Source: Rhodospirillaceae bacterium
GTDB taxonomy: Bacteria > Pseudomonadota > Alphaproteobacteria > UBA8366 > Aestuariispiraceae
Reading direction: 5' to 3'
NCBI GenBank assembly: GCA_002709955.1
Contig: PAQY01000007.1
Coordinates: 62,001 to 126,000, forward strand
Length of the DNA: 64,000 nt
The translations under genes and the position numbers were made by a program. The notes under the pieces were generated by a model that worked only from the letters and a program-made list of their open reading frames with translations, was not told where the DNA came from and did not search any database. Shown here one piece after another: positions 1 to 64,000 of this stretch (position 1 is the first letter of the stretch; each line of letters starts with the position of its first letter).

Positions 1-2
1 AA

Positions 3-95
3 GTTCTTTTAGAAATTTCCGCAGCACTAAAGAAAGGCGACTTAGAGTCCAATTTGGGTTGTCCGGTGATCCGTCCCGTCTTTTCCGTCCGTTAG
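3..95 (+). CDS. Possible C-terminal fragment of an upstream gene
   Basis: Reading from base 3, a frame stays open for 30 codons and ends at TAG 93-95, 24 bases before the MBOAT start. The translated tail mixes hydrophobic and charged residues in a way that would suit a protein C-terminus, but it is too short to assign to a family. A second frame is also open across the same bases to about 132, so this is a weak call. If real, the gene begins left of the window and would be co-directional with the acyltransferase genes. Confidence 0.2.
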   Translation, partial: VLLEISAALKKGDLESNLGCPVIRPVFSVR

Positions 96-119
96 GCTGC
101 AAAAAAAGGCATATTCAAG

Positions 120-1655
120 GTGCTGTTTAACTCCTTCCAGTTTATTTTTATTTTTATGCCAAGCCTATTGGTTATTTTTTATCTAAATCAGAAATTTAAG
201 GTTGTGTCTGGTGTCAATCTTATGATTGGCGCCTCGGTTATGTTTTACTCATACTATTATCCGCCTTACCTGCTGATAATTCTTGTGTCGGTTCTCTTTA
301 ATTTTGGTGTCGGTTGTCTGTTGGAGCGGATCAAGAATGGGCGAAAGCAATTACCACAAGCGCTTATGGTGTTTGCGATTTCTGCAAACCTTCTTGCGTT
401 AGGATATTATAAGTATTTTGATTTTTTTGCCAGTGAGATGTCGCGGCTTATAGGTTTGAATCCAATATTTGATGCGGTCGCATTGCCACTTGCTATTTCC
501 TTTTTTACTTTTCAGCAAATCGGTTATTTAGTGGATACTTATACGGGGCGTCAGATGCATGTTGATTTTGCACGCTATGCCTTATTCATCCTTTTCTTTC
601 CCCAATTGATCGCTGGTCCAATCTGCCAGGCGCGGGAGCTTATCCCGCAGCTAGCAAAACTCGAACATAAACGTCGCTTTGTCGCCAATATTTCTGTCGG
701 CTTAGCAGTTTTTTCTTTGGGTCTGTTTAAGAAGACCATCCTTGCAGATTCTGTTTCAACCTATGCCGATGCTGTTTTCGGTGTTGCGGAAACGGGTGCT
801 CCCATTGATTTTATTGCGGCATGGGGGGGGGCGTTGTCCTTTACCTTCCAAATATATTTTGATTTCTCTGGTTACTCTGAAATGGCGTTGGGGTTGGCGC
901 GGTGTATTGGAATTCGTCTACCTTTGAATTTCTTTTCACCTTACAAAGCGCTGGACATTATAGATTTCTGGCGTCGTTGGCATATCACTCTATCACGATT
1001 TTTGCGTGATCATATTTATATACCCTTAGGGGGTAACCGTGTTGGTCAGACGCGTTTGATGGTGAACCTTATGACTGTAATGGTGCTTGGTGGAATATGG
1101 CACGGTGCAGGATATACCTTTATTATTTGGGGCGCGCTGCATGGTGTTTACCTTGTTACTACGCATTTTTATAAGTCCAACTTTGGTCAAATGCGCTGGA
1201 CGTGGCTTGGGCCAAAAACGGCAATGACATGGACTTTTTTTCTCGTTGTTATTGCTTGGATTCCATTTCGATCTGAGAGCTTTTCCGGCATGATTGCTAT
1301 TTATCAGGGAATGATAGGATGGAATGGCGTTGTACTGCCATCTGGATTATCCCGGTTTTCTGGAGCGGAGGCTCTGCTGGCGCTGGGATTTGTTCAGACG
1401 GATGTAATTCCAATACGTGAGTTGGCTGAAAGATGGGCATGGATCGCTGTGTGCTGGGTGGTTGTATGGTTTTGTCCCAATATTTCACAGATATTTAGAA
1501 AAGCGTCATTTATTCAAACTTATTCAAATCGAGTGGCCTCTAGGATCGAGTTCTCGTTCTCGGGTATCTGGGCCATCTTTATTGCGCTAACCTTCTTCAT
1601 AGGCGTTGTTGGGATGTTGTCGGCACAGAAGGAGTTCTTGTATTTTGAATTCTAA
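120..1655 (+). CDS. MBOAT family membrane O-acyltransferase (AlgI/DltB-like)
   Basis: This 511-residue polytopic inner-membrane protein belongs to the membrane-bound O-acyltransferase family, which passes acyl groups, usually acetyl, across the membrane for transfer to exported glycans. The N-terminus (MLFNSFQFIFIF) is the usual AlgI-type opening and supports the GTG start, which follows an AAGG ribosome-binding site. The family signature WRRWHITLSRFLRD is present, and IWHGAGYTFIIWGALHG near residues 325-341 carries the catalytic histidine at about residue 328. The next gene encodes a membrane-anchored SGNH-type protein, the usual partner that places the acetyl group on the polymer. A run of nine G lies inside the coding region. 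The substrate is not known; the adjacent nonulosonic acid locus suggests a surface glycan. Confidence 0.88.
   Translation: MLFNSFQFIFIFMPSLLVIFYLNQKFKVVSGVNLMIGASVMFYSYYYPPYLLIILVSVLFNFGVGCLLERIKNGRKQLPQALMVFAISANLLALGYYKYFDFFASEMSRLIGLNPIFDAVALPLAISFFTFQQIGYLVDTYTGRQMHVDFARYALFILFFPQLIAGPICQARELIPQLAKLEHKRRFVANISVGLAVFSLGLFKKTILADSVSTYADAVFGVAETGAPIDFIAAWGGALSFTFQIYFDFSGYSEMALGLARCIGIRLPLNFFSPYKALDIIDFWRRWHITLSRFLRDHIYIPLGGNRVGQTRLMVNLMTVMVLGGIWHGAGYTFIIWGALHGVYLVTTHFYKSNFGQMRWTWLGPKTAMTWTFFLVVIAWIPFRSESFSGMIAIYQGMIGWNGVVLPSGLSRFSGAEALLALGFVQTDVIPIRELAERWAWIAVCWVVVWFCPNISQIFRKASFIQTYSNRVASRIEFSFSGIWAIFIALTFFIGVVGMLSAQKEFLYFEF
823..831 (+). repeat. Homopolymeric G9 tract inside the MBOAT gene
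   Basis: Nine consecutive G residues encode part of a Trp-Gly-Gly segment in the acyltransferase. Gain or loss of one G would shift the frame and truncate the protein in its first half. Runs of this length in surface-glycan genes of other bacteria mediate phase variation, but the sequence here shows only the tract, not variability. Confidence 0.75.
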
Positions 1656-1692
1656 TGTCGCCCCCATTTGCTTTGCGCGAGGTCGTACAACC

Positions 1693-2904
1693 ATGCGTCC
1701 AGCGCAATTCCTGTCGTGCGTTGGCTTGGTTCTTTTATTCTGTGCAGCGCCTCTTTTAGCATCTGGTGCATTGTTGCTGCGTCTTGGTGAGTTTGAAGAT
1801 CCAGATTCTATTGGTCGTCAGCTTATTAAATATGATGGGCTTTACGGCACCGCAGTGAACTCCAATGTTGGTGATGTGAAACTATCGCTGACGGCTCATC
1901 TAAAACCCGATGTTGTTGTTTTGGGATCGTCCCGTTCGTTGCAGTTTCGGGACATTATGTTTTCGTCGACATTTGTGAATGCTGGTGGGGTTATGGGAGA
2001 ACTGCGCGATGGAATCAACTTTCTGAAGCTTATGAAACCCCTGAGACACCCCAAGCTTTTGATTCTTCAATTGGATCACTGGTGGTTTCTCGATGCTCCG
2101 TTGGGCCGTGCTGAGCGCGAGATTTCTGGCCTGAATGCTGTTACTGATGTGACATTGCCGAAGTTGCTGCAACCTTATCATTGGCTGCAGGACGGATCTC
2201 TTACTCTTGCCCAGGCGATAGAGGGACTTATCTCCCGAAGAATTTCTCCAAACTGGGGAAATTACTATCCAATAGGCGTTCAGGCGCACGTTCTAGGACG
2301 AGGCTTTCGCATGGATGGTAGCTTTCTCGATTCAAAACTGTGGCTTGGCCTAGAGGAAAACTCGGCGTCTTTGCAGTTTGGTGCGATTTTGGGACAAATT
2401 CATCGAAGTGTTGGTAGTTTTGATAAAACGCGGTTACCGGATCCAAAGATGTTCGCCGAGCTTGCAGATCTGATAGCATTGGCGCAAAGCAGCGCAGACT
2501 CTTTGATTGTCGTTCTTCCGTCATTGCCAAGGCCGGTGATCGCTGCGATGGATGACAGTGGGGCTTCAAGGGCAGTAACGGTCATACGGGAGCGCTTGCA
2601 TGAACTTCTTCAAGGTATTGAATACTACGATTTCCACGAGCCCGATTCGGTTGGGGGAACTGATTGTGAATATCTGAACGGCAATCATGGTGGTGATGTG
2701 ACTTATGCCAGAATTCTGGAGCATATCGCAGAACAGAATCCGACAAGTTCTTTGGGGCAATTTGTGGATTTGCCTGGACTTCAGGATTTAATCGATCGGA
2801 ACGAAGGTCTTTCATTCATTCAGAATGACCCCTCTCATTACCTTGGGCTGGAAGCTGATTATCTTAACCTCAACTGCGCCAAGCAAAGATCCGAGTTACA
2901 TTAG
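1693..2904 (+). CDS. SGNH-hydrolase-like membrane-anchored partner of the MBOAT protein
   Basis: The protein has about 403 residues from ATG 1693, or 16 more from TTG 1645, which has GGAG 11 bases upstream and overlaps the MBOAT stop. It starts with a hydrophobic segment (about residues 6-30) that would anchor it in the membrane with the rest in the periplasm. VVVLGSSRS (about 74-82) resembles the nucleophile block of SGNH/GDSL esterases, and NGNHGGDVTYARIL (about 329-342) resembles the D-x-x-H block of DltD/AlgJ/AlgX-type proteins, with Asn-Gly-Asn where Asp is common before the His. Such proteins accept acetyl from an MBOAT partner and esterify an exported polysaccharide. Overall similarity to a named family is low, so the assignment rests on the motifs and the neighbour. 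Confidence 0.65.
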   Translation: MRPAQFLSCVGLVLLFCAAPLLASGALLLRLGEFEDPDSIGRQLIKYDGLYGTAVNSNVGDVKLSLTAHLKPDVVVLGSSRSLQFRDIMFSSTFVNAGGVMGELRDGINFLKLMKPLRHPKLLILQLDHWWFLDAPLGRAEREISGLNAVTDVTLPKLLQPYHWLQDGSLTLAQAIEGLISRRISPNWGNYYPIGVQAHVLGRGFRMDGSFLDSKLWLGLEENSASLQFGAILGQIHRSVGSFDKTRLPDPKMFAELADLIALAQSSADSLIVVLPSLPRPVIAAMDDSGASRAVTVIRERLHELLQGIEYYDFHEPDSVGGTDCEYLNGNHGGDVTYARILEHIAEQNPTSSLGQFVDLPGLQDLIDRNEGLSFIQNDPSHYLGLEADYLNLNCAKQRSELH

Positions 2905-3978
2905 AAGCAACTTGTGATGCCATGAATCGTTGCCAGCTGCTTTCAGCAGTCGCTCGCGATACGTTGGTTCAATTTTGTGCGGAAGCGCGTACCGGATATG
3001 CAGATTGGCTCTAATCCCGGCTCGGCATCGCCCGCCCATATGAAAGCAACGAGATGTGTCGACAAAATGGCGTGATGAAAATGCCGGGCCGCCTACACTG
3101 TTGATCTTCTCGGTCGGAACAATCGTAGAGAGATCTGCGTCAGAAACCCGTGTTTGTCCTAAATAGGTTTTCCGATCGTAATCATACGCGGTGCGAACCT
3201 TGTCGCTCCAGTCTGCAGGAATATAACTGAATGGCCCGGTTTCTGGCGGCATATCAAATAGGTTCACCCAAAATCCAAGTAATCCGCTATCGAGTTTGTC
3301 GAGGTGCCAATTCATGCTTGAAAACTGACCGACTGAGGGTCTTGAAAGCAGAATTGAGATGTTCCGGATTTGTGGCAAGATACCCAAATATTTGGTCACA
3401 GCGGCAATCAGGCGCGGTTGCGCGGCTAGAGCAAAGAAATCTGGGTTCTCGGCCAGTGTTTGGTCATCCAGTGCATTGATATAGGGCTCATCCTTCGGTT
3501 GCTCTACCCTGTCTGCAGCTTCCCTGGAAATGCGGCGGGCTTTTTCGAGCAATGGCTCAAAGTTATCAATCAGACCGTCTGGAATGATTCCACATCCTCT
3601 TTGGGGATCAATGATGGGATTGGGAAACGGATGCTCTTTTAGTAGCGCTCGTCCGGCCTTACGGTGTCGGTGCCAAACACCGAAATGGCGCAGGCAATCG
3701 ATGCTATCGCTTGCGGAACGAACAGTTTTGAAGTCCATCCCCATTTTTATCATTCCAACGCCGTAGACAGCCTCTTCAAGCGAGTTTGGAAAACGCAACG
3801 TTAGCCTCCGATTCAATGAGCGATGAGTATGGCATTTGATTAGCCCTTGAACAATATGTGTGTTCATCGGCTGAACATCATTGTTGACCAATTGGAAGTA
3901 GATGTGAGATACACTCTCGAACGTCGTATAGGCTCCCGAAAGTCGGTGGCCTGCGGTAGCTTTTTTTGAGTGAGTCAA
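2896..3978 (-). CDS. Phytanoyl-CoA dioxygenase-like 2OG-Fe(II) oxygenase
   Basis: This 360-residue protein shows the facial triad of an Fe(II)/2-oxoglutarate oxygenase: MNWHLDK gives H225-x-D227, CFHMGGR gives H313, and an Arg about ten residues later (R323) would bind 2-oxoglutarate. The layout fits the phytanoyl-CoA dioxygenase family, many members of which hydroxylate small molecules or sugars in secondary-metabolite and glycan loci. It is transcribed against all surrounding glycan genes and its last bases overlap the end of the SGNH gene by 9 bp. The first in-frame start is TTG at 3978 without a clear ribosome-binding site; ATG at 3867 (residue 38) is an alternative. The substrate is unknown. 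Confidence 0.6.
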   Translation of the reverse strand: MTHSKKATAGHRLSGAYTTFESVSHIYFQLVNNDVQPMNTHIVQGLIKCHTHRSLNRRLTLRFPNSLEEAVYGVGMIKMGMDFKTVRSASDSIDCLRHFGVWHRHRKAGRALLKEHPFPNPIIDPQRGCGIIPDGLIDNFEPLLEKARRISREAADRVEQPKDEPYINALDDQTLAENPDFFALAAQPRLIAAVTKYLGILPQIRNISILLSRPSVGQFSSMNWHLDKLDSGLLGFWVNLFDMPPETGPFSYIPADWSDKVRTAYDYDRKTYLGQTRVSDADLSTIVPTEKINSVGGPAFSSRHFVDTSRCFHMGGRCRAGIRANLHIRYALPHKIEPTYRERLLKAAGNDSWHHKLLLM

Positions 3979-4076
3979 TGGCCAAAAAACAATATGAATG
4001 GCAAGCGCTAGAGCTGGCGGTTGGTGGTTTTTTCTGCTGTAAGCAGCTCATGATCTCAAGGAACTAGGGAAAATTT

Positions 4077-5105
4077 ATGATTGATCCAATCGTAGAAATG
4101 AGAAATTTTCGAACTCATCTTCCTGATTTAGATGGTAAAGTGATATTGGTGACCGGTGGAACGGGCTCATTCGGACAGCGGTTTGTTAAACAGGTGCTGG
4201 ACATTGCCCGCCCAAAGAAATTGATTGTCTTTTCCCGTGATGAACAGAAGCAATATGAAATGGAGCAAGCGCTCTCAACAGACCGCTATGAAAGCATTCG
4301 GTATTTCCTAGGGGATGTTCGGGACCAACCCCGTTTGGAGCAGGCTATGCGCGGTGTCGATTATGTCGTGCATGCCGCAGCTATGAAAATCGTACCCTCT
4401 GCCGAATATAACCCACAAGAATGCGTTGCGACCAATATTCTGGGCGCACAAAACATTGTAAACGCAGCCATTTCTCAAGGTGTGAAGCGACTTATCAATT
4501 TGTCTACAGACAAGGCAGTTAATCCGATCAATTTGTATGGGGCCACGAAGTTAGCGGCCGAAAAGATATTCACTGCGGCCAATAGCTTGGCAGGACGCAA
4601 CGGAACGCGATTCGCGACCGTGCGCTATGGTAACGTTATAGGGTCGCGTGGCAGCGTCGTGCCGTTGTTTAAACGTCTCGTCGCTGAAGGCCGTGATAGT
4701 CTGCCAATAACCGATGAACGTATGACGCGGTTTTGGATCACCTTGGATCAGGGTGTGGATTTTGTACTTTCAAGCTTGGAATTGATGGCGGGTGGAGAGG
4801 TTTTCGTTCCGAAGATTCCATCCATGCGAATGGTTGACCTTACCAAGGCGATGGCGCCTGGAACTCCATTGAAAATTATTGGTATTCGGCCAGGTGAGAA
4901 ATTGCATGAAGTTTTGGTCGTTCAGGATGAAGCGCGTTTTACCATCGAACTTAAAGACCGATTTGTCATCGTACCGGAACATATAACACAGGCTGGAAGT
5001 AATGTTTCCGGTAAGCGGGTTTCGGAGGAATTTTCCTATATCAGCAACACAAATTCGGAATGGCTGACCTCTGATGCATTGAGTGACCTCGTGGTGAATT
5101 ACTAA
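4077..5105 (+). CDS. pseB: UDP-GlcNAc 4,6-dehydratase (PseB/FlaA1-like)
   Basis: This 342-residue extended SDR enzyme is expected to dehydrate UDP-N-acetylglucosamine to a 4-keto-6-deoxy sugar in the cytoplasm, the first step towards pseudaminic, legionaminic or related sugars. The Rossmann motif VTGGTGSFG lies at 25-33, KIVPSAEYNPQE (about 104-115) is typical of the PseB/FlaA1/CapD group, STDK at 143-146 supplies the catalytic Asp-Lys pair and YGATK at 154-158 the Tyr-Lys pair. Length matches soluble PseB rather than the longer membrane CapD type. AGGGA sits 6 bases before the ATG. The stop overlaps the next start by 1 bp (TAATG), and this gene appears to open the long nonulosonic acid operon. 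A LegB-type enzyme cannot be ruled out. Confidence 0.88.
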   Translation: MIDPIVEMRNFRTHLPDLDGKVILVTGGTGSFGQRFVKQVLDIARPKKLIVFSRDEQKQYEMEQALSTDRYESIRYFLGDVRDQPRLEQAMRGVDYVVHAAAMKIVPSAEYNPQECVATNILGAQNIVNAAISQGVKRLINLSTDKAVNPINLYGATKLAAEKIFTAANSLAGRNGTRFATVRYGNVIGSRGSVVPLFKRLVAEGRDSLPITDERMTRFWITLDQGVDFVLSSLELMAGGEVFVPKIPSMRMVDLTKAMAPGTPLKIIGIRPGEKLHEVLVVQDEARFTIELKDRFVIVPEHITQAGSNVSGKRVSEEFSYISNTNSEWLTSDALSDLVVNY

Positions 5106-6616
5106 TGCGTGACGGTGCGTATCGTCAAGACGACAGAATGACTAAGACCGCACCAAAATCAGTTGCCGTTTGCTTGACGGCGGCATTTGCCGGACTGCTT
5201 GTTCCCGTCGCGGTATCTTTGAAGCAACGTTTTGGAACGAAAGTGCATCTTTATGTTCGTTTGCCGCAAGAAAAGCTAGGATTTCAGCATTTAATTGATT
5301 CGGGCCAAGCGGATTCGATCACCCTAATTCCGTCATTCCGGTCTCCAGGGCCTTGTGATCAAATGGATGATCAAGAACTATTCGCTTTGGCACGAGAATA
5401 CGAGAAACGCCTGTCTTTACCTCTTGTCCGCTTAACTTTCACGCATCGGTTTCTAGGGCGCGGATTTAATATCGGGGGGTATTATTATCCAAAATCCACA
5501 CTTCTGAATTACAAGACGTCCTATCGAGATCAGGTTCGATATTACTGCAATATGTTGCGGTTCTGGGAAAATGAGTTCACCGAAAAAACTGTCGATTTGT
5601 CATTGCAGTTGCCGCATGAAGGAATTCGCGCAGGGCACTTGGCAGAAATACCTCATCGACGATTGGATTCGTCACGTTATGAATCATTTTGGCTTTGGAC
5701 CGACAATGAATTTCACAGTAATTCACGTGTTGTCGAAAGCTACAAAAGAAATGACACTGTCCAGCCCCGGACCCTCGGAGGTCAGTATAAAGGGTTTGGT
5801 AGTGCGTCGTATTTTGGTAAGCGGCCATTCATGAAAATGGTTAGCAGAATTATCTTATACACGGGTGTCTACATGCGTCGCCGAATGAAGAGCGACATGC
5901 AGGAAACCATTCGATACTGGCAAAATGTTCATCGTCTGGCATTGGTATATTTTAGCCGTGTGCGGTTGCAGAAAAAGTTCTACAAACGTCTCGCGGACCT
6001 CGAAGATATCCCGTTTCTATACTTGCCGTTGCACAAAGAGCCTGAAACCGGCCTGCAGTTAATGTCACCGGAGTTCTTCCATCAGCACGCGATGATTGTT
6101 GCATTGGCGTCAAGCCTGCCCGCTGGAACGGTCTTGGCGATAAAAGAGAATCCCAAGACAATGGGATGTCGGCACTTCAGCTTCTATGAACAGGTCTCCG
6201 ATCTTAAGAATGTTATGATTATGGATGATCGTGAGCCCAGCTTGACACTAAGTGAGAAATCGTTTGCTGTCTCAACAGTTACCGGTACGGCAGGACTAGA
6301 GGCGGCGTTGCTTGGAAAGCCCGTGATTTTGTTTGGACGGCATAATATGTTCGACGTGCTGCCTCATGCGAAGGTTGTTCACGATTTTGCAGACCTTCCC
6401 GACATTGTTAACGACGCCTTTGAAGAGCCCGGCGATTTGGCCGTTAATAAATCTGAGGCAGAACGCTATATGGGCTGTGTGATCGCGCATTCCTTTGATG
6501 CACAGTCTGTTTGGCGGAACGGCGCTTTTCAGCAAGACGACGATGATTCAAAAATTGTAGTGGAGCATGCAACACAGAAGTTGTTGGACAGTTTAGAGGG
6601 TGCCCTGACCGCCTAA
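5105..6616 (+). CDS. Capsule polysaccharide biosynthesis-type glycosyltransferase-like protein
   Basis: This 503-residue soluble protein has a C-terminal GT-B-like half recalling the Capsule_synth family (KpsS/KpsC-like): KENPKTMG, then TVTGTAGLEAALLGKPVILFGR (about 396-417) followed by an acidic loop. The TG-T-G-EA--GKPV pattern is the nucleotide-sugar binding segment seen in capsule Kdo-type transferases. The first 12 residues, before an alternative ATG at 5138, look unlike a conserved domain, so the true start may be 5138. A transferase that handles a 3-deoxy-ulosonic sugar would make sense in a nonulosonic acid locus, but acceptor and donor cannot be read from the sequence. Confidence 0.65.
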   Translation: MRDGAYRQDDRMTKTAPKSVAVCLTAAFAGLLVPVAVSLKQRFGTKVHLYVRLPQEKLGFQHLIDSGQADSITLIPSFRSPGPCDQMDDQELFALAREYEKRLSLPLVRLTFTHRFLGRGFNIGGYYYPKSTLLNYKTSYRDQVRYYCNMLRFWENEFTEKTVDLSLQLPHEGIRAGHLAEIPHRRLDSSRYESFWLWTDNEFHSNSRVVESYKRNDTVQPRTLGGQYKGFGSASYFGKRPFMKMVSRIILYTGVYMRRRMKSDMQETIRYWQNVHRLALVYFSRVRLQKKFYKRLADLEDIPFLYLPLHKEPETGLQLMSPEFFHQHAMIVALASSLPAGTVLAIKENPKTMGCRHFSFYEQVSDLKNVMIMDDREPSLTLSEKSFAVSTVTGTAGLEAALLGKPVILFGRHNMFDVLPHAKVVHDFADLPDIVNDAFEEPGDLAVNKSEAERYMGCVIAHSFDAQSVWRNGAFQQDDDDSKIVVEHATQKLLDSLEGALTA

Positions 6617-6694
6617 TTGTTATCACGTGTTGCCAATGGCGGTCGAGCGCCATCTGACGCTTACTACCTTTCCCCAAGTTGTGGAGATGACCTG

Positions 6695-7882
6695 ATGAGA
6701 GTTTGCAACAAATGTATGATGCCTGAGACCAATGAATCGATTGTGATCGGGGATGATGGCGTGTGCTCGGTGTGTAAGAACATCGAATATAAGCATACTA
6801 ATGTTGATTGGGAGGAGCGCGGTCGACTCCTAGATAAAGAGTTGGAAGCCGTGCGCGGGAAATATCTCTATGACTGCATTGTTCCCTTTTCTGGAGGGAA
6901 GGATTCGACCTATACTCTTTGGTACCTTGCCAAGGTTAAGAAGCTTAAGTGTCTGGTGGTTCGTTTCGATCACGGTTTCTTTCGCCCCACAGTACAAGAC
7001 AATGCCCTAAAAGCGTTTCGTACACTTGGCTGTGACGTCCACCAGTTCACACCCAATTGGCAGATCGTCCGTAAACTAATGTTCGAAAGCTTGCGACGGC
7101 GCGGTGATTTTTGTTGGCACTGTCACACTGGAATTTTCGCTTACCCAATGTGGACGGCTCTGCGGTTTGATACGCCGCTTTTGGTTTGGGGTGAGGGTGG
7201 ACAAGAGTATTCATCTTGGTATGGGTTCGACGAAGAAGAAGAAAGCGATGAACGTCGCTTCAACCTTAAAGTCAATCTTGGGCTGAATGCGGCAGATATG
7301 TTGGGTATGCTAGATAATTCAGTCTCCGATTATCCTGTGGAAGATCGCGATCTTTGGCCCTACACCTTTCCCCCAGCCCGTGAATTGAAACGCAAGAACG
7401 TCCGCTCAATTTTCCTGGGGCGTTACATTCCTTGGGACACCAAGCAAAATGTTGTCACGATCAAGGAAGAGTTAGACTGGCAGGGCGAGATGGTTGAAGG
7501 CGTGCCCGAAGCCTATGATTATGAAAAGATCGAGTGTTACATGCAGGGTGTGAGGGATTATATCCGCTTCATGAAGCGCGGGTATGGCCGTACGGCACAT
7601 GTGACGTCGATCGATATTAGAAATGGCAGAATGACCCGGGCGGAAGCGGAAAAGCTGGTCGGTCAGTATGACGGACGCAGACCTTTTGCCTTAGATCCCT
7701 TTCTGGATTTCTTGAACATTACCGAAGAAGAATTTCACGATATCGTTCGACCACATGCGGTCTCACCGAATGTGATGCCGGAATGCGGCGAATGCGCGAA
7801 ATGCAATACACGGCCCTGGGATTTTGATCAGTGGAATAAAATAACAGGGGATCGCGAGAAAGATAGTGCGGCAGCAAAGTGA
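6695..7882 (+). CDS. wbpG: N-acetyl sugar amidotransferase, WbpG/PseA family (copy 1)
   Basis: This 395-residue PP-loop ATPase is predicted to convert an N-acetyl group of a nucleotide sugar or nonulosonic acid into an acetamidino group, using ammonia from a HisH/HisF-type pair. PFSGGKDS (64-71) is the pyrophosphatase loop. Cysteine pairs C4/C7 and C24/C27, plus CGECAKC near the C-terminus, form probable metal sites. The ATG at 6695 is chosen because GGAG lies 8 bases upstream and family members begin M-x-x-C-x-x-C; a longer TTG start at 6617 would add 26 unconserved residues. HisH-like and HisF-like genes follow immediately, as in the Pseudomonas wbpG-hisH2-hisF2 set. A close paralogue is at 14173. 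Confidence 0.88.
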   Translation: MRVCNKCMMPETNESIVIGDDGVCSVCKNIEYKHTNVDWEERGRLLDKELEAVRGKYLYDCIVPFSGGKDSTYTLWYLAKVKKLKCLVVRFDHGFFRPTVQDNALKAFRTLGCDVHQFTPNWQIVRKLMFESLRRRGDFCWHCHTGIFAYPMWTALRFDTPLLVWGEGGQEYSSWYGFDEEEESDERRFNLKVNLGLNAADMLGMLDNSVSDYPVEDRDLWPYTFPPARELKRKNVRSIFLGRYIPWDTKQNVVTIKEELDWQGEMVEGVPEAYDYEKIECYMQGVRDYIRFMKRGYGRTAHVTSIDIRNGRMTRAEAEKLVGQYDGRRPFALDPFLDFLNITEEEFHDIVRPHAVSPNVMPECGECAKCNTRPWDFDQWNKITGDREKDSAAAK

Positions 7883-7920
7883 TTTGTCGCGTATCTGCGC
7901 CTTAACGAGCGGAAAAAACT

Positions 7921-8556
7921 ATGCGAATTGGAATTATAAATTACGGGGTCGGTAACACAGGGTCTGTGTACAACGCCTTTTGGAATATTGGGCACGATCC
8001 GGAATTGGTCAGTCGACCTGAAGATATCGCTAAAATGGATCGTCTGGTTTTACCAGGCGTCGGTACGCCACTGCCTGCCTTGAATTCCTTGCGGTCTGAC
8101 GGCCTGCTGGAAGCTATTGAAGAATCTGTGTTCAAGAAAGGCACGCCGATACTTGGCATTTGTCTTGGCATGCAATTGATGGCTGATCGTCTAACGGAGT
8201 ACGGTGAGCATAAAGGGTTGGGATGGATTCCCGGATCAGTGGAGCCATTCGAAACTCTTTATGATGGTGCGCCTAAGGCGCCAGTCCCTCATATTGGCTG
8301 GGCACAAATCAAACCCCAGGAAGGCCGTAATTCCCCGCTCCACGATATAGGTGGCCGACTGTACTATTATTACGCCCATACTTATGTTTTTATTCCGAAG
8401 GATGAGGCCGATATAGTGGCGACCTCAGATCATGGCGTCAACTTTGTCTGCGCTTTAATGAAAGGGCCGATATTCGCAACCCAGTTTCATCCTGAGAAGA
8501 GCCAGGCCAAAGGTGAAAAGCTCATAGAGCGGTTTATTGATTGGGAGCCAAAGTAA
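7921..8556 (+). CDS. hisH: HisH-like glutamine amidotransferase subunit (glycan type)
   Basis: This 211-residue class I glutaminase is predicted to release ammonia from glutamine for the neighbouring amidotransferase. GICLGMQ supplies the nucleophile C81, and FHPEKSQ supplies H190 and E192. It resembles the IGP synthase subunit HisH, but its place between wbpG and a degenerate hisF points to sugar amidination rather than histidine synthesis. The stop codon overlaps the HisF-like start (TAATG), as expected for two subunits of one complex. Confidence 0.85.
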   Translation: MRIGIINYGVGNTGSVYNAFWNIGHDPELVSRPEDIAKMDRLVLPGVGTPLPALNSLRSDGLLEAIEESVFKKGTPILGICLGMQLMADRLTEYGEHKGLGWIPGSVEPFETLYDGAPKAPVPHIGWAQIKPQEGRNSPLHDIGGRLYYYYAHTYVFIPKDEADIVATSDHGVNFVCALMKGPIFATQFHPEKSQAKGEKLIERFIDWEPK

Positions 8557-9314
8557 TGACATCACCGGTTCGTATTATTCCGTCGCTCTTGTTGTCCGGT
8601 GATCGGCTTGTAAAAGGGGTTGGGTATAAAGACTATCGTGACGCTGGCTCCCCGGCATCATCGGCTCGAATTTATGACGCTCAGGGCGCCGACGAGCTGT
8701 CGTTTCTAGATATTGACGCTTCGAAGAAGGGAAATCCACCAAAGCTGGATATCCTGAAAGCGGTTGCGGCAGAATGTGCGACACCACTTACATTTGGGGG
8801 CGGAATCAATACGTTGGAACTCGCCTCCGCCGCTATTGCGGGTGGCGCAGATAAAGTTTCGATGACAACAACGGCGTTTGAAAACCCAACACTAATCACG
8901 CAAGTTGCAGAGCGGTTTGGGCGGCAGGCATGCATGGTTGGTGTTGATGTCTTTGAAGATGGCAATCGACTGGCCTTTTACGATCACCGTAGGGATGAGT
9001 GCACATCTGCTTCGGTTGAGGAATGGATACTGGAAGCGCAACGACTCGGAGCCGGTGAGATACGAATCTCATTCGTGAACCGTGAAGGCCGACGATCTGG
9101 ATTTCCTATAGATCATATGCGCGCGCTTCGTAAGCTTATATCGGTGCCGATGATTATCGAGGGCGGTGCCGGAAACTTGGATGATGTCGATGCCGCATTT
9201 GATGTCGAGATTGATGGCCTAATCCTAGGAACAATGCTGGTTTTTTCAGACAATAATATCGTTCAGATCAAGCGTCATCTGGAGGCCAGAAAGCGCACAA
9301 TTCGACCATGGTAA
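8556..9314 (+). CDS. hisF: HisF-like ammonia-channelling subunit (glycan type)
   Basis: This 252-residue TIM-barrel protein is HisF-like but not a histidine enzyme. Genuine HisF has a catalytic Asp in the N-terminal IIPCLD block; here the block reads RIIPSLLLSGDRLVKG, placing Leu12 at that position, as in Pseudomonas HisF2-type proteins. The later VGVDV block keeps its Asp. The role inferred from the family is to receive ammonia from the HisH subunit and hand it to the WbpG-type enzyme. The start at 8556 overlaps the HisH stop; a GTG or ATG further upstream would add only a few unconserved residues. The end overlaps the GNAT gene by 7 bp. Confidence 0.82.
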   Translation: MTSPVRIIPSLLLSGDRLVKGVGYKDYRDAGSPASSARIYDAQGADELSFLDIDASKKGNPPKLDILKAVAAECATPLTFGGGINTLELASAAIAGGADKVSMTTTAFENPTLITQVAERFGRQACMVGVDVFEDGNRLAFYDHRRDECTSASVEEWILEAQRLGAGEIRISFVNREGRRSGFPIDHMRALRKLISVPMIIEGGAGNLDDVDAAFDVEIDGLILGTMLVFSDNNIVQIKRHLEARKRTIRPW

Positions 9315-9862
9315 CACCTTATGAAGTTGAACCGATTCAGTCTGAGCGATTAATTCTGCGTATTCTGACTGAAAGTGATGCAAGCCAAGCTTATATGAAC
9401 TGGATGAACGATCCAGAAATTGTCCGTTACCTCGAGGTTCGGTTTCGCTCCTGGACTCAGGAAGAAATTAGGGACGACATTACGCGCTTCGCCAATTCTG
9501 GTGTGTTTTTGTTTGGAATGTTCCTTCGTAAAGCTTCCGGTGAGGGTGAAGGACCGCATATTGGGAATATTAGAATAGGACCGGTGATTGCACGACACAG
9601 TCGCGCTGGTATTGGCATTATGGTCGGAGACCGGGGGTCTTGGGGAAAAGGATTTGCGACAGAAGCAATCCAAGCGGTTACCCAGTTTGGTTTGAAGAAA
9701 TTGGGGTTACAGAAGGTTGTTGCCGGTGTTTATGAACCCAATTTCGGATCTACGAAGGCGTTCCAGAAAGCAGGCTTTGTGATAGAGGCGATATTACCTA
9801 ACTATTGGCAGTCGGGTTCTGAGCGTGTTGGAGAAGTGCTTTTGGGGTATGATCCAGAATAG
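9308..9862 (+). CDS. GNAT family N-acetyltransferase (RimJ/RimL type)
   Basis: This 184-residue GNAT protein is expected to acetylate an amine, in this setting the amino group of a nucleotide amino sugar, the role of PseH or LegH-type enzymes. The opening ERLILRILTESDASQ is typical of the RimJ/RimL branch; GDRGSWGKGFATEAI (about 109-123) is the acetyl-CoA pyrophosphate-binding loop; GVYEPNFGSTKAFQKAGF is the conserved C-terminal block. It overlaps hisF by 7 bp, so it is translated with the amidotransferase genes. Direct action on a sugar is inferred from context. Confidence 0.75.
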   Translation: MVTPYEVEPIQSERLILRILTESDASQAYMNWMNDPEIVRYLEVRFRSWTQEEIRDDITRFANSGVFLFGMFLRKASGEGEGPHIGNIRIGPVIARHSRAGIGIMVGDRGSWGKGFATEAIQAVTQFGLKKLGLQKVVAGVYEPNFGSTKAFQKAGFVIEAILPNYWQSGSERVGEVLLGYDPE

Positions 9863-9909
9863 CGCTCGTTTGATGTTTCGACTGAGGATATTTGGGAGCT
9901 TAGCTCACC

Positions 9910-10974
9910 GTGAAAAGCATTGACTCAAGGAAGTCCATCCGTTTTGGCATTGTTCGAAAGATCGCTGTCATAGGCGGCAGTCGATTGATGGTGCAAACAG
10001 CTGAAATGATGCGTGGATACGGGGTCGATGTAGTTTTCGTTGTCGCCCCGCGCTATGCAGCAATTGGATTTGGGCCAAAGGGCGAGACCCTGTCGGAGGT
10101 AGCACAAGCCCTTGGTGCCGATCTAATATGTATAGAGGATATCCGCAAGGACGGGCAGGCGATTGCGACCTGTGGGGCCGATATGGCATTATGCTTCGGA
10201 CCTGCTTGGGTGTTTCCTGATGAGGTTATCGCAGGGTTTCCAAAGGGCATGTATAATTACAATGCCATTCCTCAGCCATACTATGTCGGAGGTGCGCATC
10301 ATAGTTGGCAGGCGATGAATGCGGACTTTCGAGGGGGGTGTGTGGTACAGGCTATCGGTCCAGAAGTTGATCGGGGCCCGATCCTGAAGTCGGAATTCTA
10401 TAGTTTTCCTGAAACGGTCGCGACACCAATAGAGTATTCACAGGTTAAGGATACACATTCCTTAACCTTTATTAAAAAGTTTCTTTTGGAACTTTTTTCA
10501 GACGCAGCGTTCGAGCCTGAACACTATGACACGTGGAACGCCAAACGACTCTATTTTCCGCGTATTATTGGTAAAATCCATGGGTGGATCGATTGGCGAT
10601 GGTCCGCGGATCACATCGTTCGGTTCGCCAATGCCTTCGGGGCTCCGTATGATGGCGCGCGGACCTATGTTAACGGCAGGGTAGTGCGATTGGCGCAGGT
10701 CTCGCTGCTGCCTGTCGATGATAACCTGACGCTGCATCCGTTTTGCGCGGGATTGGTTGTTCGGTCGGAAGCTAAAAGAGTAATTGTTGCAACACTGACA
10801 GGATGTATCGCGGTGGGTTCTGTAGCGAGCGATGAGCCGCATCAGGATGCGTTGGAAGGGGTACGGGACGGCACGCGCTTCTATACTCCTTCGGAGGTTT
10901 TGGATAGAGCAATGCGAAGTTCCGTTCAGGTTCTACCAAATGGGAATCTTCAAATTAGAGATCCGGAAAAATGA
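9910..10974 (+). CDS. Formyltransferase-fold protein with altered catalytic triad
   Basis: This 354-residue protein has the order of a methionyl-tRNA/sugar formyltransferase: an N-terminal Rossmann-like half, a core with D154-RGPIL, and a smaller C-terminal domain. Canonical members carry Asn-x-His followed by SLLP, then Asp. Here the block reads NYNAIP (116-121), so the His is replaced by Asn118 and the loop is two residues shorter, while Asp154 is kept; H130 and H131 follow at an unusual place. It may transfer formyl or another one-carbon unit to a sugar amine by a changed mechanism, or bind without catalysis. GTG is the start, with GGGAG about 12 bases upstream. It overlaps the next gene by 4 bp (ATGA). 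Confidence 0.65.
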   Translation: MKSIDSRKSIRFGIVRKIAVIGGSRLMVQTAEMMRGYGVDVVFVVAPRYAAIGFGPKGETLSEVAQALGADLICIEDIRKDGQAIATCGADMALCFGPAWVFPDEVIAGFPKGMYNYNAIPQPYYVGGAHHSWQAMNADFRGGCVVQAIGPEVDRGPILKSEFYSFPETVATPIEYSQVKDTHSLTFIKKFLLELFSDAAFEPEHYDTWNAKRLYFPRIIGKIHGWIDWRWSADHIVRFANAFGAPYDGARTYVNGRVVRLAQVSLLPVDDNLTLHPFCAGLVVRSEAKRVIVATLTGCIAVGSVASDEPHQDALEGVRDGTRFYTPSEVLDRAMRSSVQVLPNGNLQIRDPEK

Positions 10975-12290
10975 GAAAAATTCTGGACATTATAGAGGCT
11001 CTCTATCCCTTCTCCTACTCAATCGTTGGATCGGGAAATGATGCAGCTGTATCTGTTTTTCAGTCATTTGCAGCTTTTGAAGTGTTCGAATATGCTTCTG
11101 GTATGGATGTAAACGGGTGGGTGATTCCTAAAGAGCATATTGTCCATACTGCACAAATCCTTCGCGATGGGAAGGTCGTCTATGATGGGACGATATCGCC
11201 GCTTGGTGTAATTGCGCAATCGATATCGTTTGAGGGAACGGTTAGCCTTGAAACCTTGCTGGCGCATTGCCACGTGGATCCGATTAACACGAATGGTGTT
11301 CCGTATCATTGGCAACAACTCTATGGAAAAGGTCCTGTTGATTGGGGGTTCTGTATGCCCCAGGCTGTGCGTGATGCTTTAGTGCCTGGGGACTATCAGA
11401 TCGTTTTGAAAACGGAATTTGTTCCTGGAACAATGAAAGTTCTAGTCGCAACGTTGCCAGGCAGAACATCAGAAACGATACTGTTGAACGGCCATAATTG
11501 TCACCCTTATCAAGCCAATGATGATATTTCAGGCTGTGCAGTGGCGATTGCCGCCCTGCAAAAGCTCGCGGCACTTCCGGATCGACGTTATAGTTATTCC
11601 GTGATGATTGCTCCCGAACTTCTGGGTCCGATATTCTGGCTTAATTTTGATCGCCCTGCAGGTATGTCACTGTTCGGTGCGATGCTGTTTAAATCTGTTG
11701 GCAATGATGCCCCGCTGCGTTTGCAGGAGAGTTGGAACGGTCAGGCCAAGTTAGATTTAGCTGCCCATGTGGCGATGCAAGCGCAATATGGTGAGTATCA
11801 GTCTGGGCCATACCGCACAGTCTATGGGAATGATGAAATTGTGTTTGAGGCGCCGGGTTTCGAAATTCCCTGTATTTCCTTTACGCGATCACCCTTCAAA
11901 CAGTATCACAGTAATCTTGATACGCCTGATACGTTGTCTGAAACTGCATTGCAGGAAACGTTGAGCGTTGTGCTTTCAACAATCTCGTATTTGGAGAGGG
12001 ATTCCTTCTACCATACCACTTTTAAAGGAGTGCCTTGCCTTTCCAGTCCTCGTTATGACTTGTATCGTCCGGTGACGGATCGGCGATTGGGTGCGGACGC
12101 TCAAACTGCGCTGAGGCGCCGTTGGAACCTTATGATGAATCGTTTACCCAGAGATTTGAATGAAGGGAACTCGGCTCTGGATTTGGCGGCGCGCTATGAA
12201 TTGCCTTTTGAAGAAGTGTCGAATTACATCGGTGAATGGGTCGAAAAAGGCCTGTTGCAGCCAACAGAAAAACACGGACCCCAGGAGTAA
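10971..12290 (+). CDS. DUF4910/DUF2172 aminopeptidase-like zinc hydrolase
   Basis: This 439-residue protein resembles the DUF4910 (older name DUF2172) aminopeptidase-like family, whose fold is related to M28 zinc peptidases and which is often found in glycan loci without a proven role. GHNCHPYQANDD (174-185) gives a His and Asp pair typical of a two-metal centre, APELLGP further on would supply an acidic ligand, and QYHSNLDTPDTL near residue 310 gives a late His. The last 70 or so residues look like a winged helix. It is translationally coupled to the formyltransferase-fold gene by a 4-bp overlap. Hydrolysis of an amide on a glycan or nucleotide sugar is a guess from context. Confidence 0.7.
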   Translation: MRKILDIIEALYPFSYSIVGSGNDAAVSVFQSFAAFEVFEYASGMDVNGWVIPKEHIVHTAQILRDGKVVYDGTISPLGVIAQSISFEGTVSLETLLAHCHVDPINTNGVPYHWQQLYGKGPVDWGFCMPQAVRDALVPGDYQIVLKTEFVPGTMKVLVATLPGRTSETILLNGHNCHPYQANDDISGCAVAIAALQKLAALPDRRYSYSVMIAPELLGPIFWLNFDRPAGMSLFGAMLFKSVGNDAPLRLQESWNGQAKLDLAAHVAMQAQYGEYQSGPYRTVYGNDEIVFEAPGFEIPCISFTRSPFKQYHSNLDTPDTLSETALQETLSVVLSTISYLERDSFYHTTFKGVPCLSSPRYDLYRPVTDRRLGADAQTALRRRWNLMMNRLPRDLNEGNSALDLAARYELPFEEVSNYIGEWVEKGLLQPTEKHGPQE

Positions 12291-12295
12291 CGGGA

Positions 12296-13297
12296 ATGAC
12301 GATGCGCACTGCGGAAATTATTGCGGAATGTGAGATCAATCATAACGGCGATGTCGAGCTTGGGAAGAAGTTAATCTCAGCGGCAAAAGAGGCTGGTGCC
12401 AGTTGCGTGAAATTTCAATGCATGGTGCCAACCGCTTTCATAGCACCCGGTTCTTCGTTTATGCCTTTGTTTGAAAATGTGGCTTTGCCTGTCGAGGCCT
12501 TTGTCGAGCTAAAGCGCCACAGTGACTCAATTGGTATGCCGATATTCTCCACGGCGGTTGATCGCGAAGGTTTAGCCATGATCCGGGATATTGGCTTCGA
12601 CCGGGTAAAGATTGGCTCAACCAACATCACCCATATTGATCTGCTGGAGGAAATCGCGGAACTGAAGCGCCCAGTGTATCTTTCGACCGGCGCGTCCAAT
12701 CTGAGTGAGATCGATCGTGCACTGTCAATTCTGTCCAGAGGGACGGATGACCTCACATTATTCCATTGTACTGCTTTGTATCCGGCACCAAACGATCGAT
12801 TAAACATGTCTGCAATGGATACGCTAAAGAATGCCTTCCCAGGAGTGCCGATCGCCTATTCGGATCACAGCGTTGGTACCACTGCAGCGGTTATAGCTGT
12901 TTCGAAAGGTGCTGTAGCGCTCGAAAAGCATTTCACCCTAGATCATGATCTGCCGGGACCTGACCACAAATTCTCCGCGGATCCAGAAGAAATGGCAGCC
13001 TATGTGGCGACGGTTAGAATCGCTGAAAGCATGTTGGGAAGTCCTGCAAAAGTGCCTGCCGTCGGAGAGGATGCGATCCGTCGGGCCGGACGTCGATATT
13101 TGACAGCTTTAACGGATATTGCAGTTGGAGAAAAGATAACCAATGAGAATACTCGCCCGCGTAGGATTATGGTTGAAGGCATTGATCTGTCACAATTGAT
13201 TGAGGCATGTGATGTCCCCCGCGTGAAAGGATGGACCGCGCAAAAATCGATTGGCGCGAATGCGTCTATAGCCTGGTCGGATCTCGCGGGCGCCTAA
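12296..13297 (+). CDS. neuB: NeuB-family nonulosonic acid synthase (copy 1)
   Basis: This 333-residue enzyme is predicted to condense phosphoenolpyruvate with a six-carbon amino sugar to make a nine-carbon nonulosonic acid. It has a TIM barrel (AECEINHNG near the N-terminus, STGASNLSEI, YSDHS, LEKHFTLDHDLPGPDHK) and a C-terminal SAF/antifreeze-like domain. The histidines in SDHS and EKHF, which bind the catalytic metal in characterised NeuB, are both present. ATG 12296 follows AGGAG at the end of the preceding gene. It is one of three synthase domains in the window; which sugar each makes cannot be told by eye. Confidence 0.88.
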   Translation: MTMRTAEIIAECEINHNGDVELGKKLISAAKEAGASCVKFQCMVPTAFIAPGSSFMPLFENVALPVEAFVELKRHSDSIGMPIFSTAVDREGLAMIRDIGFDRVKIGSTNITHIDLLEEIAELKRPVYLSTGASNLSEIDRALSILSRGTDDLTLFHCTALYPAPNDRLNMSAMDTLKNAFPGVPIAYSDHSVGTTAAVIAVSKGAVALEKHFTLDHDLPGPDHKFSADPEEMAAYVATVRIAESMLGSPAKVPAVGEDAIRRAGRRYLTALTDIAVGEKITNENTRPRRIMVEGIDLSQLIEACDVPRVKGWTAQKSIGANASIAWSDLAGA

Positions 13298-13313
13298 CCC
13301 ATTGGTCGATCGG

Positions 13314-14141
13314 ATGATCATTTTTGGGACAGGGGCAGGGCGTTGTGGAACAATGAGTCTGTCAAATTGGCTGAACTCTGAGGTTGATACAGTATGCTTG
13401 CATGAAGGCAAGGAGCGAAAACTGGAGGAACCGGGCGGTCAGAAATTGCCGTTTCTGACGCTCCAGAACTTTCTGGCCTATAAGGACCCTAAACAGGCAG
13501 AGCCGCTTTTCCGTGAGTTGCGTCAGATCATGCAACAAGTCGCTAACGACTGCGACGTTAAGTGGTTTGGAGACATTGCCTATAACTATGCACCATTCGT
13601 TAAGGTTATTCCGACGGTGTTTCCGGAAGCAAAGCTAGTCGTTATCGTGCGCGACGGGCGGTCTTTCGTTCGGTCGGTTATAACAAATGAAGTTCCTGAC
13701 CCAACGCCTGTCGGATGGTTAGATCCGGAACGACCAATGTCACAGACAGAGCGATTTATAGCACTTGGGCGGCTTCGTCCGGTAATTGGCCACGATGTTT
13801 ATGAGCATTGGAGCCAATTTGATCTTGTGCAGAAAAATGCCTGGCTCTGGGCTGAAACGTATCGCGTCATCATGGATGGTTTGGAAAGTTGGAGTCCAGA
13901 TCAGTATCTCGTCGTGCGTTTTGAAGAGTTATTTGCTGATGTAGACAAGGGGTACGATAAAATTCGGCGCTTCATAGGACTGGATCACCCAATTAGTGAT
14001 GTCACGCATGGCTTGTTGCATACTCGGATAAATCATCGAGAGACTCGAATTTTGCCTCATTTTGATGATTGGAGCAATGTTCAAAAAGATGGATTTTGGG
14101 AACAAGCAACACCAATGATGAAGCGTCTTGGATATCTTTGA
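13314..14141 (+). CDS. PAPS-dependent sulfotransferase family protein
   Basis: This protein of about 275 residues has the two marks of a cytosolic-type sulfotransferase: FGTGAGRCGTMSL (about 4-16), the 5'-phosphosulfate loop, and VVIVRDGRSFVRSV (about 107-120), the 3'-phosphate site. It would move sulfate from PAPS to a hydroxyl of a sugar or lipid. A TTG at 13302 would add four residues; no convincing ribosome-binding site decides between them. It lies between the first synthase and the second amidotransferase gene, so a sulfated surface sugar is plausible but unproven. Confidence 0.75.
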   Translation: MIIFGTGAGRCGTMSLSNWLNSEVDTVCLHEGKERKLEEPGGQKLPFLTLQNFLAYKDPKQAEPLFRELRQIMQQVANDCDVKWFGDIAYNYAPFVKVIPTVFPEAKLVVIVRDGRSFVRSVITNEVPDPTPVGWLDPERPMSQTERFIALGRLRPVIGHDVYEHWSQFDLVQKNAWLWAETYRVIMDGLESWSPDQYLVVRFEELFADVDKGYDKIRRFIGLDHPISDVTHGLLHTRINHRETRILPHFDDWSNVQKDGFWEQATPMMKRLGYL

Positions 14142-14172
14142 AAATGGCGTTGCGGCGCAAGGAGTAATTCAT

Positions 14173-15366
14173 ATGAGCAATATTCTGGTTTGCAGTAAGT
14201 GCCTACTTCCGGAGACCGTTGAGTCCTTGGTGATTGGCGATGATGGCGTTTGTTCGGTTTGCAAGAATATTAGTTACAAGCATACGTCAATCAATTGGGA
14301 GGAGCGCGGGCACCGTTTCGACGAGATCTTAGACGCGCATCGGGGGCAGGGCCAGTATGATTGCGTTGTCCCATTCTCAGGCGGAAAGGATTCCACTTAC
14401 ACGCTTTGGTATCTGGTCAAAGTGAAGAAACTGAAACCCCTTGTGGTTCGGTTTGATCACGGGTTTTTCCGACCCACTTTGCAGGACAATGCGCTAAAGA
14501 CTTTTCGACGCCTAGGGGTTGATGTTCATAACTTTACACCGAATTTCCAGGTTGTTCGGAAATTGATGTATGAAAGCCTTCGTCGAAAAGGGGATTTCTG
14601 TTGGCATTGTCATACTGGTATTTTTGCCTATCCGATGTGGGTTTCTATTCGGTATGAAACGCCCCTCGTTATCTGGGGAGAATCTGGTGCGGAATATTCA
14701 AGTTGGTACAGCTTTGAAGAACAGGAAGAGATGGATCAACGACGGTTCGATCTAAAGATCAATCGCGGTATCGCAGCCGAAGACATGATCGGTATGTTGG
14801 ATAATTCAATTTCGGGTTATCCGGTCACCTCCCGGGATCTGATCCCCTTCAGCTATCCGCCACGTCGTGACCTCAAAAAGGCGGGTACTAAGTCGGTTTT
14901 TCTGGGGCGATACATCCCTTGGGACGTGAAGTACAATTATGCCACGATTCAGAAAGAGCTGGATTGGAAGGGAGAACAAGTCGAAGGCGTTCCGCCGCAG
15001 TATGATTACGAGAAAATCGAATGCTTCATGCAGGGCGTGCGGGATTACATAAAATTTCTGAAGCGCGGTTACGCGCGCACGGCGCATTTGGCCTCTATTG
15101 ATATTCGAAATGGTCGTCTTACGCGGGAAGAAGGTCAAAAGCTTGTAGATCAATACGATGGAAAGCGGCCATATGCTTTGGATCTTTTTTTGGATTATCT
15201 TGGGATAACCGAAGAGCATTTTCATGATTTGGTAAAAATGCATGAGGTGCGCCCGCACACAACACCAAGCTGTGGCGAGTGTCAGCGTTGTCAGGTTGTA
15301 CCTTGGGATGCTGAAATGTGGCCAAAAATTGGTAGTATTCAGCGAACCACTCCTGAAATTCTTTGA
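14173..15366 (+). CDS. wbpG: N-acetyl sugar amidotransferase, WbpG/PseA family (copy 2)
   Basis: This 397-residue protein is a close paralogue of the gene at 6695, with more than half of the residues identical by eye along the whole length. It keeps C7/C10, C27/C30, the PP-loop SGGKDS (69-74) and the C-terminal CGECQRC. AAGGAG precedes the ATG by 8 bases. No second HisH/HisF pair is seen, so the two copies may share the pair at 7921-9314, with each acting on a different sugar or position. In the characterised family the reaction replaces an acetyl oxygen by an imino group, giving acetamidino. Confidence 0.87.
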   Translation: MSNILVCSKCLLPETVESLVIGDDGVCSVCKNISYKHTSINWEERGHRFDEILDAHRGQGQYDCVVPFSGGKDSTYTLWYLVKVKKLKPLVVRFDHGFFRPTLQDNALKTFRRLGVDVHNFTPNFQVVRKLMYESLRRKGDFCWHCHTGIFAYPMWVSIRYETPLVIWGESGAEYSSWYSFEEQEEMDQRRFDLKINRGIAAEDMIGMLDNSISGYPVTSRDLIPFSYPPRRDLKKAGTKSVFLGRYIPWDVKYNYATIQKELDWKGEQVEGVPPQYDYEKIECFMQGVRDYIKFLKRGYARTAHLASIDIRNGRLTREEGQKLVDQYDGKRPYALDLFLDYLGITEEHFHDLVKMHEVRPHTTPSCGECQRCQVVPWDAEMWPKIGSIQRTTPEIL

Positions 15367-15415
15367 TGTCAGGTTGGGTTGGATCTCAATCGAGACACCT
15401 TTGCAAAGATGAAAG

Positions 15416-16498
15416 ATGATGATGAAAAATCTTCAACAAGCTCAAATTGGTAAACACACCATTGGTGCAGGATATCCAGCTTTCTTAGTGTTTGAAGCAG
15501 GTCCAACTCATACTGGAGTTGAGAGTGCGAAGAGCTTGGCCAAGGCGGCGAAGGACTCTGGAGCTCATGCGGTTAAATTTCAGATGACGAACCCCTATCG
15601 CTTGGTAGCCGATCGCCGCCAAATGTTTGATTATAAGGTTCTAACGGACCGCGCATCTGGGGCGATCGAGGCCGTTAGCGAACCCCTGTTTGATATCTTG
15701 AAACGTCGTTACCTAACCCATGATCAATGGGCTGAGGTTAAGTCTTATTGTGACGAAATTGATATTTGTATGTATGCGACGGTCGGTTATCTTGAAGACC
15801 TGAATCACTTGGTAGATATTGGCTGTCAGGCCATCAAGATTTCCTCAAGTGACGTGAATCACATTCCGATGCTTCGTGCTGCAGCGAAGACCGGTCTTAA
15901 CGTGCAGATTGATACCGGTAACGCAAAGCTGGGTGAGGTAGAATCTGCGGTTGATGAGCTTGTTGCGCATGGTTGCGAGAATATCATAATCCATCATTGC
16001 CCAAGTGGATATCCCGCGCGTCTGGATGGTATCAATCTGCGCATATTGAAGACTCTGCAATCAATGTTTCCTGTGCCGGTCGCGTTTTCAGATCACTCTC
16101 CTGGATGGGATATGGATATCGCTGCCATTGCTCTTGGTGCAAGCATGATTGAGAAAACTATCACACATGACCGCACCACGCGTTCGGCGGAACATATGTT
16201 TTCTTTGGAACCTAAGGATGCGATGCGATTTGTGACAGTGATGCGTGAAATCCAGCAAGGCCTGGGGTCTGCGCGAAGAATATTTTCTCAGGAAGAAGAT
16301 GCAGGTCGAACACGTTTGCGCCGGTCAATGCATCTGCGAACAAATTTACCGGCGGGGCACATTGTTCGCCTATCGGATATTGAATTTCGTCGCCCTGGAT
16401 TCGGTATTCCGGCATCTGATTGGGATAAAGTGAACGGTAAAAAACTGCGAGTTGCCCTAGATGAAGATCACCGGTTGGACTGGGCAGATTTTGAATGA
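15416..16498 (+). CDS. neuB: Divergent NeuB-family synthase (copy 2) lacking one metal histidine
   Basis: This 360-residue protein has the NeuB barrel and SAF domain layout, with KFQMTNPYRL, FSDHSPGW (SDH at 225-227) and a C-terminal RRSMHLRTNLPAGH block that opens the SAF domain. It departs at key points: the usual AEIGINHNG block reads FEAGPTHTG, STG reads DTG, and the EKHFT block reads IEKTITHD (246-252), so the second metal-binding His is Thr248. The clade may use another ligand, such as H251, or a different aldehyde substrate. Three consecutive ATG codons open the gene. The stop overlaps the LpxD-like start by 4 bp, which links this synthase to the aminoacyl module that follows. Confidence 0.8.
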   Translation: MMMKNLQQAQIGKHTIGAGYPAFLVFEAGPTHTGVESAKSLAKAAKDSGAHAVKFQMTNPYRLVADRRQMFDYKVLTDRASGAIEAVSEPLFDILKRRYLTHDQWAEVKSYCDEIDICMYATVGYLEDLNHLVDIGCQAIKISSSDVNHIPMLRAAAKTGLNVQIDTGNAKLGEVESAVDELVAHGCENIIIHHCPSGYPARLDGINLRILKTLQSMFPVPVAFSDHSPGWDMDIAAIALGASMIEKTITHDRTTRSAEHMFSLEPKDAMRFVTVMREIQQGLGSARRIFSQEEDAGRTRLRRSMHLRTNLPAGHIVRLSDIEFRRPGFGIPASDWDKVNGKKLRVALDEDHRLDWADFE

Positions 16499-17493
16499 CA
16501 GTGAAGGATCACGACAGGTTTGATGAAGAGAGTCCGGTTTGGCAACCAAGTGATCTATGGGGGACGGGCTTCCCACGTTTGATTGAGTCACCGATAACTG
16601 CGGCCAAGATTATCGAACTGGCTGGTCTGTCGGAAGCCAGTTTAACCGGACCTCCAGATCAAATTGTGACAGGTGTTGCCGCTCTCAGCGAAGGGAGAGT
16701 CGGGACTTTTGCGTTCTGTAATCGACGCGGCGCAAAAGCCAGCGAGATGATTTCGGAGGGGGCCGCCACGTTGATCGCAGTCTATGAAGGTGTCCAAGAG
16801 ATCAAGGGCTATTCATTCATTTGTACTGATGACCCTAAACATGTCTTTGTCCGTGTCGTATCCCAACTTTTTCCAGATACGTTAAGCCCACATCCGTTTC
16901 CTCCCGGCGCGACGATAGCATCGGAAGAGCGGTTCCCCGGGGTTATCTTTGGTGCAAATACGGTAATCCATCCTGATGTGGAAATTGGTGCGGGGTCCCA
17001 TATCGGGAATAATGTGGTGATCTATGCTGGGACTAGGATCGGTCAGAATTGCATAATCTCCGATGGTTGTATCATTGGAGGTAACGGCATTTCTTTTACT
17101 AAGAATGTCGATGGTGGATGGGAGACATTTCCACATTTGGGACGTGTTCTAATCGGTGACTTTGTGCGCATCGGTCAGAATAGTGCGATTCAGCGTGGTT
17201 TGTTGAAGAATACCGTGCTTGAGGACGGTGTTAAGACAGGTGCCTTGGTGAATATCGCACATAATTGCTATCTTGGGCGTGAATCATGGCTTTCCGCAGG
17301 CGTTACTTTATGCGGGAGCATTGTCATGGAACCGGATGTCTTCGTTGGGGCCGGCGCAGTTCTGAACAATCATCTAAGAATTGGTCAGGCATCAAAAATT
17401 GCTGCGGCCGCTTTTGTCGTGCGCGATGTGGTGGCAAGAACATGCGTGTTGGGCTCCCCTGCAAAACCGGTCCCATTCTTGAGCAGATTTTAG
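16495..17493 (+). CDS. LpxD-like left-handed beta-helix N-acyltransferase
   Basis: This 332-residue protein matches UDP-3-O-acylglucosamine N-acyltransferase (LpxD) in layout: a small N-terminal domain (about 30-130), then hexapeptide repeats (about 145-305) such as PDVEIGAGSHIGNNV. KTGALVNIAHNCYLG contains H256, equivalent to the LpxD catalytic histidine. LpxD enzymes take the acyl group from acyl-ACP and place it on a sugar amine. Housekeeping lipid A synthesis would use a copy beside fabZ and lpxA; this one sits in a glycan operon 27 bases before an amino acid:carrier-protein ligase and a carrier protein. I infer that it transfers a carrier-bound aminoacyl or acyl group to an amino sugar. 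Confidence 0.82.
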   Translation: MTVKDHDRFDEESPVWQPSDLWGTGFPRLIESPITAAKIIELAGLSEASLTGPPDQIVTGVAALSEGRVGTFAFCNRRGAKASEMISEGAATLIAVYEGVQEIKGYSFICTDDPKHVFVRVVSQLFPDTLSPHPFPPGATIASEERFPGVIFGANTVIHPDVEIGAGSHIGNNVVIYAGTRIGQNCIISDGCIIGGNGISFTKNVDGGWETFPHLGRVLIGDFVRIGQNSAIQRGLLKNTVLEDGVKTGALVNIAHNCYLGRESWLSAGVTLCGSIVMEPDVFVGAGAVLNNHLRIGQASKIAAAAFVVRDVVARTCVLGSPAKPVPFLSRF

Positions 17494-17520
17494 TAGATGC
17501 TTTGAATAAGGAGAGTTCCG

Positions 17521-18669
17521 ATGGAGACGATTAAAGTTCCCATAAATGCGATCTGGGATGTGGATTTGAAGAAGAAGGTATTGGAACGCATTTACTATGC
17601 GGTTCCTGGTCTTGCAGATGTGGTGTTTCAATCTGAGGGACTGACGTTGAAAGTTACTGAAGCGGCGCAAGTGGATCTGGCTGGTGTCGGGATTTATGTT
17701 CAGGATCTGATAAAAAACACAAAGAAAGTGAAACCCAAAGTTCTTGAACAGGCAACAGTTGATCCGACATTCGTCGAGAATCCTTTTGAGGCTTTGAAAG
17801 CGCAATATGAAGTTTTCGAGACCCATGATGGGTCTTTTGTTCTAAGTGGCAATTTTCTGCGCCGTATGACGATAATTGATACGCTTATCCGGCAACATGC
17901 AGCAACTATTGGAGCCGATGAAATGGCTGTTCCAACCTTGCTGGCGACCAAGAGTCTGGTTGCAAACGGGTATCTACATGACTTTCCCCATCATGCTTTG
18001 TTTGCCGCGCCGGTGAAGCATGACCTTCGAGCCTTGCAAGCTGTAGCGGATATCCGTCAGGTTTCATCTGAGGATTTTTATCAATTCAATGATTATCTCG
18101 GGGCACCCGATCAAATACTGGCTCCCACGGTTTGTTATCATTGCTTCGAAGCGTTTAGGGACCGTCAGTTTGATAAGCCGGAGGTTCTCATTACGGCTTT
18201 GGGTCAGTGCCACCGATTTGAAAGCAAGAATCTGAAAGACCTGAGACGGCTTAAGCATTTCCGAATGCGCGAATTGGTTTATTTCGGCGATGAGGCATCC
18301 GTGCAGCGCCGCTTAAACGCAAGCGTTGACTGGATTCTTGAAATCATGCGGAATTGGAACGTTCAGTTCCGCCTTGTTACGGCTAATGATCCGTTTTTCC
18401 TCGCCGAATCGGATCGAAAATCAGCCTATCAGACAGCCTTTCATTTGAAGCGGGAACTGCAATTGTATCTTCCATTTGCTGATCAATGGCTTGCGGTTGG
18501 ATCGTTTAACCACCATCAGTCCGTTCTTGCCGAAAAATACGGGTTCAAATTGCAGAATGTTGAAAAGTCACAATCTGGCTGTATAGGCTTTGGATTTGAA
18601 CGTTTTACCTATGCCCTTTATTGTCAATTTGGCTTTCTGCCGACCGCATGGCCTGTGGCGCTAAAGTGA
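17521..18669 (+). CDS. Amino acid:[carrier protein] ligase, class II aaRS-like
   Basis: This 382-residue protein looks like the amino acid:carrier-protein ligases known from Bradyrhizobium (Bll0957 type), which are seryl-tRNA-synthetase-like catalytic cores that charge the phosphopantetheine arm of a small carrier protein instead of tRNA. HRFESKNLKDLRRLKHF (231-247) is class II motif 2 and GFGFERF (356-362) motif 3. C205, E251 and C354 sit at spacings of 46 and 103, close to the zinc ligands Cys131, Glu176 and Cys279 as I recall them for Bll0957. There is no tRNA-binding coiled coil; the first 100 residues are an unassigned extra domain. AAGGAGAG precedes the ATG. The amino acid cannot be read off. 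Confidence 0.82.
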   Translation: METIKVPINAIWDVDLKKKVLERIYYAVPGLADVVFQSEGLTLKVTEAAQVDLAGVGIYVQDLIKNTKKVKPKVLEQATVDPTFVENPFEALKAQYEVFETHDGSFVLSGNFLRRMTIIDTLIRQHAATIGADEMAVPTLLATKSLVANGYLHDFPHHALFAAPVKHDLRALQAVADIRQVSSEDFYQFNDYLGAPDQILAPTVCYHCFEAFRDRQFDKPEVLITALGQCHRFESKNLKDLRRLKHFRMRELVYFGDEASVQRRLNASVDWILEIMRNWNVQFRLVTANDPFFLAESDRKSAYQTAFHLKRELQLYLPFADQWLAVGSFNHHQSVLAEKYGFKLQNVEKSQSGCIGFGFERFTYALYCQFGFLPTAWPVALK

Positions 18670-18711
18670 TCTTACTGACTAAGAAACCGCATTGCTGGGC
18701 GAGGAAAATCC

Positions 18712-18960
18712 ATGAGTGATCTCTTATTTAAACAAATTGAAACAGTATTCTGTGAAACGTTTGGTCAAAACTATGCAGGGAAGATAGACCTGAAAACGAC
18801 GATGGAGGATATTCCAGAATGGGACTCTTACAGTTTTCTCGATTTCACAATGGCGTTGGAAGATCATTTTGACGTACAGTTCGATGTCGATGAATTGGCA
18901 CAAATGTTTAAGTTAAGTACGGTTTATGACTTAGTAAAAGCCAAGCGGCTGAAGGAATAG
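18712..18960 (+). CDS. Acyl/aminoacyl carrier protein
   Basis: This 82-residue protein is an acidic four-helix carrier protein. PEWDSYSFLDF (35-45) contains the phosphopantetheine attachment Ser39 in the D-S motif, with Tyr where Leu is common. It starts 42 bases after the amino acid:carrier-protein ligase and is therefore the likely partner that is charged with an amino acid through a thioester. An activating phosphopantetheinyl transferase is not seen in the window and would come from elsewhere. Confidence 0.88.
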   Translation: MSDLLFKQIETVFCETFGQNYAGKIDLKTTMEDIPEWDSYSFLDFTMALEDHFDVQFDVDELAQMFKLSTVYDLVKAKRLKE

Positions 18961-18969
18961 GCGCGGGCT

Positions 18970-19968
18970 ATGCCCCCCAAGATCGCGATCCTCGCCGATG
19001 CTCGCCCCGTAAGCGGTGGTGGGCATGTTATGCGCTGTTGGTATCTGTCCAAAGCGTTGCGGTATCTGGGAGCAGAGGTATTGCTCGGTCTAGTTGGATC
19101 AGCGAACGGTGTATTTTCTCATTTTAAAGAACATACCGGCAAGGCGGTTGTCGTTTCCCATCTCGAGGATCAGCCGACAGTGCACCTAGACTGGCTGAAA
19201 TATCATTCACCAGACTGCCTAGTGATAGACAGTTACTCGGTAGGTCAGGAGGAATGCCGTGCCTATCTGGATGTTTCTCCTCATGCGTATAGATTTTATG
19301 ATCAGCGGGGAAATGAAGATTTGGGGATGGGGGCCCTATATCCTCATGACCCAAGGTTTCGAGGTATTTTAGATCCAGATTGGCTGGGGTCGAGACAGAT
19401 GGCTTTCGCTCGCCGTGAGCACGGATACATCGATCATGTGCTGATTTCCTTTGGAATGGTAGATCGTCCAGGTAGCAGTTTTTTGGCGCTTAACGCACTT
19501 TCACGCTATCGCCAAGAAACGCACGGTAAGTTTGAAATTCACCTTGTCGTCGGGAAGGCAAATTTGCAGTCGGAGGCGTTGGAATTGGCAGGTCGGGAGT
19601 GGGGCGTGCGCGTATATCGCGATCTGACGGATATGGGATTCTTGTACGCCCTTTGCGATGCAGCGATAGGGGCTCCTGGTGTGTCCGGATGGGAACGCTG
19701 TGCATATGCAATACCATCAATTTTGATTCAGAACGCAGAAAATCAGGCGTCATCTCGTGACGTGTTGATTAAGGCTGGCGCTGCTTGGGGAGGAACACAG
19801 GCTTTGAGCGTGACTGAGGCTGATCTTTATTCTGATATAAAGCAGAATATGTTTGCCTCAGAACGCTATCTTGCCGCGATGCGGGCGGCTGATGCTCTGT
19901 GTGATGGGCAGGGAGTGTTTCGACTCGCGGCGGCAGTGTTGGGGGATAAAGGAGTATTGTCATGTTAA
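18970..19968 (+). CDS. pseG: PseG/LegG-like UDP-sugar hydrolase
   Basis: This 332-residue GT-B-fold protein resembles PseG, which removes UDP from a 2,4-diacetamido-trideoxy sugar before the synthase step. GGGHVMRC (16-23) holds the catalytic-type His19; ISFGMVD (about 158-164) aligns with the usual SFGG-D block but with Met-Val in place of Gly-x; GVSGWERCAYAIPSI matches the C-terminal G-S-WE--xxLPS block. Only one such hydrolase is present for three synthases. AAGGAA at the end of the carrier-protein gene is the likely ribosome-binding site. The end overlaps the deacetylase gene by 7 bp. Confidence 0.8.
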   Translation: MPPKIAILADARPVSGGGHVMRCWYLSKALRYLGAEVLLGLVGSANGVFSHFKEHTGKAVVVSHLEDQPTVHLDWLKYHSPDCLVIDSYSVGQEECRAYLDVSPHAYRFYDQRGNEDLGMGALYPHDPRFRGILDPDWLGSRQMAFARREHGYIDHVLISFGMVDRPGSSFLALNALSRYRQETHGKFEIHLVVGKANLQSEALELAGREWGVRVYRDLTDMGFLYALCDAAIGAPGVSGWERCAYAIPSILIQNAENQASSRDVLIKAGAAWGGTQALSVTEADLYSDIKQNMFASERYLAAMRAADALCDGQGVFRLAAAVLGDKGVLSC

Positions 19969-20645
19969 ACAGCGATACCCGCCTATTGGTACTTGCCGCG
20001 CATCCTGATGATGAGGTCTTGATGGCCGGCGGTGTTCTATCGAAACTGCGCGTGATCGGCGGTGCGGCGATGGTTGCTATCGCTGCGACGGGCGCGACGA
20101 GCCGCAATCCTGTTTCCAACGATGCAGCAATCCGCATGCTAGAGAAAGAGACACAGGATGCAATGACCTGTCTGGGGTGGTCGGATATTAGAGTTGCCCG
20201 TGGTGGGTTTCCTGATAATCAAATGGATACGGTGGCCCTGCTAGAGATCATTAAATGGGTTGAGTCTGTCATACGTGACTTTCGCCCAACCTTGGTCATT
20301 ACGCATTGTTTGGGATGCACCAATATTGATCACAGGCTTTGCTTCGAGGCCGCGACTGTGGCTGTCCGCCCATCGTCGGAGCAACATATAGAACTCTGGA
20401 CCGCAGAGACGCCATCCAGTTCAGGTTATCGACGACCTTGGAACTTTGAACCATCACTTTATGTCTCTCTTAAGGAGGATGAGATAAAGGCGAAGATCGC
20501 AGCCATGCAGTGTTACGCGAGTGAGTCTCGTGTTACGCCCAACCCACGTTCTCCAGAAATGCTGAATGCTTTGTCACATGTTCGGGGATCTGAGGCGGGT
20601 TGTTCCTTTGCCGAAGCCTTCATGCTGATCAGAGGGTTCGCGTGA
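19962..20645 (+). CDS. PIG-L/LmbE family N-deacetylase
   Basis: This 227-residue zinc-dependent deacetylase has the family signature AAHPDDE near residues 12-18 and a second metal His in NIDHRLCFEA. PIG-L proteins remove N-acetyl groups from GlcNAc-type sugars. Here removal of an acetyl would free an amine for the formyl, acyl, aminoacyl or amidino groups that neighbouring enzymes could add. It overlaps the PseG-like gene by 7 bp and its TGA overlaps the next ATG by 1 bp, so it is coupled to a formyltransferase-fold protein. Confidence 0.87.
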   Translation: MLNSDTRLLVLAAHPDDEVLMAGGVLSKLRVIGGAAMVAIAATGATSRNPVSNDAAIRMLEKETQDAMTCLGWSDIRVARGGFPDNQMDTVALLEIIKWVESVIRDFRPTLVITHCLGCTNIDHRLCFEAATVAVRPSSEQHIELWTAETPSSSGYRRPWNFEPSLYVSLKEDEIKAKIAAMQCYASESRVTPNPRSPEMLNALSHVRGSEAGCSFAEAFMLIRGFA

Positions 20646-21349
20646 TGGGCGTAAACTGGTGGCAAGGGCGGCGACGTATTTCTGTTGTCGTAGATAATGA
20701 AAGTTGGATATTACCCTATGCCGAACGCTTGCTGTCTGATCTTTCCAGGGCGGGTGACGAAGTGCGATTGATCAGGGACTATGAGTCGCTGCCGGATGGG
20801 GATATAGCTTTTTTGCTTGGTTGTGTGAATCTGGCACCGGCTGAAGTCCTAAACCGAAACAGATTATCGCTTGTCGTGCATGAGAGCGATTTGCCGAAGG
20901 GGCGAGGATTCGCCCCTGTCGCATGGCAGATTCTTGAAGGAAAAAGCGAGATCAAGGTTTGCCTCATTGAAGCTCTGCCAAACTTGCCTGACGGTGGGGA
21001 TATCTATCACTCCGATACTCTCAGATTTACGGGTAACGAATTGAATCCAGAAATTCGACATGCGCAGGGTGAAATATCGATTCGCCTCTGTGCTGAATTC
21101 ATGGCGATGCCGGTTCTACCTGTGGCCGTGCCGCAAGTGGGCGCCGTCACAAAGTATGCACGCCGCCGTCCAGCCGACAGCAGGCTTGATCCGACAAAGT
21201 CGCTCTCGGATCAGTTCCAATTATTGCGCGTCGTGGACAATCGGCGCTATCCGGCTTTTTTTGATCATGCAGGGCGCCGTTACATCCTGCGTATAGAGGC
21301 AGCAGATAACGACAGTGATGCAAAAAGGATTGATCACTCTAATGAATGA
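20645..21349 (+). CDS. Formyltransferase-like protein (second copy)
   Basis: This 235-residue protein contains a formyltransferase core: LVVHESDLPKGRGFAPVAW (76-94) keeps the catalytic-type His79 and the LP-RG turn, and PDGGDIY (about 115-121) the later Asp. The C-terminal part with DSRLDPTKSLSDQF and YPAFFDHAGRRYILRI is a conserved tail in this subgroup of sugar formyltransferase-like proteins. The ATG at 20645 overlaps the deacetylase stop (TGATG), so the pair could exchange an N-acetyl for an N-formyl group. The Asn normally two residues before the His is not obvious (Val instead). Confidence 0.72.
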   Translation: MGVNWWQGRRRISVVVDNESWILPYAERLLSDLSRAGDEVRLIRDYESLPDGDIAFLLGCVNLAPAEVLNRNRLSLVVHESDLPKGRGFAPVAWQILEGKSEIKVCLIEALPNLPDGGDIYHSDTLRFTGNELNPEIRHAQGEISIRLCAEFMAMPVLPVAVPQVGAVTKYARRRPADSRLDPTKSLSDQFQLLRVVDNRRYPAFFDHAGRRYILRIEAADNDSDAKRIDHSNE

Positions 21350-22457
21350 GCGGAACTTACTTTTGGGTCCTATCTATGCAGCAACAGGGCGCGCCACAAC
21401 ACCACTTTCGACGTCTCAAAAAGATGCCTGGGAGTGTTATTTTAAAGCGTGCGAGTCAGGAATTCTTACCAGGATGCTGGTGGAACAATGCCCGCAATGT
21501 CGGACCAGTGAGCGGACACTTGTGGCGCAAACCGATCGATATGGTGACCGCTTTGATACGGTACTATGCGATGGTTGCGGATTGATATATACGGCAAATC
21601 CGTTCGATGTCGAGAGTACCGGGCGTTTTTATCGGGATTACTATCGTTCGCTCTATTCCAAGGAAGGTAGTCGGTTGCAAGCGGTTGAGCGAATGTTTGC
21701 TGTTAACCGAGAAAAGGCTGCGGCCTCTCTGCGAATGCTGACATATCTTGGGCTACGTAAAGGCGAAGATCTGATTTTGGACATTGGGGGAGGCGCCGGG
21801 TGGTTTTTGCACCCGCTGATGGAACAGGGATATGCCGTGCATGGGGCTGATTATGATGCTGAATTAATTGAGATTGCCCGGAGTTATGGCATAGCTTTTA
21901 CCGATATTGGTGATGTGGGATTTGCCGGTTTGAAGGACTTAAAGCCAAAGCTGATCGTGCTGCGCGAGGTTTTAGAGCACACCCTGGACCCATTCCAACA
22001 GTTAGCAGATGTGAATGCTTTGTTGCCGATGGGCGGGTATTTGTATTTAACCGTCCCGCCATTGGATGAGTTACCCTATGGCTACGGCGACGGTCGGTTG
22101 ATCGGGCTACTTCAAAATGCGCATAATTTTCTGTTCGATACAAAAGTACTGCAAAGCTATTTGCATCAGGCCGGCTTTTCCATTATTGCATGTCGGCGTA
22201 ATCTGCGGATTTTGGTACAAAAAACAGCGGTTCCACGGCGCTCCCCTTGCCTAATCCCAGGAAATGCTGCGCGCAATTTGGCGCTACTTAAGCGATGTGA
22301 AACCCGAACTCAATATATTTGGCGCGGACTGTCAAAGTTTATGCGCGTATTGAAAATCCCAAAACAAGATCAGTATTACATCAAGGCTTTGCTGCTTCGG
22401 ATAGTCTCCTCAACCGCTAGAAGGGAGCACAAATTGTTCCTGGAAACTGGAGTTTAA
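21342..22457 (+). CDS. Class I SAM-dependent methyltransferase with N-terminal zinc motif
   Basis: This protein of about 371 residues has CPQC and CDGCGLIY in its first 90 residues, a small zinc ribbon typical of C-methyltransferase-like sugar enzymes, then a Rossmann methyltransferase: LDIGGGAGWFL is motif I, and LREVLEHTLDP and GGYLYLTVPP follow in order. ATG 21342 has AAGGA about 12 bases upstream and overlaps the previous gene by 8 bp; an ATG at 21315 is possible but has no ribosome-binding site. The target could be a sugar oxygen, nitrogen or carbon; the motif set does not decide. Confidence 0.8.
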   Translation: MNERNLLLGPIYAATGRATTPLSTSQKDAWECYFKACESGILTRMLVEQCPQCRTSERTLVAQTDRYGDRFDTVLCDGCGLIYTANPFDVESTGRFYRDYYRSLYSKEGSRLQAVERMFAVNREKAAASLRMLTYLGLRKGEDLILDIGGGAGWFLHPLMEQGYAVHGADYDAELIEIARSYGIAFTDIGDVGFAGLKDLKPKLIVLREVLEHTLDPFQQLADVNALLPMGGYLYLTVPPLDELPYGYGDGRLIGLLQNAHNFLFDTKVLQSYLHQAGFSIIACRRNLRILVQKTAVPRRSPCLIPGNAARNLALLKRCETRTQYIWRGLSKFMRVLKIPKQDQYYIKALLLRIVSSTARREHKLFLETGV

Positions 22458-22461
22458 GGTT

Positions 22462-23157
22462 TTGAACTATGTTGCGCTGATTCCGGCTCGAAGCGGGTCA
22501 AAGGGAATTCCCGGCAAAAACATCCAAGTGATAGCTGGAAAACCACTGATCGCATGGTCCATTGTACAGGCTTTAGCCTGCGCACGTATAGACCGCACAT
22601 ATGTTAGCACGGATGGTGCTGAGATCGCTCAAATCGCGAGAGAGTTTGGCGCTGAAGTTCCTTTCATGCGGCCAGAGGAATTGAGTAGCGATGTAGCATC
22701 AACTGAAAGCGCAATGCTGCATTTTTTGGACTGGCTGGAAACACAGGACGGCTACACCAAAGGTACCTCAATAGTTTTGTTGCAGCCAACATCGCCAGTT
22801 CGAGTTCCTGGTGCTTTGGAATCCGCTATTCAGGAATATGAGTTAAAACGAGCGGATAGCCTGGTTTCTGTTGTTGAACGGCACCCTTTCTTCTGGAAAG
22901 AGACCGCCGATGGCCTAGCTGAGGCCCAGTATGATTATCACCAAAGACCTCGCAGGCAAGATCTGAAGGCCACGGATAAATTCTATGAAGAGAATGGCTC
23001 AATTTATATTACGCGCTGTTCAATTCTGCGTCAGAACCAGAACCGTTTGGGCGGTTCCATCGCTTTTTTTCCAATGAGTTTGCGTGAAAGTGTTGATATT
23101 GACAGTGCGTCTGATCTGGCGTTAGTCGAAGCGCTACTCTCAAAGAGGTCTGTATGA
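22462..23157 (+). CDS. neuA: CMP-nonulosonic acid cytidylyltransferase (NeuA/PseF-like)
   Basis: This 231-residue nucleotidyltransferase activates a nonulosonic acid as its CMP sugar. The opening IPARSGSKGIPGKN (7-20) is the family CTP-binding loop; LLQPTSPVR and ENGSIYITR follow as expected. The start is TTG at 22462, since the conserved N-terminus begins there and GGAG lies 9 bases upstream. It is the only such activating enzyme seen, so all synthase products in the locus may pass through it. The end overlaps the fused synthase gene by 4 bp (ATGA). Confidence 0.88.
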   Translation: MNYVALIPARSGSKGIPGKNIQVIAGKPLIAWSIVQALACARIDRTYVSTDGAEIAQIAREFGAEVPFMRPEELSSDVASTESAMLHFLDWLETQDGYTKGTSIVLLQPTSPVRVPGALESAIQEYELKRADSLVSVVERHPFFWKETADGLAEAQYDYHQRPRRQDLKATDKFYEENGSIYITRCSILRQNQNRLGGSIAFFPMSLRESVDIDSASDLALVEALLSKRSV

Positions 23158-25403
23158 TTATTGATAAAGATATTTCATCCTATGTTGTTCAATATGATGA
23201 TTCTTTAGGCGTAGCTCTGAAGCGGATTTCTGAAAATAAAGCGGGTTTTGTTCTCTGCCTTGACCGGAATGGGGTATTGGAAGGCATTATCTCGGATGGC
23301 GATTTTCGCCGTTGGGCGATGAAGCGTGAGACCATCGGTATGGATGAGGCTGTACGCAGCGTCGCTAACACCAGGATGGTCACCGCACGTAACAGTGACT
23401 CGGCTGACGTAATTTCACGGTACTTCTCTGATCGCGTCCGATTCGTGCCCTTGCTTGACGCGCGTGGGCGCTTGGTCGCGGTTGCACGTCCGGGAATTCC
23501 TGGAATTAAGATTAATGGACGCAGTATTGGTCCAAATGATCCTAGCTATTTGATTGCTGAAATCGGCATCAATCACAATGGGTCTTTGGAAAATGCAAAG
23601 TCTTTGGTGGATGCTGCAGTCAAAGCAGGTGCTGATTGTGCAAAATTTCAGATGCGGCAAATGTCGGCCCTTTATCGAAACGCTGGGGCAGCGGATGACC
23701 CGCGAGAAGATCTTGGCGCACAATATACCCTAGATGTTCTTTCCCGGTCTGCTTTGGACAACCAAAGCATGATAGAGGTTTTTGAGTATTGCCATGAAAA
23801 AGGCATTCAGCCGTTATGTACGCCTTGGGAAGAGGAAAGCCTGCGCGTGCTGGAAGATTATGGCATGGCCGCTTATAAAGTGGCCTCAGCAGATCTTACG
23901 AACCATTCTTTGCTGCGAGCTCTCATTGAAACTGGAAAACCGCTAATTCTCTCGACTGGAATGTCTCGGGAACAGGAAATTATTGAAGCCGTGACCTTAT
24001 TGCAGGAAAACGGTGCTGCCTATGTTCTGCTACATTGCAACTCTACCTATCCGGCGCCTCTGAAGGATGTCAATCTGCGCTACTTAAAGCGCTTGCAACA
24101 GCTTGGCGGGTCGGTTGTCGGATATTCTGGGCATGAGCGTGGTTGGGCTGTTCCGATTGCCGCAGTCGCGATGGGTGCCAAAGTGATTGAGAAGCACTTT
24201 ACGCTGGACAAGACTTTACCTGGCAATGACCACAAGGTGAGTCTTCTGCCCCAGGAGTTCCAGGATATGGTGCAGGCTATCCGCTCAATTGAGGAAGCGA
24301 TGGGCAGCGACGATACCCGGGAGCCGTCCCAAGGGGAGCGGATGAATCGCGAGACATTGGCAAAGAGCCTTATGGCGAGAGTCGAAATTAAGGCAGGTGA
24401 TGAACTGCATGCTGGCTTGATTGATGTAAAAAGCCCAGGTACGGGGCTTCAACCAAACAGACTACCAGAGCTATTCGGTCTTAAGGCCAAGCGAGACTTT
24501 CAGCCAGGAGATTTTTTCTTCACCAGTGATTTGGATGAGGCGGAGATCACTGACTATGCATTTCAGTTTCGTAGACCTTGGGGCTTGCCAGTTCGCTATC
24601 ATGATTGGGAACGTCTTTATGGCCTCTCAAAGGGGATAGACTTTCTGGAATTTCATTTTTCGTTCAAGGATTTAGAGCGAGATCCGACGGAGTTTTTTAG
24701 CGGTCCGGTTGATTGCGGCCTGGTGACTCATAGTCCGGACCTATTCAACGGCGATCATTTGCTCAATTTGGCGGATCCGGATCCGGATTATCGCAAGCGC
24801 TCTTTGATGGAGTTGCAAAATGCAATTGATGTGACTCGGCGTCTTCGTGATTTTTTTAAAACCGATGCTGATACCTTCATCATAGCGAGTCTGGGGGGAT
24901 TCTCGAAGAACGCACCATTGCCTGTGCAGGCGCGGCCTGAACTGTATGACAGAGTGATGACCGGACTTTCGCAGCTCAATCTGGATGAGGTGGAACTGCT
25001 CCCTCAGACCTTGCCTCCATATCCTTGGTATTTCGGTGGTCAGCTTTTTTGCAATTTATTCGTCGATCCTGAGGATACGGCTCAGTTCTCAAAGGACTCC
25101 GGCTTCAGATTGTGCTTTGACGTATCCCACTCCAAACTTGCCTGCAATCACCGAAAAATCAGCTTTGCAGATTTTACTGATATCATTGCGCCGCATACAG
25201 CACATCTTCACATCGTTGATGCCGCCGGTGTTGATGGGGAGGGTTTGCAGATATCTGAGGGTGAAATTGATTTTGCCATGCTTGCACGGCAAGTTGATAA
25301 GCATTGTCCAGAGGCCAGTTTTATCCCGGAGATTTGGCAGGGGCATAAGAATGATGGTGAAGGATTTTGGATTGCGCTGTCACGGCTGAGGGAATGGTTT
25401 TGA
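23154..25403 (+). CDS. neuB: Fused CBS domain / NeuB synthase / sugar-isomerase-like TIM barrel
   Basis: This 749-residue protein joins three parts. Residues 1-110 look like a CBS pair, with GIISDGDFRR typical of nucleotide-sensing CBS domains. Residues about 120-460 are a full NeuB synthase plus SAF domain: AEIGINHNG (137-145), STGMSREQEI, YSGHERGW, and EKHFTLDKTLPGNDHK with both metal histidines. Residues about 475-749 resemble a xylose-isomerase-like or AP-endonuclease-2 TIM barrel, with CFDVSHSKLA and HLHIVDAAGVDGEG blocks typical of metal-binding barrels. A regulated synthase with a coupled isomerase or epimerase is inferred. It overlaps neuA by 4 bp and the next gene by 1 bp. Confidence 0.85.
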   Translation: MIIDKDISSYVVQYDDSLGVALKRISENKAGFVLCLDRNGVLEGIISDGDFRRWAMKRETIGMDEAVRSVANTRMVTARNSDSADVISRYFSDRVRFVPLLDARGRLVAVARPGIPGIKINGRSIGPNDPSYLIAEIGINHNGSLENAKSLVDAAVKAGADCAKFQMRQMSALYRNAGAADDPREDLGAQYTLDVLSRSALDNQSMIEVFEYCHEKGIQPLCTPWEEESLRVLEDYGMAAYKVASADLTNHSLLRALIETGKPLILSTGMSREQEIIEAVTLLQENGAAYVLLHCNSTYPAPLKDVNLRYLKRLQQLGGSVVGYSGHERGWAVPIAAVAMGAKVIEKHFTLDKTLPGNDHKVSLLPQEFQDMVQAIRSIEEAMGSDDTREPSQGERMNRETLAKSLMARVEIKAGDELHAGLIDVKSPGTGLQPNRLPELFGLKAKRDFQPGDFFFTSDLDEAEITDYAFQFRRPWGLPVRYHDWERLYGLSKGIDFLEFHFSFKDLERDPTEFFSGPVDCGLVTHSPDLFNGDHLLNLADPDPDYRKRSLMELQNAIDVTRRLRDFFKTDADTFIIASLGGFSKNAPLPVQARPELYDRVMTGLSQLNLDEVELLPQTLPPYPWYFGGQLFCNLFVDPEDTAQFSKDSGFRLCFDVSHSKLACNHRKISFADFTDIIAPHTAHLHIVDAAGVDGEGLQISEGEIDFAMLARQVDKHCPEASFIPEIWQGHKNDGEGFWIALSRLREWF

Positions 25404-26392
25404 TGGTTGCATCCGCTAAACGCAAAGCGTTGATTACCGGCGCCAGTGGGCAAGACGGATCATATCTTGCAGAAAAACTCCTTTCGGTGGGATATGAAGT
25501 GCATTGCGTTCTGCGCAATCATTGGTTCGAAACGGAAGGGCTGGTACCCCCCAATTTAAGTATCAGTTATGACCACCTTCACTTGCATGCGGGTAGTCTT
25601 GAGAATGTGCTGGGGCTTTCGCGCATTGTTCGCGAGGTGATGCCGGATGAGTGCTATCATTTGGCAGGTTATAGTTTTGTCGAAGTACCATTCGAGGAAG
25701 AACCAACTGTTTTAGCAAGTCTTGTGTCCGGGACCCATGCATTGTTGGCCGCGATTCGTGAATTCGTTCCTGAGTGTCGCTTTTTTCTGGCGGGGTCCTC
25801 CGAAATGATTGGCGCGGCGCCGGAAAGCCCACAATCCGAAACCACAGCGTGCCGCCCGCGCTCAATATACGGATTATCAAAACTCAGCGGATTTCACATT
25901 GCTCGTTTTTATCGTGAAAAATATGGAATCTATGCAGTCACTGGGATTTTATACAATCATGAGAGTGTCCGGCGGGGGACACAATTCGTAACGCGGAAAA
26001 TCACCCAGGGTGCGGCAGCGATAAAGCTTGGGCGACAAAAAAGCCTCTCTCTGGGGAACATAGATGCTGTTCGTGATTGGGGTTATGCTCCTGATTATAT
26101 CGATGCAATCTATCGCATGGTTCAGGGAGACGAACCAAAGGATTTTGTGATCGCAACCGGGGTTGGACGGACGGTTCGGGATTTGCTTGAGGTTGCCTTT
26201 GGGACGGTTGGCATAAACTGGCAAGATCACGTGGTGATTGAACCGAAATTTTATAGAGAGATTGAAGCAGTGCCGCTGATAGGGGATGCCCGCGCGATTG
26301 AATTGGAATTGGGCTGGAATGCGACGAAGCCGTTCTCTGAGATTATTGAAGAAATGGTTGTGAGTGACTTGCAGTTGTTGCAGAAAGCATAG
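25403..26392 (+). CDS. gmd: GDP-mannose 4,6-dehydratase-like extended SDR
   Basis: This 329-residue protein follows Gmd closely: ITGASGQDGSYLAEKLL (11-27) is the nucleotide-binding loop, SSEMIG (132-137) carries the Ser-Glu pair, YGLSK (156-160) the Tyr-Lys pair, and NHESVRRGTQFVTRKI is the Gmd signature. It would make GDP-4-keto-6-deoxymannose or act on a related nucleotide sugar. The AEPDE-type Gmd is usually slightly longer (345-370). ATG 25403 overlaps the synthase stop (TGATG). No dedicated reductase (RmdA, Fcl) is seen nearby, so the end product (fucose, rhamnose, perosamine or other) is open. Confidence 0.8.
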   Translation: MVASAKRKALITGASGQDGSYLAEKLLSVGYEVHCVLRNHWFETEGLVPPNLSISYDHLHLHAGSLENVLGLSRIVREVMPDECYHLAGYSFVEVPFEEEPTVLASLVSGTHALLAAIREFVPECRFFLAGSSEMIGAAPESPQSETTACRPRSIYGLSKLSGFHIARFYREKYGIYAVTGILYNHESVRRGTQFVTRKITQGAAAIKLGRQKSLSLGNIDAVRDWGYAPDYIDAIYRMVQGDEPKDFVIATGVGRTVRDLLEVAFGTVGINWQDHVVIEPKFYREIEAVPLIGDARAIELELGWNATKPFSEIIEEMVVSDLQLLQKA

Positions 26393-26393
26393 A

Positions 26394-27527
26394 ATGCACC
26401 CAATTCTTTTTCTTCTTCCAGACTTGGATGCCGGCGGGTCGCAAAGGACGCTTGTAAATCTGGCAAATACGTTATCGAGGCGCATTCCATGCGTTCTGGC
26501 TTCGGTGCGTAAGCCGGGAGATGGGGCCGATTGGTTACATTCTGAAACACCATTCAGGACATTGTGTGCGCATCGAACCCGTGATGGGTTACCATCTTAT
26601 ATTCGTCTGCTGCATGAATTGAAACCATCCGTCGTTCTTTCCTCGGGGATTGATGCGAATATTTTAACGTGGGTCGGGAGCTTTGGGTTATCTGAGGCTC
26701 GTCGTCCGCGGCGTTTTGTGCGAGAAACCAATAGTCATCGTGTCCGTCAAGATATCGGTTTTTTGCGTCGGTTGTTGATAGGTCCGAGCTACCGAAGCGC
26801 AAATGGTGTGATTGCGCTTTCAGAAGGTGTAGGAAAGGAGCTTATCGAGGACTATAAACTGGCTGCAGATTCTGTAACAGTTATCGGTAATCCTGTCGAT
26901 GTAGACGGGATTAGCAGGCGTGCTGCCCGTGCTAGGGCTGAGCCAGCGCCATGGCTGGACCGCTGGGGATCAGATGTCCATGTCCTGCTCTCAGTCGGTC
27001 GCTTGCATCACCAAAAGGGTTATGACCGTTTGCTGAAAGCATTTTTTCTGGCGAAACAGAGTAATCCCAATCTGCGTCTTGTTATTCTTGGTGAAGGTCC
27101 AGATAACGCGTCGCTTTTGGCTCAAGCGGCTGCAATGGGAATGGAAGATAGCATTTTGCTATTTGGCTTCTGCGATGATGTTGTTCCTTGGTATGCCCAT
27201 GCTGACATGTTTGTGCTTTTATCGAGGTGGGAAGGGTTTGGGCATGTTATCGTTGAGGCTATGGCCGCAGGTGTGTGCGTCGTTGTAACGGACTGTCCTC
27301 ATGGCCCGCGGGATATTATATCAGATGGTAAGAATGGCGTTTTGTTGACAAATGGAGCCGATGAAACGCTCTGCGAAGAGGCTGCAACGGCAATTGGGAA
27401 GTTGATATCGCAGCCGGACTTATGCGGAAAGCTAGCCGCAGCTGGAATGGAACGTGCCAAATCGTATCATCTTGAAAAGATTTCAACCTTCTATCTGGAT
27501 GTTTTAAATAAAAGAACCCAAGAATAG
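26394..27527 (+). CDS. GT4 family glycosyltransferase
   Basis: This 377-residue GT-B glycosyltransferase has the N-terminal GGSQRTLVNLA acceptor-side loop and, in the C-terminal half, LLSVGRLHHQKGYDRLL and RWEGFGHVIVEAMAAG, the E-x7-E nucleotide-sugar site of family GT4. PHGPRDII after it resembles GalNAc- or GlcNAc-type transferases such as PglA/WbtE relatives. It acts in the cytoplasm on a lipid-linked or protein-linked acceptor. ATG 26394 lies directly after the Gmd stop with only a weak ribosome-binding site. Confidence 0.82.
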   Translation: MHPILFLLPDLDAGGSQRTLVNLANTLSRRIPCVLASVRKPGDGADWLHSETPFRTLCAHRTRDGLPSYIRLLHELKPSVVLSSGIDANILTWVGSFGLSEARRPRRFVRETNSHRVRQDIGFLRRLLIGPSYRSANGVIALSEGVGKELIEDYKLAADSVTVIGNPVDVDGISRRAARARAEPAPWLDRWGSDVHVLLSVGRLHHQKGYDRLLKAFFLAKQSNPNLRLVILGEGPDNASLLAQAAAMGMEDSILLFGFCDDVVPWYAHADMFVLLSRWEGFGHVIVEAMAAGVCVVVTDCPHGPRDIISDGKNGVLLTNGADETLCEEAATAIGKLISQPDLCGKLAAAGMERAKSYHLEKISTFYLDVLNKRTQE

Positions 27528-27554
27528 AATTTTTAACTTTATATGAGATATTAA

Positions 27555-30500
27555 ATGGTTTACTTTTTTAAAAAAATTGGGAAAATAGCCCCTTTTTTAT
27601 TATCATTTTCTATTATTGCGTATCTATTCTTACAAATAGACTTGAGCAGTATTATAAATCAGATGAAATTGATTCCATTATATGTATTTTTTATTGTTTT
27701 TTTCATAAATATATTAACGGTATTTATCGTTTCATTTCGATTTTGGAGAATTCTTACTCATTTTGGGTTTTTCCCGACATGGATAAAGGCATTCCGAGCC
27801 AGCGTTCTGGGCCTGGTCTCTAGCCTTTTTCTATTTTCGTTGTTAGGAACAATTCTGGGGCGTCAAGTAATCCTTCAACGAGAAGGTGTGAGTGTTCCCG
27901 CACTTGCCGCCATAACGACGTATGAGCGAATTCTGCTGGCAGCTGTCGGTGGTTTTTTGTGTTTCATCGGTGCGCTGGTCATTTATGGAAGAGTCGAGAC
28001 TATTCATGTATTTGATCAGGTGCCGATATCTTTTATCGGTGTTGCAATCCTGACATCATTTTTTTTTGGATATTCATTTTCTCGTTCTCGCTATGAGAAA
28101 AAACTCTTGAAAAGCCTGTTTTCCTTCAAAGTGATCATCGGTATAGCAGAAACTATCAGCATAACCTTTGTTAGTCAGATATTGTCGATCCTAGCTTTTG
28201 TCATTCTTATGGTGTCAATTAAGGGATCTGAACATCTCTTTCAGTTCTTTGCTGCGGCGGCAATTGTAAGTTTCGTGGCAAGCATTCCTATTAGCGTTAA
28301 TGGTTGGGGCGTTCGTGAGGTTGCTGCGGTTTATGTGTTTGGAACTCTGGGTCTTTCACCACCGGAATCTGCTGCGATCGCAGTGTTAGTTGGTTTGTGT
28401 TCGATGCTGGTTGTAGCATTTTTTGCACCTGTAATAGCCGTACTTCAAAGAAACAGGTCTACGTCTGTCGGAGTTGAAGACAAAGAACTCAATAAAAATT
28501 ATGATATCACTTTAAAGAAGTTCGATCAGGAAATTACAAAGACGGAGCGTGGTATATACCTAATTCTGGGCTTAAGTCTGTCTATTCTACTATTTTTTCA
28601 ACTTAAAATAAGTTTCTTTGATAATGTGATTACCGTAAACATGGCTGATCCAATTGCTGTGATTTCATTTATAATTTTTATACTTTCCTGGATTTCAAAT
28701 GCACAGTTCAAACGTCCTCTTCCTTTTATTGTATCCTTATGGTTTTTTGCGGTTACCATTGTTCTAATTACCTCTTACTTATTGGGGCTTGAGCGCTTTG
28801 GGGGGACGTCATGGGCGCTGTACAACCGACTTTTGGGCTGGCCAGTGCTTCTTGGTTACTTTGCTTGTGGCATGCTCTTTGTTAGGGCTTGGGGAAACAA
28901 TGGGTTACGGCGTTTATGTGAGGCCGTAGTAGTCACTGCAGTATCAATCGTTGTTATCACTTTAATAGGAAAAGTGCTTGAGCCCTTGTTAGGTACGGGG
29001 CTCTCAAACTCGACCAATTTCAATGGGTTCTCAGGAAACCGTAATACATTTTCATTACAACTTGTTCTTTCGATTTGCTGCCTTTTTGTCGTGTCGAGTT
29101 TAAAAAGGCGTGCCTACAATGAATGGGTTTGGTCGGTGTGTTTAGGAATCCTACTATTTGGTGTTTTTCAGACCATCTCAAAAGCTGGTATGGTTGTTTT
29201 GATCGGTGTGAGCGTACTTTCCATATTTCTAAACTTAGTTGATCGTAGAATTTTCTTATATGGATTGATTGTGCTCTCCATATTGCTTTTCCTAAATTGG
29301 GGGGTGGCTTCAGTCGTACCGCCAGCAATCTATCCAATGCCTCAGATTAACGTGATTAACGTGGTCAATCAGTTTGGCAATGGAGAGCGAATATACAGCC
29401 TATTGGGTGGCCTTGCTCTTTGGCAAGAGTATCCTCTTTGGGGTGCGGGCCTTGGTGCCTTTATTGGCCAAGAAGTCGCCGCTGGAAATGCGCCATTGGT
29501 AATTCATTCAACGATTGTATGGCTTCTTGCTGAATGCGGAAGTATAGGTACTATAATAATTTTGACGATGCCAATATATGGGCTCTATAAAGTAATCAAA
29601 TTGCCTTCTGTTATTCAAACACTCGCTGGAAAACTTCTCTTTTTGTCGGTCCTGAGTTTGGCTATTTTCGGTTTGGTGCACGAGATAGCGTATCATCGAC
29701 TGTTTTGGTTTTTGTTTGGGGCGACGATACCTGCCCTGATGAGCCGCCGTTGGATAGCTGATGCGCCTTCAACTGATGTGCCAATCAAGGTGATGCACGT
29801 GATCACGAGTTTGAATCGGGGCGGTGCAGAAACCATGCTTACTGAGTTGGTTGCGACCCGTGATCCAGGGGTTTCTCCAACTGTTGTCTGTCTGATTTCT
29901 GGGGGAGTCTTAGTTCAGACCATTCGTGCACGAAATCAATTGGTACCAGTGCATGAACTGGGCTTTAAATACAGCGTGCCGAACCCCTATGGAATATGGC
30001 GTCTTGTTAAGCTTATCCGGGCTGAACGCCCTGACATCATTCAGGGGTGGATGTATCACGGTGACTTGATTGCATTGATTGCGCTCTATTTGTCAGGTCG
30101 ACGCTCTGTGACAAAACTGTTTTGGGGAATTCGTTGTTCAGACATGAATCTGACAATGTATAGTTGGCAATTAAGACTTACTGTTCTCCTTTGTGCCTTT
30201 CTCTCTAATTTACCTGATTCAGTGATTGCAAATTCTGATGCCGGACGTCGCGCTCATCTGCGATTGGGCTATAATCCAGAGCATTTCAATATTGTTCATA
30301 ATGGGATCAATACTGATCGGTTTAAACCAAATCCAAACGCTCGTCGCATAATGCGTGCCGCGCTTGGTATTAGAGAGAATGAGCGCGTGATCTGTCACGT
30401 AGCGCGGGTCGATCCAATGAAGGATCATGCAGGGTTGCTTGCAAGCATTTCTGATGTGCCAGATTTACGATTGATTTTGATAGGGACTGGAACCCAGAAT

Positions 30501-30923
30501 TTGGAACTTCCAAAAAATGCAATCGCATTGGGCGCGCGTCAGGATATTGAATCGGTTTTACCGGTCGGGGACGGAATTATTTCCAGTTCGGCCTATGGCG
30601 AAGGGTTTTCTAATGCTTTAGCAGAAGGAATGGCATGTGGCTTGATGCCCATCGCAACCAATGTGGGCGATTCTCAAACGATTGTTGGCGATGTCGGATG
30701 GATCATCCCGCCTAGCAATTCTTCAGCGATGACGGCCGCCTTTCAACGATTCCTGGATTTACCGGAAGATGAATTACGGGATTACTGTGAGAAAGCAAGC
30801 GCACGAATTAATCAAGTGTTCACACTTCCCGTATCTAGCGCCGCGTTTAAGCAGACATATTGGAGCGTGACCAAGCATCCTAAATTGAAACCACTTGATT
30901 TAACTACTTCTTTGGAGGGATAA
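27555..30923 (+). CDS. Three-part fusion: LPG-synthase-type membrane domain, O-antigen-ligase domain, GT4
   Basis: This 1122-residue protein is one uninterrupted reading frame. Residues 1-300 are a polytopic domain like the lysylphosphatidylglycerol-synthase transmembrane region (UPF0104/AglD type), with SVNGWGVREVAA near its end. Residues about 335-735 are a second polytopic part with the Wzy_C O-antigen ligase pattern, including NGFSGNRNTFSLQ (about 489) and PLWGAGLGAF. Residues about 744-1110 are a cytoplasmic GT4 glycosyltransferase starting IKVMHVITSLNRGGAETM and containing SSSAYGEGFSNALAEGMACG. I expect polymerisation or ligation of a glycan tied to its own transferase. The start at 27555 lacks a clear ribosome-binding site; the first kilobase is the most AT-rich of the locus. 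Confidence 0.82.
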   Translation: MVYFFKKIGKIAPFLLSFSIIAYLFLQIDLSSIINQMKLIPLYVFFIVFFINILTVFIVSFRFWRILTHFGFFPTWIKAFRASVLGLVSSLFLFSLLGTILGRQVILQREGVSVPALAAITTYERILLAAVGGFLCFIGALVIYGRVETIHVFDQVPISFIGVAILTSFFFGYSFSRSRYEKKLLKSLFSFKVIIGIAETISITFVSQILSILAFVILMVSIKGSEHLFQFFAAAAIVSFVASIPISVNGWGVREVAAVYVFGTLGLSPPESAAIAVLVGLCSMLVVAFFAPVIAVLQRNRSTSVGVEDKELNKNYDITLKKFDQEITKTERGIYLILGLSLSILLFFQLKISFFDNVITVNMADPIAVISFIIFILSWISNAQFKRPLPFIVSLWFFAVTIVLITSYLLGLERFGGTSWALYNRLLGWPVLLGYFACGMLFVRAWGNNGLRRLCEAVVVTAVSIVVITLIGKVLEPLLGTGLSNSTNFNGFSGNRNTFSLQLVLSICCLFVVSSLKRRAYNEWVWSVCLGILLFGVFQTISKAGMVVLIGVSVLSIFLNLVDRRIFLYGLIVLSILLFLNWGVASVVPPAIYPMPQINVINVVNQFGNGERIYSLLGGLALWQEYPLWGAGLGAFIGQEVAAGNAPLVIHSTIVWLLAECGSIGTIIILTMPIYGLYKVIKLPSVIQTLAGKLLFLSVLSLAIFGLVHEIAYHRLFWFLFGATIPALMSRRWIADAPSTDVPIKVMHVITSLNRGGAETMLTELVATRDPGVSPTVVCLISGGVLVQTIRARNQLVPVHELGFKYSVPNPYGIWRLVKLIRAERPDIIQGWMYHGDLIALIALYLSGRRSVTKLFWGIRCSDMNLTMYSWQLRLTVLLCAFLSNLPDSVIANSDAGRRAHLRLGYNPEHFNIVHNGINTDRFKPNPNARRIMRAALGIRENERVICHVARVDPMKDHAGLLASISDVPDLRLILIGTGTQNLELPKNAIALGARQDIESVLPVGDGIISSSAYGEGFSNALAEGMACGLMPIATNVGDSQTIVGDVGWIIPPSNSSAMTAAFQRFLDLPEDELRDYCEKASARINQVFTLPVSSAAFKQTYWSVTKHPKLKPLDLTTSLEG

Positions 30924-30963
30924 GGTCAGATGTATAATCCTATCAGTGCCAGTCCCGCACCCT

Positions 30964-31644
30964 TCAGTGACACGCTCCAAATCCCTCTCTCATCGGCTCT
31001 GGCACGTCCGCTTCTACGCGAATGGCCGGCTTTTTCGGATAGAGTGGTAATTCAATTGCGCGGGCGTGGAGATGCAGGGGGGTGTCTGACGTGGCTGCGC
31101 GGTCTTCCGGGGTGCCATACCAGGGGTCTCCCAGAATAGGGAAGCCTGACTGTGCACAGTGGACGCGGATCTGGTGGGTGCGGCCGGTATGGGGGGAGAG
31201 TTCCAGCCAGGTCAGGCCAGTGTCACTGGTACCGCGAACGCGATAGTCGGTGATCGCCTCCTGCCCTTCGCCGTCCTTGGCAACAACCATGCGCCAGCCT
31301 TTCTCGGCACTGGAAATTTTCGTTAAGGGGAAATCAATGCGCCCCGTTTCTTGGGGCGGTTGCCCGCGGACGACCGCCCAATAGGTCTTTTTTGCGCGCC
31401 CTTCTGAAAAAAGCGCTCCCAGCCGCCGCAATGCCTTTGCATGCCGCCCCAGCACCAAGCAGCCGGATGTGTCTCGATCCAGCCTGTGGGCCAGGGCAGG
31501 AGGCTTGGGCAGGCCAAAGCGCAGCGCATCGAATGTATCCTCCAGCGACGGACCGCCCGATGGCCCGGCATGGACATTGATACCTGCAGGTTTGTTCACG
31601 ACCAGGATCAACCCGTCGCGGTATAGAATTTCTGGCGTGTCCAT
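30964..31644 (-). CDS. RluA-family pseudouridine synthase
   Basis: This 226-residue enzyme isomerises a uridine in RNA. HRLDRDTSG (about 53-61) carries the catalytic Asp, and LSPHTGRTHQIRVH is the second family block. It has no S4 domain, so it is the short RluA/TruC type; which RNA it modifies is not clear. GGAGG overlaps the stop of the upstream MoaD-like gene, so it is the last gene of the molybdenum hydroxylase transcript. It converges on the big glycan fusion gene with a gap of about 40 bases and no evident terminator between. Confidence 0.85.
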   Translation of the reverse strand: MDTPEILYRDGLILVVNKPAGINVHAGPSGGPSLEDTFDALRFGLPKPPALAHRLDRDTSGCLVLGRHAKALRRLGALFSEGRAKKTYWAVVRGQPPQETGRIDFPLTKISSAEKGWRMVVAKDGEGQEAITDYRVRGTSDTGLTWLELSPHTGRTHQIRVHCAQSGFPILGDPWYGTPEDRAATSDTPLHLHARAIELPLYPKKPAIRVEADVPEPMREGFGACH

Positions 31645-31649
31645 GGTGC

Positions 31650-31895
31650 TTACCCTCCCGCCATTTTCGGCAGGATATAGACTTCGCTGTCGGGCTGGAT
31701 CGCCTGGAACTTGTCCAGGCGATAGAGCGTGCCGTCGATGGAGACGGTCACGCCCTTTGCCAGGATTGGTTTCAGCTTTGGGGCCGCTTCGCCCAGGGCC
31801 GTCAGCATGCGGTCAATATTCGGGGCATCGATCTCAAATTCCTTCTGCCCATCGGCCATGCGGCTGAGGGATCCCCAGAGTTTGACCCGTGCCAT
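31650..31895 (-). CDS. MoaD/ThiS-like beta-grasp sulfur carrier protein
   Basis: This 81-residue protein ends in the Gly-Gly tail (PKMAGG) that marks MoaD, ThiS and related ubiquitin-like sulfur carriers; VSIDGTLYRL and SEVYILP match the beta-grasp core. It lies 9 bases after the large molybdenum subunit and shares an AGGAGG that overlaps that gene's stop. Its presence suggests a sulfur supply for molybdopterin assembly dedicated to this enzyme, or a different thiocarboxylate role. No MoaE, MoeB or peptidase partner is seen nearby. Confidence 0.75.
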   Translation of the reverse strand: MARVKLWGSLSRMADGQKEFEIDAPNIDRMLTALGEAAPKLKPILAKGVTVSIDGTLYRLDKFQAIQPDSEVYILPKMAGG

Positions 31896-31903
31896 GGTGC
31901 CTC

Positions 31904-34186
31904 CTATTCCGCAGCAAGCGGCTGGGCCTGCTCCTTCATCAGTTTCAGCAGGCGTGGTGGCGACATGGGCAATTCTTCCGGTCGCGCCCCAACGGCTGCG
32001 GCTACCGCATTGGCCACTGCGCCCAAGGGCGGCACGATGGAGGTCTCCCCAACGCCCCGCACGCCATAGGGATGGCCCGGATTGGGCACTTCCACGATCT
32101 GCGTATCAATCATCGGCAGGTCTGAGGCGACGGGCACGCGATAGTCCAGGAAGCCTGGATTTTCCATCACGCCCTTGTCATTATAGATATATTCCTCGTT
32201 CAGCGCCCAGCCGATGCCCTGAACGGCCCCGCCCTGCATCTGTCCTTCGACATAGGCGGGGCTGACGGCCTTACCGGCATCCTGCACGATCAGATAGCGC
32301 AGGATGGTGATGCGCCCGGTTTCCCGGTCCACTTCCGCATCCACCAGATGGGTGGCGAAGCTGGGCCCGGCGCCATCGGCACTGACCTCAAAATGTCCCG
32401 CAATCGGGCCACCGGTTTCACCTGCCTTTTTGGCAAGCTCCTTGATGGTCATGGGGGGAAACTCACCCGCATTGGGACCGGCCGGGACGGCACAGCCATT
32501 CTCCCAGGTCACGGCATCAGCAGGAATTCCCCAGATTTTTGCGGCACGTTCGCACAGAACCTTTGCCGCATTGCGCGCGGCTTCAATCGTCGCCAATCCA
32601 CTGGCAAAGGTCACCCGACTGCCATCGGTCACATCGTTAAAGCCCAAGGACCCGGTATCGGCAATGATCGTCTGGACATGATGATAGGGGATGCCCAGTT
32701 CTTCGGCTGCCATGGCACACATGGAGGCGCGGCTGCCCCCTATATCGGGCGTGCCGACTGACAGAGCGACGGTGCCGTCAATGTTCAGGTTCAGGGTAAC
32801 CGCCGTTTGTCCGCCAAAATTGAACCAGAAGCCGCTGGCAACGCCACGCCCCTGATTGGGGCCCAGCTTGATGGCGTAATTTGGATGCGCTTTCACCGCC
32901 TCCAACGTCTCCACCAGTCCGATATCGCTATAGGTTGGGCCATAGGCTGACTTGCTGCCGGATGTGGCTGCGTTTTTCAGACGAAAATCCACCGGGTCCA
33001 TGCCGATGGTATGGGCCAGTTCCTCAACAATGCTTTCCACTGCAAAAGCCGCCATTGGGGCACCCGGAGCACGATAGGCCGCTTGTTTCGGGCGGTTTGT
33101 GACAACATCCCACCCAATCGCCTTCAGGGTTTTTGGCTGATAACAGGCAAAGGCCGTCATCGCCCCCATGGAAACGGGTGAGCCTGGGAAGGCCCCGCCC
33201 TGATATTTCAATTCAGCCTGGGCGGCGGTGATGGTGCCGTCTCTTTTACAGCCCATCTTGACCCAAATCGCGCTGGACGCTGTCGGGCCGGTGGCGCGGA
33301 AAACTTCGCCCCGGTTCATAACGATTTTCACAGGCTTCCCGGCCTTACGGGACAGGGCGACCGCGACAGGTTCGATAAAGACCGTTGTCTTGCCACCAAA
33401 GCCCCCCCCAATTTCAGAGGGGGTAACGCGCAGTTTTGACACATCCATGCCGTTCAACTGGGCACAGACGTCCCGGACCATGAATTGACCCTGGGTACAG
33501 CACCACAGATCGCCTGACCCATCGCCAGAAATATTGGCCAGACAGGCATGGGGTTCGATATAGCCCTGATGCGCCGCGCCGGTGCGGAATTGACGTTCGA
33601 TCACGACATCGGCCTCGGCAAAACCAGCCTCGACATCGCCATAGCCTAATTCAATGCGCTCGGCGACATTGGTCGGGCAGTCTGGCGCATCTTCCATCCC
33701 TTCCGTGCGGATGTGATCATGCAGGATCGGCGCATCATCCTTCATCGCCAATTCGACATCAACGACATGGGGCAGGACTTCGTAATCCACCTCAATCAGT
33801 TTCAGCGCCTTTGCGGCGATGCGGGGATTGCTGGCGGCAACGGCTGCCACGGCATGGCCATCATACAGAGCCTTTTCGCGGGCCATGACGTTGTATCGGA
33901 TATTGGTCAGTTCCCCATCTTCCAGGACCTGCGGATGGTCCGGGAAATCTGCGGCGGTGACAATGGCCTTCACACCTTCCAGGGCAAGCGCCTTGGAGGT
34001 ATCGATAGATTTGATGCGCGCATGAGCATGGGGGCTGCGCAGGATTCTCCCGTGCAGCAGGCCCGGCGCGGCCAGATCCGCCCCAAATTTGGCACGGCCT
34101 GTTACCTTGTCTATGCCGTCCGGGCGATTGTGGCGATGACCAACGACTTTATAAGTGCGGTCGGCAGGATCACGATCAAGCGGCAT
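31904..34186 (-). CDS. Molybdenum hydroxylase large subunit (xanthine dehydrogenase/CoxL family)
   Basis: This 760-residue subunit binds the molybdopterin cofactor and the substrate. GGGFGGKT (about 259-266), AAYRAPGAPMA and the C-terminal GVRGVGETSIVPPLGA are the cofactor-binding blocks, the last holding the base-acting glutamate. The AYRAPG block shows no CO-dehydrogenase-type active-site Cys insertion that I can see, so the substrate is more likely an aromatic heterocycle or aldehyde than CO. It overlaps the iron-sulfur gene by 11 bp and forms a three-subunit enzyme with the two genes upstream. Substrate unknown. Confidence 0.88.
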   Translation of the reverse strand: MPLDRDPADRTYKVVGHRHNRPDGIDKVTGRAKFGADLAAPGLLHGRILRSPHAHARIKSIDTSKALALEGVKAIVTAADFPDHPQVLEDGELTNIRYNVMAREKALYDGHAVAAVAASNPRIAAKALKLIEVDYEVLPHVVDVELAMKDDAPILHDHIRTEGMEDAPDCPTNVAERIELGYGDVEAGFAEADVVIERQFRTGAAHQGYIEPHACLANISGDGSGDLWCCTQGQFMVRDVCAQLNGMDVSKLRVTPSEIGGGFGGKTTVFIEPVAVALSRKAGKPVKIVMNRGEVFRATGPTASSAIWVKMGCKRDGTITAAQAELKYQGGAFPGSPVSMGAMTAFACYQPKTLKAIGWDVVTNRPKQAAYRAPGAPMAAFAVESIVEELAHTIGMDPVDFRLKNAATSGSKSAYGPTYSDIGLVETLEAVKAHPNYAIKLGPNQGRGVASGFWFNFGGQTAVTLNLNIDGTVALSVGTPDIGGSRASMCAMAAEELGIPYHHVQTIIADTGSLGFNDVTDGSRVTFASGLATIEAARNAAKVLCERAAKIWGIPADAVTWENGCAVPAGPNAGEFPPMTIKELAKKAGETGGPIAGHFEVSADGAGPSFATHLVDAEVDRETGRITILRYLIVQDAGKAVSPAYVEGQMQGGAVQGIGWALNEEYIYNDKGVMENPGFLDYRVPVASDLPMIDTQIVEVPNPGHPYGVRGVGETSIVPPLGAVANAVAAAVGARPEELPMSPPRLLKLMKEQAQPLAAE

Positions 34187-34664
34187 GCGTCTCTCCTCTC
34201 ATCTCCGCAGCGGCGGATTGAACGGCGCGGATGATTTTATCATATCCGGTACAGCGGCACAGATTGCCCGCCAACCAATAGCGAATTTCGGTTTCCGACG
34301 GATTGGCATTTTGCGCCAACAGGGCTTTGGCCGCGACCAGAATACCCGGCGTACAGATACCACATTGCAGGGCGGCCCCATTCAGGAAATGCCGCTGCAG
34401 GGGGTGCAGTTCCTCACCATTGGCCATGCCTTCGATGGTCTCCACACTGCGGCCTTCGGCTTCGGCACCCAGCACCAGACAGGAACAGACGGGACGCCCA
34501 TCCAGAATGATGGTGCAGGCACCGCAATCGCCTGTGCCGCATCCTTCCTTGGATCCGGTCATTTGTAACCGGTCCCGCAGGACATCCAACAGGGTTTCGT
34601 CTGCATCACACAGATATTCTGTGCTGTCGCCGTTTATCTTTGTCGTGACGTGAACTTGGCTCAT
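34176..34664 (-). CDS. Molybdenum hydroxylase iron-sulfur subunit
   Basis: This 162-residue subunit has two [2Fe-2S] sites: EGCGTGDCGACT with a later Cys near residue 60 for the ferredoxin-like site, and QCGICTPG with GNLCRCTGY for the second. It carries electrons from the molybdenum centre to the FAD subunit. It overlaps the genes on both sides (11 bp and 4 bp), typical of a single tightly coupled operon. Confidence 0.92.
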   Translation of the reverse strand: MSQVHVTTKINGDSTEYLCDADETLLDVLRDRLQMTGSKEGCGTGDCGACTIILDGRPVCSCLVLGAEAEGRSVETIEGMANGEELHPLQRHFLNGAALQCGICTPGILVAAKALLAQNANPSETEIRYWLAGNLCRCTGYDKIIRAVQSAAAEMRGETHAA

Positions 34665-35524
34665 AGGTTTTTCTCCGCACGGCTTAGCGCGATTTTGGCG
34701 GCACGCTTTGCCAACGTGCCGGCGATTTCTTTACGGAACGCGACGGTCCCGCGCTTGTCGTCAATGGGGGTTGCGGCAGCGGAACAGGCAGCGGCCAGGG
34801 CATTCAGGGCCGCTTCATCCCCTTTGGTGCCGATCAGGGCCTGCGCGGCGGCCTCCACAACCAGGATTTTTGCAGCAACCGCGCCCAGGGCGACCCGGGC
34901 TGCGGTGCAGGTTCCAGTTTTATCGACGGTCACACAGATGCCGACGCCTACGACAGCGATATCCATTTCCGTGCGCGGGATGAATCGCAAATAGGCGTCT
35001 GATGTTCCCGGCGCGCGCTTGGGCAAAAGAATGGAATCGACAAATTCGCCCTTAGCAAGAGAGGTCTTACCTGGGCCCGTGGCGATTTCTTCAACCGGCA
35101 CATCGCGCATACCCTGTGGTCCACTAATGCGGGCGATGGCCCGGGCGGCGACCATAGCAGGCACGCTGTCGGCGGCGGGGGATGCATTGCACAGATTGCC
35201 AGAAATCGTCGCGCGTCCCTGAACCTGGGTCGACCCGATCAGGATGGCGGCTTCACACACACCAGGCCATCCTGCGACCGCGTCTGCATGTTCATTCAGC
35301 ATTGCGCTGGGAACCGCTGCGCCAACGCGCAGGCCGTCGCTTTCCATTGTGATGGATTTCAGGGCGTCGATCCGTTTCAGATCAACGATCAAGTCAGGCT
35401 CAATGAAGCCGGAGCGCAGGCGAACCAGCAAATCGGTCCCCCCCGCCAAAATATGCGCCTTGCCAGCCTCATTGGCCAGCAGCGTGACGGCTGCCTCAAC
35501 TGTAGTCGGACTTTCATACCGCAT
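34661..35524 (-). CDS. Molybdenum hydroxylase FAD-binding subunit (CoxM-like)
   Basis: This 287-residue flavoprotein binds FAD and passes electrons to an acceptor. ILAGGTDLLVR and TISGNLCNASPAADSVPAM (about residues 21-31 and 105-123) are the two FAD-binding blocks. It is the first gene of the operon FAD, FeS, Mo, MoaD-like, RluA. A GGGAG lies about 8 bases before the ATG. The 287-base gap upstream carries inverted repeats and faces an unrelated gene pair on the other strand. Confidence 0.88.
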   Translation of the reverse strand: MRYESPTTVEAAVTLLANEAGKAHILAGGTDLLVRLRSGFIEPDLIVDLKRIDALKSITMESDGLRVGAAVPSAMLNEHADAVAGWPGVCEAAILIGSTQVQGRATISGNLCNASPAADSVPAMVAARAIARISGPQGMRDVPVEEIATGPGKTSLAKGEFVDSILLPKRAPGTSDAYLRFIPRTEMDIAVVGVGICVTVDKTGTCTAARVALGAVAAKILVVEAAAQALIGTKGDEAALNALAAACSAAATPIDDKRGTVAFRKEIAGTLAKRAAKIALSRAEKNL

Positions 35525-35550
35525 TCAGGAACTCCCGGCAAAAGAAGGAA

Positions 35551-35617
35551 GGCGAGATTTTGAACCTCGCCAGTATCAGGAGGGAGTCTGTCGTGTCCGG
35601 CGGGTTCTTTCAACCCG
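35551..35617 (-). promoter_or_regulatory. Two inverted repeats in the molybdenum hydroxylase leader
   Basis: In the 287-base gap between 35525 and 35811, two inverted repeats stand out. One pairs 35551-35556 with 35566-35571 and the other 35601-35606 with 35612-35617, each with a perfect 6-bp stem. They lie before the FAD-subunit gene on its strand and could be part of a structured leader or transcription-factor sites. I could not match them to a named riboswitch. The rest of the gap shows no gene. Confidence 0.35.
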
Positions 35618-35811
35618 AAGATTTCTCACGTCAACATTAGGGGAAGTATCTGCCAGGGCTTTTGGGGCAAATCACCGTGTCACAGGATAAGGACGCCCCG
35701 GAAGCAATGGCATGTATCTGTTGCCAGTATTTTCTTTCGATATTCAGTGAATAATACTATCGTTTTTATAAATATAAGATAAATGGCACAAAGTCGGGTG
35801 AGGCAGCGTTT

Positions 35812-36903
35812 ATGCAATATTTGCCAAGTACCTTTGATGAGCGCGGCGTAAACGTACCTTTCACCAGTGAAGTGGTCCGAAACGCCCGCCTTCGGGGCAG
35901 CACTGCCAAGAACCGCGAATTTCTTTTACCTGGCCTGAGTGGGGGCGAGGGGACGTATGTTGTGCCCTTCAAGGCATTGAGCAGCCTTGTCGATTTGAAT
36001 ATGTACGACCAGGCACTGTTGGACGGCTTGAACGACCTGACAGCGATCACACCATTTGATTTGCGACAGGTCATATTGGATATGGATGCGCGCGGATATG
36101 GGGGGGTGCCCAGAACCCGCGCGGCCAAGCGTGAAATCAAGAATGCGGAAGATGTTCGTCTTTTCAATCAGTGCCTGTTAATCGTTCGGGCATTGAAGTT
36201 GCTGGCTGACGATTCCCTGGATCTGGATTTAAAGGTTTTGATCACGCCAGAAGGTCAAAAGCTGGCAAAGGAGCAATTTAGATCCTATGCGGAAAAGTCC
36301 AATACAACGCCAGACGAAATCATGCAGAAGCTGGAACGATGGGCGCGCCTGACGGGGACAATTGGTGTTAAGAATGCGGACCATCCGGGGTATCTGCGTC
36401 AGACTTATATTCATATGCAGGCAATGACCGCGGATATAAAAGAATATTTGTCCAAGGAACCGCCGGAAGTTCAGTTTATGGGGCGCGGCATTAATGACAG
36501 CGCCAAGCTGACGTCAGAAATTGCCAACCGTGAAATGGAAAAATGCTGGTCTTTTGAACAGGATATCGGGACCGCGCTGACCCATGCGGACCGCACCATG
36601 AAACTGATGGAAGAGCATGTCCAGACGATATCTTGGATCATCGATGGATGGCCGCGATTGATCGAGGCCTGGAATGAATCCAGTGAGAGCTTTCGGGGCC
36701 AGCGTCGCAAGGTGTTGGAGATGATTTATGAGAACCTTCCAATCCTTCCGAAAAGTGTTCTGATTGGCGATCAAATTGACAAATTGAATGGTATTCGCGA
36801 AACCCAAAAAGGATGGGTTAAAGCCAATACAGATTGGCGCACAGAGCAGTTAGACCAGGAAATGCTGGGAAGACTGACGCAATTCAAGACGGTTGATCAG
36901 TAA
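35812..36903 (+). CDS. Uncharacterised mainly helical protein, first of a pair
   Basis: I do not recognise this 363-residue protein. It is predicted largely helical, with no membrane segment, signal peptide or cysteine motif. It has segments rich in acidic, basic and Gln residues (for example about 130-230), an N-terminal block FLLPGLSGGEGTYVVPFKAL (about 38-57), and frequent Trp near the C-terminus. The next gene starts 2 bases after its stop, so the two likely work together. It is divergent from the molybdenum hydroxylase operon, and the shared upstream gap may hold promoters for both. I assign no function. Confidence 0.7.
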   Translation: MQYLPSTFDERGVNVPFTSEVVRNARLRGSTAKNREFLLPGLSGGEGTYVVPFKALSSLVDLNMYDQALLDGLNDLTAITPFDLRQVILDMDARGYGGVPRTRAAKREIKNAEDVRLFNQCLLIVRALKLLADDSLDLDLKVLITPEGQKLAKEQFRSYAEKSNTTPDEIMQKLERWARLTGTIGVKNADHPGYLRQTYIHMQAMTADIKEYLSKEPPEVQFMGRGINDSAKLTSEIANREMEKCWSFEQDIGTALTHADRTMKLMEEHVQTISWIIDGWPRLIEAWNESSESFRGQRRKVLEMIYENLPILPKSVLIGDQIDKLNGIRETQKGWVKANTDWRTEQLDQEMLGRLTQFKTVDQ

Positions 36904-36904
36904 C

Positions 36905-38308
36905 ATGACGACGATTTCCGATGCCAAGTTAAAGCGCCTGCAGCAGTATCTGGTCACATTGGGTGATGGGGAACTGCACGCGCTGACTCGGGCCATTGAA
37001 TATGGCCGAACCGTCAATTTTCAGGATATACCGGCGGCGAAAATTCTGGAAATGATCCGTCCGGCCCTGGTGGAAATTCGGCCCAAGCACATTCCCACCC
37101 GCGACCGTGTCCTGTGCGAGCCGTGTGAGGACCTGTTCATCAATTATGTGCCCGATGTAAAACGGGAGGCACTGATTGAACGCAAGAGCATTGCGCCTTT
37201 CATCAAAAAGACCCAGGCCCTTTTAGGGGCACAACTGGATGCCGCCGAAAAGGCGATGATCGAGGATTTCAAAAATCAACGCTGGAGCGATCTGGAGATC
37301 CGAAAGGCTGAGCTTTGGGCCCTTGCTGATGAGGCGTGGCGCGCGGAATTCGCGGCCAAGAAATCTGGGGAGGCACAAAAGGCCCTGCTGATCGAACTGG
37401 GGGGCACGGATCGATACGAGGATATTCTGGAAGCGGCAGCCTGTCTGCACGTTGCCGCATCCATCCGTGATGTGCGATTGCTGTATCCGAACCGCCCCAT
37501 TGTCCGTTTGAAGAAGGATATGGTTGACGCCTTTGTCTCAGTCTTAAGTCAGGCAAATGATGGGTCGCCAGAGGCTGCGGAAATGGTCGTTTGGACCATC
37601 CATCGACGCTTAAAGACCAAGACAGATATTATGACGGTTTTCCGGTCCATGGATGTTACAAAGACCGTCTGGACCGCGGGAATTCGGCAGGTTCGGGATC
37701 GGATTGAAAAATCCCTGCTGCAGGAATTGGATTCGACCGCTGACGATCTGGCAACGGCGATCAAGCGGGGGCGTATTGCACCTGATGCCCTGTTCAACGA
37801 ATTGGAAACCTATCTGGACGAAATGGATCGATTGAAAGGCAGTGCGTCCAAAGGGAACATTGATGCGACCAAGGCGACAGCCCTGCGGCACATCCGATCC
37901 ATTTCTGCCTTGGTTGATGAAACCATCATACGATCCGCCAAGAAGACGGTTACCCCGACCATCGAAACCTTGTTGAATTTGGTGGAGTCGGGCACGGATT
38001 TAACCGATGACATGCTGGACATGATCGAAAATGCCGAACGGATCGCCCTGTCCTTCAAACGGGTGAATGGCATTGCCGACCGGATTGGTGCGAAATCATC
38101 TTTTGAACGGGAACGACAGGTATTGGACAAGATGCTGATCGCGTCCGAAAACCGCCTGAAACTTTGGTTGGATCAGCATCATGCGGCAAATCCAGAACTG
38201 GCCGAAGAAAGTGTCCTGTATTTCTGTAGGCTGGTTGAAATCGTATCAGGGTCCAAACGGGCCAAGGCTGCGAAACACCGCCTGTTTGTCGGTCTGGCGC
38301 GCATATAG
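36905..38308 (+). CDS. Uncharacterised helical protein, second of a pair
   Basis: I do not recognise this 467-residue protein. It is rich in charged helices and has a CEPC pair in RVLCEPCEDLFINYVP (about residues 82-97) preceded by PTRDR, and several Lys/Arg-rich blocks near the end. There is no membrane segment. The ATG at 36905 follows the partner's stop by 2 bases; a TTG 12 bases earlier is possible. The gene converges on an RND transporter gene with 29 bases between. The pair may form one complex; no conserved enzyme motif is visible. Confidence 0.7.
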   Translation: MTTISDAKLKRLQQYLVTLGDGELHALTRAIEYGRTVNFQDIPAAKILEMIRPALVEIRPKHIPTRDRVLCEPCEDLFINYVPDVKREALIERKSIAPFIKKTQALLGAQLDAAEKAMIEDFKNQRWSDLEIRKAELWALADEAWRAEFAAKKSGEAQKALLIELGGTDRYEDILEAAACLHVAASIRDVRLLYPNRPIVRLKKDMVDAFVSVLSQANDGSPEAAEMVVWTIHRRLKTKTDIMTVFRSMDVTKTVWTAGIRQVRDRIEKSLLQELDSTADDLATAIKRGRIAPDALFNELETYLDEMDRLKGSASKGNIDATKATALRHIRSISALVDETIIRSAKKTVTPTIETLLNLVESGTDLTDDMLDMIENAERIALSFKRVNGIADRIGAKSSFERERQVLDKMLIASENRLKLWLDQHHAANPELAEESVLYFCRLVEIVSGSKRAKAAKHRLFVGLARI

Positions 38309-38337
38309 TTACCGATCAGACCGACACTGTTATCCGA

Positions 38338-41300
38338 TTATTCCGCCGCCTGATGTCCTTTGGGCGTTGCCAGGGCTTCGTTCAGGGCCTTTTCCACGGC
38401 AGAACGCGGTTTTGAGAAACCTGCCATCAGATCATACAGAACAGGCGTCAGAAACAGCGTCAGAACCAGCGCGGAACTGAGCCCCCCCACAATGACCCAG
38501 CCAATCGCAATCCGGCTTTCTGCCCCGGCACCGCTGGCGATGACCAGGGGCACGGCACCCAGAATGGTGGAGATAACGGTCATCACGATGGGGCGGAAGC
38601 GCAGGACGGAGGCTTCAATCACTGATTCTCGGACAGATTTACCTTCGTCGCGCAATTGATTGGCGAATTCAACAATCAGAATGCCGTTTTTGGCCATCAA
38701 ACCGATCAGCAGGATGATCCCAATCTGGCTGTACACGTTCAGCGACAGACCGGCAAGTGTCAGCGAATAGATCGCCCCGGCTACGGCCAATGGCACAGAC
38801 AGCATGATGACCAACGGGTGAATGAAGCTTTCAAACTGTGCCGCCAACACCAAAAAGACGATCAACAGGGCAATGGCGAATGTCACCATAATGTCCCCGG
38901 ATGTATCCTTATACGTCGCGGACTGCCCGGCATAGCCAAGTGTGGAATTGTCGGGAAGAATTCTGGAAGCACCTTCTTCCATGTAAGTCAGGGCGTCGCC
39001 CAAAGTGTAACCCGGAGCCAGCGCGGCCTGTATGGTGATGGACGGCAACCGATTAAACCGGCGCAATTCCGCTGAGGCCGCACCGGATTCGATCCCAACC
39101 AGAGAGCTCAAGGGAACCAGGGATTGACTGCCCTGACCGGAATTGGGACTGCGAATGAAGATATTGCTCAGATCATTGGGGGTCTGGCGATCCTCAAGGC
39201 GGGCCTGGGCGATCACCGGATATTCCCGACCGCGATCAATATAGGTGGTCAGTTCTTCCGACGCGAACATGATCTGTAAGGTGGAGGCGACGGTTTCGGC
39301 GCTGATACCCAGATCATCGGCCTGCGCACGATTGAGTGACAGGTTGAATTCCGCCTGGTTCTCTTCAAAATCGATTTCTGGATTGATCAGCCTGTCATTG
39401 CCTTCGGCATGTTCCAGCAAGGCTGCTGCCCATTGTTTGACCTGTTCGAAATCAGGTCCGCCAACAACGACCCGCAAGGGGGACGAATTGCCCCTAAGAC
39501 CCAATCCCGCAGGGCTTGCCACGGCGGCACGCGCGCCTGGCAGCCCCAATGCGGCGGGTTGAACGGAACTGACAATCTTTGCCTGGCTGTCCTCACGCTC
39601 TTCCCAAGGGGCGAGGCGAAGCACAACGAAGGCCCGGTAAGGCCGATTGCCCCAGCCCACCAGGGAATACACGGTTGTTATGTTACCATTATCGACTTGC
39701 GGCTGCAGCGCCTGTTCGATAATTTTTGCCTGCTCGTCGGTATAATTCACCGTCGCCCCTTGCGGCGCAGTGATTGGTACAAAGGCGACGCCGCGGTCTT
39801 CCTGGGGGGCCAATTCACGCGGCAATTGTTCATACATCACCAAAGACCCGGCAACAAAGACCAGGGAAAACGCGATGACAATCAGGGGGGCCCCAACGGC
39901 ACGCTGTAACAGGTAGCGATAGCTGCGCCCTACGGTCGACTGGGCCATTGCCGTATCGCCATCCTGAGCCGCCTCAGACGCATTGCCCGACTTGCGCGCA
40001 GCGCGCAAAACGCGCGATGAAATCATCGGTACAAGGCTCAGGGCAACAAAGGTGGAAATTAAAACAGCGGCGGCCATCACCATGCCAAATTCACTGAACA
40101 GCCGTCCGACCTGTCCGCCCAGGAAGGAAATTGGAATAAAGACCGCCACCAATGTGATAGAGGTCGCCAATACTGCAAAGGTCACCTGTTTGGTGCCCCG
40201 TACAGCCGCAACCAGCGGGGATTCCCCTTCATCAATGCGGCGCTGGATATTCTCCAGCACCACAATGGCATCGTCGACGACCAAACCAATTGCCAGCAAC
40301 AATGCCAGCAGTGTCAGCACGTTAATTGAAAATCCCATAACAGAAATCAGCGCAAAACAGCCAATCAGCGCGATGGGGATGGTAACAGCGGGCACCAGGG
40401 TTGACCGGATGGACCGCAGGAACAGCAAGATTACAAGGATAACAAGGACCAGCGACAGGCCAAGCGCGATCATCACTTCACGAATAGAAGCGGCGATGAA
40501 CAGCGCGTCATCGGAACCGACGATGATTGTCATCCCATCGGGTAATGACTCTGCCAGATTGGCGACTTCGGCCCGGATGGCGGTAGAAATCTCCATCGTA
40601 TTGGCCTGGCTTTGGCGGATGACGGACAATCCTACGGCGGGTTGGCCATTCGCCCGGATGATGGTTTCATCATCCTCCACGCCAAGCTCCACTTTCGCAA
40701 CAGAGTCCAGGCGAACCGGATAGCCGTCCACGGTATCCAGAACAATGTTCTGGAAGCCTTCTACCGTGGAAAACCGACCATCCAAACGAAGATCAATCAG
40801 GCGCTGGCTGGATTTAATCTCGCCCGCGGGCAATTCGATATTGTTGCGGTTGATTGCCGCCTCAATATCGCCAACCGTCAGGTTGCGTGCCGCCAAAGCG
40901 CGCCGGTCAATCCAGATGCGGATCGCATAGCGGCGTCCCCCCTGGATCTCCACGCTGGCCACCCCGTCCAGGGTGGTCAGGCGATCAACGACAAAGCGGT
41001 CGACATAATCGGTGATTTGTTCTGGCGTATGGTTGGTGGAGGATACGGCCAGCCGCATAACAGGGTCGGCATCGCTGTCATTCTTGACAATTTGCGGCTC
41101 GTCCGCCCCCTCGGGCAGGTTCCCCCGGACACGCCCAACCGCATCCCGGACGTCATTTGCCGCCTGGTCGATATCCCGGCCTGTTTCGAATTCGATCACT
41201 GTTTGGCTGCGACCGCGACGGCTTTGGGATGAAATCGTTTTCACACCCGACACACCGGCGATCGAGCTTTCCAGGATTTCCGTTATATCCGTATCGATGA

Positions 41301-41472
41301 TCTGGGGCGTCGCCCCGGTATAGGTCGTTGTCACTGTCACAATGGCGGAATCGACATCGGGAAGTTCGCGCACCGGGATCGACATCAAGGACGCAATACC
41401 CGCCGTGATGATCAACAGGCTGGCAACAATGGCAAGGACGGGTCTGCGGATCGAAATGTCAGAAAGGGTCAT
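38338..41472 (-). CDS. RND-family efflux pump inner-membrane permease
   Basis: This 1044-residue protein has the AcrB/MexB-type layout: a first membrane helix (residues 10-30), two large periplasmic loops, and two sets of membrane helices. GLVVDDAIVVLENI (about 402-415) holds the paired Asp residues of the proton relay. It exports drugs, lipids or other small molecules with the adaptor gene, which it overlaps by 4 bp (ATGA). No outer-membrane channel gene is seen next to it. Substrate unknown. Confidence 0.92.
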   Translation of the reverse strand: MTLSDISIRRPVLAIVASLLIITAGIASLMSIPVRELPDVDSAIVTVTTTYTGATPQIIDTDITEILESSIAGVSGVKTISSQSRRGRSQTVIEFETGRDIDQAANDVRDAVGRVRGNLPEGADEPQIVKNDSDADPVMRLAVSSTNHTPEQITDYVDRFVVDRLTTLDGVASVEIQGGRRYAIRIWIDRRALAARNLTVGDIEAAINRNNIELPAGEIKSSQRLIDLRLDGRFSTVEGFQNIVLDTVDGYPVRLDSVAKVELGVEDDETIIRANGQPAVGLSVIRQSQANTMEISTAIRAEVANLAESLPDGMTIIVGSDDALFIAASIREVMIALGLSLVLVILVILLFLRSIRSTLVPAVTIPIALIGCFALISVMGFSINVLTLLALLLAIGLVVDDAIVVLENIQRRIDEGESPLVAAVRGTKQVTFAVLATSITLVAVFIPISFLGGQVGRLFSEFGMVMAAAVLISTFVALSLVPMISSRVLRAARKSGNASEAAQDGDTAMAQSTVGRSYRYLLQRAVGAPLIVIAFSLVFVAGSLVMYEQLPRELAPQEDRGVAFVPITAPQGATVNYTDEQAKIIEQALQPQVDNGNITTVYSLVGWGNRPYRAFVVLRLAPWEEREDSQAKIVSSVQPAALGLPGARAAVASPAGLGLRGNSSPLRVVVGGPDFEQVKQWAAALLEHAEGNDRLINPEIDFEENQAEFNLSLNRAQADDLGISAETVASTLQIMFASEELTTYIDRGREYPVIAQARLEDRQTPNDLSNIFIRSPNSGQGSQSLVPLSSLVGIESGAASAELRRFNRLPSITIQAALAPGYTLGDALTYMEEGASRILPDNSTLGYAGQSATYKDTSGDIMVTFAIALLIVFLVLAAQFESFIHPLVIMLSVPLAVAGAIYSLTLAGLSLNVYSQIGIILLIGLMAKNGILIVEFANQLRDEGKSVRESVIEASVLRFRPIVMTVISTILGAVPLVIASGAGAESRIAIGWVIVGGLSSALVLTLFLTPVLYDLMAGFSKPRSAVEKALNEALATPKGHQAAE

Positions 41473-42584
41473 GTGCCGGTCGCCTCACTGGTTACCGTTT
41501 CCTGTTGGGCGGATTTTGGGGCGACCAAAGAGTTTTCGCGCACTTTCTGCACGCCGCGGATAACGACATCTTCCCCCAGGGCCAATCCGTCCACAACCTC
41601 CACATATCCGATCGAGCGTCGCCCGATGCTGACATTGCGCCGCGCGGCCCGTAACCCATCGTCACGCTGGGTGACGGCAAAGACATAGGATTGATTGCCA
41701 TCCACGACGACGGCTTCTTCTGGGACTGTCAGGGTCTGATCTGCATCCAGGATGATGGATAAATGCATGAACATTCCCGCAGGTAGAATGCGATCTGTAT
41801 TCGGGATAAACGCGCGGACCTGAAAGGATCGTGATATCGGGGAGATCCGGCTGTCCAGCGAGAGGATTTCCGCATCAAACTTCCGACCTGGAAAGGCAGC
41901 CGCATTGGCTTCGACCTTTTGTCCGGGGGTGATGCGCCCGAACATGTCTTCTGACAAAAAGAATTCGACTTCGACGATGGACAAATCATCCAGTATTGTA
42001 ATCGTGTCGCCGGTTTCTATCTGGGCACCAAGTTCAACACTTGAATAGCCGACAACCCCTGCAAACGGGGCTTTAACCGTTCGATCCTGCAAGCGGCGCG
42101 TGGCGCGATCCCGCTCTGCCTGGGCAATGGCGACATTGGCGACCAGTGTATCGACGGTGGCCTCTGCGACCGTATTCGATTTCCGCAGGGTTTCGGCGCG
42201 TTTCAGGGCGCTTTGTGCGTCTTTCAATCTGGCCTGCGCTTCAACAAGATCGGCGCGTTCGATTTCATCATCCAGTCGCAACAGGGTCTGGCCCGCATCA
42301 ACGGCTTGTCCTGCCTGAAAAGCAACTTCGACGACGCGGCCATCGGCAAATGGTTTGATTTCGACGCTGCGCTTGGCGCGCGTTGACCCCACGGCTTCGA
42401 TGGTGGTTTCCATCGCGCGCAGTGTCACAGGGGCGGTTACGACCGATATCACCCTGGCGGCGGGCCTGGTCGGTGCCGCATCAGATTGCGCCAAATCCTG
42501 ACCATATCGTTGCCACCCCTCATATCCAGCAAATGCGACAGCGCCAATGGCGATCAAAATCATAATCTGCTTTGCAGGCGACAT
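41469..42584 (-). CDS. RND efflux periplasmic adaptor subunit
   Basis: This 371-residue membrane-fusion protein joins the RND pump to an outer-membrane channel. It has an N-terminal membrane anchor (residues about 7-23), a lipoyl-like half domain (VVEVAFQAGQAVDAGQTLLRL), a coiled-coil segment (about 110-160), the second lipoyl half (VKAPFAGVVGY) and a beta-barrel. It overlaps the permease start by 4 bp. The 211 bases upstream (42585-42795) show no gene; they separate this operon from the tctA gene end. Confidence 0.9.
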   Translation of the reverse strand: MSPAKQIMILIAIGAVAFAGYEGWQRYGQDLAQSDAAPTRPAARVISVVTAPVTLRAMETTIEAVGSTRAKRSVEIKPFADGRVVEVAFQAGQAVDAGQTLLRLDDEIERADLVEAQARLKDAQSALKRAETLRKSNTVAEATVDTLVANVAIAQAERDRATRRLQDRTVKAPFAGVVGYSSVELGAQIETGDTITILDDLSIVEVEFFLSEDMFGRITPGQKVEANAAAFPGRKFDAEILSLDSRISPISRSFQVRAFIPNTDRILPAGMFMHLSIILDADQTLTVPEEAVVVDGNQSYVFAVTQRDDGLRAARRNVSIGRRSIGYVEVVDGLALGEDVVIRGVQKVRENSLVAPKSAQQETVTSEATGT

Positions 42585-42795
42585 GTCTGATTAAATCCCA
42601 TCTCAAAAAACGATGCGGCTTACATTAGTGATGTCTTGTATCGATCAGTTAGGTCGAATTCATGACCCTGCCAGTCTTAACACAAGCCAATGCTACATAT
42701 GACGTTTCATATCGCTGAACCCGTCGCAATGCTATGAATAAAATGTGATTTCAGTCATATCCTGGGTAATCCAGCTTAAAATTCGGCCAAATGCC

Positions 42796-44319
42796 CTATC
42801 GTTTTGCCGGACGGATATGTGCCAACGCAAATTTTACAATAGGCAGAAGGATCAGGATCAGTGCCACAATTGTAATTGGACCGGCAATCGGGCGCGTGAA
42901 AAAGATGCTGAAATCCCCATCCGAGAATAACAGGGATTGTCGCAGCTTCGGTTCTGCAATTGGACCCAGAACGATGGCCAGAACCGCCGGAGCCAATGGA
43001 TAGTCCAGCTTGCGCAACAACAAGGCACCGAATCCGAACAGCACCATCAGCCAGACGTCGAACATATCCTGATAGGCCGCAAAGGTCCCGATCAGCGACA
43101 GGACAAATATCACCGGGGCCAGGATTGTGAAGGGCATGCGCAGCATCCACACAAAGACGGGAATGAAGGCAAGGTTAACCAGCACCGCCACGACATTAGA
43201 GATATAGAAGGACCCGATCAGGGGCCATACAAAGTCCGGCTGGCTGGAGAACAACAGGGGGCCAGGCTGTAAACCCCAGATCACCATTCCTGCCAGCAAC
43301 ACCGCCGTGGTCGGAGAGCCTGGAATGCCAAGCGTCATCATCGGCAGCATGGCACCGGTCGAGGCGGCATTATTCGCGGATTCTGGCGCGGATATTCCGT
43401 CGGGATTCCCTTTGCCAAAGGATTTTGGATCCCGCGCGGTCAGCTTGGCAACGCCATAGGCCATCAGGGAGCCAGGGGTCGCACCCGCTGCGGGCAACAA
43501 CCCGACGAAAAATCCCAGAAAGGAGCCAATCGCTGTGCCACGCCAGGCGCTGGCAAATTCTCTACAGGCGGCAATAAGACCCTGGCGCGTGATTTTCACA
43601 TAGCTCATCGCCGAATGGGATTGGGACGACATCATCGTCCACATCATCTCCCCAATGCCATAGACACCGATGGCCAGCACCAGAAAGCGGATACCGTGAC
43701 TGAAACCGGAAATGTCGAAAAAGACCAGACGCGGTTCCCCTGACACGATGTCAAAACCGACTGAGGCCAGAACCAGGCCAAAGCAGATCGAAAAGATCGT
43801 TTTGGGAATGTCGTCGCCCCCCAGTCCGATGAATGTGGCGAATGCCAGCAGCATGAGCGCAAAAATTTCCGGATCACCGAATTTCAGGGCAACGCTGGCA
43901 AGCGGTGGGGCAAATGCGGTGAACAGGATGTTGGAGATCGTGCCCCCGACAAAGGATGCCAGGGCAGCAATTACCAATGCCCGGTCAGCCCGTCCCGCCA
44001 GCGCCATTGGTCGACCGTCAAAGGTTGTCGCCACGGCGGTCGATGCCCCTGGAATACCCAGCGTGATAGAAGAAATAGCACCCCCATACATGGCCCCGTA
44101 ATAGATCGCTGCCAGAAAGATCATGGGGGAGGTCGCCGAACCGGTGAATTCCTGAATGACAAAAGTGAATGGCAATAGAATAGCAACACCATTAACCGAT
44201 CCAAGTCCCGGCATGGCACCAACAAACAACCCGACCAAGACACCCGCGATGGCCAGGCCAAGGTTCGTGGGCTGCATTGCAACGACAATTCCATCCATCA
44301 GGGCGAAAAGGATATCCAT
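42796..44319 (-). CDS. tctA: Tripartite tricarboxylate transporter, large membrane subunit (TctA)
   Basis: This 507-residue protein has about 12 membrane segments and the TctA blocks PGLGSVNGVAILLPFTF, GAMYGGAISSITLGIPG and, near the middle, GLLPAAGATPGSLMAYG. It forms the membrane pore of a secondary transporter that uses a periplasmic binding protein for carboxylates. The three genes tctC, tctB, tctA run in that order on this strand. The substrate of this set is not known; citrate and other carboxylates are typical. Confidence 0.93.
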   Translation of the reverse strand: MDILFALMDGIVVAMQPTNLGLAIAGVLVGLFVGAMPGLGSVNGVAILLPFTFVIQEFTGSATSPMIFLAAIYYGAMYGGAISSITLGIPGASTAVATTFDGRPMALAGRADRALVIAALASFVGGTISNILFTAFAPPLASVALKFGDPEIFALMLLAFATFIGLGGDDIPKTIFSICFGLVLASVGFDIVSGEPRLVFFDISGFSHGIRFLVLAIGVYGIGEMMWTMMSSQSHSAMSYVKITRQGLIAACREFASAWRGTAIGSFLGFFVGLLPAAGATPGSLMAYGVAKLTARDPKSFGKGNPDGISAPESANNAASTGAMLPMMTLGIPGSPTTAVLLAGMVIWGLQPGPLLFSSQPDFVWPLIGSFYISNVVAVLVNLAFIPVFVWMLRMPFTILAPVIFVLSLIGTFAAYQDMFDVWLMVLFGFGALLLRKLDYPLAPAVLAIVLGPIAEPKLRQSLLFSDGDFSIFFTRPIAGPITIVALILILLPIVKFALAHIRPAKR

Positions 44320-44370
44320 AACGCAGTCTCCAACCCGGGCGGCTCAAAACGGACGCCGGGATCAACAGTA

Positions 44371-44901
44371 TTACAGGAACAGGTCGTATAGCGGCAGGAA
44401 CAAGGGTTCCAGATACCCCTTTGGCAGCACGATACGCATCGCGATATCAAAGAAGAAGAAGCTACAGACCGGAATAGCGGTGGATATGATCAGTGTCGGA
44501 ACCAAGCGATGCCGACCCAATCCCCCGATGAAGTAGATCATGAAAACAAAGATCGCTCCGTAGAATCCGATAATGCCAATCAGGATCAGGAAGCCCAGTA
44601 AGCCGCCCCCCACCAGCAGAAATGTGCGCTTCGCGTGATGGTCCAGAAACGGTTCTTCGGATTGGGACGGGGGGGATTTGCGCAGATACCAGTTGATGCC
44701 GATCCAGACCGAACACAGCAACATGATCAGGGACAGCCAGAAGGGCCAGAAGCCACTGCCCGGCCCCTCATCCAGGATCAGGCCGATATTATCGAACCGG
44801 GCGACATCCGGGTCCCAACCCGGACCCTCCCCACTTTTCCACATGAAATACAGGGAGAGGACCCCCAGGAAAAAGGCCGTCACAATTTCAGCTCGCCTCA
44901 T
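44371..44901 (-). CDS. tctB: Tripartite tricarboxylate transporter, small membrane subunit (TctB)
   Basis: This 176-residue protein has four predicted membrane segments, one near residues 7-20 and the others after a charged loop, with GSGFWPFWLSLIMLL typical of TctB. It sits between the binding-protein gene and tctA, with gaps of 43 and 51 bases, and completes the TctABC set. TctB proteins vary a lot in sequence, so length, topology and context carry the assignment. Confidence 0.85.
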   Translation of the reverse strand: MRRAEIVTAFFLGVLSLYFMWKSGEGPGWDPDVARFDNIGLILDEGPGSGFWPFWLSLIMLLCSVWIGINWYLRKSPPSQSEEPFLDHHAKRTFLLVGGGLLGFLILIGIIGFYGAIFVFMIYFIGGLGRHRLVPTLIISTAIPVCSFFFFDIAMRIVLPKGYLEPLFLPLYDLFL

Positions 44902-44944
44902 AACCTGGCGCTCCTCTCCCAGTTTAACGGTGATCTGTATTGGA

Positions 44945-45922
44945 TTATTTGATGGCGCCGGATGCCTTCAGGATCGCTTCATGCCGGACCCGTTGTTCTG
45001 ACCAATATTGGCTCAGATCATCGCCAGCCATGAAGTTGCCCATCAATGATTGCTTGGTCTTATAGGTCTGCCAGTCGGCTGTATCATAGGCTTTTTTGAA
45101 CAGATCCGTATAATAGGCTAGGGCTTCTTTGGACATTCCCGGTGGCCCAACGACCGCGCGCTGCATCGAATATACGAAATTACCACCCACTTCATTCAAT
45201 GTCGGGACCTCTGGGAACAAGGGCAATCGTTCCGCTGTGAATGCAACCAGCGGAATCAGATCCCCTGATTGATAGAAACCCAATGCTTCCGACGGGTTGT
45301 TCACCGAAGACGTGATCTGACGACCAGCCAATTGCTTGGCAACTTCGCCACCGCCTTTATAGGGAACATATTTGATCTCAAGACCGTAGTTGTTGTTCAG
45401 ATAATCTGTGATGATTTCATCTTCTGCGGCCTTGCCTGTGCCGCCCATTACCCATTCGCGACCGCGGTCTTTGGCGGCGGTGACAAATTCGTCGAAGGTT
45501 TTGATACCCTCATCCTTGTGAACCCATAACAGAAAAGTGTCTTCGGCCATGCGACCAACAGGTGCAAATTTCATGATATCGACTCCCAGACCCGGTTGGC
45601 GCAAAGGGGTCGTGAAGAAGGAATTCAGTGTCACCATGACCGTATGGTCCGGGTCCGATACGCTGTTCATATAGGTCAAGGCTTCTGCACCGGATCCGCC
45701 GGGCTTGTTTACCGGTATAAGCGGTCGCGATGCCAGGTTTTCCTTTTCAATAATGGATTGGATCAAGCGGGCCATCTTGTCGGCACCGCCGCCTTGGCCG
45801 GCCATGATTACAAATTCGACCGGTTTGTCAGGCTCAAAGGCAAGGGCTGGTCCCGTGACGACGGAAAGAGAAAGTGCTAAAGCCCCAGCCGTGTTCAGAA
45901 ATGAACGCATGTGCTTGTTCAT
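44945..45922 (-). CDS. tctC: Tripartite tricarboxylate transporter substrate-binding protein (TctC)
   Basis: This protein of about 325 residues has a signal peptide (MNKHMRSFLNTAGALALSLS onward, cleavage likely after ALA near residue 29) and then a Bug/TctC-type binding protein with KPVEFVIMAGQGGGADKMARL at its start. It binds a carboxylate in the periplasm and delivers it to TctA/TctB. The ATG at 45922 has GGAGGA 4-5 bases upstream; an upstream start at 45943 would add seven residues. It is the first gene of the tct operon. Confidence 0.9.
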   Translation of the reverse strand: MNKHMRSFLNTAGALALSLSVVTGPALAFEPDKPVEFVIMAGQGGGADKMARLIQSIIEKENLASRPLIPVNKPGGSGAEALTYMNSVSDPDHTVMVTLNSFFTTPLRQPGLGVDIMKFAPVGRMAEDTFLLWVHKDEGIKTFDEFVTAAKDRGREWVMGGTGKAAEDEIITDYLNNNYGLEIKYVPYKGGGEVAKQLAGRQITSSVNNPSEALGFYQSGDLIPLVAFTAERLPLFPEVPTLNEVGGNFVYSMQRAVVGPPGMSKEALAYYTDLFKKAYDTADWQTYKTKQSLMGNFMAGDDLSQYWSEQRVRHEAILKASGAIK

Positions 45923-46367
45923 GGTTTCCTCCGTTTCAATCAAACAATCCGAACCGGCGTATCCGGTGTTGGATCGGGTGCCAATTTTTGGTCTACCCTG
46001 ATGCCATGCCGCTATCGTTGTGATGAATTCCTAGAATGGATGGGATCAATTACCAGACATTGGAAGCGATAGAGGTATAAACATGAAACGTAATTTACAT
46101 ACAAATTGATATGAGTCTACGAAATAAAATTATTAAATATCGTTTTATTATTTCCATTAATTTCGTATGGTTATTCATGGTTGAGTTTTTTCACTTGATT
46201 TTCAATCCACTGCCCGGTTTCTTTCAGGATGCGGTACGCTTGAAGGAACGACGCATTTCATAGCCGGGCATTCGGATGCATGACTGTTGCCTGATCCTTG
46301 CCACGGGACCATAACAATACGATCTAACGATATAGGTCGGAACAATCGATCAAGGGAGGAAGAGCAG
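45923..46367. promoter_or_regulatory. Intergenic region between tctC and the acyl-CoA ligase
   Basis: This 445-base gap separates divergent genes and should hold promoters for both. The middle (about 46080-46200) is clearly AT-rich compared with its surroundings and contains an inverted repeat pairing 46123-46129 with 46143-46149. A strong GGGAGGA at 46354-46360 serves the ligase gene. I see no gene, terminator or recognisable regulator site. Confidence 0.4.
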
Positions 46368-47882
46368 ATGGATGTGACAGGGCGGGTATTTGATTTATTA
46401 GGGCAGGGGGCAGACGATGCCGTGGCGCTGGCAGCACCGGGGCGCACCGATATGACCTTTATGGCCTTGCGACAGCACTGTGCGCGCATCCGTCGGCAAT
46501 TGGCGGCGCGGGATATTGGACCGGGGGACCGGGTCGCTATCGTCCTGCCCAATGGACCGGAAATGGCCAGCGCGTTTTTCGCGGTGGCATCTGGCCTGTC
46601 TGCGGCGCCGTTAAATCCCGCATACAAAGAATCCGAATATGCCTTTTATCTGGAAGATCTTAAGCCAAAACTGGTGATCGTTGCCCAGGATAGCGATAAT
46701 CCTGTTCGGGCTGCTGCGGCGTCGCTGAATATTCCTGTCGCTGAGGCCCTGGTTGGGCCGGAAGACCCTGCGGGTGCCTTCACCTTGTGGGCGGAAGAGG
46801 CCGATGACACCGCGCCCGGTCCGACGGATGAGGCCCTGGTGCTGCACACATCGGGGACGACGTCGCGCCCGAAAGTCGTGCCACTGACCCAGGCCAACCT
46901 ATTCGCCTCCGCCAGTAATATTGCCAGCACCTTGGCCCTGACACCGACGGATCATTGCCTGAATATCATGCCCTTGTTTCATATCCATGGCCTGATCGCG
47001 GTGGTCCTGTCTTCCATCAAGGCCGGGGCGTCTGTCTGCTGTACACCGGGCTTCAACGCCCTGAAGTTTTTCGACCTTGCGGTTGCTGAAAAGCCGACCT
47101 GGTATTCAGGCGTTCCAACCATGCATCAGACTATTTTGCTGCGGGCAAAGCGCAATCCAGAGGCCCTGTCCCAGGTAAAGTTCCGCTTTGTGCGGTCGTC
47201 TTCTGCGTCCCTGCCGCCTGCCGTATTCAATGAATTGGTGGAAACCTTTGGCTGCCCGGTTATCGAAGCCTATGGCATGACAGAGGCGACGCACCAGATG
47301 GCCTCTAACCCTCTGCCGCCGGGCAAGCAAAAGCCTGGTTTCGTTGGTCTGCCAGCCGGGCCGGAAATCTGCATTCTGGACTTGGAGGGAAAGCGGCAGA
47401 CTGTCGGCACGGTGGGAGAGGTTTGTATTCGCGGTGCCAATGTCACGCCCGGCTATGAGAATAATGACAAGGCGAATGCGGAAAGCTTCACCGATGGCTG
47501 GTTCCGCACCGGTGATCAGGGTTATTTGGATGAGGACGGGTATCTGAAGATCACCGGGCGGATAAAGGAAATCATCAATCGCGGGGGAGAGAAAGTATCG
47601 CCCTTGGAAGTGGATGATGTCTTTATGGAACATCCTGGAATCCAACAGATCGTGACCTTCGCCATGCCCCACAAAATGCTGGGCGAGGAAGTTGCCGCTG
47701 CCGTCGTTCTAGCGGAAGGGGCCACAGTGACGGAAAAGGATTTGAAGGAATATGCCGCGGATCTTCTGGCCCCCTTCAAAATCCCGAAGAAGTTTGTTTT
47801 CCTGGACGAAATTCCTAAGGGCGCGACCGGTAAGATGCAGCGCATCGGACTGGCAGAAAAACTGGGCCTGGGAGAGGCATAA
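46368..47882 (+). CDS. Acyl-CoA synthetase, oxalyl-CoA synthetase-like (AAE3/Pcs60 group)
   Basis: This 504-residue AMP-forming ligase has the acyl-adenylate P-loop VLHTSGTTSRPKVVPLTQ (about 162-179), the motif YGMTEATHQMASNPLPPGK, the hinge region FRTGDQGYLDEDGYLKITGR, and the C-terminal lysine block PKGATGKMQR. The MTEATH-MASNPLPPG stretch closely recalls plant and yeast oxalate-CoA ligases, so a small dicarboxylate or hydroxy acid is a likely substrate. The gene is preceded by a strong ribosome-binding site, is divergent from a carboxylate transporter, and overlaps the ketopantoate-reductase-like gene by 1 bp. Confidence 0.8.
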   Translation: MDVTGRVFDLLGQGADDAVALAAPGRTDMTFMALRQHCARIRRQLAARDIGPGDRVAIVLPNGPEMASAFFAVASGLSAAPLNPAYKESEYAFYLEDLKPKLVIVAQDSDNPVRAAAASLNIPVAEALVGPEDPAGAFTLWAEEADDTAPGPTDEALVLHTSGTTSRPKVVPLTQANLFASASNIASTLALTPTDHCLNIMPLFHIHGLIAVVLSSIKAGASVCCTPGFNALKFFDLAVAEKPTWYSGVPTMHQTILLRAKRNPEALSQVKFRFVRSSSASLPPAVFNELVETFGCPVIEAYGMTEATHQMASNPLPPGKQKPGFVGLPAGPEICILDLEGKRQTVGTVGEVCIRGANVTPGYENNDKANAESFTDGWFRTGDQGYLDEDGYLKITGRIKEIINRGGEKVSPLEVDDVFMEHPGIQQIVTFAMPHKMLGEEVAAAVVLAEGATVTEKDLKEYAADLLAPFKIPKKFVFLDEIPKGATGKMQRIGLAEKLGLGEA

Positions 47883-48904
47883 TGACCAAGGTTTGTATCT
47901 ATGGTGCCGGCGCGATCGGTGGATTGATGGCCGCGGCTTTAAGTGAGGCCGGGGCGGATGTATCGCTGGTCGCGCGCGGCCCACATCTTGCGGCGATCCA
48001 GGACAAGGGAATGATCCTGCGCAAGGATGGTCAGGAGACGACCTATAAAATCAAAGCCAGCGATAATCCCGCCGATTTGGGTCAGCAGGATTATGTCATC
48101 GTAACCTTAAAGGCCCATTCCGTCCCGGCGATCGTGGATCAGTTCACGCCCTTGCTGGGGCCGGAAACGGCAATTGTGCCTGCCGTGAACGGGCTTCCCT
48201 GGTGGTATTTCTATAAGGCGGATACCGGGACCGTTTTGGATGACAATCCGCTTGAGACAGTTGATCCGGGGGCTGCCCAGTGGAAAGCATTCGGGCCGCA
48301 ACGCGCCATTGGCTGTGTCGTCTATCCGGCTGCGGATGTGCCGGAACCCGGCGTGATAGAGCATAAATATGGCAATCGGTTTTCCTTGGGCGAGCCCGAT
48401 GGCAGCCAGTCGGGAAGGCTGGAACGCTTGTCCAACCTGTTTATCAAGGGCGGATTGAAGGCCCCCCGCAAAGGGCGCTTGCGCGATGAGCTTTGGATCA
48501 AGCTATGGGGCAATTGTTCGTTTAATCCGGTCTCTGCCCTGACCGGGGCCAGCCTGGATCAGATTGGGGCAAATACGGCCTGTACCGACGTCGTGCGCCG
48601 CATGATGCTGGAATGTAAGGCCGTGGGGGAAGCTGTAGGCGCGCGCTTTGCCGTTGATGTCGAACGCCGGATAGAAGGCGGGACGGAAATCATCGGGCAC
48701 AAGCCGTCCACCCGCCAGGATGTGGAGAAAGGACGCCCCATGGAACTGGACGCCTTGACGTCAACGGTTCTGGAACTGGCGCGCAAGCTGGATATCGCGA
48801 CCCCAACCCTGGATGCCGTGGCCGCCCTGGTGCGGATGCAGGGCTCCGTTCTGGGTCTCTACCAGCATAACGAAGCCCTGGAATCCCTGATTTTCAAGCG
48901 GTGA
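47882..48904 (+). CDS. Ketopantoate reductase-like 2-dehydropantoate 2-reductase family enzyme
   Basis: This 340-residue NAD(P)H-dependent enzyme has the Rossmann opening YGAGAIGG (8-15), KLWGNCSFNPVSALTG with the catalytic-type Lys, and HKPSTRQDVEKGRPMELD, the C-terminal substrate block of the ApbA/PanE family. Many family members reduce 2-keto acids other than ketopantoate. Its start overlaps the ligase stop (TAATG), so the two probably act in one catabolic route. Confidence 0.82.
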   Translation: MTKVCIYGAGAIGGLMAAALSEAGADVSLVARGPHLAAIQDKGMILRKDGQETTYKIKASDNPADLGQQDYVIVTLKAHSVPAIVDQFTPLLGPETAIVPAVNGLPWWYFYKADTGTVLDDNPLETVDPGAAQWKAFGPQRAIGCVVYPAADVPEPGVIEHKYGNRFSLGEPDGSQSGRLERLSNLFIKGGLKAPRKGRLRDELWIKLWGNCSFNPVSALTGASLDQIGANTACTDVVRRMMLECKAVGEAVGARFAVDVERRIEGGTEIIGHKPSTRQDVEKGRPMELDALTSTVLELARKLDIATPTLDAVAALVRMQGSVLGLYQHNEALESLIFKR

Positions 48905-48924
48905 CGCCTTTTCCCGTGCCAATC

Positions 48925-49974
48925 CTATCTGACTGAAAGGGCAGGGCTGAAGCGCATCAGGCATAAGATCTCGAACAGGATTTGGGCACCGACCTGGGCG
49001 GTGTTGGTGGTGCTGTCATATTGCGGGGCGACCTCAACCACATCCCCGCCGATGATGTTCAATCCGGCCAACCCGCGCAGCATGGTCATCGCTTCCCGGC
49101 TGGTGACGCCACCGATTTCTGGCGTGCCGGTGCCAGGCGCAAAGGCCGGGTCCAGGCAATCAACATCGAATGTTACATAGACCGGGCCATCCCTAACAAC
49201 GTCCCGTGCTTTCTTGATCACGGCGGCGGGGCCCATTTCGGCGACATCTTCAGCATGGATCACGGTCATCCCGGAATCCACTGAAAATTCCCACAGATAT
49301 TCAGCGGGTCCCCGGATTCCGATCTGGATACAGCGTTCCGGATCCAGCACGCCCTCCAGCACAGCCTCCCGAAACGGGCCACCGTGATGGAATTTGGAAT
49401 TGTCGAATTCACCGCCGGTATCGCAATGGGCATCGAAATGGATCATCCCGATTGGGGCCTTCTTGCCGATGGCTTTCATGATCGGCAATGTCACGGAATG
49501 GTCGCCGCCGATAGATAGGGGGATAACCCCGGCGGCAACGATTTTGGCCAGATAGTCTTCGATATCCTCGTGACAGGAATTCAGGCTGAAGCGGCTGCGA
49601 AACGGGACATCGCCGATATCCGCCACGCGCAATTCTGATACGGGGGCACATTTCAGAACGTGGTTATAGGGGCCGATCCGCTCAATCGTGCGCACGGCGC
49701 GGGGACCAAACCGCGCACCTGGGCGGTTGGTGACACCCAGATCCATCGGCACGCCGACCATGGCGACCTGCAAATCTCCAAAATCCGGTGATTTCGGATC
49801 GACTTCATGCCAGGGCGCATCCAGAAAGGTAGAGACACCGGCAAATGGGGCCTGGCGCGTGCCTGCATCGTCAAAGATCGTCGCAGCCACTTTCTTGAAG
49901 TCCGGATCATGAAAGGGTTCCGCGGAGTCGGATCGATATTTCTGGCGAAGACGATCAAGATTGGACGTGTTCAT
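48925..49974 (-). CDS. speB: Agmatinase-family ureohydrolase
   Basis: This 349-residue enzyme cleaves a guanidino compound to urea and an amine, using two Mn ions. GGDHSVT (about 157-163), HFDAHCDTG and TFDVDCLDPAFAPGTGTPEIGG hold the metal ligands. An N-terminal extension of about 60 residues is longer than in E. coli SpeB, as in guanidinobutyrase and guanidinopropionase relatives, so the substrate may not be agmatine. No clear ribosome-binding site is near the ATG. It converges on the ketopantoate-reductase-like gene. Confidence 0.85.
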   Translation of the reverse strand: MNTSNLDRLRQKYRSDSAEPFHDPDFKKVAATIFDDAGTRQAPFAGVSTFLDAPWHEVDPKSPDFGDLQVAMVGVPMDLGVTNRPGARFGPRAVRTIERIGPYNHVLKCAPVSELRVADIGDVPFRSRFSLNSCHEDIEDYLAKIVAAGVIPLSIGGDHSVTLPIMKAIGKKAPIGMIHFDAHCDTGGEFDNSKFHHGGPFREAVLEGVLDPERCIQIGIRGPAEYLWEFSVDSGMTVIHAEDVAEMGPAAVIKKARDVVRDGPVYVTFDVDCLDPAFAPGTGTPEIGGVTSREAMTMLRGLAGLNIIGGDVVEVAPQYDSTTNTAQVGAQILFEILCLMRFSPALSVR

Positions 49975-50050
49975 AATGGCGGCCTCTTCCGGCGGTTTAG
50001 GCTATGGGTCAATGGCTTGGTCGCAATTCAGCCCGGTGGGGCATTATAAA

Positions 50051-51871
50051 TCAAGCATCTTCCTTACCCGCCAATATTGGCTGGCTGAATTGCAGTTCCG
50101 CCAGATGCTTATACAGCGGGCTGGTGGTCAGCAACTCATCATGGGTGCCTGTTGCAACGATCCGTCCCTCCTCAATAACCGCTATCCGGTCTGCATTGAT
50201 AACCGTTGCCAGTCGATGGGCGATGATCAGTGTCGTACGGCCCTGCATCAATCGCTCCAATCCAGCCTGGACCAGGCGTTCATTCTCAGAATCCAGGGCG
50301 CTGGTCGCCTCGTCCAGCAATAGAACTGACGGATTGCGCAGCACCGCGCGGGCGATGGAGATGCGTTGCTTCTGGCCACCCGACAGCCGCAATCCCTTCT
50401 CCCCCAGGAATGTGTCATACCCATCGGGCAGGGCGGTGATAAAGTCATGGGCAGCAGCGTCGCGTGCGGCCTGCGTCACGTCATCATCCCCGGCTTCGGG
50501 GCGGCCATAGCGAATGTTTTCCCTGCCCGACGTGCCAAAGATCACCGGGTCCTGTGGCACCAACGCCATGCGCTGGCGCAGCGCCTGGGGATCCGCCTGG
50601 GACAGATCAACCCCGTCCAACAGGATGTGGCCTGCTTGTGGGTCATAGAACCGCAGCAGCAATTGAAAAACGGTGCTTTTCCCCGCCCCGGATGGACCGA
50701 CAAGGGCAACGCTCTGGCCCGGTTCGATGGTCAGCGAGAAATTCTGCAACGCGGCTGAATTGGGACGGGAGGGGTATTTGAATGTCACATTGTCGAAGAC
50801 AACCCGCCCTTGCGGTGGTTCGGGCAGGGCGACGGGGCTGGCCGGGGGGCTGATCTGTGGTTCTGCTTCCAGCAATTCCACCAACCGTTCCGTTGCGCCC
50901 GCTGCGCGCTGTAATTCGCCATAGACTTCTGAAATAATACCAACGGAAAAGGCGACGACCGTGGCGTAAAAGACAAAGGCTGCCAATTCGCCGCCTGTGA
51001 TCGCGCCCTGCATCACATCATTGCCCCCGACCCACAGAATGACCCCGATGGAGGCGAAAACCAGCAATATCACAACAGCCGTCAGAACACCGCGCAGCTG
51101 TGTGCGCTGGATCGCCGTATCAAAAGCATTCCGGACTTCATCGCCAAAGCGGCGACGGTCAACACCTTCATGGGTGAAGGCCTGAACCGTTCGGATGGCG
51201 TTCAGGTTTTCTTCGGCAAAGGAGCCGACATCCGCAATTCGATCCTGACTGTGGCGCGACAGGACACGCACGCGCCGGCCAATCGTCATGATCGGGATAA
51301 CAACGATTGGCACGACCAGCAGGACCAGCGCGGTCAGCTTGGCATTGGTGATCACCATCATGCCAATACCCCCGACCAGCATCAGCGCATTGCGCAACGC
51401 CATGGAGGCACTGGACCCAATGATGGATTGCAGCAAGGCGGTGTCTGTCGTCAGCCGGGACAAAATTTCCCCGGTCTTGGTGATCTCAAAAAATGCCGGG
51501 TCCAGGCGCAAGACACGGTCAAAGACGGCATTTCGCAGGTCCGCCACCACTCGTTCGCCCAGCCAGGTAACCATATAGAACCGAAAATAGCCGCCTACTG
51601 CCATGACGATGGACAGGCCAAGAAGGGCCAGCAGCGATTTATTCAGGGCGTCAGGATCGCCGCTGGAAAACCCACCATCAATCAGGACGCGCAAGCCCTG
51701 TCCCAATGCCAGAACGGATCCGGCAGTGATCGCCAGGGCGGTGAGTGCATAAAACACCTGCTTTTTATAGGGTTTTAGAAATCCAAGGGTACGCCGCAGG
51801 ATCTTCATGTCGCGTCCCTTGGGACGCTCCGGTCCTTCGGATGAATACCGTCCACCTGCTGCTCTTGCCAC
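50051..51871 (-). CDS. ABC exporter, fused membrane and ATPase domains (ABCB/MsbA type)
   Basis: This half-transporter has six membrane segments in residues about 35-320 and an ATPase domain with LVGPSGAGKSTVF (Walker A), LSGGQKQRISIARA (signature) and LLLDEATSALD (Walker B). It works as a homodimer, exporting a lipid, peptide or drug. The GTG at 51871 gives 606 residues; ATG 51808, which has AAGGGA 6 bases upstream, would remove 21 residues of Gly/Pro-rich sequence and is a good alternative. The 3' end lies close to the agmatinase gene start. Confidence 0.88.
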   Translation of the reverse strand: MARAAGGRYSSEGPERPKGRDMKILRRTLGFLKPYKKQVFYALTALAITAGSVLALGQGLRVLIDGGFSSGDPDALNKSLLALLGLSIVMAVGGYFRFYMVTWLGERVVADLRNAVFDRVLRLDPAFFEITKTGEILSRLTTDTALLQSIIGSSASMALRNALMLVGGIGMMVITNAKLTALVLLVVPIVVIPIMTIGRRVRVLSRHSQDRIADVGSFAEENLNAIRTVQAFTHEGVDRRRFGDEVRNAFDTAIQRTQLRGVLTAVVILLVFASIGVILWVGGNDVMQGAITGGELAAFVFYATVVAFSVGIISEVYGELQRAAGATERLVELLEAEPQISPPASPVALPEPPQGRVVFDNVTFKYPSRPNSAALQNFSLTIEPGQSVALVGPSGAGKSTVFQLLLRFYDPQAGHILLDGVDLSQADPQALRQRMALVPQDPVIFGTSGRENIRYGRPEAGDDDVTQAARDAAAHDFITALPDGYDTFLGEKGLRLSGGQKQRISIARAVLRNPSVLLLDEATSALDSENERLVQAGLERLMQGRTTLIIAHRLATVINADRIAVIEEGRIVATGTHDELLTTSPLYKHLAELQFSQPILAGKEDA

Positions 51872-51948
51872 GTTTTAACCTATCTGCTTATTCGACCATA
51901 ATTGGCGACACCTAACGCCCCTTTGACCATAAAATCAAAGCTTCTAGA

Positions 51949-52050
51949 GCATCATGCGCTCGCATGAGCTCAAACCAGATACGCATCATGCGCTCGCATG
52001 CGCTCAAACAAGATACGCATCATGCGCTCGCATGCGCTCAAACAAGATAC
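51949..52050. repeat. Three tandem 34-bp direct repeats
   Basis: Units at 51949-51982, 51983-52016 and 52017-52050 follow each other with no spacer. The second and third are identical; the first differs at two positions. Each contains the near-palindrome CATGCGCTCGCATG, which can form a 6-bp stem with a 2-base loop. The array lies just downstream of the MFS stop codon and upstream of the ABC exporter gene on the same strand, where a terminator or regulatory element could sit. No inverted terminal repeats or transposase are seen. Confidence 0.9.
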
Positions 52051-52051
52051 C

Positions 52052-53266
52052 CTATAGCCTGGGGTGAATGCGCCGCGACAATATAGCCAGTCCAATCAAG
52101 ATAAGCGTTAGAACCAGATAAACGACCTGAATACCAAAAAAAATCAGCAATACTGAAAAAATTGCGGCGTGGATCAGTTCTGCGATATCGCGATACGTGG
52201 TGAATGTCGGGGTCATCTCCGTGCGACGACTGGGGCGGCAGGCCCGAAAGAAAAGAGAATTCCCATAGCTGTCATTCGCCGACATTGCCAGGGCAGCGCA
52301 TAATAGCCCGGCAGCACCGATGATCGGCATGCTGACAAAGGCGCAGGCTACCGCGCACCCGGTTGCACCAATTGTAAAGCAGGCCATCGCCATGCGACGG
52401 ATACCAATGTGGCGGGCAATTCTGCCCCAGAATGGCATGGCCAACATGCCAAATGTACCCAGGGATAAAAGGGCCCCGGCGACAACTTCACCCATCCCGG
52501 TCTTTACGGCATAGATTGGGGTGTACAGAAAAAAGCACATCCAGAAAAAGGCCCGCCCGGTGGCGTTGATCCAGGCATGCAACAGTCGCTTTTGCCGCAT
52601 GAATTCATGCAGATGACCCAGAACATTCCGAAAAGCCCGATTTTGCGTTGGTCGGACGCCGGGCGCAGATTTGAATCGCAACAGCCAGAATACCGCCATC
52701 AAGGTCAACATGGATGCCGCAGAAAAATAATAGGGCGCTGCATGAGAGACATAGCGTGCCAGCAAGACGCCAATCATGGGCCCGATGATCCATCCTACCC
52801 CAAGCGCCAGCATTCGAATCGGCTCAGATCGGCCCAGATCGCCGCGCCTTACATAATCCATAACGAAAAGATTCAAACAGATGCTGACCAGCCCGACGCC
52901 AAGGGCGCGCAGGATAAAGCCCAGAACTTGCACATCTGCGATGTTTAATGAAAACAGGACCGCCGCCAGGGCCCCTATAATACAGAAAATACTCAGCAGG
53001 GTCGGTCGACCGAACCGACTGGCCAGGGCAGGGGCGGCCAGCACTGAGGGAATCGCCACGGCGGAGGCCGCCAGAACGCAAAAGCTGACCGCTTCATCCG
53101 AACCCAACAGCCGAACTGTATCGATGGGCAGAACCGCCGATGCTGTTCCTCGTGCAACAGCTTCAAGTCCATATAAAAAAGCCAGAGTTTCTGCACCGGG
53201 CGCTTTAATGCGCCGCAGCCATACAGCATCGGAACCAATCGCCACCGTATCCCCCGCAAACTTCAA
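52052..53266 (-). CDS. MFS transporter
   Basis: This protein of up to 404 residues has about 12 membrane segments, with a charged loop between segments 2 and 3 (FGRPTLLS) and a long central loop (about 195-225), typical of the major facilitator superfamily. The TTG at 53266 is the first start; GTG at 53245 (residue 8) has GGGGGA nearby and may be used instead. The stop is next to the 34-bp repeats. Substrate unknown. Confidence 0.8.
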   Translation of the reverse strand: MKFAGDTVAIGSDAVWLRRIKAPGAETLAFLYGLEAVARGTASAVLPIDTVRLLGSDEAVSFCVLAASAVAIPSVLAAPALASRFGRPTLLSIFCIIGALAAVLFSLNIADVQVLGFILRALGVGLVSICLNLFVMDYVRRGDLGRSEPIRMLALGVGWIIGPMIGVLLARYVSHAAPYYFSAASMLTLMAVFWLLRFKSAPGVRPTQNRAFRNVLGHLHEFMRQKRLLHAWINATGRAFFWMCFFLYTPIYAVKTGMGEVVAGALLSLGTFGMLAMPFWGRIARHIGIRRMAMACFTIGATGCAVACAFVSMPIIGAAGLLCAALAMSANDSYGNSLFFRACRPSRRTEMTPTFTTYRDIAELIHAAIFSVLLIFFGIQVVYLVLTLILIGLAILSRRIHPRL

Positions 53267-53429
53267 ATCAACTTGGAAACCACCCCAATTTCGAATTTCA
53301 GTGTGATCCTTAATGGATGATGGTGAAAGCCCCCTGTTTTTTTGCCCTTTGGAACCCCCACTTTACCTGTGTTTCTGCGGATTTTATGCGTTGCAGCAAT
53401 TTTAGCGGAAAAACCATGCCTGAGTCTTG

Positions 53430-53458
53430 TTGCACGGGTCGGACCCTTATGCTAAATC
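53430..53458 (+). promoter_or_regulatory. Candidate promoter upstream of the atp operon
   Basis: The gap 53267-53634 is 368 bases with no convincing gene. TTGCAC at 53430-53435 and TAAATC at 53453-53458 are 17 bases apart, a fair fit to a sigma70-type promoter in the direction of atpH, giving a leader of about 170 bases. An imperfect dyad, GGGTCGGACCC, lies in the spacer. A run of eight T at 53611-53618 precedes the atpH ribosome-binding site. This is a weak prediction. Confidence 0.3.
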
Positions 53459-53634
53459 CCGCTCGGACTTGGGGCGTACTGTTACCAAAAAGGCGATTTG
53501 CTGCTGGTTTCGGTGTTTCCCGTCGGATTTCAGTCTGAACTGTCTCTGTTGCATGAATGCGGTGGGGGACGACAGGGAAGACTGAAATCGTTGGACGTGA
53601 CTGCAACGAATTTTTTTTAGGGGGTTTCCCAGCC

Positions 53635-54189
53635 GTGGCAGCCAAAGGTGGCGTAAATGAAATCGCCGATCGTTACGCGAAAGCGCTGTTCGATCTGGCC
53701 GATGAAAACAAACAACTGGATGTCGTTGCGGATGACCTTCGCACGCTCAGTTCTCTTATAGACAGTTCAGACGACTTGCGGCGCATGGTGCGCAGCCCCG
53801 TTATTTCCCGCGCTGATCAAGGTGCGGCAATGGGGGCTGTTGCCGAAAAGGCCAAGCTGAGTGATCTGACCACCCGGTTCGTGGCCTATGCTGCGGCAAG
53901 CCGGCGTCTGGCTGCGATCAAACCAATTGCACAGGCTTATCTGACCGAATTGGCCAAGCGCCGCGGTGAGGTTAGCGCTGAAGTCTCCTCTGCAAAGCCG
54001 CTCAGCAAAGAGCAGGTGGCGGCCGTGGAAGAGGCGTTGAAGAAAGCTGTGGGAGGCAAAATCGCCGTCTCGCAAAAAGTGGACCCGTCGTTGATCGGCG
54101 GTCTTATCGTCAAAGTCGGCAGTCGGATGATCGACACGTCGGTCGCGTCACAACTGCAGCGCTTGAAGCTTGCGATGAAGGGAGCTTAA
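53635..54189 (+). CDS. atpH: F1F0 ATP synthase delta subunit
   Basis: This 184-residue subunit joins the F1 head to the peripheral stalk at the membrane. The GTG start at 53635 gives the usual family length and begins at the conserved [10 protein letters not shown] region; AGGGGG lies 10 bases upstream. The C-terminal block [18 protein letters not shown] is the delta signature. An upstream in-frame ATG at 53557 would add 26 unconserved residues. It opens the F1 operon, 4 bases before atpA. Confidence 0.93.
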
Positions 54190-54193
54190 AGAG

Positions 54194-55723
54194 ATGGAAC
54201 TCCGGGCCGCAGAAATTTCTGCAATCCTCAAAGACCAGATCAAGAATTTCGGTGCCGAAGCCGATGTTGCTGAAGTCGGGCAAGTGATTTCCGTCGGTGA
54301 CGGCGTTGCGCGCGTGTACGGCTTGGACAATGTCCAATCCGGGGAAATGGTTGAATTTCCTGGTGGTGTGAAGGGCATGGCCCTGAACCTTGAAACCGAC
54401 AATGTCGGTGTCGTGATTTTCGGCAGTGACCGCGCCATTAAAGAAGGTGACACGGTAAAACGCACAGGGTCCATCGTGGACGTGCCCGTCGGCAAGGGGC
54501 TGTTGGGCCGTGTTGTCGATGGTCTGGGTAACCCAATTGATGGTAAAGGGCCGATCGACTCGACAGAGCGCGCCCTGGCTGAATTGAAAGCCCCTGGCAT
54601 TATCCCGCGTAAATCCGTGCACGAGCCGGTTCAAACCGGACTGAAGGCGCTGGACGCCTTGGTGCCGATTGGCCGTGGTCAGCGCGAATTGGTCATTGGG
54701 GACCGCCAGACCGGTAAGACGGCGGTGATCGTCGATACCATTCTGAATCAGAAGCCGACCAATGCGGGCGATGATGATACGAAGAAACTCTTCTGTATCT
54801 ATGTTGCCATTGGTCAAAAACGCTCCACGGTTGCGCAGGTCGTTAAGACCCTGACGGATCTGGGCGCCATGGAATACACCATCGTTGTGGCCGCAACGGC
54901 GTCGGATCCTGCGCCTCTGCAGTTCCTGGCACCGTATACCGGTTGCGCAATGGGTGAATATTTCCGTGACAACGGCATGCATGCGGTCATTTTCTATGAC
55001 GATCTGTCCAAGCAGGCGACTGCCTATCGTCAGATGTCGCTGTTGCTGCGCCGCCCGCCAGGCCGTGAAGCCTATCCGGGGGATGTGTTCTATATTCACT
55101 CCCGTTTGCTGGAGCGCGCCGCGAAAATGGGCGATGCGCATGGGGCTGGTTCTTTGACCGCTCTGCCGGTTATTGAAACCCAGGCGAACGACGTGTCGGC
55201 CTATATTCCAACCAACGTGATTTCGATTACGGATGGTCAGATCTTCCTGGAAACCAGCCTGTTCTATAAGGGTGTCCGCCCGGCCATTAACGTTGGTCTG
55301 TCGGTTAGCCGCGTTGGCTCCGCCGCCCAGACCAAGGCAATGAAGAAGGTATCCGGATCGATTAAGCTGGAATTGGCGCAGTATCGTGAAATGGAAGCTT
55401 TCGCGCAGTTCGCATCGGACCTGGACGCTTCGACCCGCCAGTTGCTGGCCCGTGGTGCCCGTCTGACAGAATTGCTGAAACAGCCTCAGTATTCACCGCT
55501 GAAAGTGTCTGAACAGGTTCTGTCCATCTATGCCGGAACAAAGGGCTATCTGGACAAAATCCCAGTTGGCGATGTGAACCGCTTTGAATCCAAGCTGTTG
55601 GATCATGCGCGTGCGGACCACAAGAAGGTTCTGGACAAGATCGATTCGACCGGTGTTCTGGATGAAGACACTGAAAAGGCCATTGTCGCCCTGTTGGACG
55701 CTTTTGTGAAAACATACGCGTAA
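54194..55723 (+). CDS. atpA: F1 ATP synthase alpha subunit
   Basis: This 509-residue subunit forms the non-catalytic nucleotide sites of the F1 ring. The P-loop GDRQTGKT (about 170-177) and the block [17 protein letters not shown] near residue 364 are as expected for AtpA. Length and all visible blocks match the normal protein. It is followed by a 72-base gap and atpG. Confidence 0.98.
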
Positions 55724-55795
55724 GGATTAAGGCGCTCGCTCAGGGCAGGCTTTCGGCCTGACCTGGAAACGACACTGCAGGTATCGGGATAAGAC

Positions 55796-56686
55796 ATGCC
55801 GTCTCTTAAGGACTTAAAGACACGCATTTCTAGCGTTCAGTCGACCCGCCGCATCACTTCAGCGATGAAGATGGTGGCTGCGGCGAAACTGAAACGTGGT
55901 CAGGAATCGGCTGAAGCCGCACGCCCCTTTGCCGAGCGTATGGAACGGATGCTGGGGTCGCTGGCCGATGGTGTGTCGAAAGAGGGCGCACCAAAATTGT
56001 TGGCTGGTACCGGGGATGACAAGACCCATTTGCTGGTCGTCATTACGTCGGATCGTGGTTTGTGCGGTGGTTTCAACGGCTCAATCGTTCGTGCGGTAAA
56101 GCGCCGGATTGTTGAACTGACGGACCAGGGCAAAACCGTGAAGGTAATCGCGGTCGGTCGTAAAGGGGTGTCCCTGCTGCGTCGCGATCATCGGGACAAG
56201 CTGGTTGCCACGTTCGAAGAACTGGTGAAACCCTATCCAGCTTTCGAGCAGGCAGATGAAATCGTCACGAAGGTCGTTGAGATGTTCGAGGCCGGTGAAT
56301 TCGATGTTTGCACGCTGTATTATAACAAGTTCATTTCCGCGCTGACTCAGGAAGTCACGCCGTTGCAACTGATTCCCTTCACATCTGTCGGCAAGAAAGA
56401 TGATGAAGACCAGGATTCAGGCATCGGTGACTCTCAATATGAGTTTGAGCCGGATGAAGAAGCAATCCTGGAAGCCTTGTTGCCCAAGAACCTGTCGGTT
56501 CAGGTCTATCGCAGCTTGCTGGAAAGCTTTGCCTCCGAACAAGGGGCGCGGATGACCGCAATGGATAATGCGACGCGGAATGCAGGCGATATGATTAGCT
56601 CGCTCAGCATTACCTATAACCGCGCACGCCAGGCTATGATTACTAAAGAACTGATCGAAATCATCTCGGGCGCTGAGGCGCTCTAA
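55796..56686 (+). CDS. atpG: F1 ATP synthase gamma subunit
   Basis: This 296-residue subunit is the central rotor shaft of F1. It begins [20 protein letters not shown] and ends with [12 protein letters not shown] and [15 protein letters not shown], the coiled-coil ends that run through the alpha-beta ring. Between about residues 195 and 215 is an acidic stretch ([13 protein letters not shown]) typical of alphaproteobacterial gamma subunits. It sits in the fixed H-A-G-D-C order. Confidence 0.97.
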
Positions 56687-58135
<1,449 letters not shown>

Positions 58136-58183
58136 TCGCTGCTGTAATTCAGACGCTCTTTTTACCGCAGAGGAAGTGAAGAT

Positions 58184-58600
58184 ATGTCGGACAAGGTGAC
58201 CTTCGAACTCGTCTCCCCAGAGAAGCTGCTTTTCTCTGGCGAGGTCGATATGGTGGTACTGCCTGCCGCTGAGGGGGATATGGGTATCTTGCCCGGACAT
58301 GCGCCGGTCATTACCACGATCCGCCCAGGCACGATCTGCATTTTCAATGGCAATTCTGTTGAAAAACGCTTGTTCGTCGCGGGCGGGTTTTTGGAAGTGA
58401 CACCGGATCGTTGCACGGTTCTGGCCGATACTGCGACACCGGTGGAAGACATTGATGTTTCCGCCGCACAGCAGATGGTCAAGGATTGCACCGACGATGT
58501 TGGGTCCGCCAAGGATGAGGATGCGCAGGCCAAGGCGCGTCTGGCATTGGCAACCGCCGAAGCGAAGCTTCAGGCCGCACAAAGCCCCGCGTATAAATAG
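58184..58600 (+). CDS. atpC: F1 ATP synthase epsilon subunit
   Basis: This 138-residue subunit binds the gamma shaft and regulates F1. MGILPGHAPVITTIRPG (about 30-46) is the family signature; the C-terminal helical half is rich in Ala, Lys and Glu. It is the last gene of the operon and is followed by a strong intrinsic terminator at 58622. Confidence 0.95.
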   Translation: MSDKVTFELVSPEKLLFSGEVDMVVLPAAEGDMGILPGHAPVITTIRPGTICIFNGNSVEKRLFVAGGFLEVTPDRCTVLADTATPVEDIDVSAAQQMVKDCTDDVGSAKDEDAQAKARLALATAEAKLQAAQSPAYK

Positions 58601-58621
58601 ACTGGTGGCATAGTCATCTGG

Positions 58622-58655
58622 AAACAGCCCGCAGTCTTGCGGGCTGTTTTCGTTT
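58622..58655 (+). terminator. Intrinsic terminator after atpC
   Basis: Bases 58622-58633 pair perfectly with 58638-58649 to give a 12-bp stem, GC-rich in its upper part, with a 4-base loop; T-rich sequence follows (TTTTCGTTT). It lies 22 bases after the atpC stop and closes the atp operon before the enolase-family gene. Confidence 0.93.
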
Positions 58656-58672
58656 CGGCGTAGTGTCAGTGC

Positions 58673-59755
58673 ATGAAAATCAAAACTGCCCGTCTCTATC
58701 GCCAGAGTCAGCCCTTTGCGGATGGCCCCTATATTTGTCGGGGCCAGACCGAGGATGGATTTGATAGCTGCATCGTCGCCCTGGAAGCAGAGGATGGGAC
58801 GATTGGCTGGGGGGAGGCCGCGCCCCTTGGGGCCTTTTATGCAGAGGCCTTTCCAGAAGCAATGCGGGCAGGGATTGAGCGTTTGTTGCCGGTCACAATT
58901 GGTCTATCCGCGACGGCCCCCGACAGGCTGGCGGATGCCCTGAACCATGCCATGTTGGGACAGCCTGCCGTAAAGTCTGCCATAGATATGGCGGCCTGGG
59001 ATCTGGCGGCGCGGGTCATGGACTCCCCCCTCAGTGATTTATTGGGGGGCGCGGATGGCGACTCCGTGCCCTTGTATCGCTCCATCGGCCAGGCCGATCC
59101 GGATGCCATGGCGCAAAAGGCACAGGATTATGTGAGGCGGGGTTATCGCCGCCTGCAGGTAAAGGTTGGTGCCGATCCCTTGGAGGATGTTGAACGGTTG
59201 AAGGCTGTGCGCGCCGCTGTCCCAAACGATGTGCCGTTATATGCCGATGCCAATGGCGGCTGGCTGTTGGAAGACGGGCTGCGATTCGTTGATCGCACGC
59301 GCGACATTGATTATTGGCTGGAACAACCCTGCATGGCTTATGCCGATAACCGCACGATTGCCCAGCGCTGCGCAAAGCCCATGGTGCTGGACGAGGGACT
59401 GGTGACGTTAGCAGATTTATTGCGTGCCCATCAGGATGGCGTGATTTCCGGCGCGACCCTCAAGATTGCCCGGATCGGGGGCATAGGTCCCACCCGATTG
59501 ATGCGCGATATCGCCGTCTCCCTGGGCCTGAAGGTCACAATCGAAGATACGGGCGGCAGCACGATCAACACCGCTGCTACCGCCCATATGATGCTATCCA
59601 CCCCCAAAGCACATCGTGCCCATACCGTTGATTTCATGAACTGGGTCACGGTACAGAACGCAACGGGGATGCCAGCGACTGCGGAAGGAATGCTGTTTGG
59701 CCCATCCGGTCCCGGCTTAGGTATTACGGTGGATCCCGACCTCTTTCTGCAATGA
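58673..59755 (+). CDS. Enolase-superfamily enzyme (muconate lactonizing/epimerase subgroup)
   Basis: This 360-residue enzyme has the N-terminal capping domain and a TIM barrel. K164 in LQVKVG and K264 in LKIARIGG are the paired acid/base lysines of the muconate-lactonizing subgroup; D192, E217 and D240 (LDEG) are the metal ligands. Possible functions are a dipeptide or amino acid epimerase or a hydroxyproline dehydratase; the sequence does not decide. It starts 18 bases after the atp terminator and has no evident partner in the same direction. Confidence 0.82.
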   Translation: MKIKTARLYRQSQPFADGPYICRGQTEDGFDSCIVALEAEDGTIGWGEAAPLGAFYAEAFPEAMRAGIERLLPVTIGLSATAPDRLADALNHAMLGQPAVKSAIDMAAWDLAARVMDSPLSDLLGGADGDSVPLYRSIGQADPDAMAQKAQDYVRRGYRRLQVKVGADPLEDVERLKAVRAAVPNDVPLYADANGGWLLEDGLRFVDRTRDIDYWLEQPCMAYADNRTIAQRCAKPMVLDEGLVTLADLLRAHQDGVISGATLKIARIGGIGPTRLMRDIAVSLGLKVTIEDTGGSTINTAATAHMMLSTPKAHRAHTVDFMNWVTVQNATGMPATAEGMLFGPSGPGLGITVDPDLFLQ

Positions 59756-59778
59756 TCCAATTTGGGAATATGAATGGG

Positions 59779-60537
59779 TTACAGGTTCTGGCCCCCTGAT
59801 ACTTCGATCCGCTGACCTGTCATCCATTGGCTGTCACTGATCAACAGTGCCGCAACAGCCTTGCCAATATCGTCGGGCAGACCAACCCGACCCATTGCGG
59901 TAGAGGCGGCGATCATGTGATTGATTTCCACATTGTCCCGCACCACGCCGCCGCCAAAGTCAGTTTCAATGGCACCGGGGGCCAAAGTGTTGACGGCGAT
60001 GTTGCGGCCACCCAATTCCTGGGCAAGATAGCGTGTGAATACCTCAACCGCGCCTTTCATACAGGCATAACCGCCATATCCGGGCAGTGAAAACCGTGTT
60101 AGGCCAGAGGATACATTCAAAATGCGTCCGCCATCTGCAATCATCGGCAGTAAGCGTTGCGTCAGGAAAAAGACGCCTTTCAGATGGACATTCATCAGGG
60201 TATCGAATTCAGCCTCCGTCGTGTCTGCGATGGATTTGTAGATCCCTGATCCCGCATTGTTGACCAGGAAATCAAGGGTCCGCCTGCCGAAGTCCCGTGT
60301 CAGGATAGATTTCAATTCTGCCCCAAATTCTGAAAACGATGCCGTGTCGGTCATGTCCAGTTGAAGCGATGTGGCGCTGCCCCCGTTCTTTCGGATCGTG
60401 GCAATAACTGAGTCTGCTTCTGCTTTGCCGGTGCGATAGGTGATGATGACCGGCACACCAGCCAGGGCTAAATGTTCGGCGGCGCTGCGACCAAGACCGC
60501 GGCTTCCGCCGGTGATAAGGGCGATTTTCTGAGGCAT
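59779..60537 (-). CDS. Short-chain dehydrogenase/reductase
   Basis: This 252-residue SDR has the NAD(P)-binding TGGSRGLG (8-15), NNAG, a catalytic Ser in NVSSG and the Tyr-Lys pair in YACMK, plus the C-terminal TGQRIEVSGG. The ATG at 60537 has AGGAG 7 bases upstream, so longer starts are rejected. It is divergent from an AraC-type regulator with about 160 bases between, which suggests that the regulator controls it. Substrate unknown. Confidence 0.9.
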   Translation of the reverse strand: MPQKIALITGGSRGLGRSAAEHLALAGVPVIITYRTGKAEADSVIATIRKNGGSATSLQLDMTDTASFSEFGAELKSILTRDFGRRTLDFLVNNAGSGIYKSIADTTEAEFDTLMNVHLKGVFFLTQRLLPMIADGGRILNVSSGLTRFSLPGYGGYACMKGAVEVFTRYLAQELGGRNIAVNTLAPGAIETDFGGGVVRDNVEINHMIAASTAMGRVGLPDDIGKAVAALLISDSQWMTGQRIEVSGGQNL

Positions 60538-60700
60538 AGGGCACTCCTTTTGTTGCTGTGCCCTGAAAATACGGTGGCCCCATGATATTTGCCTGCCTCT
60601 TACTCTTAAATTCTTGCCTGATTCTCCAGAATTGGTGCGGTTGGAATGGTTAAACCCATAAAAATCAGTATGGTTTATGGAAATTTCTACGGAGAAGAGG

Positions 60701-61579
60701 ATGGCCCGGTCGGACCTTGTCGAACGCATTTGCCGCTATGCCGATGCAAAAGCGGTGCCCCATACGCCCTTTGAAACCGATATCAAGGGACTGTCCATCG
60801 TGCGGTGTACCCGACCCACGGCATTGGAGGGCATGATCTATAAGCCGCTGTTATGCCTCGTGCTTCAGGGGGCCAAAGAATCCTTTCTGGGAAACCGGTC
60901 TGTGCGGTTCGGTGAGGGCCAGTCGCTGATTGTCAGCCTGGATTTGCCCACCGTTGCCCGTGTGACGGTCGCTGGTCCGGATCGTCCCTATGTCGCGATT
61001 GCTCTGGAACTGGATATTGCACTGATCCGGGGACTGGCCGCTGAAATCCGTGAAATGGAGCCGGTTACAGGGGACCAGAAGGCAATCGCTGTTGGCACAG
61101 CAGATGCCCTGCTGGAAGAGGCCATGGCCCGTTTGTTTAACTTAGTCGATAATCCGATGGAACAACGCATCCTGCTCTCCCAGCATCGGCGGGAAGTGCA
61201 TTTCAGGCTGTTACAGGCCCGTCATGGGGAAATGTTGCGCCATCTGGGTCAATTGGACAGTCACGCCAGCCGGATTGCGCGAACCATATCGCGAATTCGG
61301 GCCGACCTGGCTGTTCCGGTCCGTGTCAATGAACTGTCTGAAATCGCAGGGATGAGCGTGTCCAGCTTCCACGAGCATTTTAAGGCGGTGACAGCAACGA
61401 CACCCCTGCGGTATCAAAAGGACCTGCGATTGCTGGAGGCGCGACAACGCCTAACGTCCAGCAATCGCCCGGTGACAGAAATCGCCTATGAAGTAGGCTA
61501 TGAAAGCCCGACCCAATTCAGCCGTGAATATGTCAGGAAATTTGGCATCTCCCCCAATCGGGATCGGGTCGTTACTTGA
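60701..61579 (+). CDS. AraC-family transcriptional regulator
   Basis: This regulator of about 292 residues has an N-terminal AraC_N-type sensing domain (KPLLCLVLQGAKESFLG) like YqhC, and a C-terminal double helix-turn-helix with IAGMSVSSFHEHFK and IAYEVGYESPTQFSREYVRKFG. ATG 60701 follows GGAG by 6 bases; ATG 60677 is possible but has no such site. The divergent SDR gene is the likely target. The regulator ends 4 bases before the opposing DoeA-like gene. Confidence 0.88.
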   Translation: MARSDLVERICRYADAKAVPHTPFETDIKGLSIVRCTRPTALEGMIYKPLLCLVLQGAKESFLGNRSVRFGEGQSLIVSLDLPTVARVTVAGPDRPYVAIALELDIALIRGLAAEIREMEPVTGDQKAIAVGTADALLEEAMARLFNLVDNPMEQRILLSQHRREVHFRLLQARHGEMLRHLGQLDSHASRIARTISRIRADLAVPVRVNELSEIAGMSVSSFHEHFKAVTATTPLRYQKDLRLLEARQRLTSSNRPVTEIAYEVGYESPTQFSREYVRKFGISPNRDRVVT

Positions 61580-61583
61580 TGCG

Positions 61584-62768
61584 CTATTCCTTGATGATCA
61601 TTTCGCGGGGATAGGAGGTCAGGCATTCGGCCGGGCCGCTTTCCTTGATCAGGATGCTTTCGGTGATTTCCAGGCCCCAACTTTCCATCCACAGGCCGGG
61701 CATGAAATGGAATGTCATGCCGGGCTTTAATTCGGTCTGGTCGGTTTCGCGGAAGCTGATGGTGCGTTCGCCCCAATCGGGGGGATAGCTGATGCCGATC
61801 GCATAGCCGCAGCGGGCTGAGCGTTCGATCTTGCCCTTGCGCAATTCCTCCGCCAGAGCATTGGCGATATCACAGGCGCGGTTGCCGGCAACCGCCGCCT
61901 CAATACCCGCCTGCAATCCGTCCAGCAGGGACTTTTCCGCATCAATGATATGCTGTGGCGGCTTGCCTAGGAAAACCGTGCGGCTCAACGGCGTGTGATA
62001 GCGTTTGTAACAGCCTGCGATCTCAAAGAACGTCCCCGCACCCGTTTCCATCGGGGCATCATCCCAGGTCAGATGGGGCGCTGCGGCATTCGGCCCTGTC
62101 GGCAATAGGGGCACGATGGCGGGATAGTCGCCGCCATATTCCGGCGTTCCTTCAATGCCGGTATGGAAAATATCGGCCACAATATCGCACTTGCGGATGC
62201 CAGGTTCCATCTTTGCGGCGATCACGCCATGCATGCGGTCCACGATCTTCGCGGCCTTACGCATATATGCGATTTCAGTTTCCGACTTGATGCCGCGCTG
62301 CCAGTTCACCAATCCTGTCGTATCGACAAATTTTGCATTCGGCAGGTGTTGTTGCAGGGATTGAAACGCCTTGGCAGAGAAGTAGTAATTGTCCATCTCA
62401 ATGCCGATGCGCAGTCCGCCCCAGCCGCGATCTTCGATAATACCCGACAGTTGATCCATCGGGTGGCGCTCTGTGGATTGCACATAGATATCAGGATAGG
62501 ACAGGACGTGATCGTCGTTCATGTAAACCGTGCGATAGGCACCGTTGGCATCTTGATTGCGCCCCCACCAGATTGGCAGCCCATCCGGTGGCACCAGGAC
62601 GCCCTGATGAACATAAAACGACCAACCGTCATATCCGGTCAGCCAGGACATGTTGGACGGGTCGGTCACCCAAAGCAGATCAACGCCCTTGGCGTCCATG
62701 GCCTTGCGGGTCTTGGCCAGACGCGTGGCATATTCCGCAGCAGAGAAGGGCAGATCGGTTCCCGGCAT
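61584..62768 (-). CDS. doeA: Ectoine hydrolase-like M24 family enzyme (DoeA)
   Basis: This 394-residue protein belongs to the creatinase/Xaa-Pro-peptidase (pita-bread) fold. DPSNMSWLTGYDGWSFYVHQG, GRNQDANGA, STERHPMDQL and EMDNYYFSAKA follow the pattern I recall for DoeA/EutD ectoine hydrolases, which open the ring of ectoine to acetyl-diaminobutyrate. ATG 62768 has GGAG 7 bases before it, inside a possible longer start at 62780. It is divergent from an Lrp/AsnC regulator, as doe genes commonly are. A simple creatinase or proline dipeptidase role is the alternative. Confidence 0.78.
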   Translation of the reverse strand: MPGTDLPFSAAEYATRLAKTRKAMDAKGVDLLWVTDPSNMSWLTGYDGWSFYVHQGVLVPPDGLPIWWGRNQDANGAYRTVYMNDDHVLSYPDIYVQSTERHPMDQLSGIIEDRGWGGLRIGIEMDNYYFSAKAFQSLQQHLPNAKFVDTTGLVNWQRGIKSETEIAYMRKAAKIVDRMHGVIAAKMEPGIRKCDIVADIFHTGIEGTPEYGGDYPAIVPLLPTGPNAAAPHLTWDDAPMETGAGTFFEIAGCYKRYHTPLSRTVFLGKPPQHIIDAEKSLLDGLQAGIEAAVAGNRACDIANALAEELRKGKIERSARCGYAIGISYPPDWGERTISFRETDQTELKPGMTFHFMPGLWMESWGLEITESILIKESGPAECLTSYPREMIIKE

Positions 62769-62825
62769 ATATTTCTCCATTCACAAAGGGATCATCACAA
62801 AGCGATGTTTTGAAACTGTGCTACG

Positions 62826-62845
62826 ACTTGTGGCGCGTGACAAGT
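62826..62845. promoter_or_regulatory. Dyad between doeA and the Lrp-type regulator
   Basis: ACTTGT at 62826-62831 is mirrored by ACAAGT at 62840-62845 with 8 bases between, a perfect 6-bp inverted repeat. It lies in the middle of the gap between two divergent genes, where a dimeric Lrp/AsnC-type regulator could bind. A direct repeat, TCACAAAG, is at 62781 and 62795. Binding is inferred from position and symmetry only. Confidence 0.5.
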
Positions 62846-62885
62846 GCCCGTGCCGACGCCACAATCGGCAAAAAAGGAAAGCGGC

Positions 62886-63389
62886 ATGACCAGTCTGGAT
62901 GATCGTGATTTAAAAATTTTGACCATATTACAAACCGAGGGGCGTCTGACAAAGGCGGCCCTGGCGGAGCGTGTCAACCTGTCCCCCGCCGCTTGTTGGG
63001 AGCGTTTGCAGCGTCTGGAACGGGCGGGAATCATCATCGGATATGAGGCCAGGATCAATCCAAAACTGTTGACCGGTGCAGCAGAAGTTTTGATGTCTGT
63101 TGAACTGGAAAGCCATCGTTCCAGCGACTTTCAGGCCTTCGAAAAGGGAATAGAGACGATCCCTGAAGTGGTCGAATGCTGGGCTGTCGGGGGGGGCATT
63201 GATTACATGCTTCGGGTGGTGACCCAGGACATCGCTGCCTATCAGACCCTGGTCGATGAAATGCTGTCTGCGGGGTTTGGTGTAAAGCGCTATTACAGCT
63301 ATGTCGTCACCAAATCCATCAAGCGAACAGCCGTCCCGTTGGACCTTCTGGACCTCAATGAACCGAAGAATCGTCGGTCTGCCTCCTGA
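62886..63389 (+). CDS. Lrp/AsnC-family transcriptional regulator (DoeX-like)
   Basis: This 167-residue regulator has an N-terminal helix-turn-helix (LDDRDLKILTILQTEGRL, then KAALAERVNLSPAACWERLQRLE) and a C-terminal ligand-sensing RAM domain with VVECWAVGGGIDYMLRVV. ATG 62886 follows GGAAA by 6 bases; a GTG start at 62844 would fall inside the dyad. DoeX-type proteins regulate ectoine degradation in Halomonas; the divergent DoeA-like gene supports that role here. Confidence 0.85.
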   Translation: MTSLDDRDLKILTILQTEGRLTKAALAERVNLSPAACWERLQRLERAGIIIGYEARINPKLLTGAAEVLMSVELESHRSSDFQAFEKGIETIPEVVECWAVGGGIDYMLRVVTQDIAAYQTLVDEMLSAGFGVKRYYSYVVTKSIKRTAVPLDLLDLNEPKNRRSAS

Positions 63390-63609
63390 AATATCGGTGA
63401 AACACCGTCCAATCCCTTTCCCTTACATCGGTTCTTCGCCGCAATCTGATCTATGGTAGCGGCATCTGAGTAATCTACCCATCCGCTTTCCGGGGCATCC
63501 TGCGGGCACACAGCGCGCACACGGTGTTCTGGCTTGTTGTTTTTCGCAAACCATCGCCGCAGATGTCACCATCTGCACGGGGTTTGCTCTATCGAATCAG
63601 TGAGGTGCC

Positions 63610-64000
63610 ATGTCGCAGGAATTGTCCTCTCCGCCGGATCGTTTGTTCAATGCGTCCCTGTTTCAAACAGCCAGCTTCATTGATGGCCAATGGGTCAATG
63701 CCGCGTCGGGGAAGACGATCGCTGTCACCGATCCAGGCAATGGCGCGGTGATCGGTCATGTGGCCGCAATGAGTGCACAGGAAAGCCGCAAGGCCGTGGA
63801 TGCGGCGCATCGGGCATTTCCGGCCTGGTCTGTGATGTTACCCCAGGATCGCGCCGCCCTGTTGCGGCGATGGTTTGATCTGGTGAACGAAGCCCGGGAA
63901 GATCTGGCGACCCTGATGGTGATGGAACAGGGGAAGCCAATTTCAGAGGCGCGGGGCGAAATCGCCTATGCGGCGTCCTTCATGGAATTCTATGCCGAAG
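63610..64000 (+). CDS. Aldehyde dehydrogenase, succinate-semialdehyde dehydrogenase-like, N-terminal part
   Basis: The first 130 codons of an NAD(P)-dependent aldehyde dehydrogenase run off the window end. FIDGQWVNAASGKTIAVTDP (about 22-41), EQGKPISEARGEIAYAASF and FMEFYAE match GabD-type succinate-semialdehyde dehydrogenases, the group that also contains DoeC of ectoine catabolism. The ATG at 63610 has GAGG 4 bases upstream. The active-site Cys and Glu are beyond the window. The preceding gap (63390-63609) holds no gene. Confidence 0.85.
   Translation, partial: MSQELSSPPDRLFNASLFQTASFIDGQWVNAASGKTIAVTDPGNGAVIGHVAAMSAQESRKAVDAAHRAFPAWSVMLPQDRAALLRRWFDLVNEAREDLATLMVMEQGKPISEARGEIAYAASFMEFYAE

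Follow-up and report, generated by a model that had tools for sequence, protein, structure and literature searches.

A candidate amino acid ligase, carrier protein and LpxD-like transferase module in a pseudaminic-acid-type locus of a Rhodospirillaceae bacterium

Gene content of the locus

Three adjacent genes, encoding an LpxD-like protein, a class II aaRS-like ligase and a small carrier protein, sit in a pseudaminic-acid-type locus of the window, by which we mean the whole 64,000-nucleotide stretch of DNA that was analysed.

120..1655, plus strand: MBOAT with a FLYFEF motif at its C-terminus; could provide the acceptor route in a Dlt-like alternative
1690..2904, plus strand: SGNH-like protein paired with the MBOAT; a GSS motif and a DxxH can be seen by eye, and neither Pfam nor NCBIfam gives a match
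4077..5105, plus strand: PseB UDP-GlcNAc 4,6-dehydratase; 490.3 bits, cut-off 407.75
12290..13297, plus strand: second NeuB-like synthase (NeuB1); the listed ORF opens at 12236; 49% identical to the NeuB of locus L178
13302..14141, plus strand: sulfotransferase-family protein
14170..15366, plus strand: WbuX-like N-acetyl sugar amidotransferase; above cut-off
15416..16498, plus strand: NeuB/PseI-like synthase (neuB2); below the NeuB and PseI cut-offs
16495..17493, plus strand: LpxD-like N-acyltransferase of the left-handed beta-helix type, 332 aa; proposed to transfer an aminoacyl group to an amino sugar
17521..18669, plus strand: class II aaRS-like protein related to amino acid:[carrier protein] ligases, 382 aa; N-terminal extension of about 85 residues
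18712..18960, plus strand: carrier protein of 82 aa with its phosphopantetheine site at Ser39
18970..19968, plus strand: PseG-like UDP-sugar hydrolase; scores 99.5 bits (2.4e-28) against TIGR03590, whose cut-off is 153.55
19962..20645, plus strand: de-N-acetylase of the PIG-L family; could expose an amine that is then re-acylated

As originally predicted, the trio comprises three plus-strand ORFs separated by 27 bases (LpxD-like gene to ligase) and 42 bases (ligase to carrier). The LpxD-like start and the neuB2 stop overlap as ATGA, and purine-rich stretches resembling ribosome-binding sites are visible by eye upstream of both the ligase and the carrier starts. In the resulting gene order, neuB2-LpxD-ligase-carrier-PseG, the trio occupies the operon position at which one would look for PseH or a comparable N-acyltransferase. 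PseH N-acylates a UDP-linked 4-amino sugar using acetyl-CoA, and PseG catalyses the step that follows N-acylation in the pseudaminic route. The predicted placement of the trio inside a nonulosonic acid operon holds: PseB and PseC, the latter encoded about 3 kb upstream of the window, pass their cut-offs, and the flanking PseG- and NeuB-like genes fall below theirs. The PseG, PseI and PseF homologues in the window are clear yet below cut-off, so the locus is assigned to the pseudaminic acid type in a broad sense. A GNAT at 9308-9862 matches PseH weakly (8.9e-4, 19.4 bits, cut-off 93.1) and scores higher against aminoglycoside acetyltransferase models; the LpxD-like enzyme therefore need not be the sole N-acyltransferase of the locus. 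PIG-L homologues are also found in two other loci encoding LpxD-like proteins (L178 and L183).

Ligase, carrier and LpxD-like protein

The claim of a class II aaRS-like ligase bearing motif 2, motif 3 and a Cys205/Glu251/Cys354 zinc triad is borne out by residue invariance and profile matches. The triad is invariant in alignments of 7, 6 and 10 sequences, as are Arg232/Glu234 and Glu360/Arg361, which we take to belong to motifs 2 and 3, respectively. The protein matches Pfam tRNA-synt_2b above cut-off (5.7e-8) and, in the PDB, Bll0957 (2.3e-21). Its match to NCBIfam NF005479 (amino acid--[acyl-carrier-protein] ligase; 7.8e-36) scores 123.6 bits and does not reach the cut-off of 357, for which reason we place it as a relative in the wider family and not as an NF005479 equivalog; scores against curated SerRS models are far below both cut-offs (100.1 against 611 bits for NF002120; 58.5 against 489.55 bits for TIGR00415). 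Structure prediction, a check proposed with the original prediction, gave a model (pLDDT 82.8) with a class II aaRS core fold, which matches six Bll0957 entries, one of them engineered, at Z 28.7-29.3 (for 4h2s, Bll0957 with its carrier and AMP: Z 29.1, rmsd 3.0, 284 aligned) and atypical SerRS 3w3s at Z 31.5 (rmsd 2.7, 307 aligned). The ligase is distantly related to the amino acid:[carrier protein] ligases and belongs to a rare clade.

The carrier gene directly adjoins that of the ligase. Its product passes Pfam PP-binding narrowly (21.7 bits, cut-off 20.8) and its Asp38-Ser39 pair is invariant across eight carriers, which upholds the assignment of a carrier with Ser39. That the ligase fold matches atypical SerRS as well as it does Bll0957 would fit a stand-alone tRNA-aminoacylating or amide-forming enzyme, with the carrier bearing some other acyl chain, used by the LpxD-like enzyme; so would locus L178, where an LpxD-like gene accompanies KAS III and a carrier in a genome (G107) without a ligase match. 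However, the roughly 85 residues before the catalytic core are too few for the tRNA-binding domain of atypical SerRS. Moreover, all five relatives of the window clade have a carrier gene or carrier domain at most about 1 kb from the ligase, and 74 of the 75 Paenibacillaceae loci listed also encode a carrier; we regard a stand-alone ligase as highly improbable.

The LpxD-like protein matches LpxD at 7e-56, missing the cut-offs of both TIGR01853 (189.5 bits, cut-off 242.5) and NF002060 (185.5, cut-off 207). Its His256, Asn257 and His293, also kept in L178, are the counterparts of the catalytic His239, Asn240 and His276 of E. coli LpxD. The protein ends about 25 residues short of the E. coli C-terminus, a tail that helps E. 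coli LpxD to bind ACP. Another LpxD is encoded beside LpxA in the same genome (G000:C18), making the window gene a paralogue of the housekeeping LpxD, and a role in lipid A was set aside on the same ground. LpxD-like proteins are also present in haloarchaeal polysaccharide loci, where ACP is not expected, so that LpxD likeness alone does not imply an ACP-bound donor. The earlier assignment of an LpxD-like enzyme before the ligase is upheld by homology and residues.

Ligase relatives and their genomic partners

Relatives of the ligase were sought by scanning 84,980 species with two short motifs taken from a three-sequence alignment, a search that misses relatives lacking the motifs; the loci counted are 80 of 95 confirmed relatives. 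Among these 80, at least five (L048-L052) belong to the clade of the window ligase, joined with it at 93/95, just short of the 95/80 mark, in a tree that has long branches and whose SAR11 rows are also flagged for letter make-up. In both SAR11 loci (L050 and L051), the ligase gene is divergent from a gene fusing a GNAT domain to a carrier, and a NeuB-like enzyme and a DegT-type aminotransferase are encoded in each, together with a formyltransferase in L050 and a PseF-like enzyme in L051. PseH is the only NCBIfam match of the fusion (1.4e-5 and 1.7e-4, both below cut-off), Pfam Acetyltransf_3 is barely above cut-off, and PDB matches reach 8e-4 for the carrier part and 0.01 for the GNAT part; as the structure model has a pLDDT of 38.9, the GNAT-carrier assignment rests on sequence. 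We read these loci as a putative version of the route proposed below with another, weakly PseH-like, transferase. In the class sample, the best match of the LpxD-like protein outside its own genome is that of L178, which stands in a row with NeuB, KAS III, a carrier and PIG-L.

The ligase and an LpxD occur together in one of 96 ligase loci, the window alone (the window, 15 class loci and 80 of 95 scan loci), and none of five annotated plasmid loci has an LpxD annotated beside the ligase (seven of the 93 plasmid records with a ligase match were inspected, two of which carry no annotation). The proposal that a carrier-bound amino acid serves glycan synthesis is partly supported: the SAR11 loci and L178 back it by independent comparison, and the solitary pairing with LpxD and the frequent company of SGNH and MBOAT genes speak against it. 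Relatives in Streptomyces lie in NRPS/PKS clusters resembling aminomalonyl-ACP subclusters, which are linked to serine; at 25-30% identity they do not allow amino acid specificity to be predicted, and naming the amino acid from them was set aside. A viral origin of the ligase was likewise set aside, as a search of 50,697 phage records gave a single match (E 3e-24). Single-protein scans of viral contigs and genome contigs found no ligase relative.

Beside the scan-locus ligases, SGNH and MBOAT genes are usual and a sugar N-acyltransferase is not, an observation that runs against N-aminoacylation: an SGNH gene is found in 75, and an MBOAT too in 73, of the 80 loci listed of 95 confirmed relatives (the SGNH query from L052 was the part after residue 170). 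Carrier, ligase, SGNH and MBOAT follow in this order in 72 of the 75 Paenibacillaceae loci listed, and a DltX-like microprotein ORF occupies the gap in all 73 of those having both SGNH and MBOAT, a count tied to the actual gap in such loci; a looser scan of positions 8000-13500 in the 75 loci turned up one or more such ORFs in 71, leaving four with none. Among alphaproteobacterial ligase loci, L023, L024, L025 and L048 have an MBOAT by Pfam, and the first three share the fused C-terminal motif of the window MBOAT.

Such company, together with the presence of an MBOAT/SGNH pair in the window, suggests an alternative resembling Dlt export, in which the ligase acts as DltA and the carrier as DltC, the aminoacyl group passes via the MBOAT (120-1655) and SGNH protein (1690-2904) to an exported glycan, and the LpxD-like protein has no part in this, serving the sugar pathway as an acetyl- or acyltransferase. 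The shared sulfotransferase also accompanies systems of this kind in L048 and L187, where the L187 loader is a DltA-like adenylation enzyme. However, some 14 kb and a minus-strand gene separate the window pair from the ligase, with no such partners beside the ligase itself, and no DltX-like FXYXXF ORF was found within window positions 1-4000 except the MBOAT's own C-terminus. An MBOAT like that of the window is present in 36 of 59 relatives, the own genome included, and the window MBOAT is 37-48% identical to 11 MBOATs from other genomes that gave no ligase match, against 26-34% to eight ligase-linked ones (the 11 being those used of the matching MBOATs, the L025 MBOAT being taken without its first 90 residues, and a filter on rows longer than 400 aa excluding none). 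The MBOAT tree has poor resolution, with good support for 6 of its 18 inner branches, so these identities, and not the tree, carry the argument. The window MBOAT is more probably an ordinary O-acyltransferase than a Dlt-like route, and we consider Dlt-like export by this trio unlikely.

The sulfotransferase at 13302-14141, absent from the gene list of the original prediction, recurs with the ligase: it is common to four ligase loci, the window protein being 41-50% identical to its counterparts next to the ligase and carrier genes of L048, L049 and L052. Matches occur in 8 of 385 class-sample genomes, the own genome included, and the best other by E-value (L187; 29% identical, 7.4e-29) stands in a row with an MBOAT, an SGNH-like gene, a carrier and the DltA-like adenylation enzyme. 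Some sulfotransferases, CurM among them, are known to modify chains bound to a carrier. In keeping with these associations, the carrier-bound amino acid might first be modified, for example sulfated on the carrier by this enzyme, to give a sulfated aminoacyl group on a glycan or the precursor of another acyl group. Yet the gene was not found in the SAR11 or Paenibacillaceae ligase loci, and comparison with solved sulfotransferase structures gave only a short, insignificant match (best E 0.16); prior modification on the carrier strikes us as distinctly unlikely. The sulfotransferase has no place in the N-aminoacylation scheme.

A proposed route and its known counterparts

We regard N-aminoacylation of a nonulosonic acid precursor by a cytoplasmic aminoacyl-transfer module as the best reading of the locus and, on balance, a probable one. 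Judging from its family, the ligase would activate an amino acid with ATP and load it as a thioester on the phosphopantetheine of carrier Ser39. The LpxD-like enzyme would then move the aminoacyl group to a diamino sugar linked to UDP, at a free amine that comes from PseB/PseC (the 4-amine) or from the PIG-L deacetylase; the PseG-like enzyme would remove UDP, and NeuB may condense the N-aminoacyl sugar with PEP to give an amino-acid-bearing nonulosonic acid. What the data support is the order of the genes, the conservation of catalytic residues, the fold family and the recurrence of similar logic elsewhere. More broadly, class II aaRS-like ligases and small carriers may form an interchangeable aminoacyl-supply unit for envelope glycans, feeding transferases that are LpxD-like in the window, PseH-like and fused in SAR11, SGNH-fused in Geminicoccaceae and of DltB/DltX/DltD type in Paenibacillaceae, in some cases after a sulfotransferase has acted on the carrier, such that the window would make an N-aminoacyl, possibly sulfated, nonulosonic acid; we offer this generalization tentatively, being slightly more inclined to doubt than to accept it as a whole.

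To our knowledge, the cell role of amino acid:[carrier protein] ligases is poorly known, and a literature search for one found none. The present comparison offers testable envelope-glycan roles for these enzymes, and points to a possible tRNA- and CoA-independent way of attaching amino acids to sialic-acid-like sugars, and to a Paenibacillaceae Dlt-type operon with an aaRS-relative loader. Our literature search, with subscription papers mostly outside its scope, found no description of the trio module or of an aaRS-like Dlt loader, including in the accessible parts of PMC7371886, PMC10888616, PMC12930378, PMC6594144 and PMC12148441. Aminoacyl nonulosonic acids do exist, as shown by Leg5Ac7AcAla of Vibrio vulnificus CMCP6, which favours the proposed route, and no account of how the amino acid of such sugars is installed was found in the search or in the accessible part of that report (PMC7371886).

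Among known systems, the Bll0957-type ligases (PDB 3mey/4h2s) share the class II core, zinc triad and adjacent carrier; the window ligase differs in its 24-25% identity (by structure alignment), its N-terminal extension of about 85 residues and its glycan context; in Azospirillum, by contrast, a relative has an acyl-CoA dehydrogenase as its neighbour. Atypical (methanogenic) SerRS provides the best fold matches (Z 30.4-31.6), but the window ligase has a shorter N-terminus and lies far below the SerRS cut-offs. With LpxD (UDP-3-O-acylglucosamine N-acyltransferase), the window protein has in common the beta-helix repeats and the His/Asn/His columns; it is set apart by scores below cut-off, a missing C-terminal tail and the second LpxD gene beside LpxA. 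The trio holds the place of PseH in the operon order, but would use a carrier-bound amino acid. In Dlt D-alanylation, an amino acid is loaded on a carrier and then transferred to an envelope polymer (as described in the accessible part of PMC12148441). The window differs in having a class II aaRS-like loader, not DltA, and in the cytoplasmic acyltransferase proposed here in place of DltB/DltX/DltD. In butirosin synthesis, the BtrH transferase moves an amino acid bound to the carrier BtrI, loaded by an ATP-grasp enzyme, to the amine of an amino sugar, and a BtrH-domain gene adjoins a related ligase in Priestia (L042). The transfer proposed for the window resembles that of the butirosin side chain in passing a carrier-bound amino acid to an amino-sugar amine, and differs in that its product would be an envelope glycan, not an antibiotic.

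The trio and its sugar locus

The three adjacent genes at 16495-18960, noticed in the original prediction as the parts of an amino acid transfer route, were borne out as described, with intergenic gaps of 27 and 42 bases:

16495-17493, + strand, LpxD-like transferase
17521-18669, + strand, ligase, a class II aaRS-like relative of amino acid:[carrier protein] ligases (Bll0957 type)
18712-18960, + strand, carrier protein

The start of the LpxD-like gene overlaps the stop of neuB2, and the order runs neuB2, LpxD-like, ligase, carrier, PseG-like and PIG-L deacetylase. Curated cut-offs are passed by PseB, encoded in the window, and by PseC, which lies outside it, some 3 kb upstream; PseG-, PseI- and PseF-like genes scored under theirs. 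Loading of an amino acid on the carrier by this putative ligase is likely, as is a glycan destination for that amino acid. The reading that fares best, and that we favor by a modest degree, is transfer by the LpxD-like enzyme, predicted to place the amino acid on the amine of a nonulosonic acid precursor.

The same locus encodes two WbuX-like amidotransferases, both above cut-off (6704-9314 region; 14170-15366), and a glutamine amidotransferase/His_biosynth pair (6704-9314 region), which together suggest that its sugars bear acetamidino groups. Its third NeuB-like synthase is a single chain of 749 residues (23154-25403) combining CBS, NeuB, SAF and xylose-isomerase-like TIM barrel domains, and a protein resembling DUF4910/DUF2172/M28-peptidase is encoded in this locus too, at 10971-12290.

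The ligase matched the amino acid--[acyl-carrier-protein] ligase model at 7.8e-36 with 123.6 bits, below the cut-off of 357, and is thus a relative lying outside that equivalog. The zinc ligands proposed for it, Cys205, Glu251 and Cys354, are unchanged across alignments of 7, 6 and 10 sequences. Its structure model (pLDDT 82.8, pTM 0.80) matched SerRS from M. kandleri (Z 31.5, rmsd 2.7, 307 aligned); for Bll0957 with carrier and AMP the match gave Z 29.1 (rmsd 3.0, 284 aligned). Matches no more than 1 Z apart were counted as tied, and a modeled fold in common with SerRS and Bll0957 is no demonstration of function. As the Bll0957 matches begin at residue 85-86, the first ~85 residues constitute an extension. 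A ligase relative of 25% identity also occurs in an unannotated phage record from human fecal samples (MT835751.1:13479-14309).

Ligase relatives and the SAR11 parallel

The ligase is rare, with matches in 2 of 144 relatives and 15 of 385 class genomes, own genome counted in both. Scanning 84,980 species with the single protein returned no ligase relative (the own genome possibly having been left out); scanning them with a three-sequence alignment returned 95, of which 80 were kept. Five of these 80 loci lie outside the Paenibacillaceae, namely L048 (Hellea), L049 (Parvularcula), L050 and L051 (Pelagibacteraceae) and L052 (Geminicoccaceae); their ligases show 32-35% identity over the best segment, and the window ligase joins them in the tree with support 93/95. 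Elsewhere, on a Priestia plasmid (L042:8025-11226), a BtrH-domain gene, a carrier and an ATP-grasp gene adjoin a ligase relative.

Both Pelagibacteraceae loci encode, divergently from the ligase, a protein fused to a carrier domain:

L051:7754-8641, GNAT-carrier fusion, weakly PseH-like, in a SAR11 nonulosonic acid locus
L050:4950-5828, GNAT-carrier fusion, weakly PseH-like, in a SAR11 nonulosonic acid locus

Sharing 71% identity, the fusions have a GNAT domain (Acetyltransf_3, narrowly above cut-off) at the N-terminus and a carrier domain bearing a WDSLNH site at the C-terminus. Among PDB sequences the carrier part matched an acyl carrier protein at 8e-4 and the GNAT part found a match at only 0.01; PseH was the sole NCBIfam match of both (1.4e-5 and 1.7e-4; 25.2 and 21.7 bits, well under the cut-off of 93.1). 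Near the fusion, each locus encodes a NeuB-like enzyme and a DegT-type aminotransferase; L051 adds a PseF-like gene, and L050 a formyltransferase. A GNAT fused to its own carrier domain, beside the ligase and within a nonulosonic acid locus, is the most direct support for N-aminoacylation, counting as about one event because both loci belong to one family.

The LpxD-like enzyme

Of 385 class genomes, 355 have an LpxD-like match; for the most part these are presumably housekeeping LpxD. Nine neighborhoods were taken from among the best of these class matches: LpxA lies near the LpxD-like gene in five (L181, L182, L184, L185, L186), sugar loci surround it in three (L178, L179, L183), and in L180 the searched genes gave no match besides LpxD. 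The best match in the class sample reads:

L178:21-5047, NeuB (truncated at the contig end), LpxD-like, 204-aa unknown, KAS III, carrier, two short unassigned ORFs, PIG-L

The donor here is likely a carrier-bound acyl group made by KAS III, and the product probably a nonulosonic acid bearing that carrier-made group. LpxD-like enzymes of NeuB operons can therefore have a private carrier, as seen in this one neighborhood of nine, with a different loader.

Several observations count against transfer by the LpxD-like enzyme. Ligase and LpxD are neighbors in 1 of 96 loci, the window itself (the others being 15 class and 80 scan loci, with flanks up to ~10 kb and some shorter at contig ends); relative to E. 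coli LpxD, the protein lacks ~25 residues at the C-terminus; LpxD-like proteins are also present in haloarchaeal glycan loci; and a GNAT with a weak PseH match (9308-9862) is a second candidate N-acyltransferase in the window locus.

Possible export routes and Dlt-like operons

Aminoacyl groups may also reach exported glycans through an MBOAT. According to PMC12148441, DltB passes D-Ala from the carrier to the Tyr in an FXYXXF motif of the microprotein DltX, and in other MBOATs this motif forms their own C-terminus. The window has its own MBOAT (120-1655) and SGNH-like gene (1690-2904), and the MBOAT ends in FLYFEF; ligase-linked MBOATs of three alphaproteobacterial loci (L023, L024, L025) end similarly, so that this motif leaves the route undecided. 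Passage of the window aminoacyl group through this pair (120-2904) is unlikely, as the pair lies ~14 kb from the ligase with a minus-strand gene in between, 36 of 59 relatives (own counted) have window-like MBOATs, and 11 of these that were compared are 37-48% identical to the window MBOAT, against 26-34% for 8 ligase-linked ones.

By Pfam, an MBOAT is paired with the ligase in alphaproteobacterial L023, L024, L025 and L048. An SGNH-like gene, recognized by eye from a GSS motif, accompanies all of these pairings except that of L024; Pfam gave no match for those of L023, L025 and L048. In L049 an SGNH-like gene occurs, as does an ORF that may be DltX-like, and the Geminicoccaceae locus holds a further fusion:

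L052:10002-11381, carrier domain fused to an SGNH-like domain, no membrane segment visible in between (by eye)

The window sulfotransferase (13302-14141) has counterparts that adjoin the ligase and carrier genes of L048 (50% identical), L052 (48%) and L049 (41%). Within the class sample, 8 of 385 genomes gave a match to it, own counted. The best other class match by E-value (29% identity, 7.4e-29) lies in the following row:

L187:5039-9857, sulfotransferase, carrier, DltA-like adenylation enzyme, SGNH-like gene, MBOAT

The adenylation enzyme matched AMP-binding at 1e-58 and the DltA model at 9.6e-69, under cut-off. From this row and the ligase loci, the sulfotransferase seems to be associated with carrier-bound aminoacyl systems irrespective of the enzyme that loads the carrier; that it would sulfate the carrier-bound amino acid is our guess.

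The FXYXXF account of PMC12148441 led us to look for DltX in the ligase loci, among them:

L053-L127 (e.g. L053:8302-12132), Paenibacillaceae, carrier, aaRS-like ligase, SGNH, DltX-like microprotein, MBOAT

The order carrier, ligase, SGNH, MBOAT holds in 72 of these 75 loci, MBOAT not being detected in two and the carrier in one. All 73 loci having both SGNH and MBOAT contain, between them, an ORF ending in FXYXXF, and across the 1,351,238 bases that these loci span no other ORF ends this way; being related, the 73 loci do not amount to 73 independent events. The Paenibacillaceae operon looks like a complete Dlt-type operon, in which the loader would be a class II aaRS relative.
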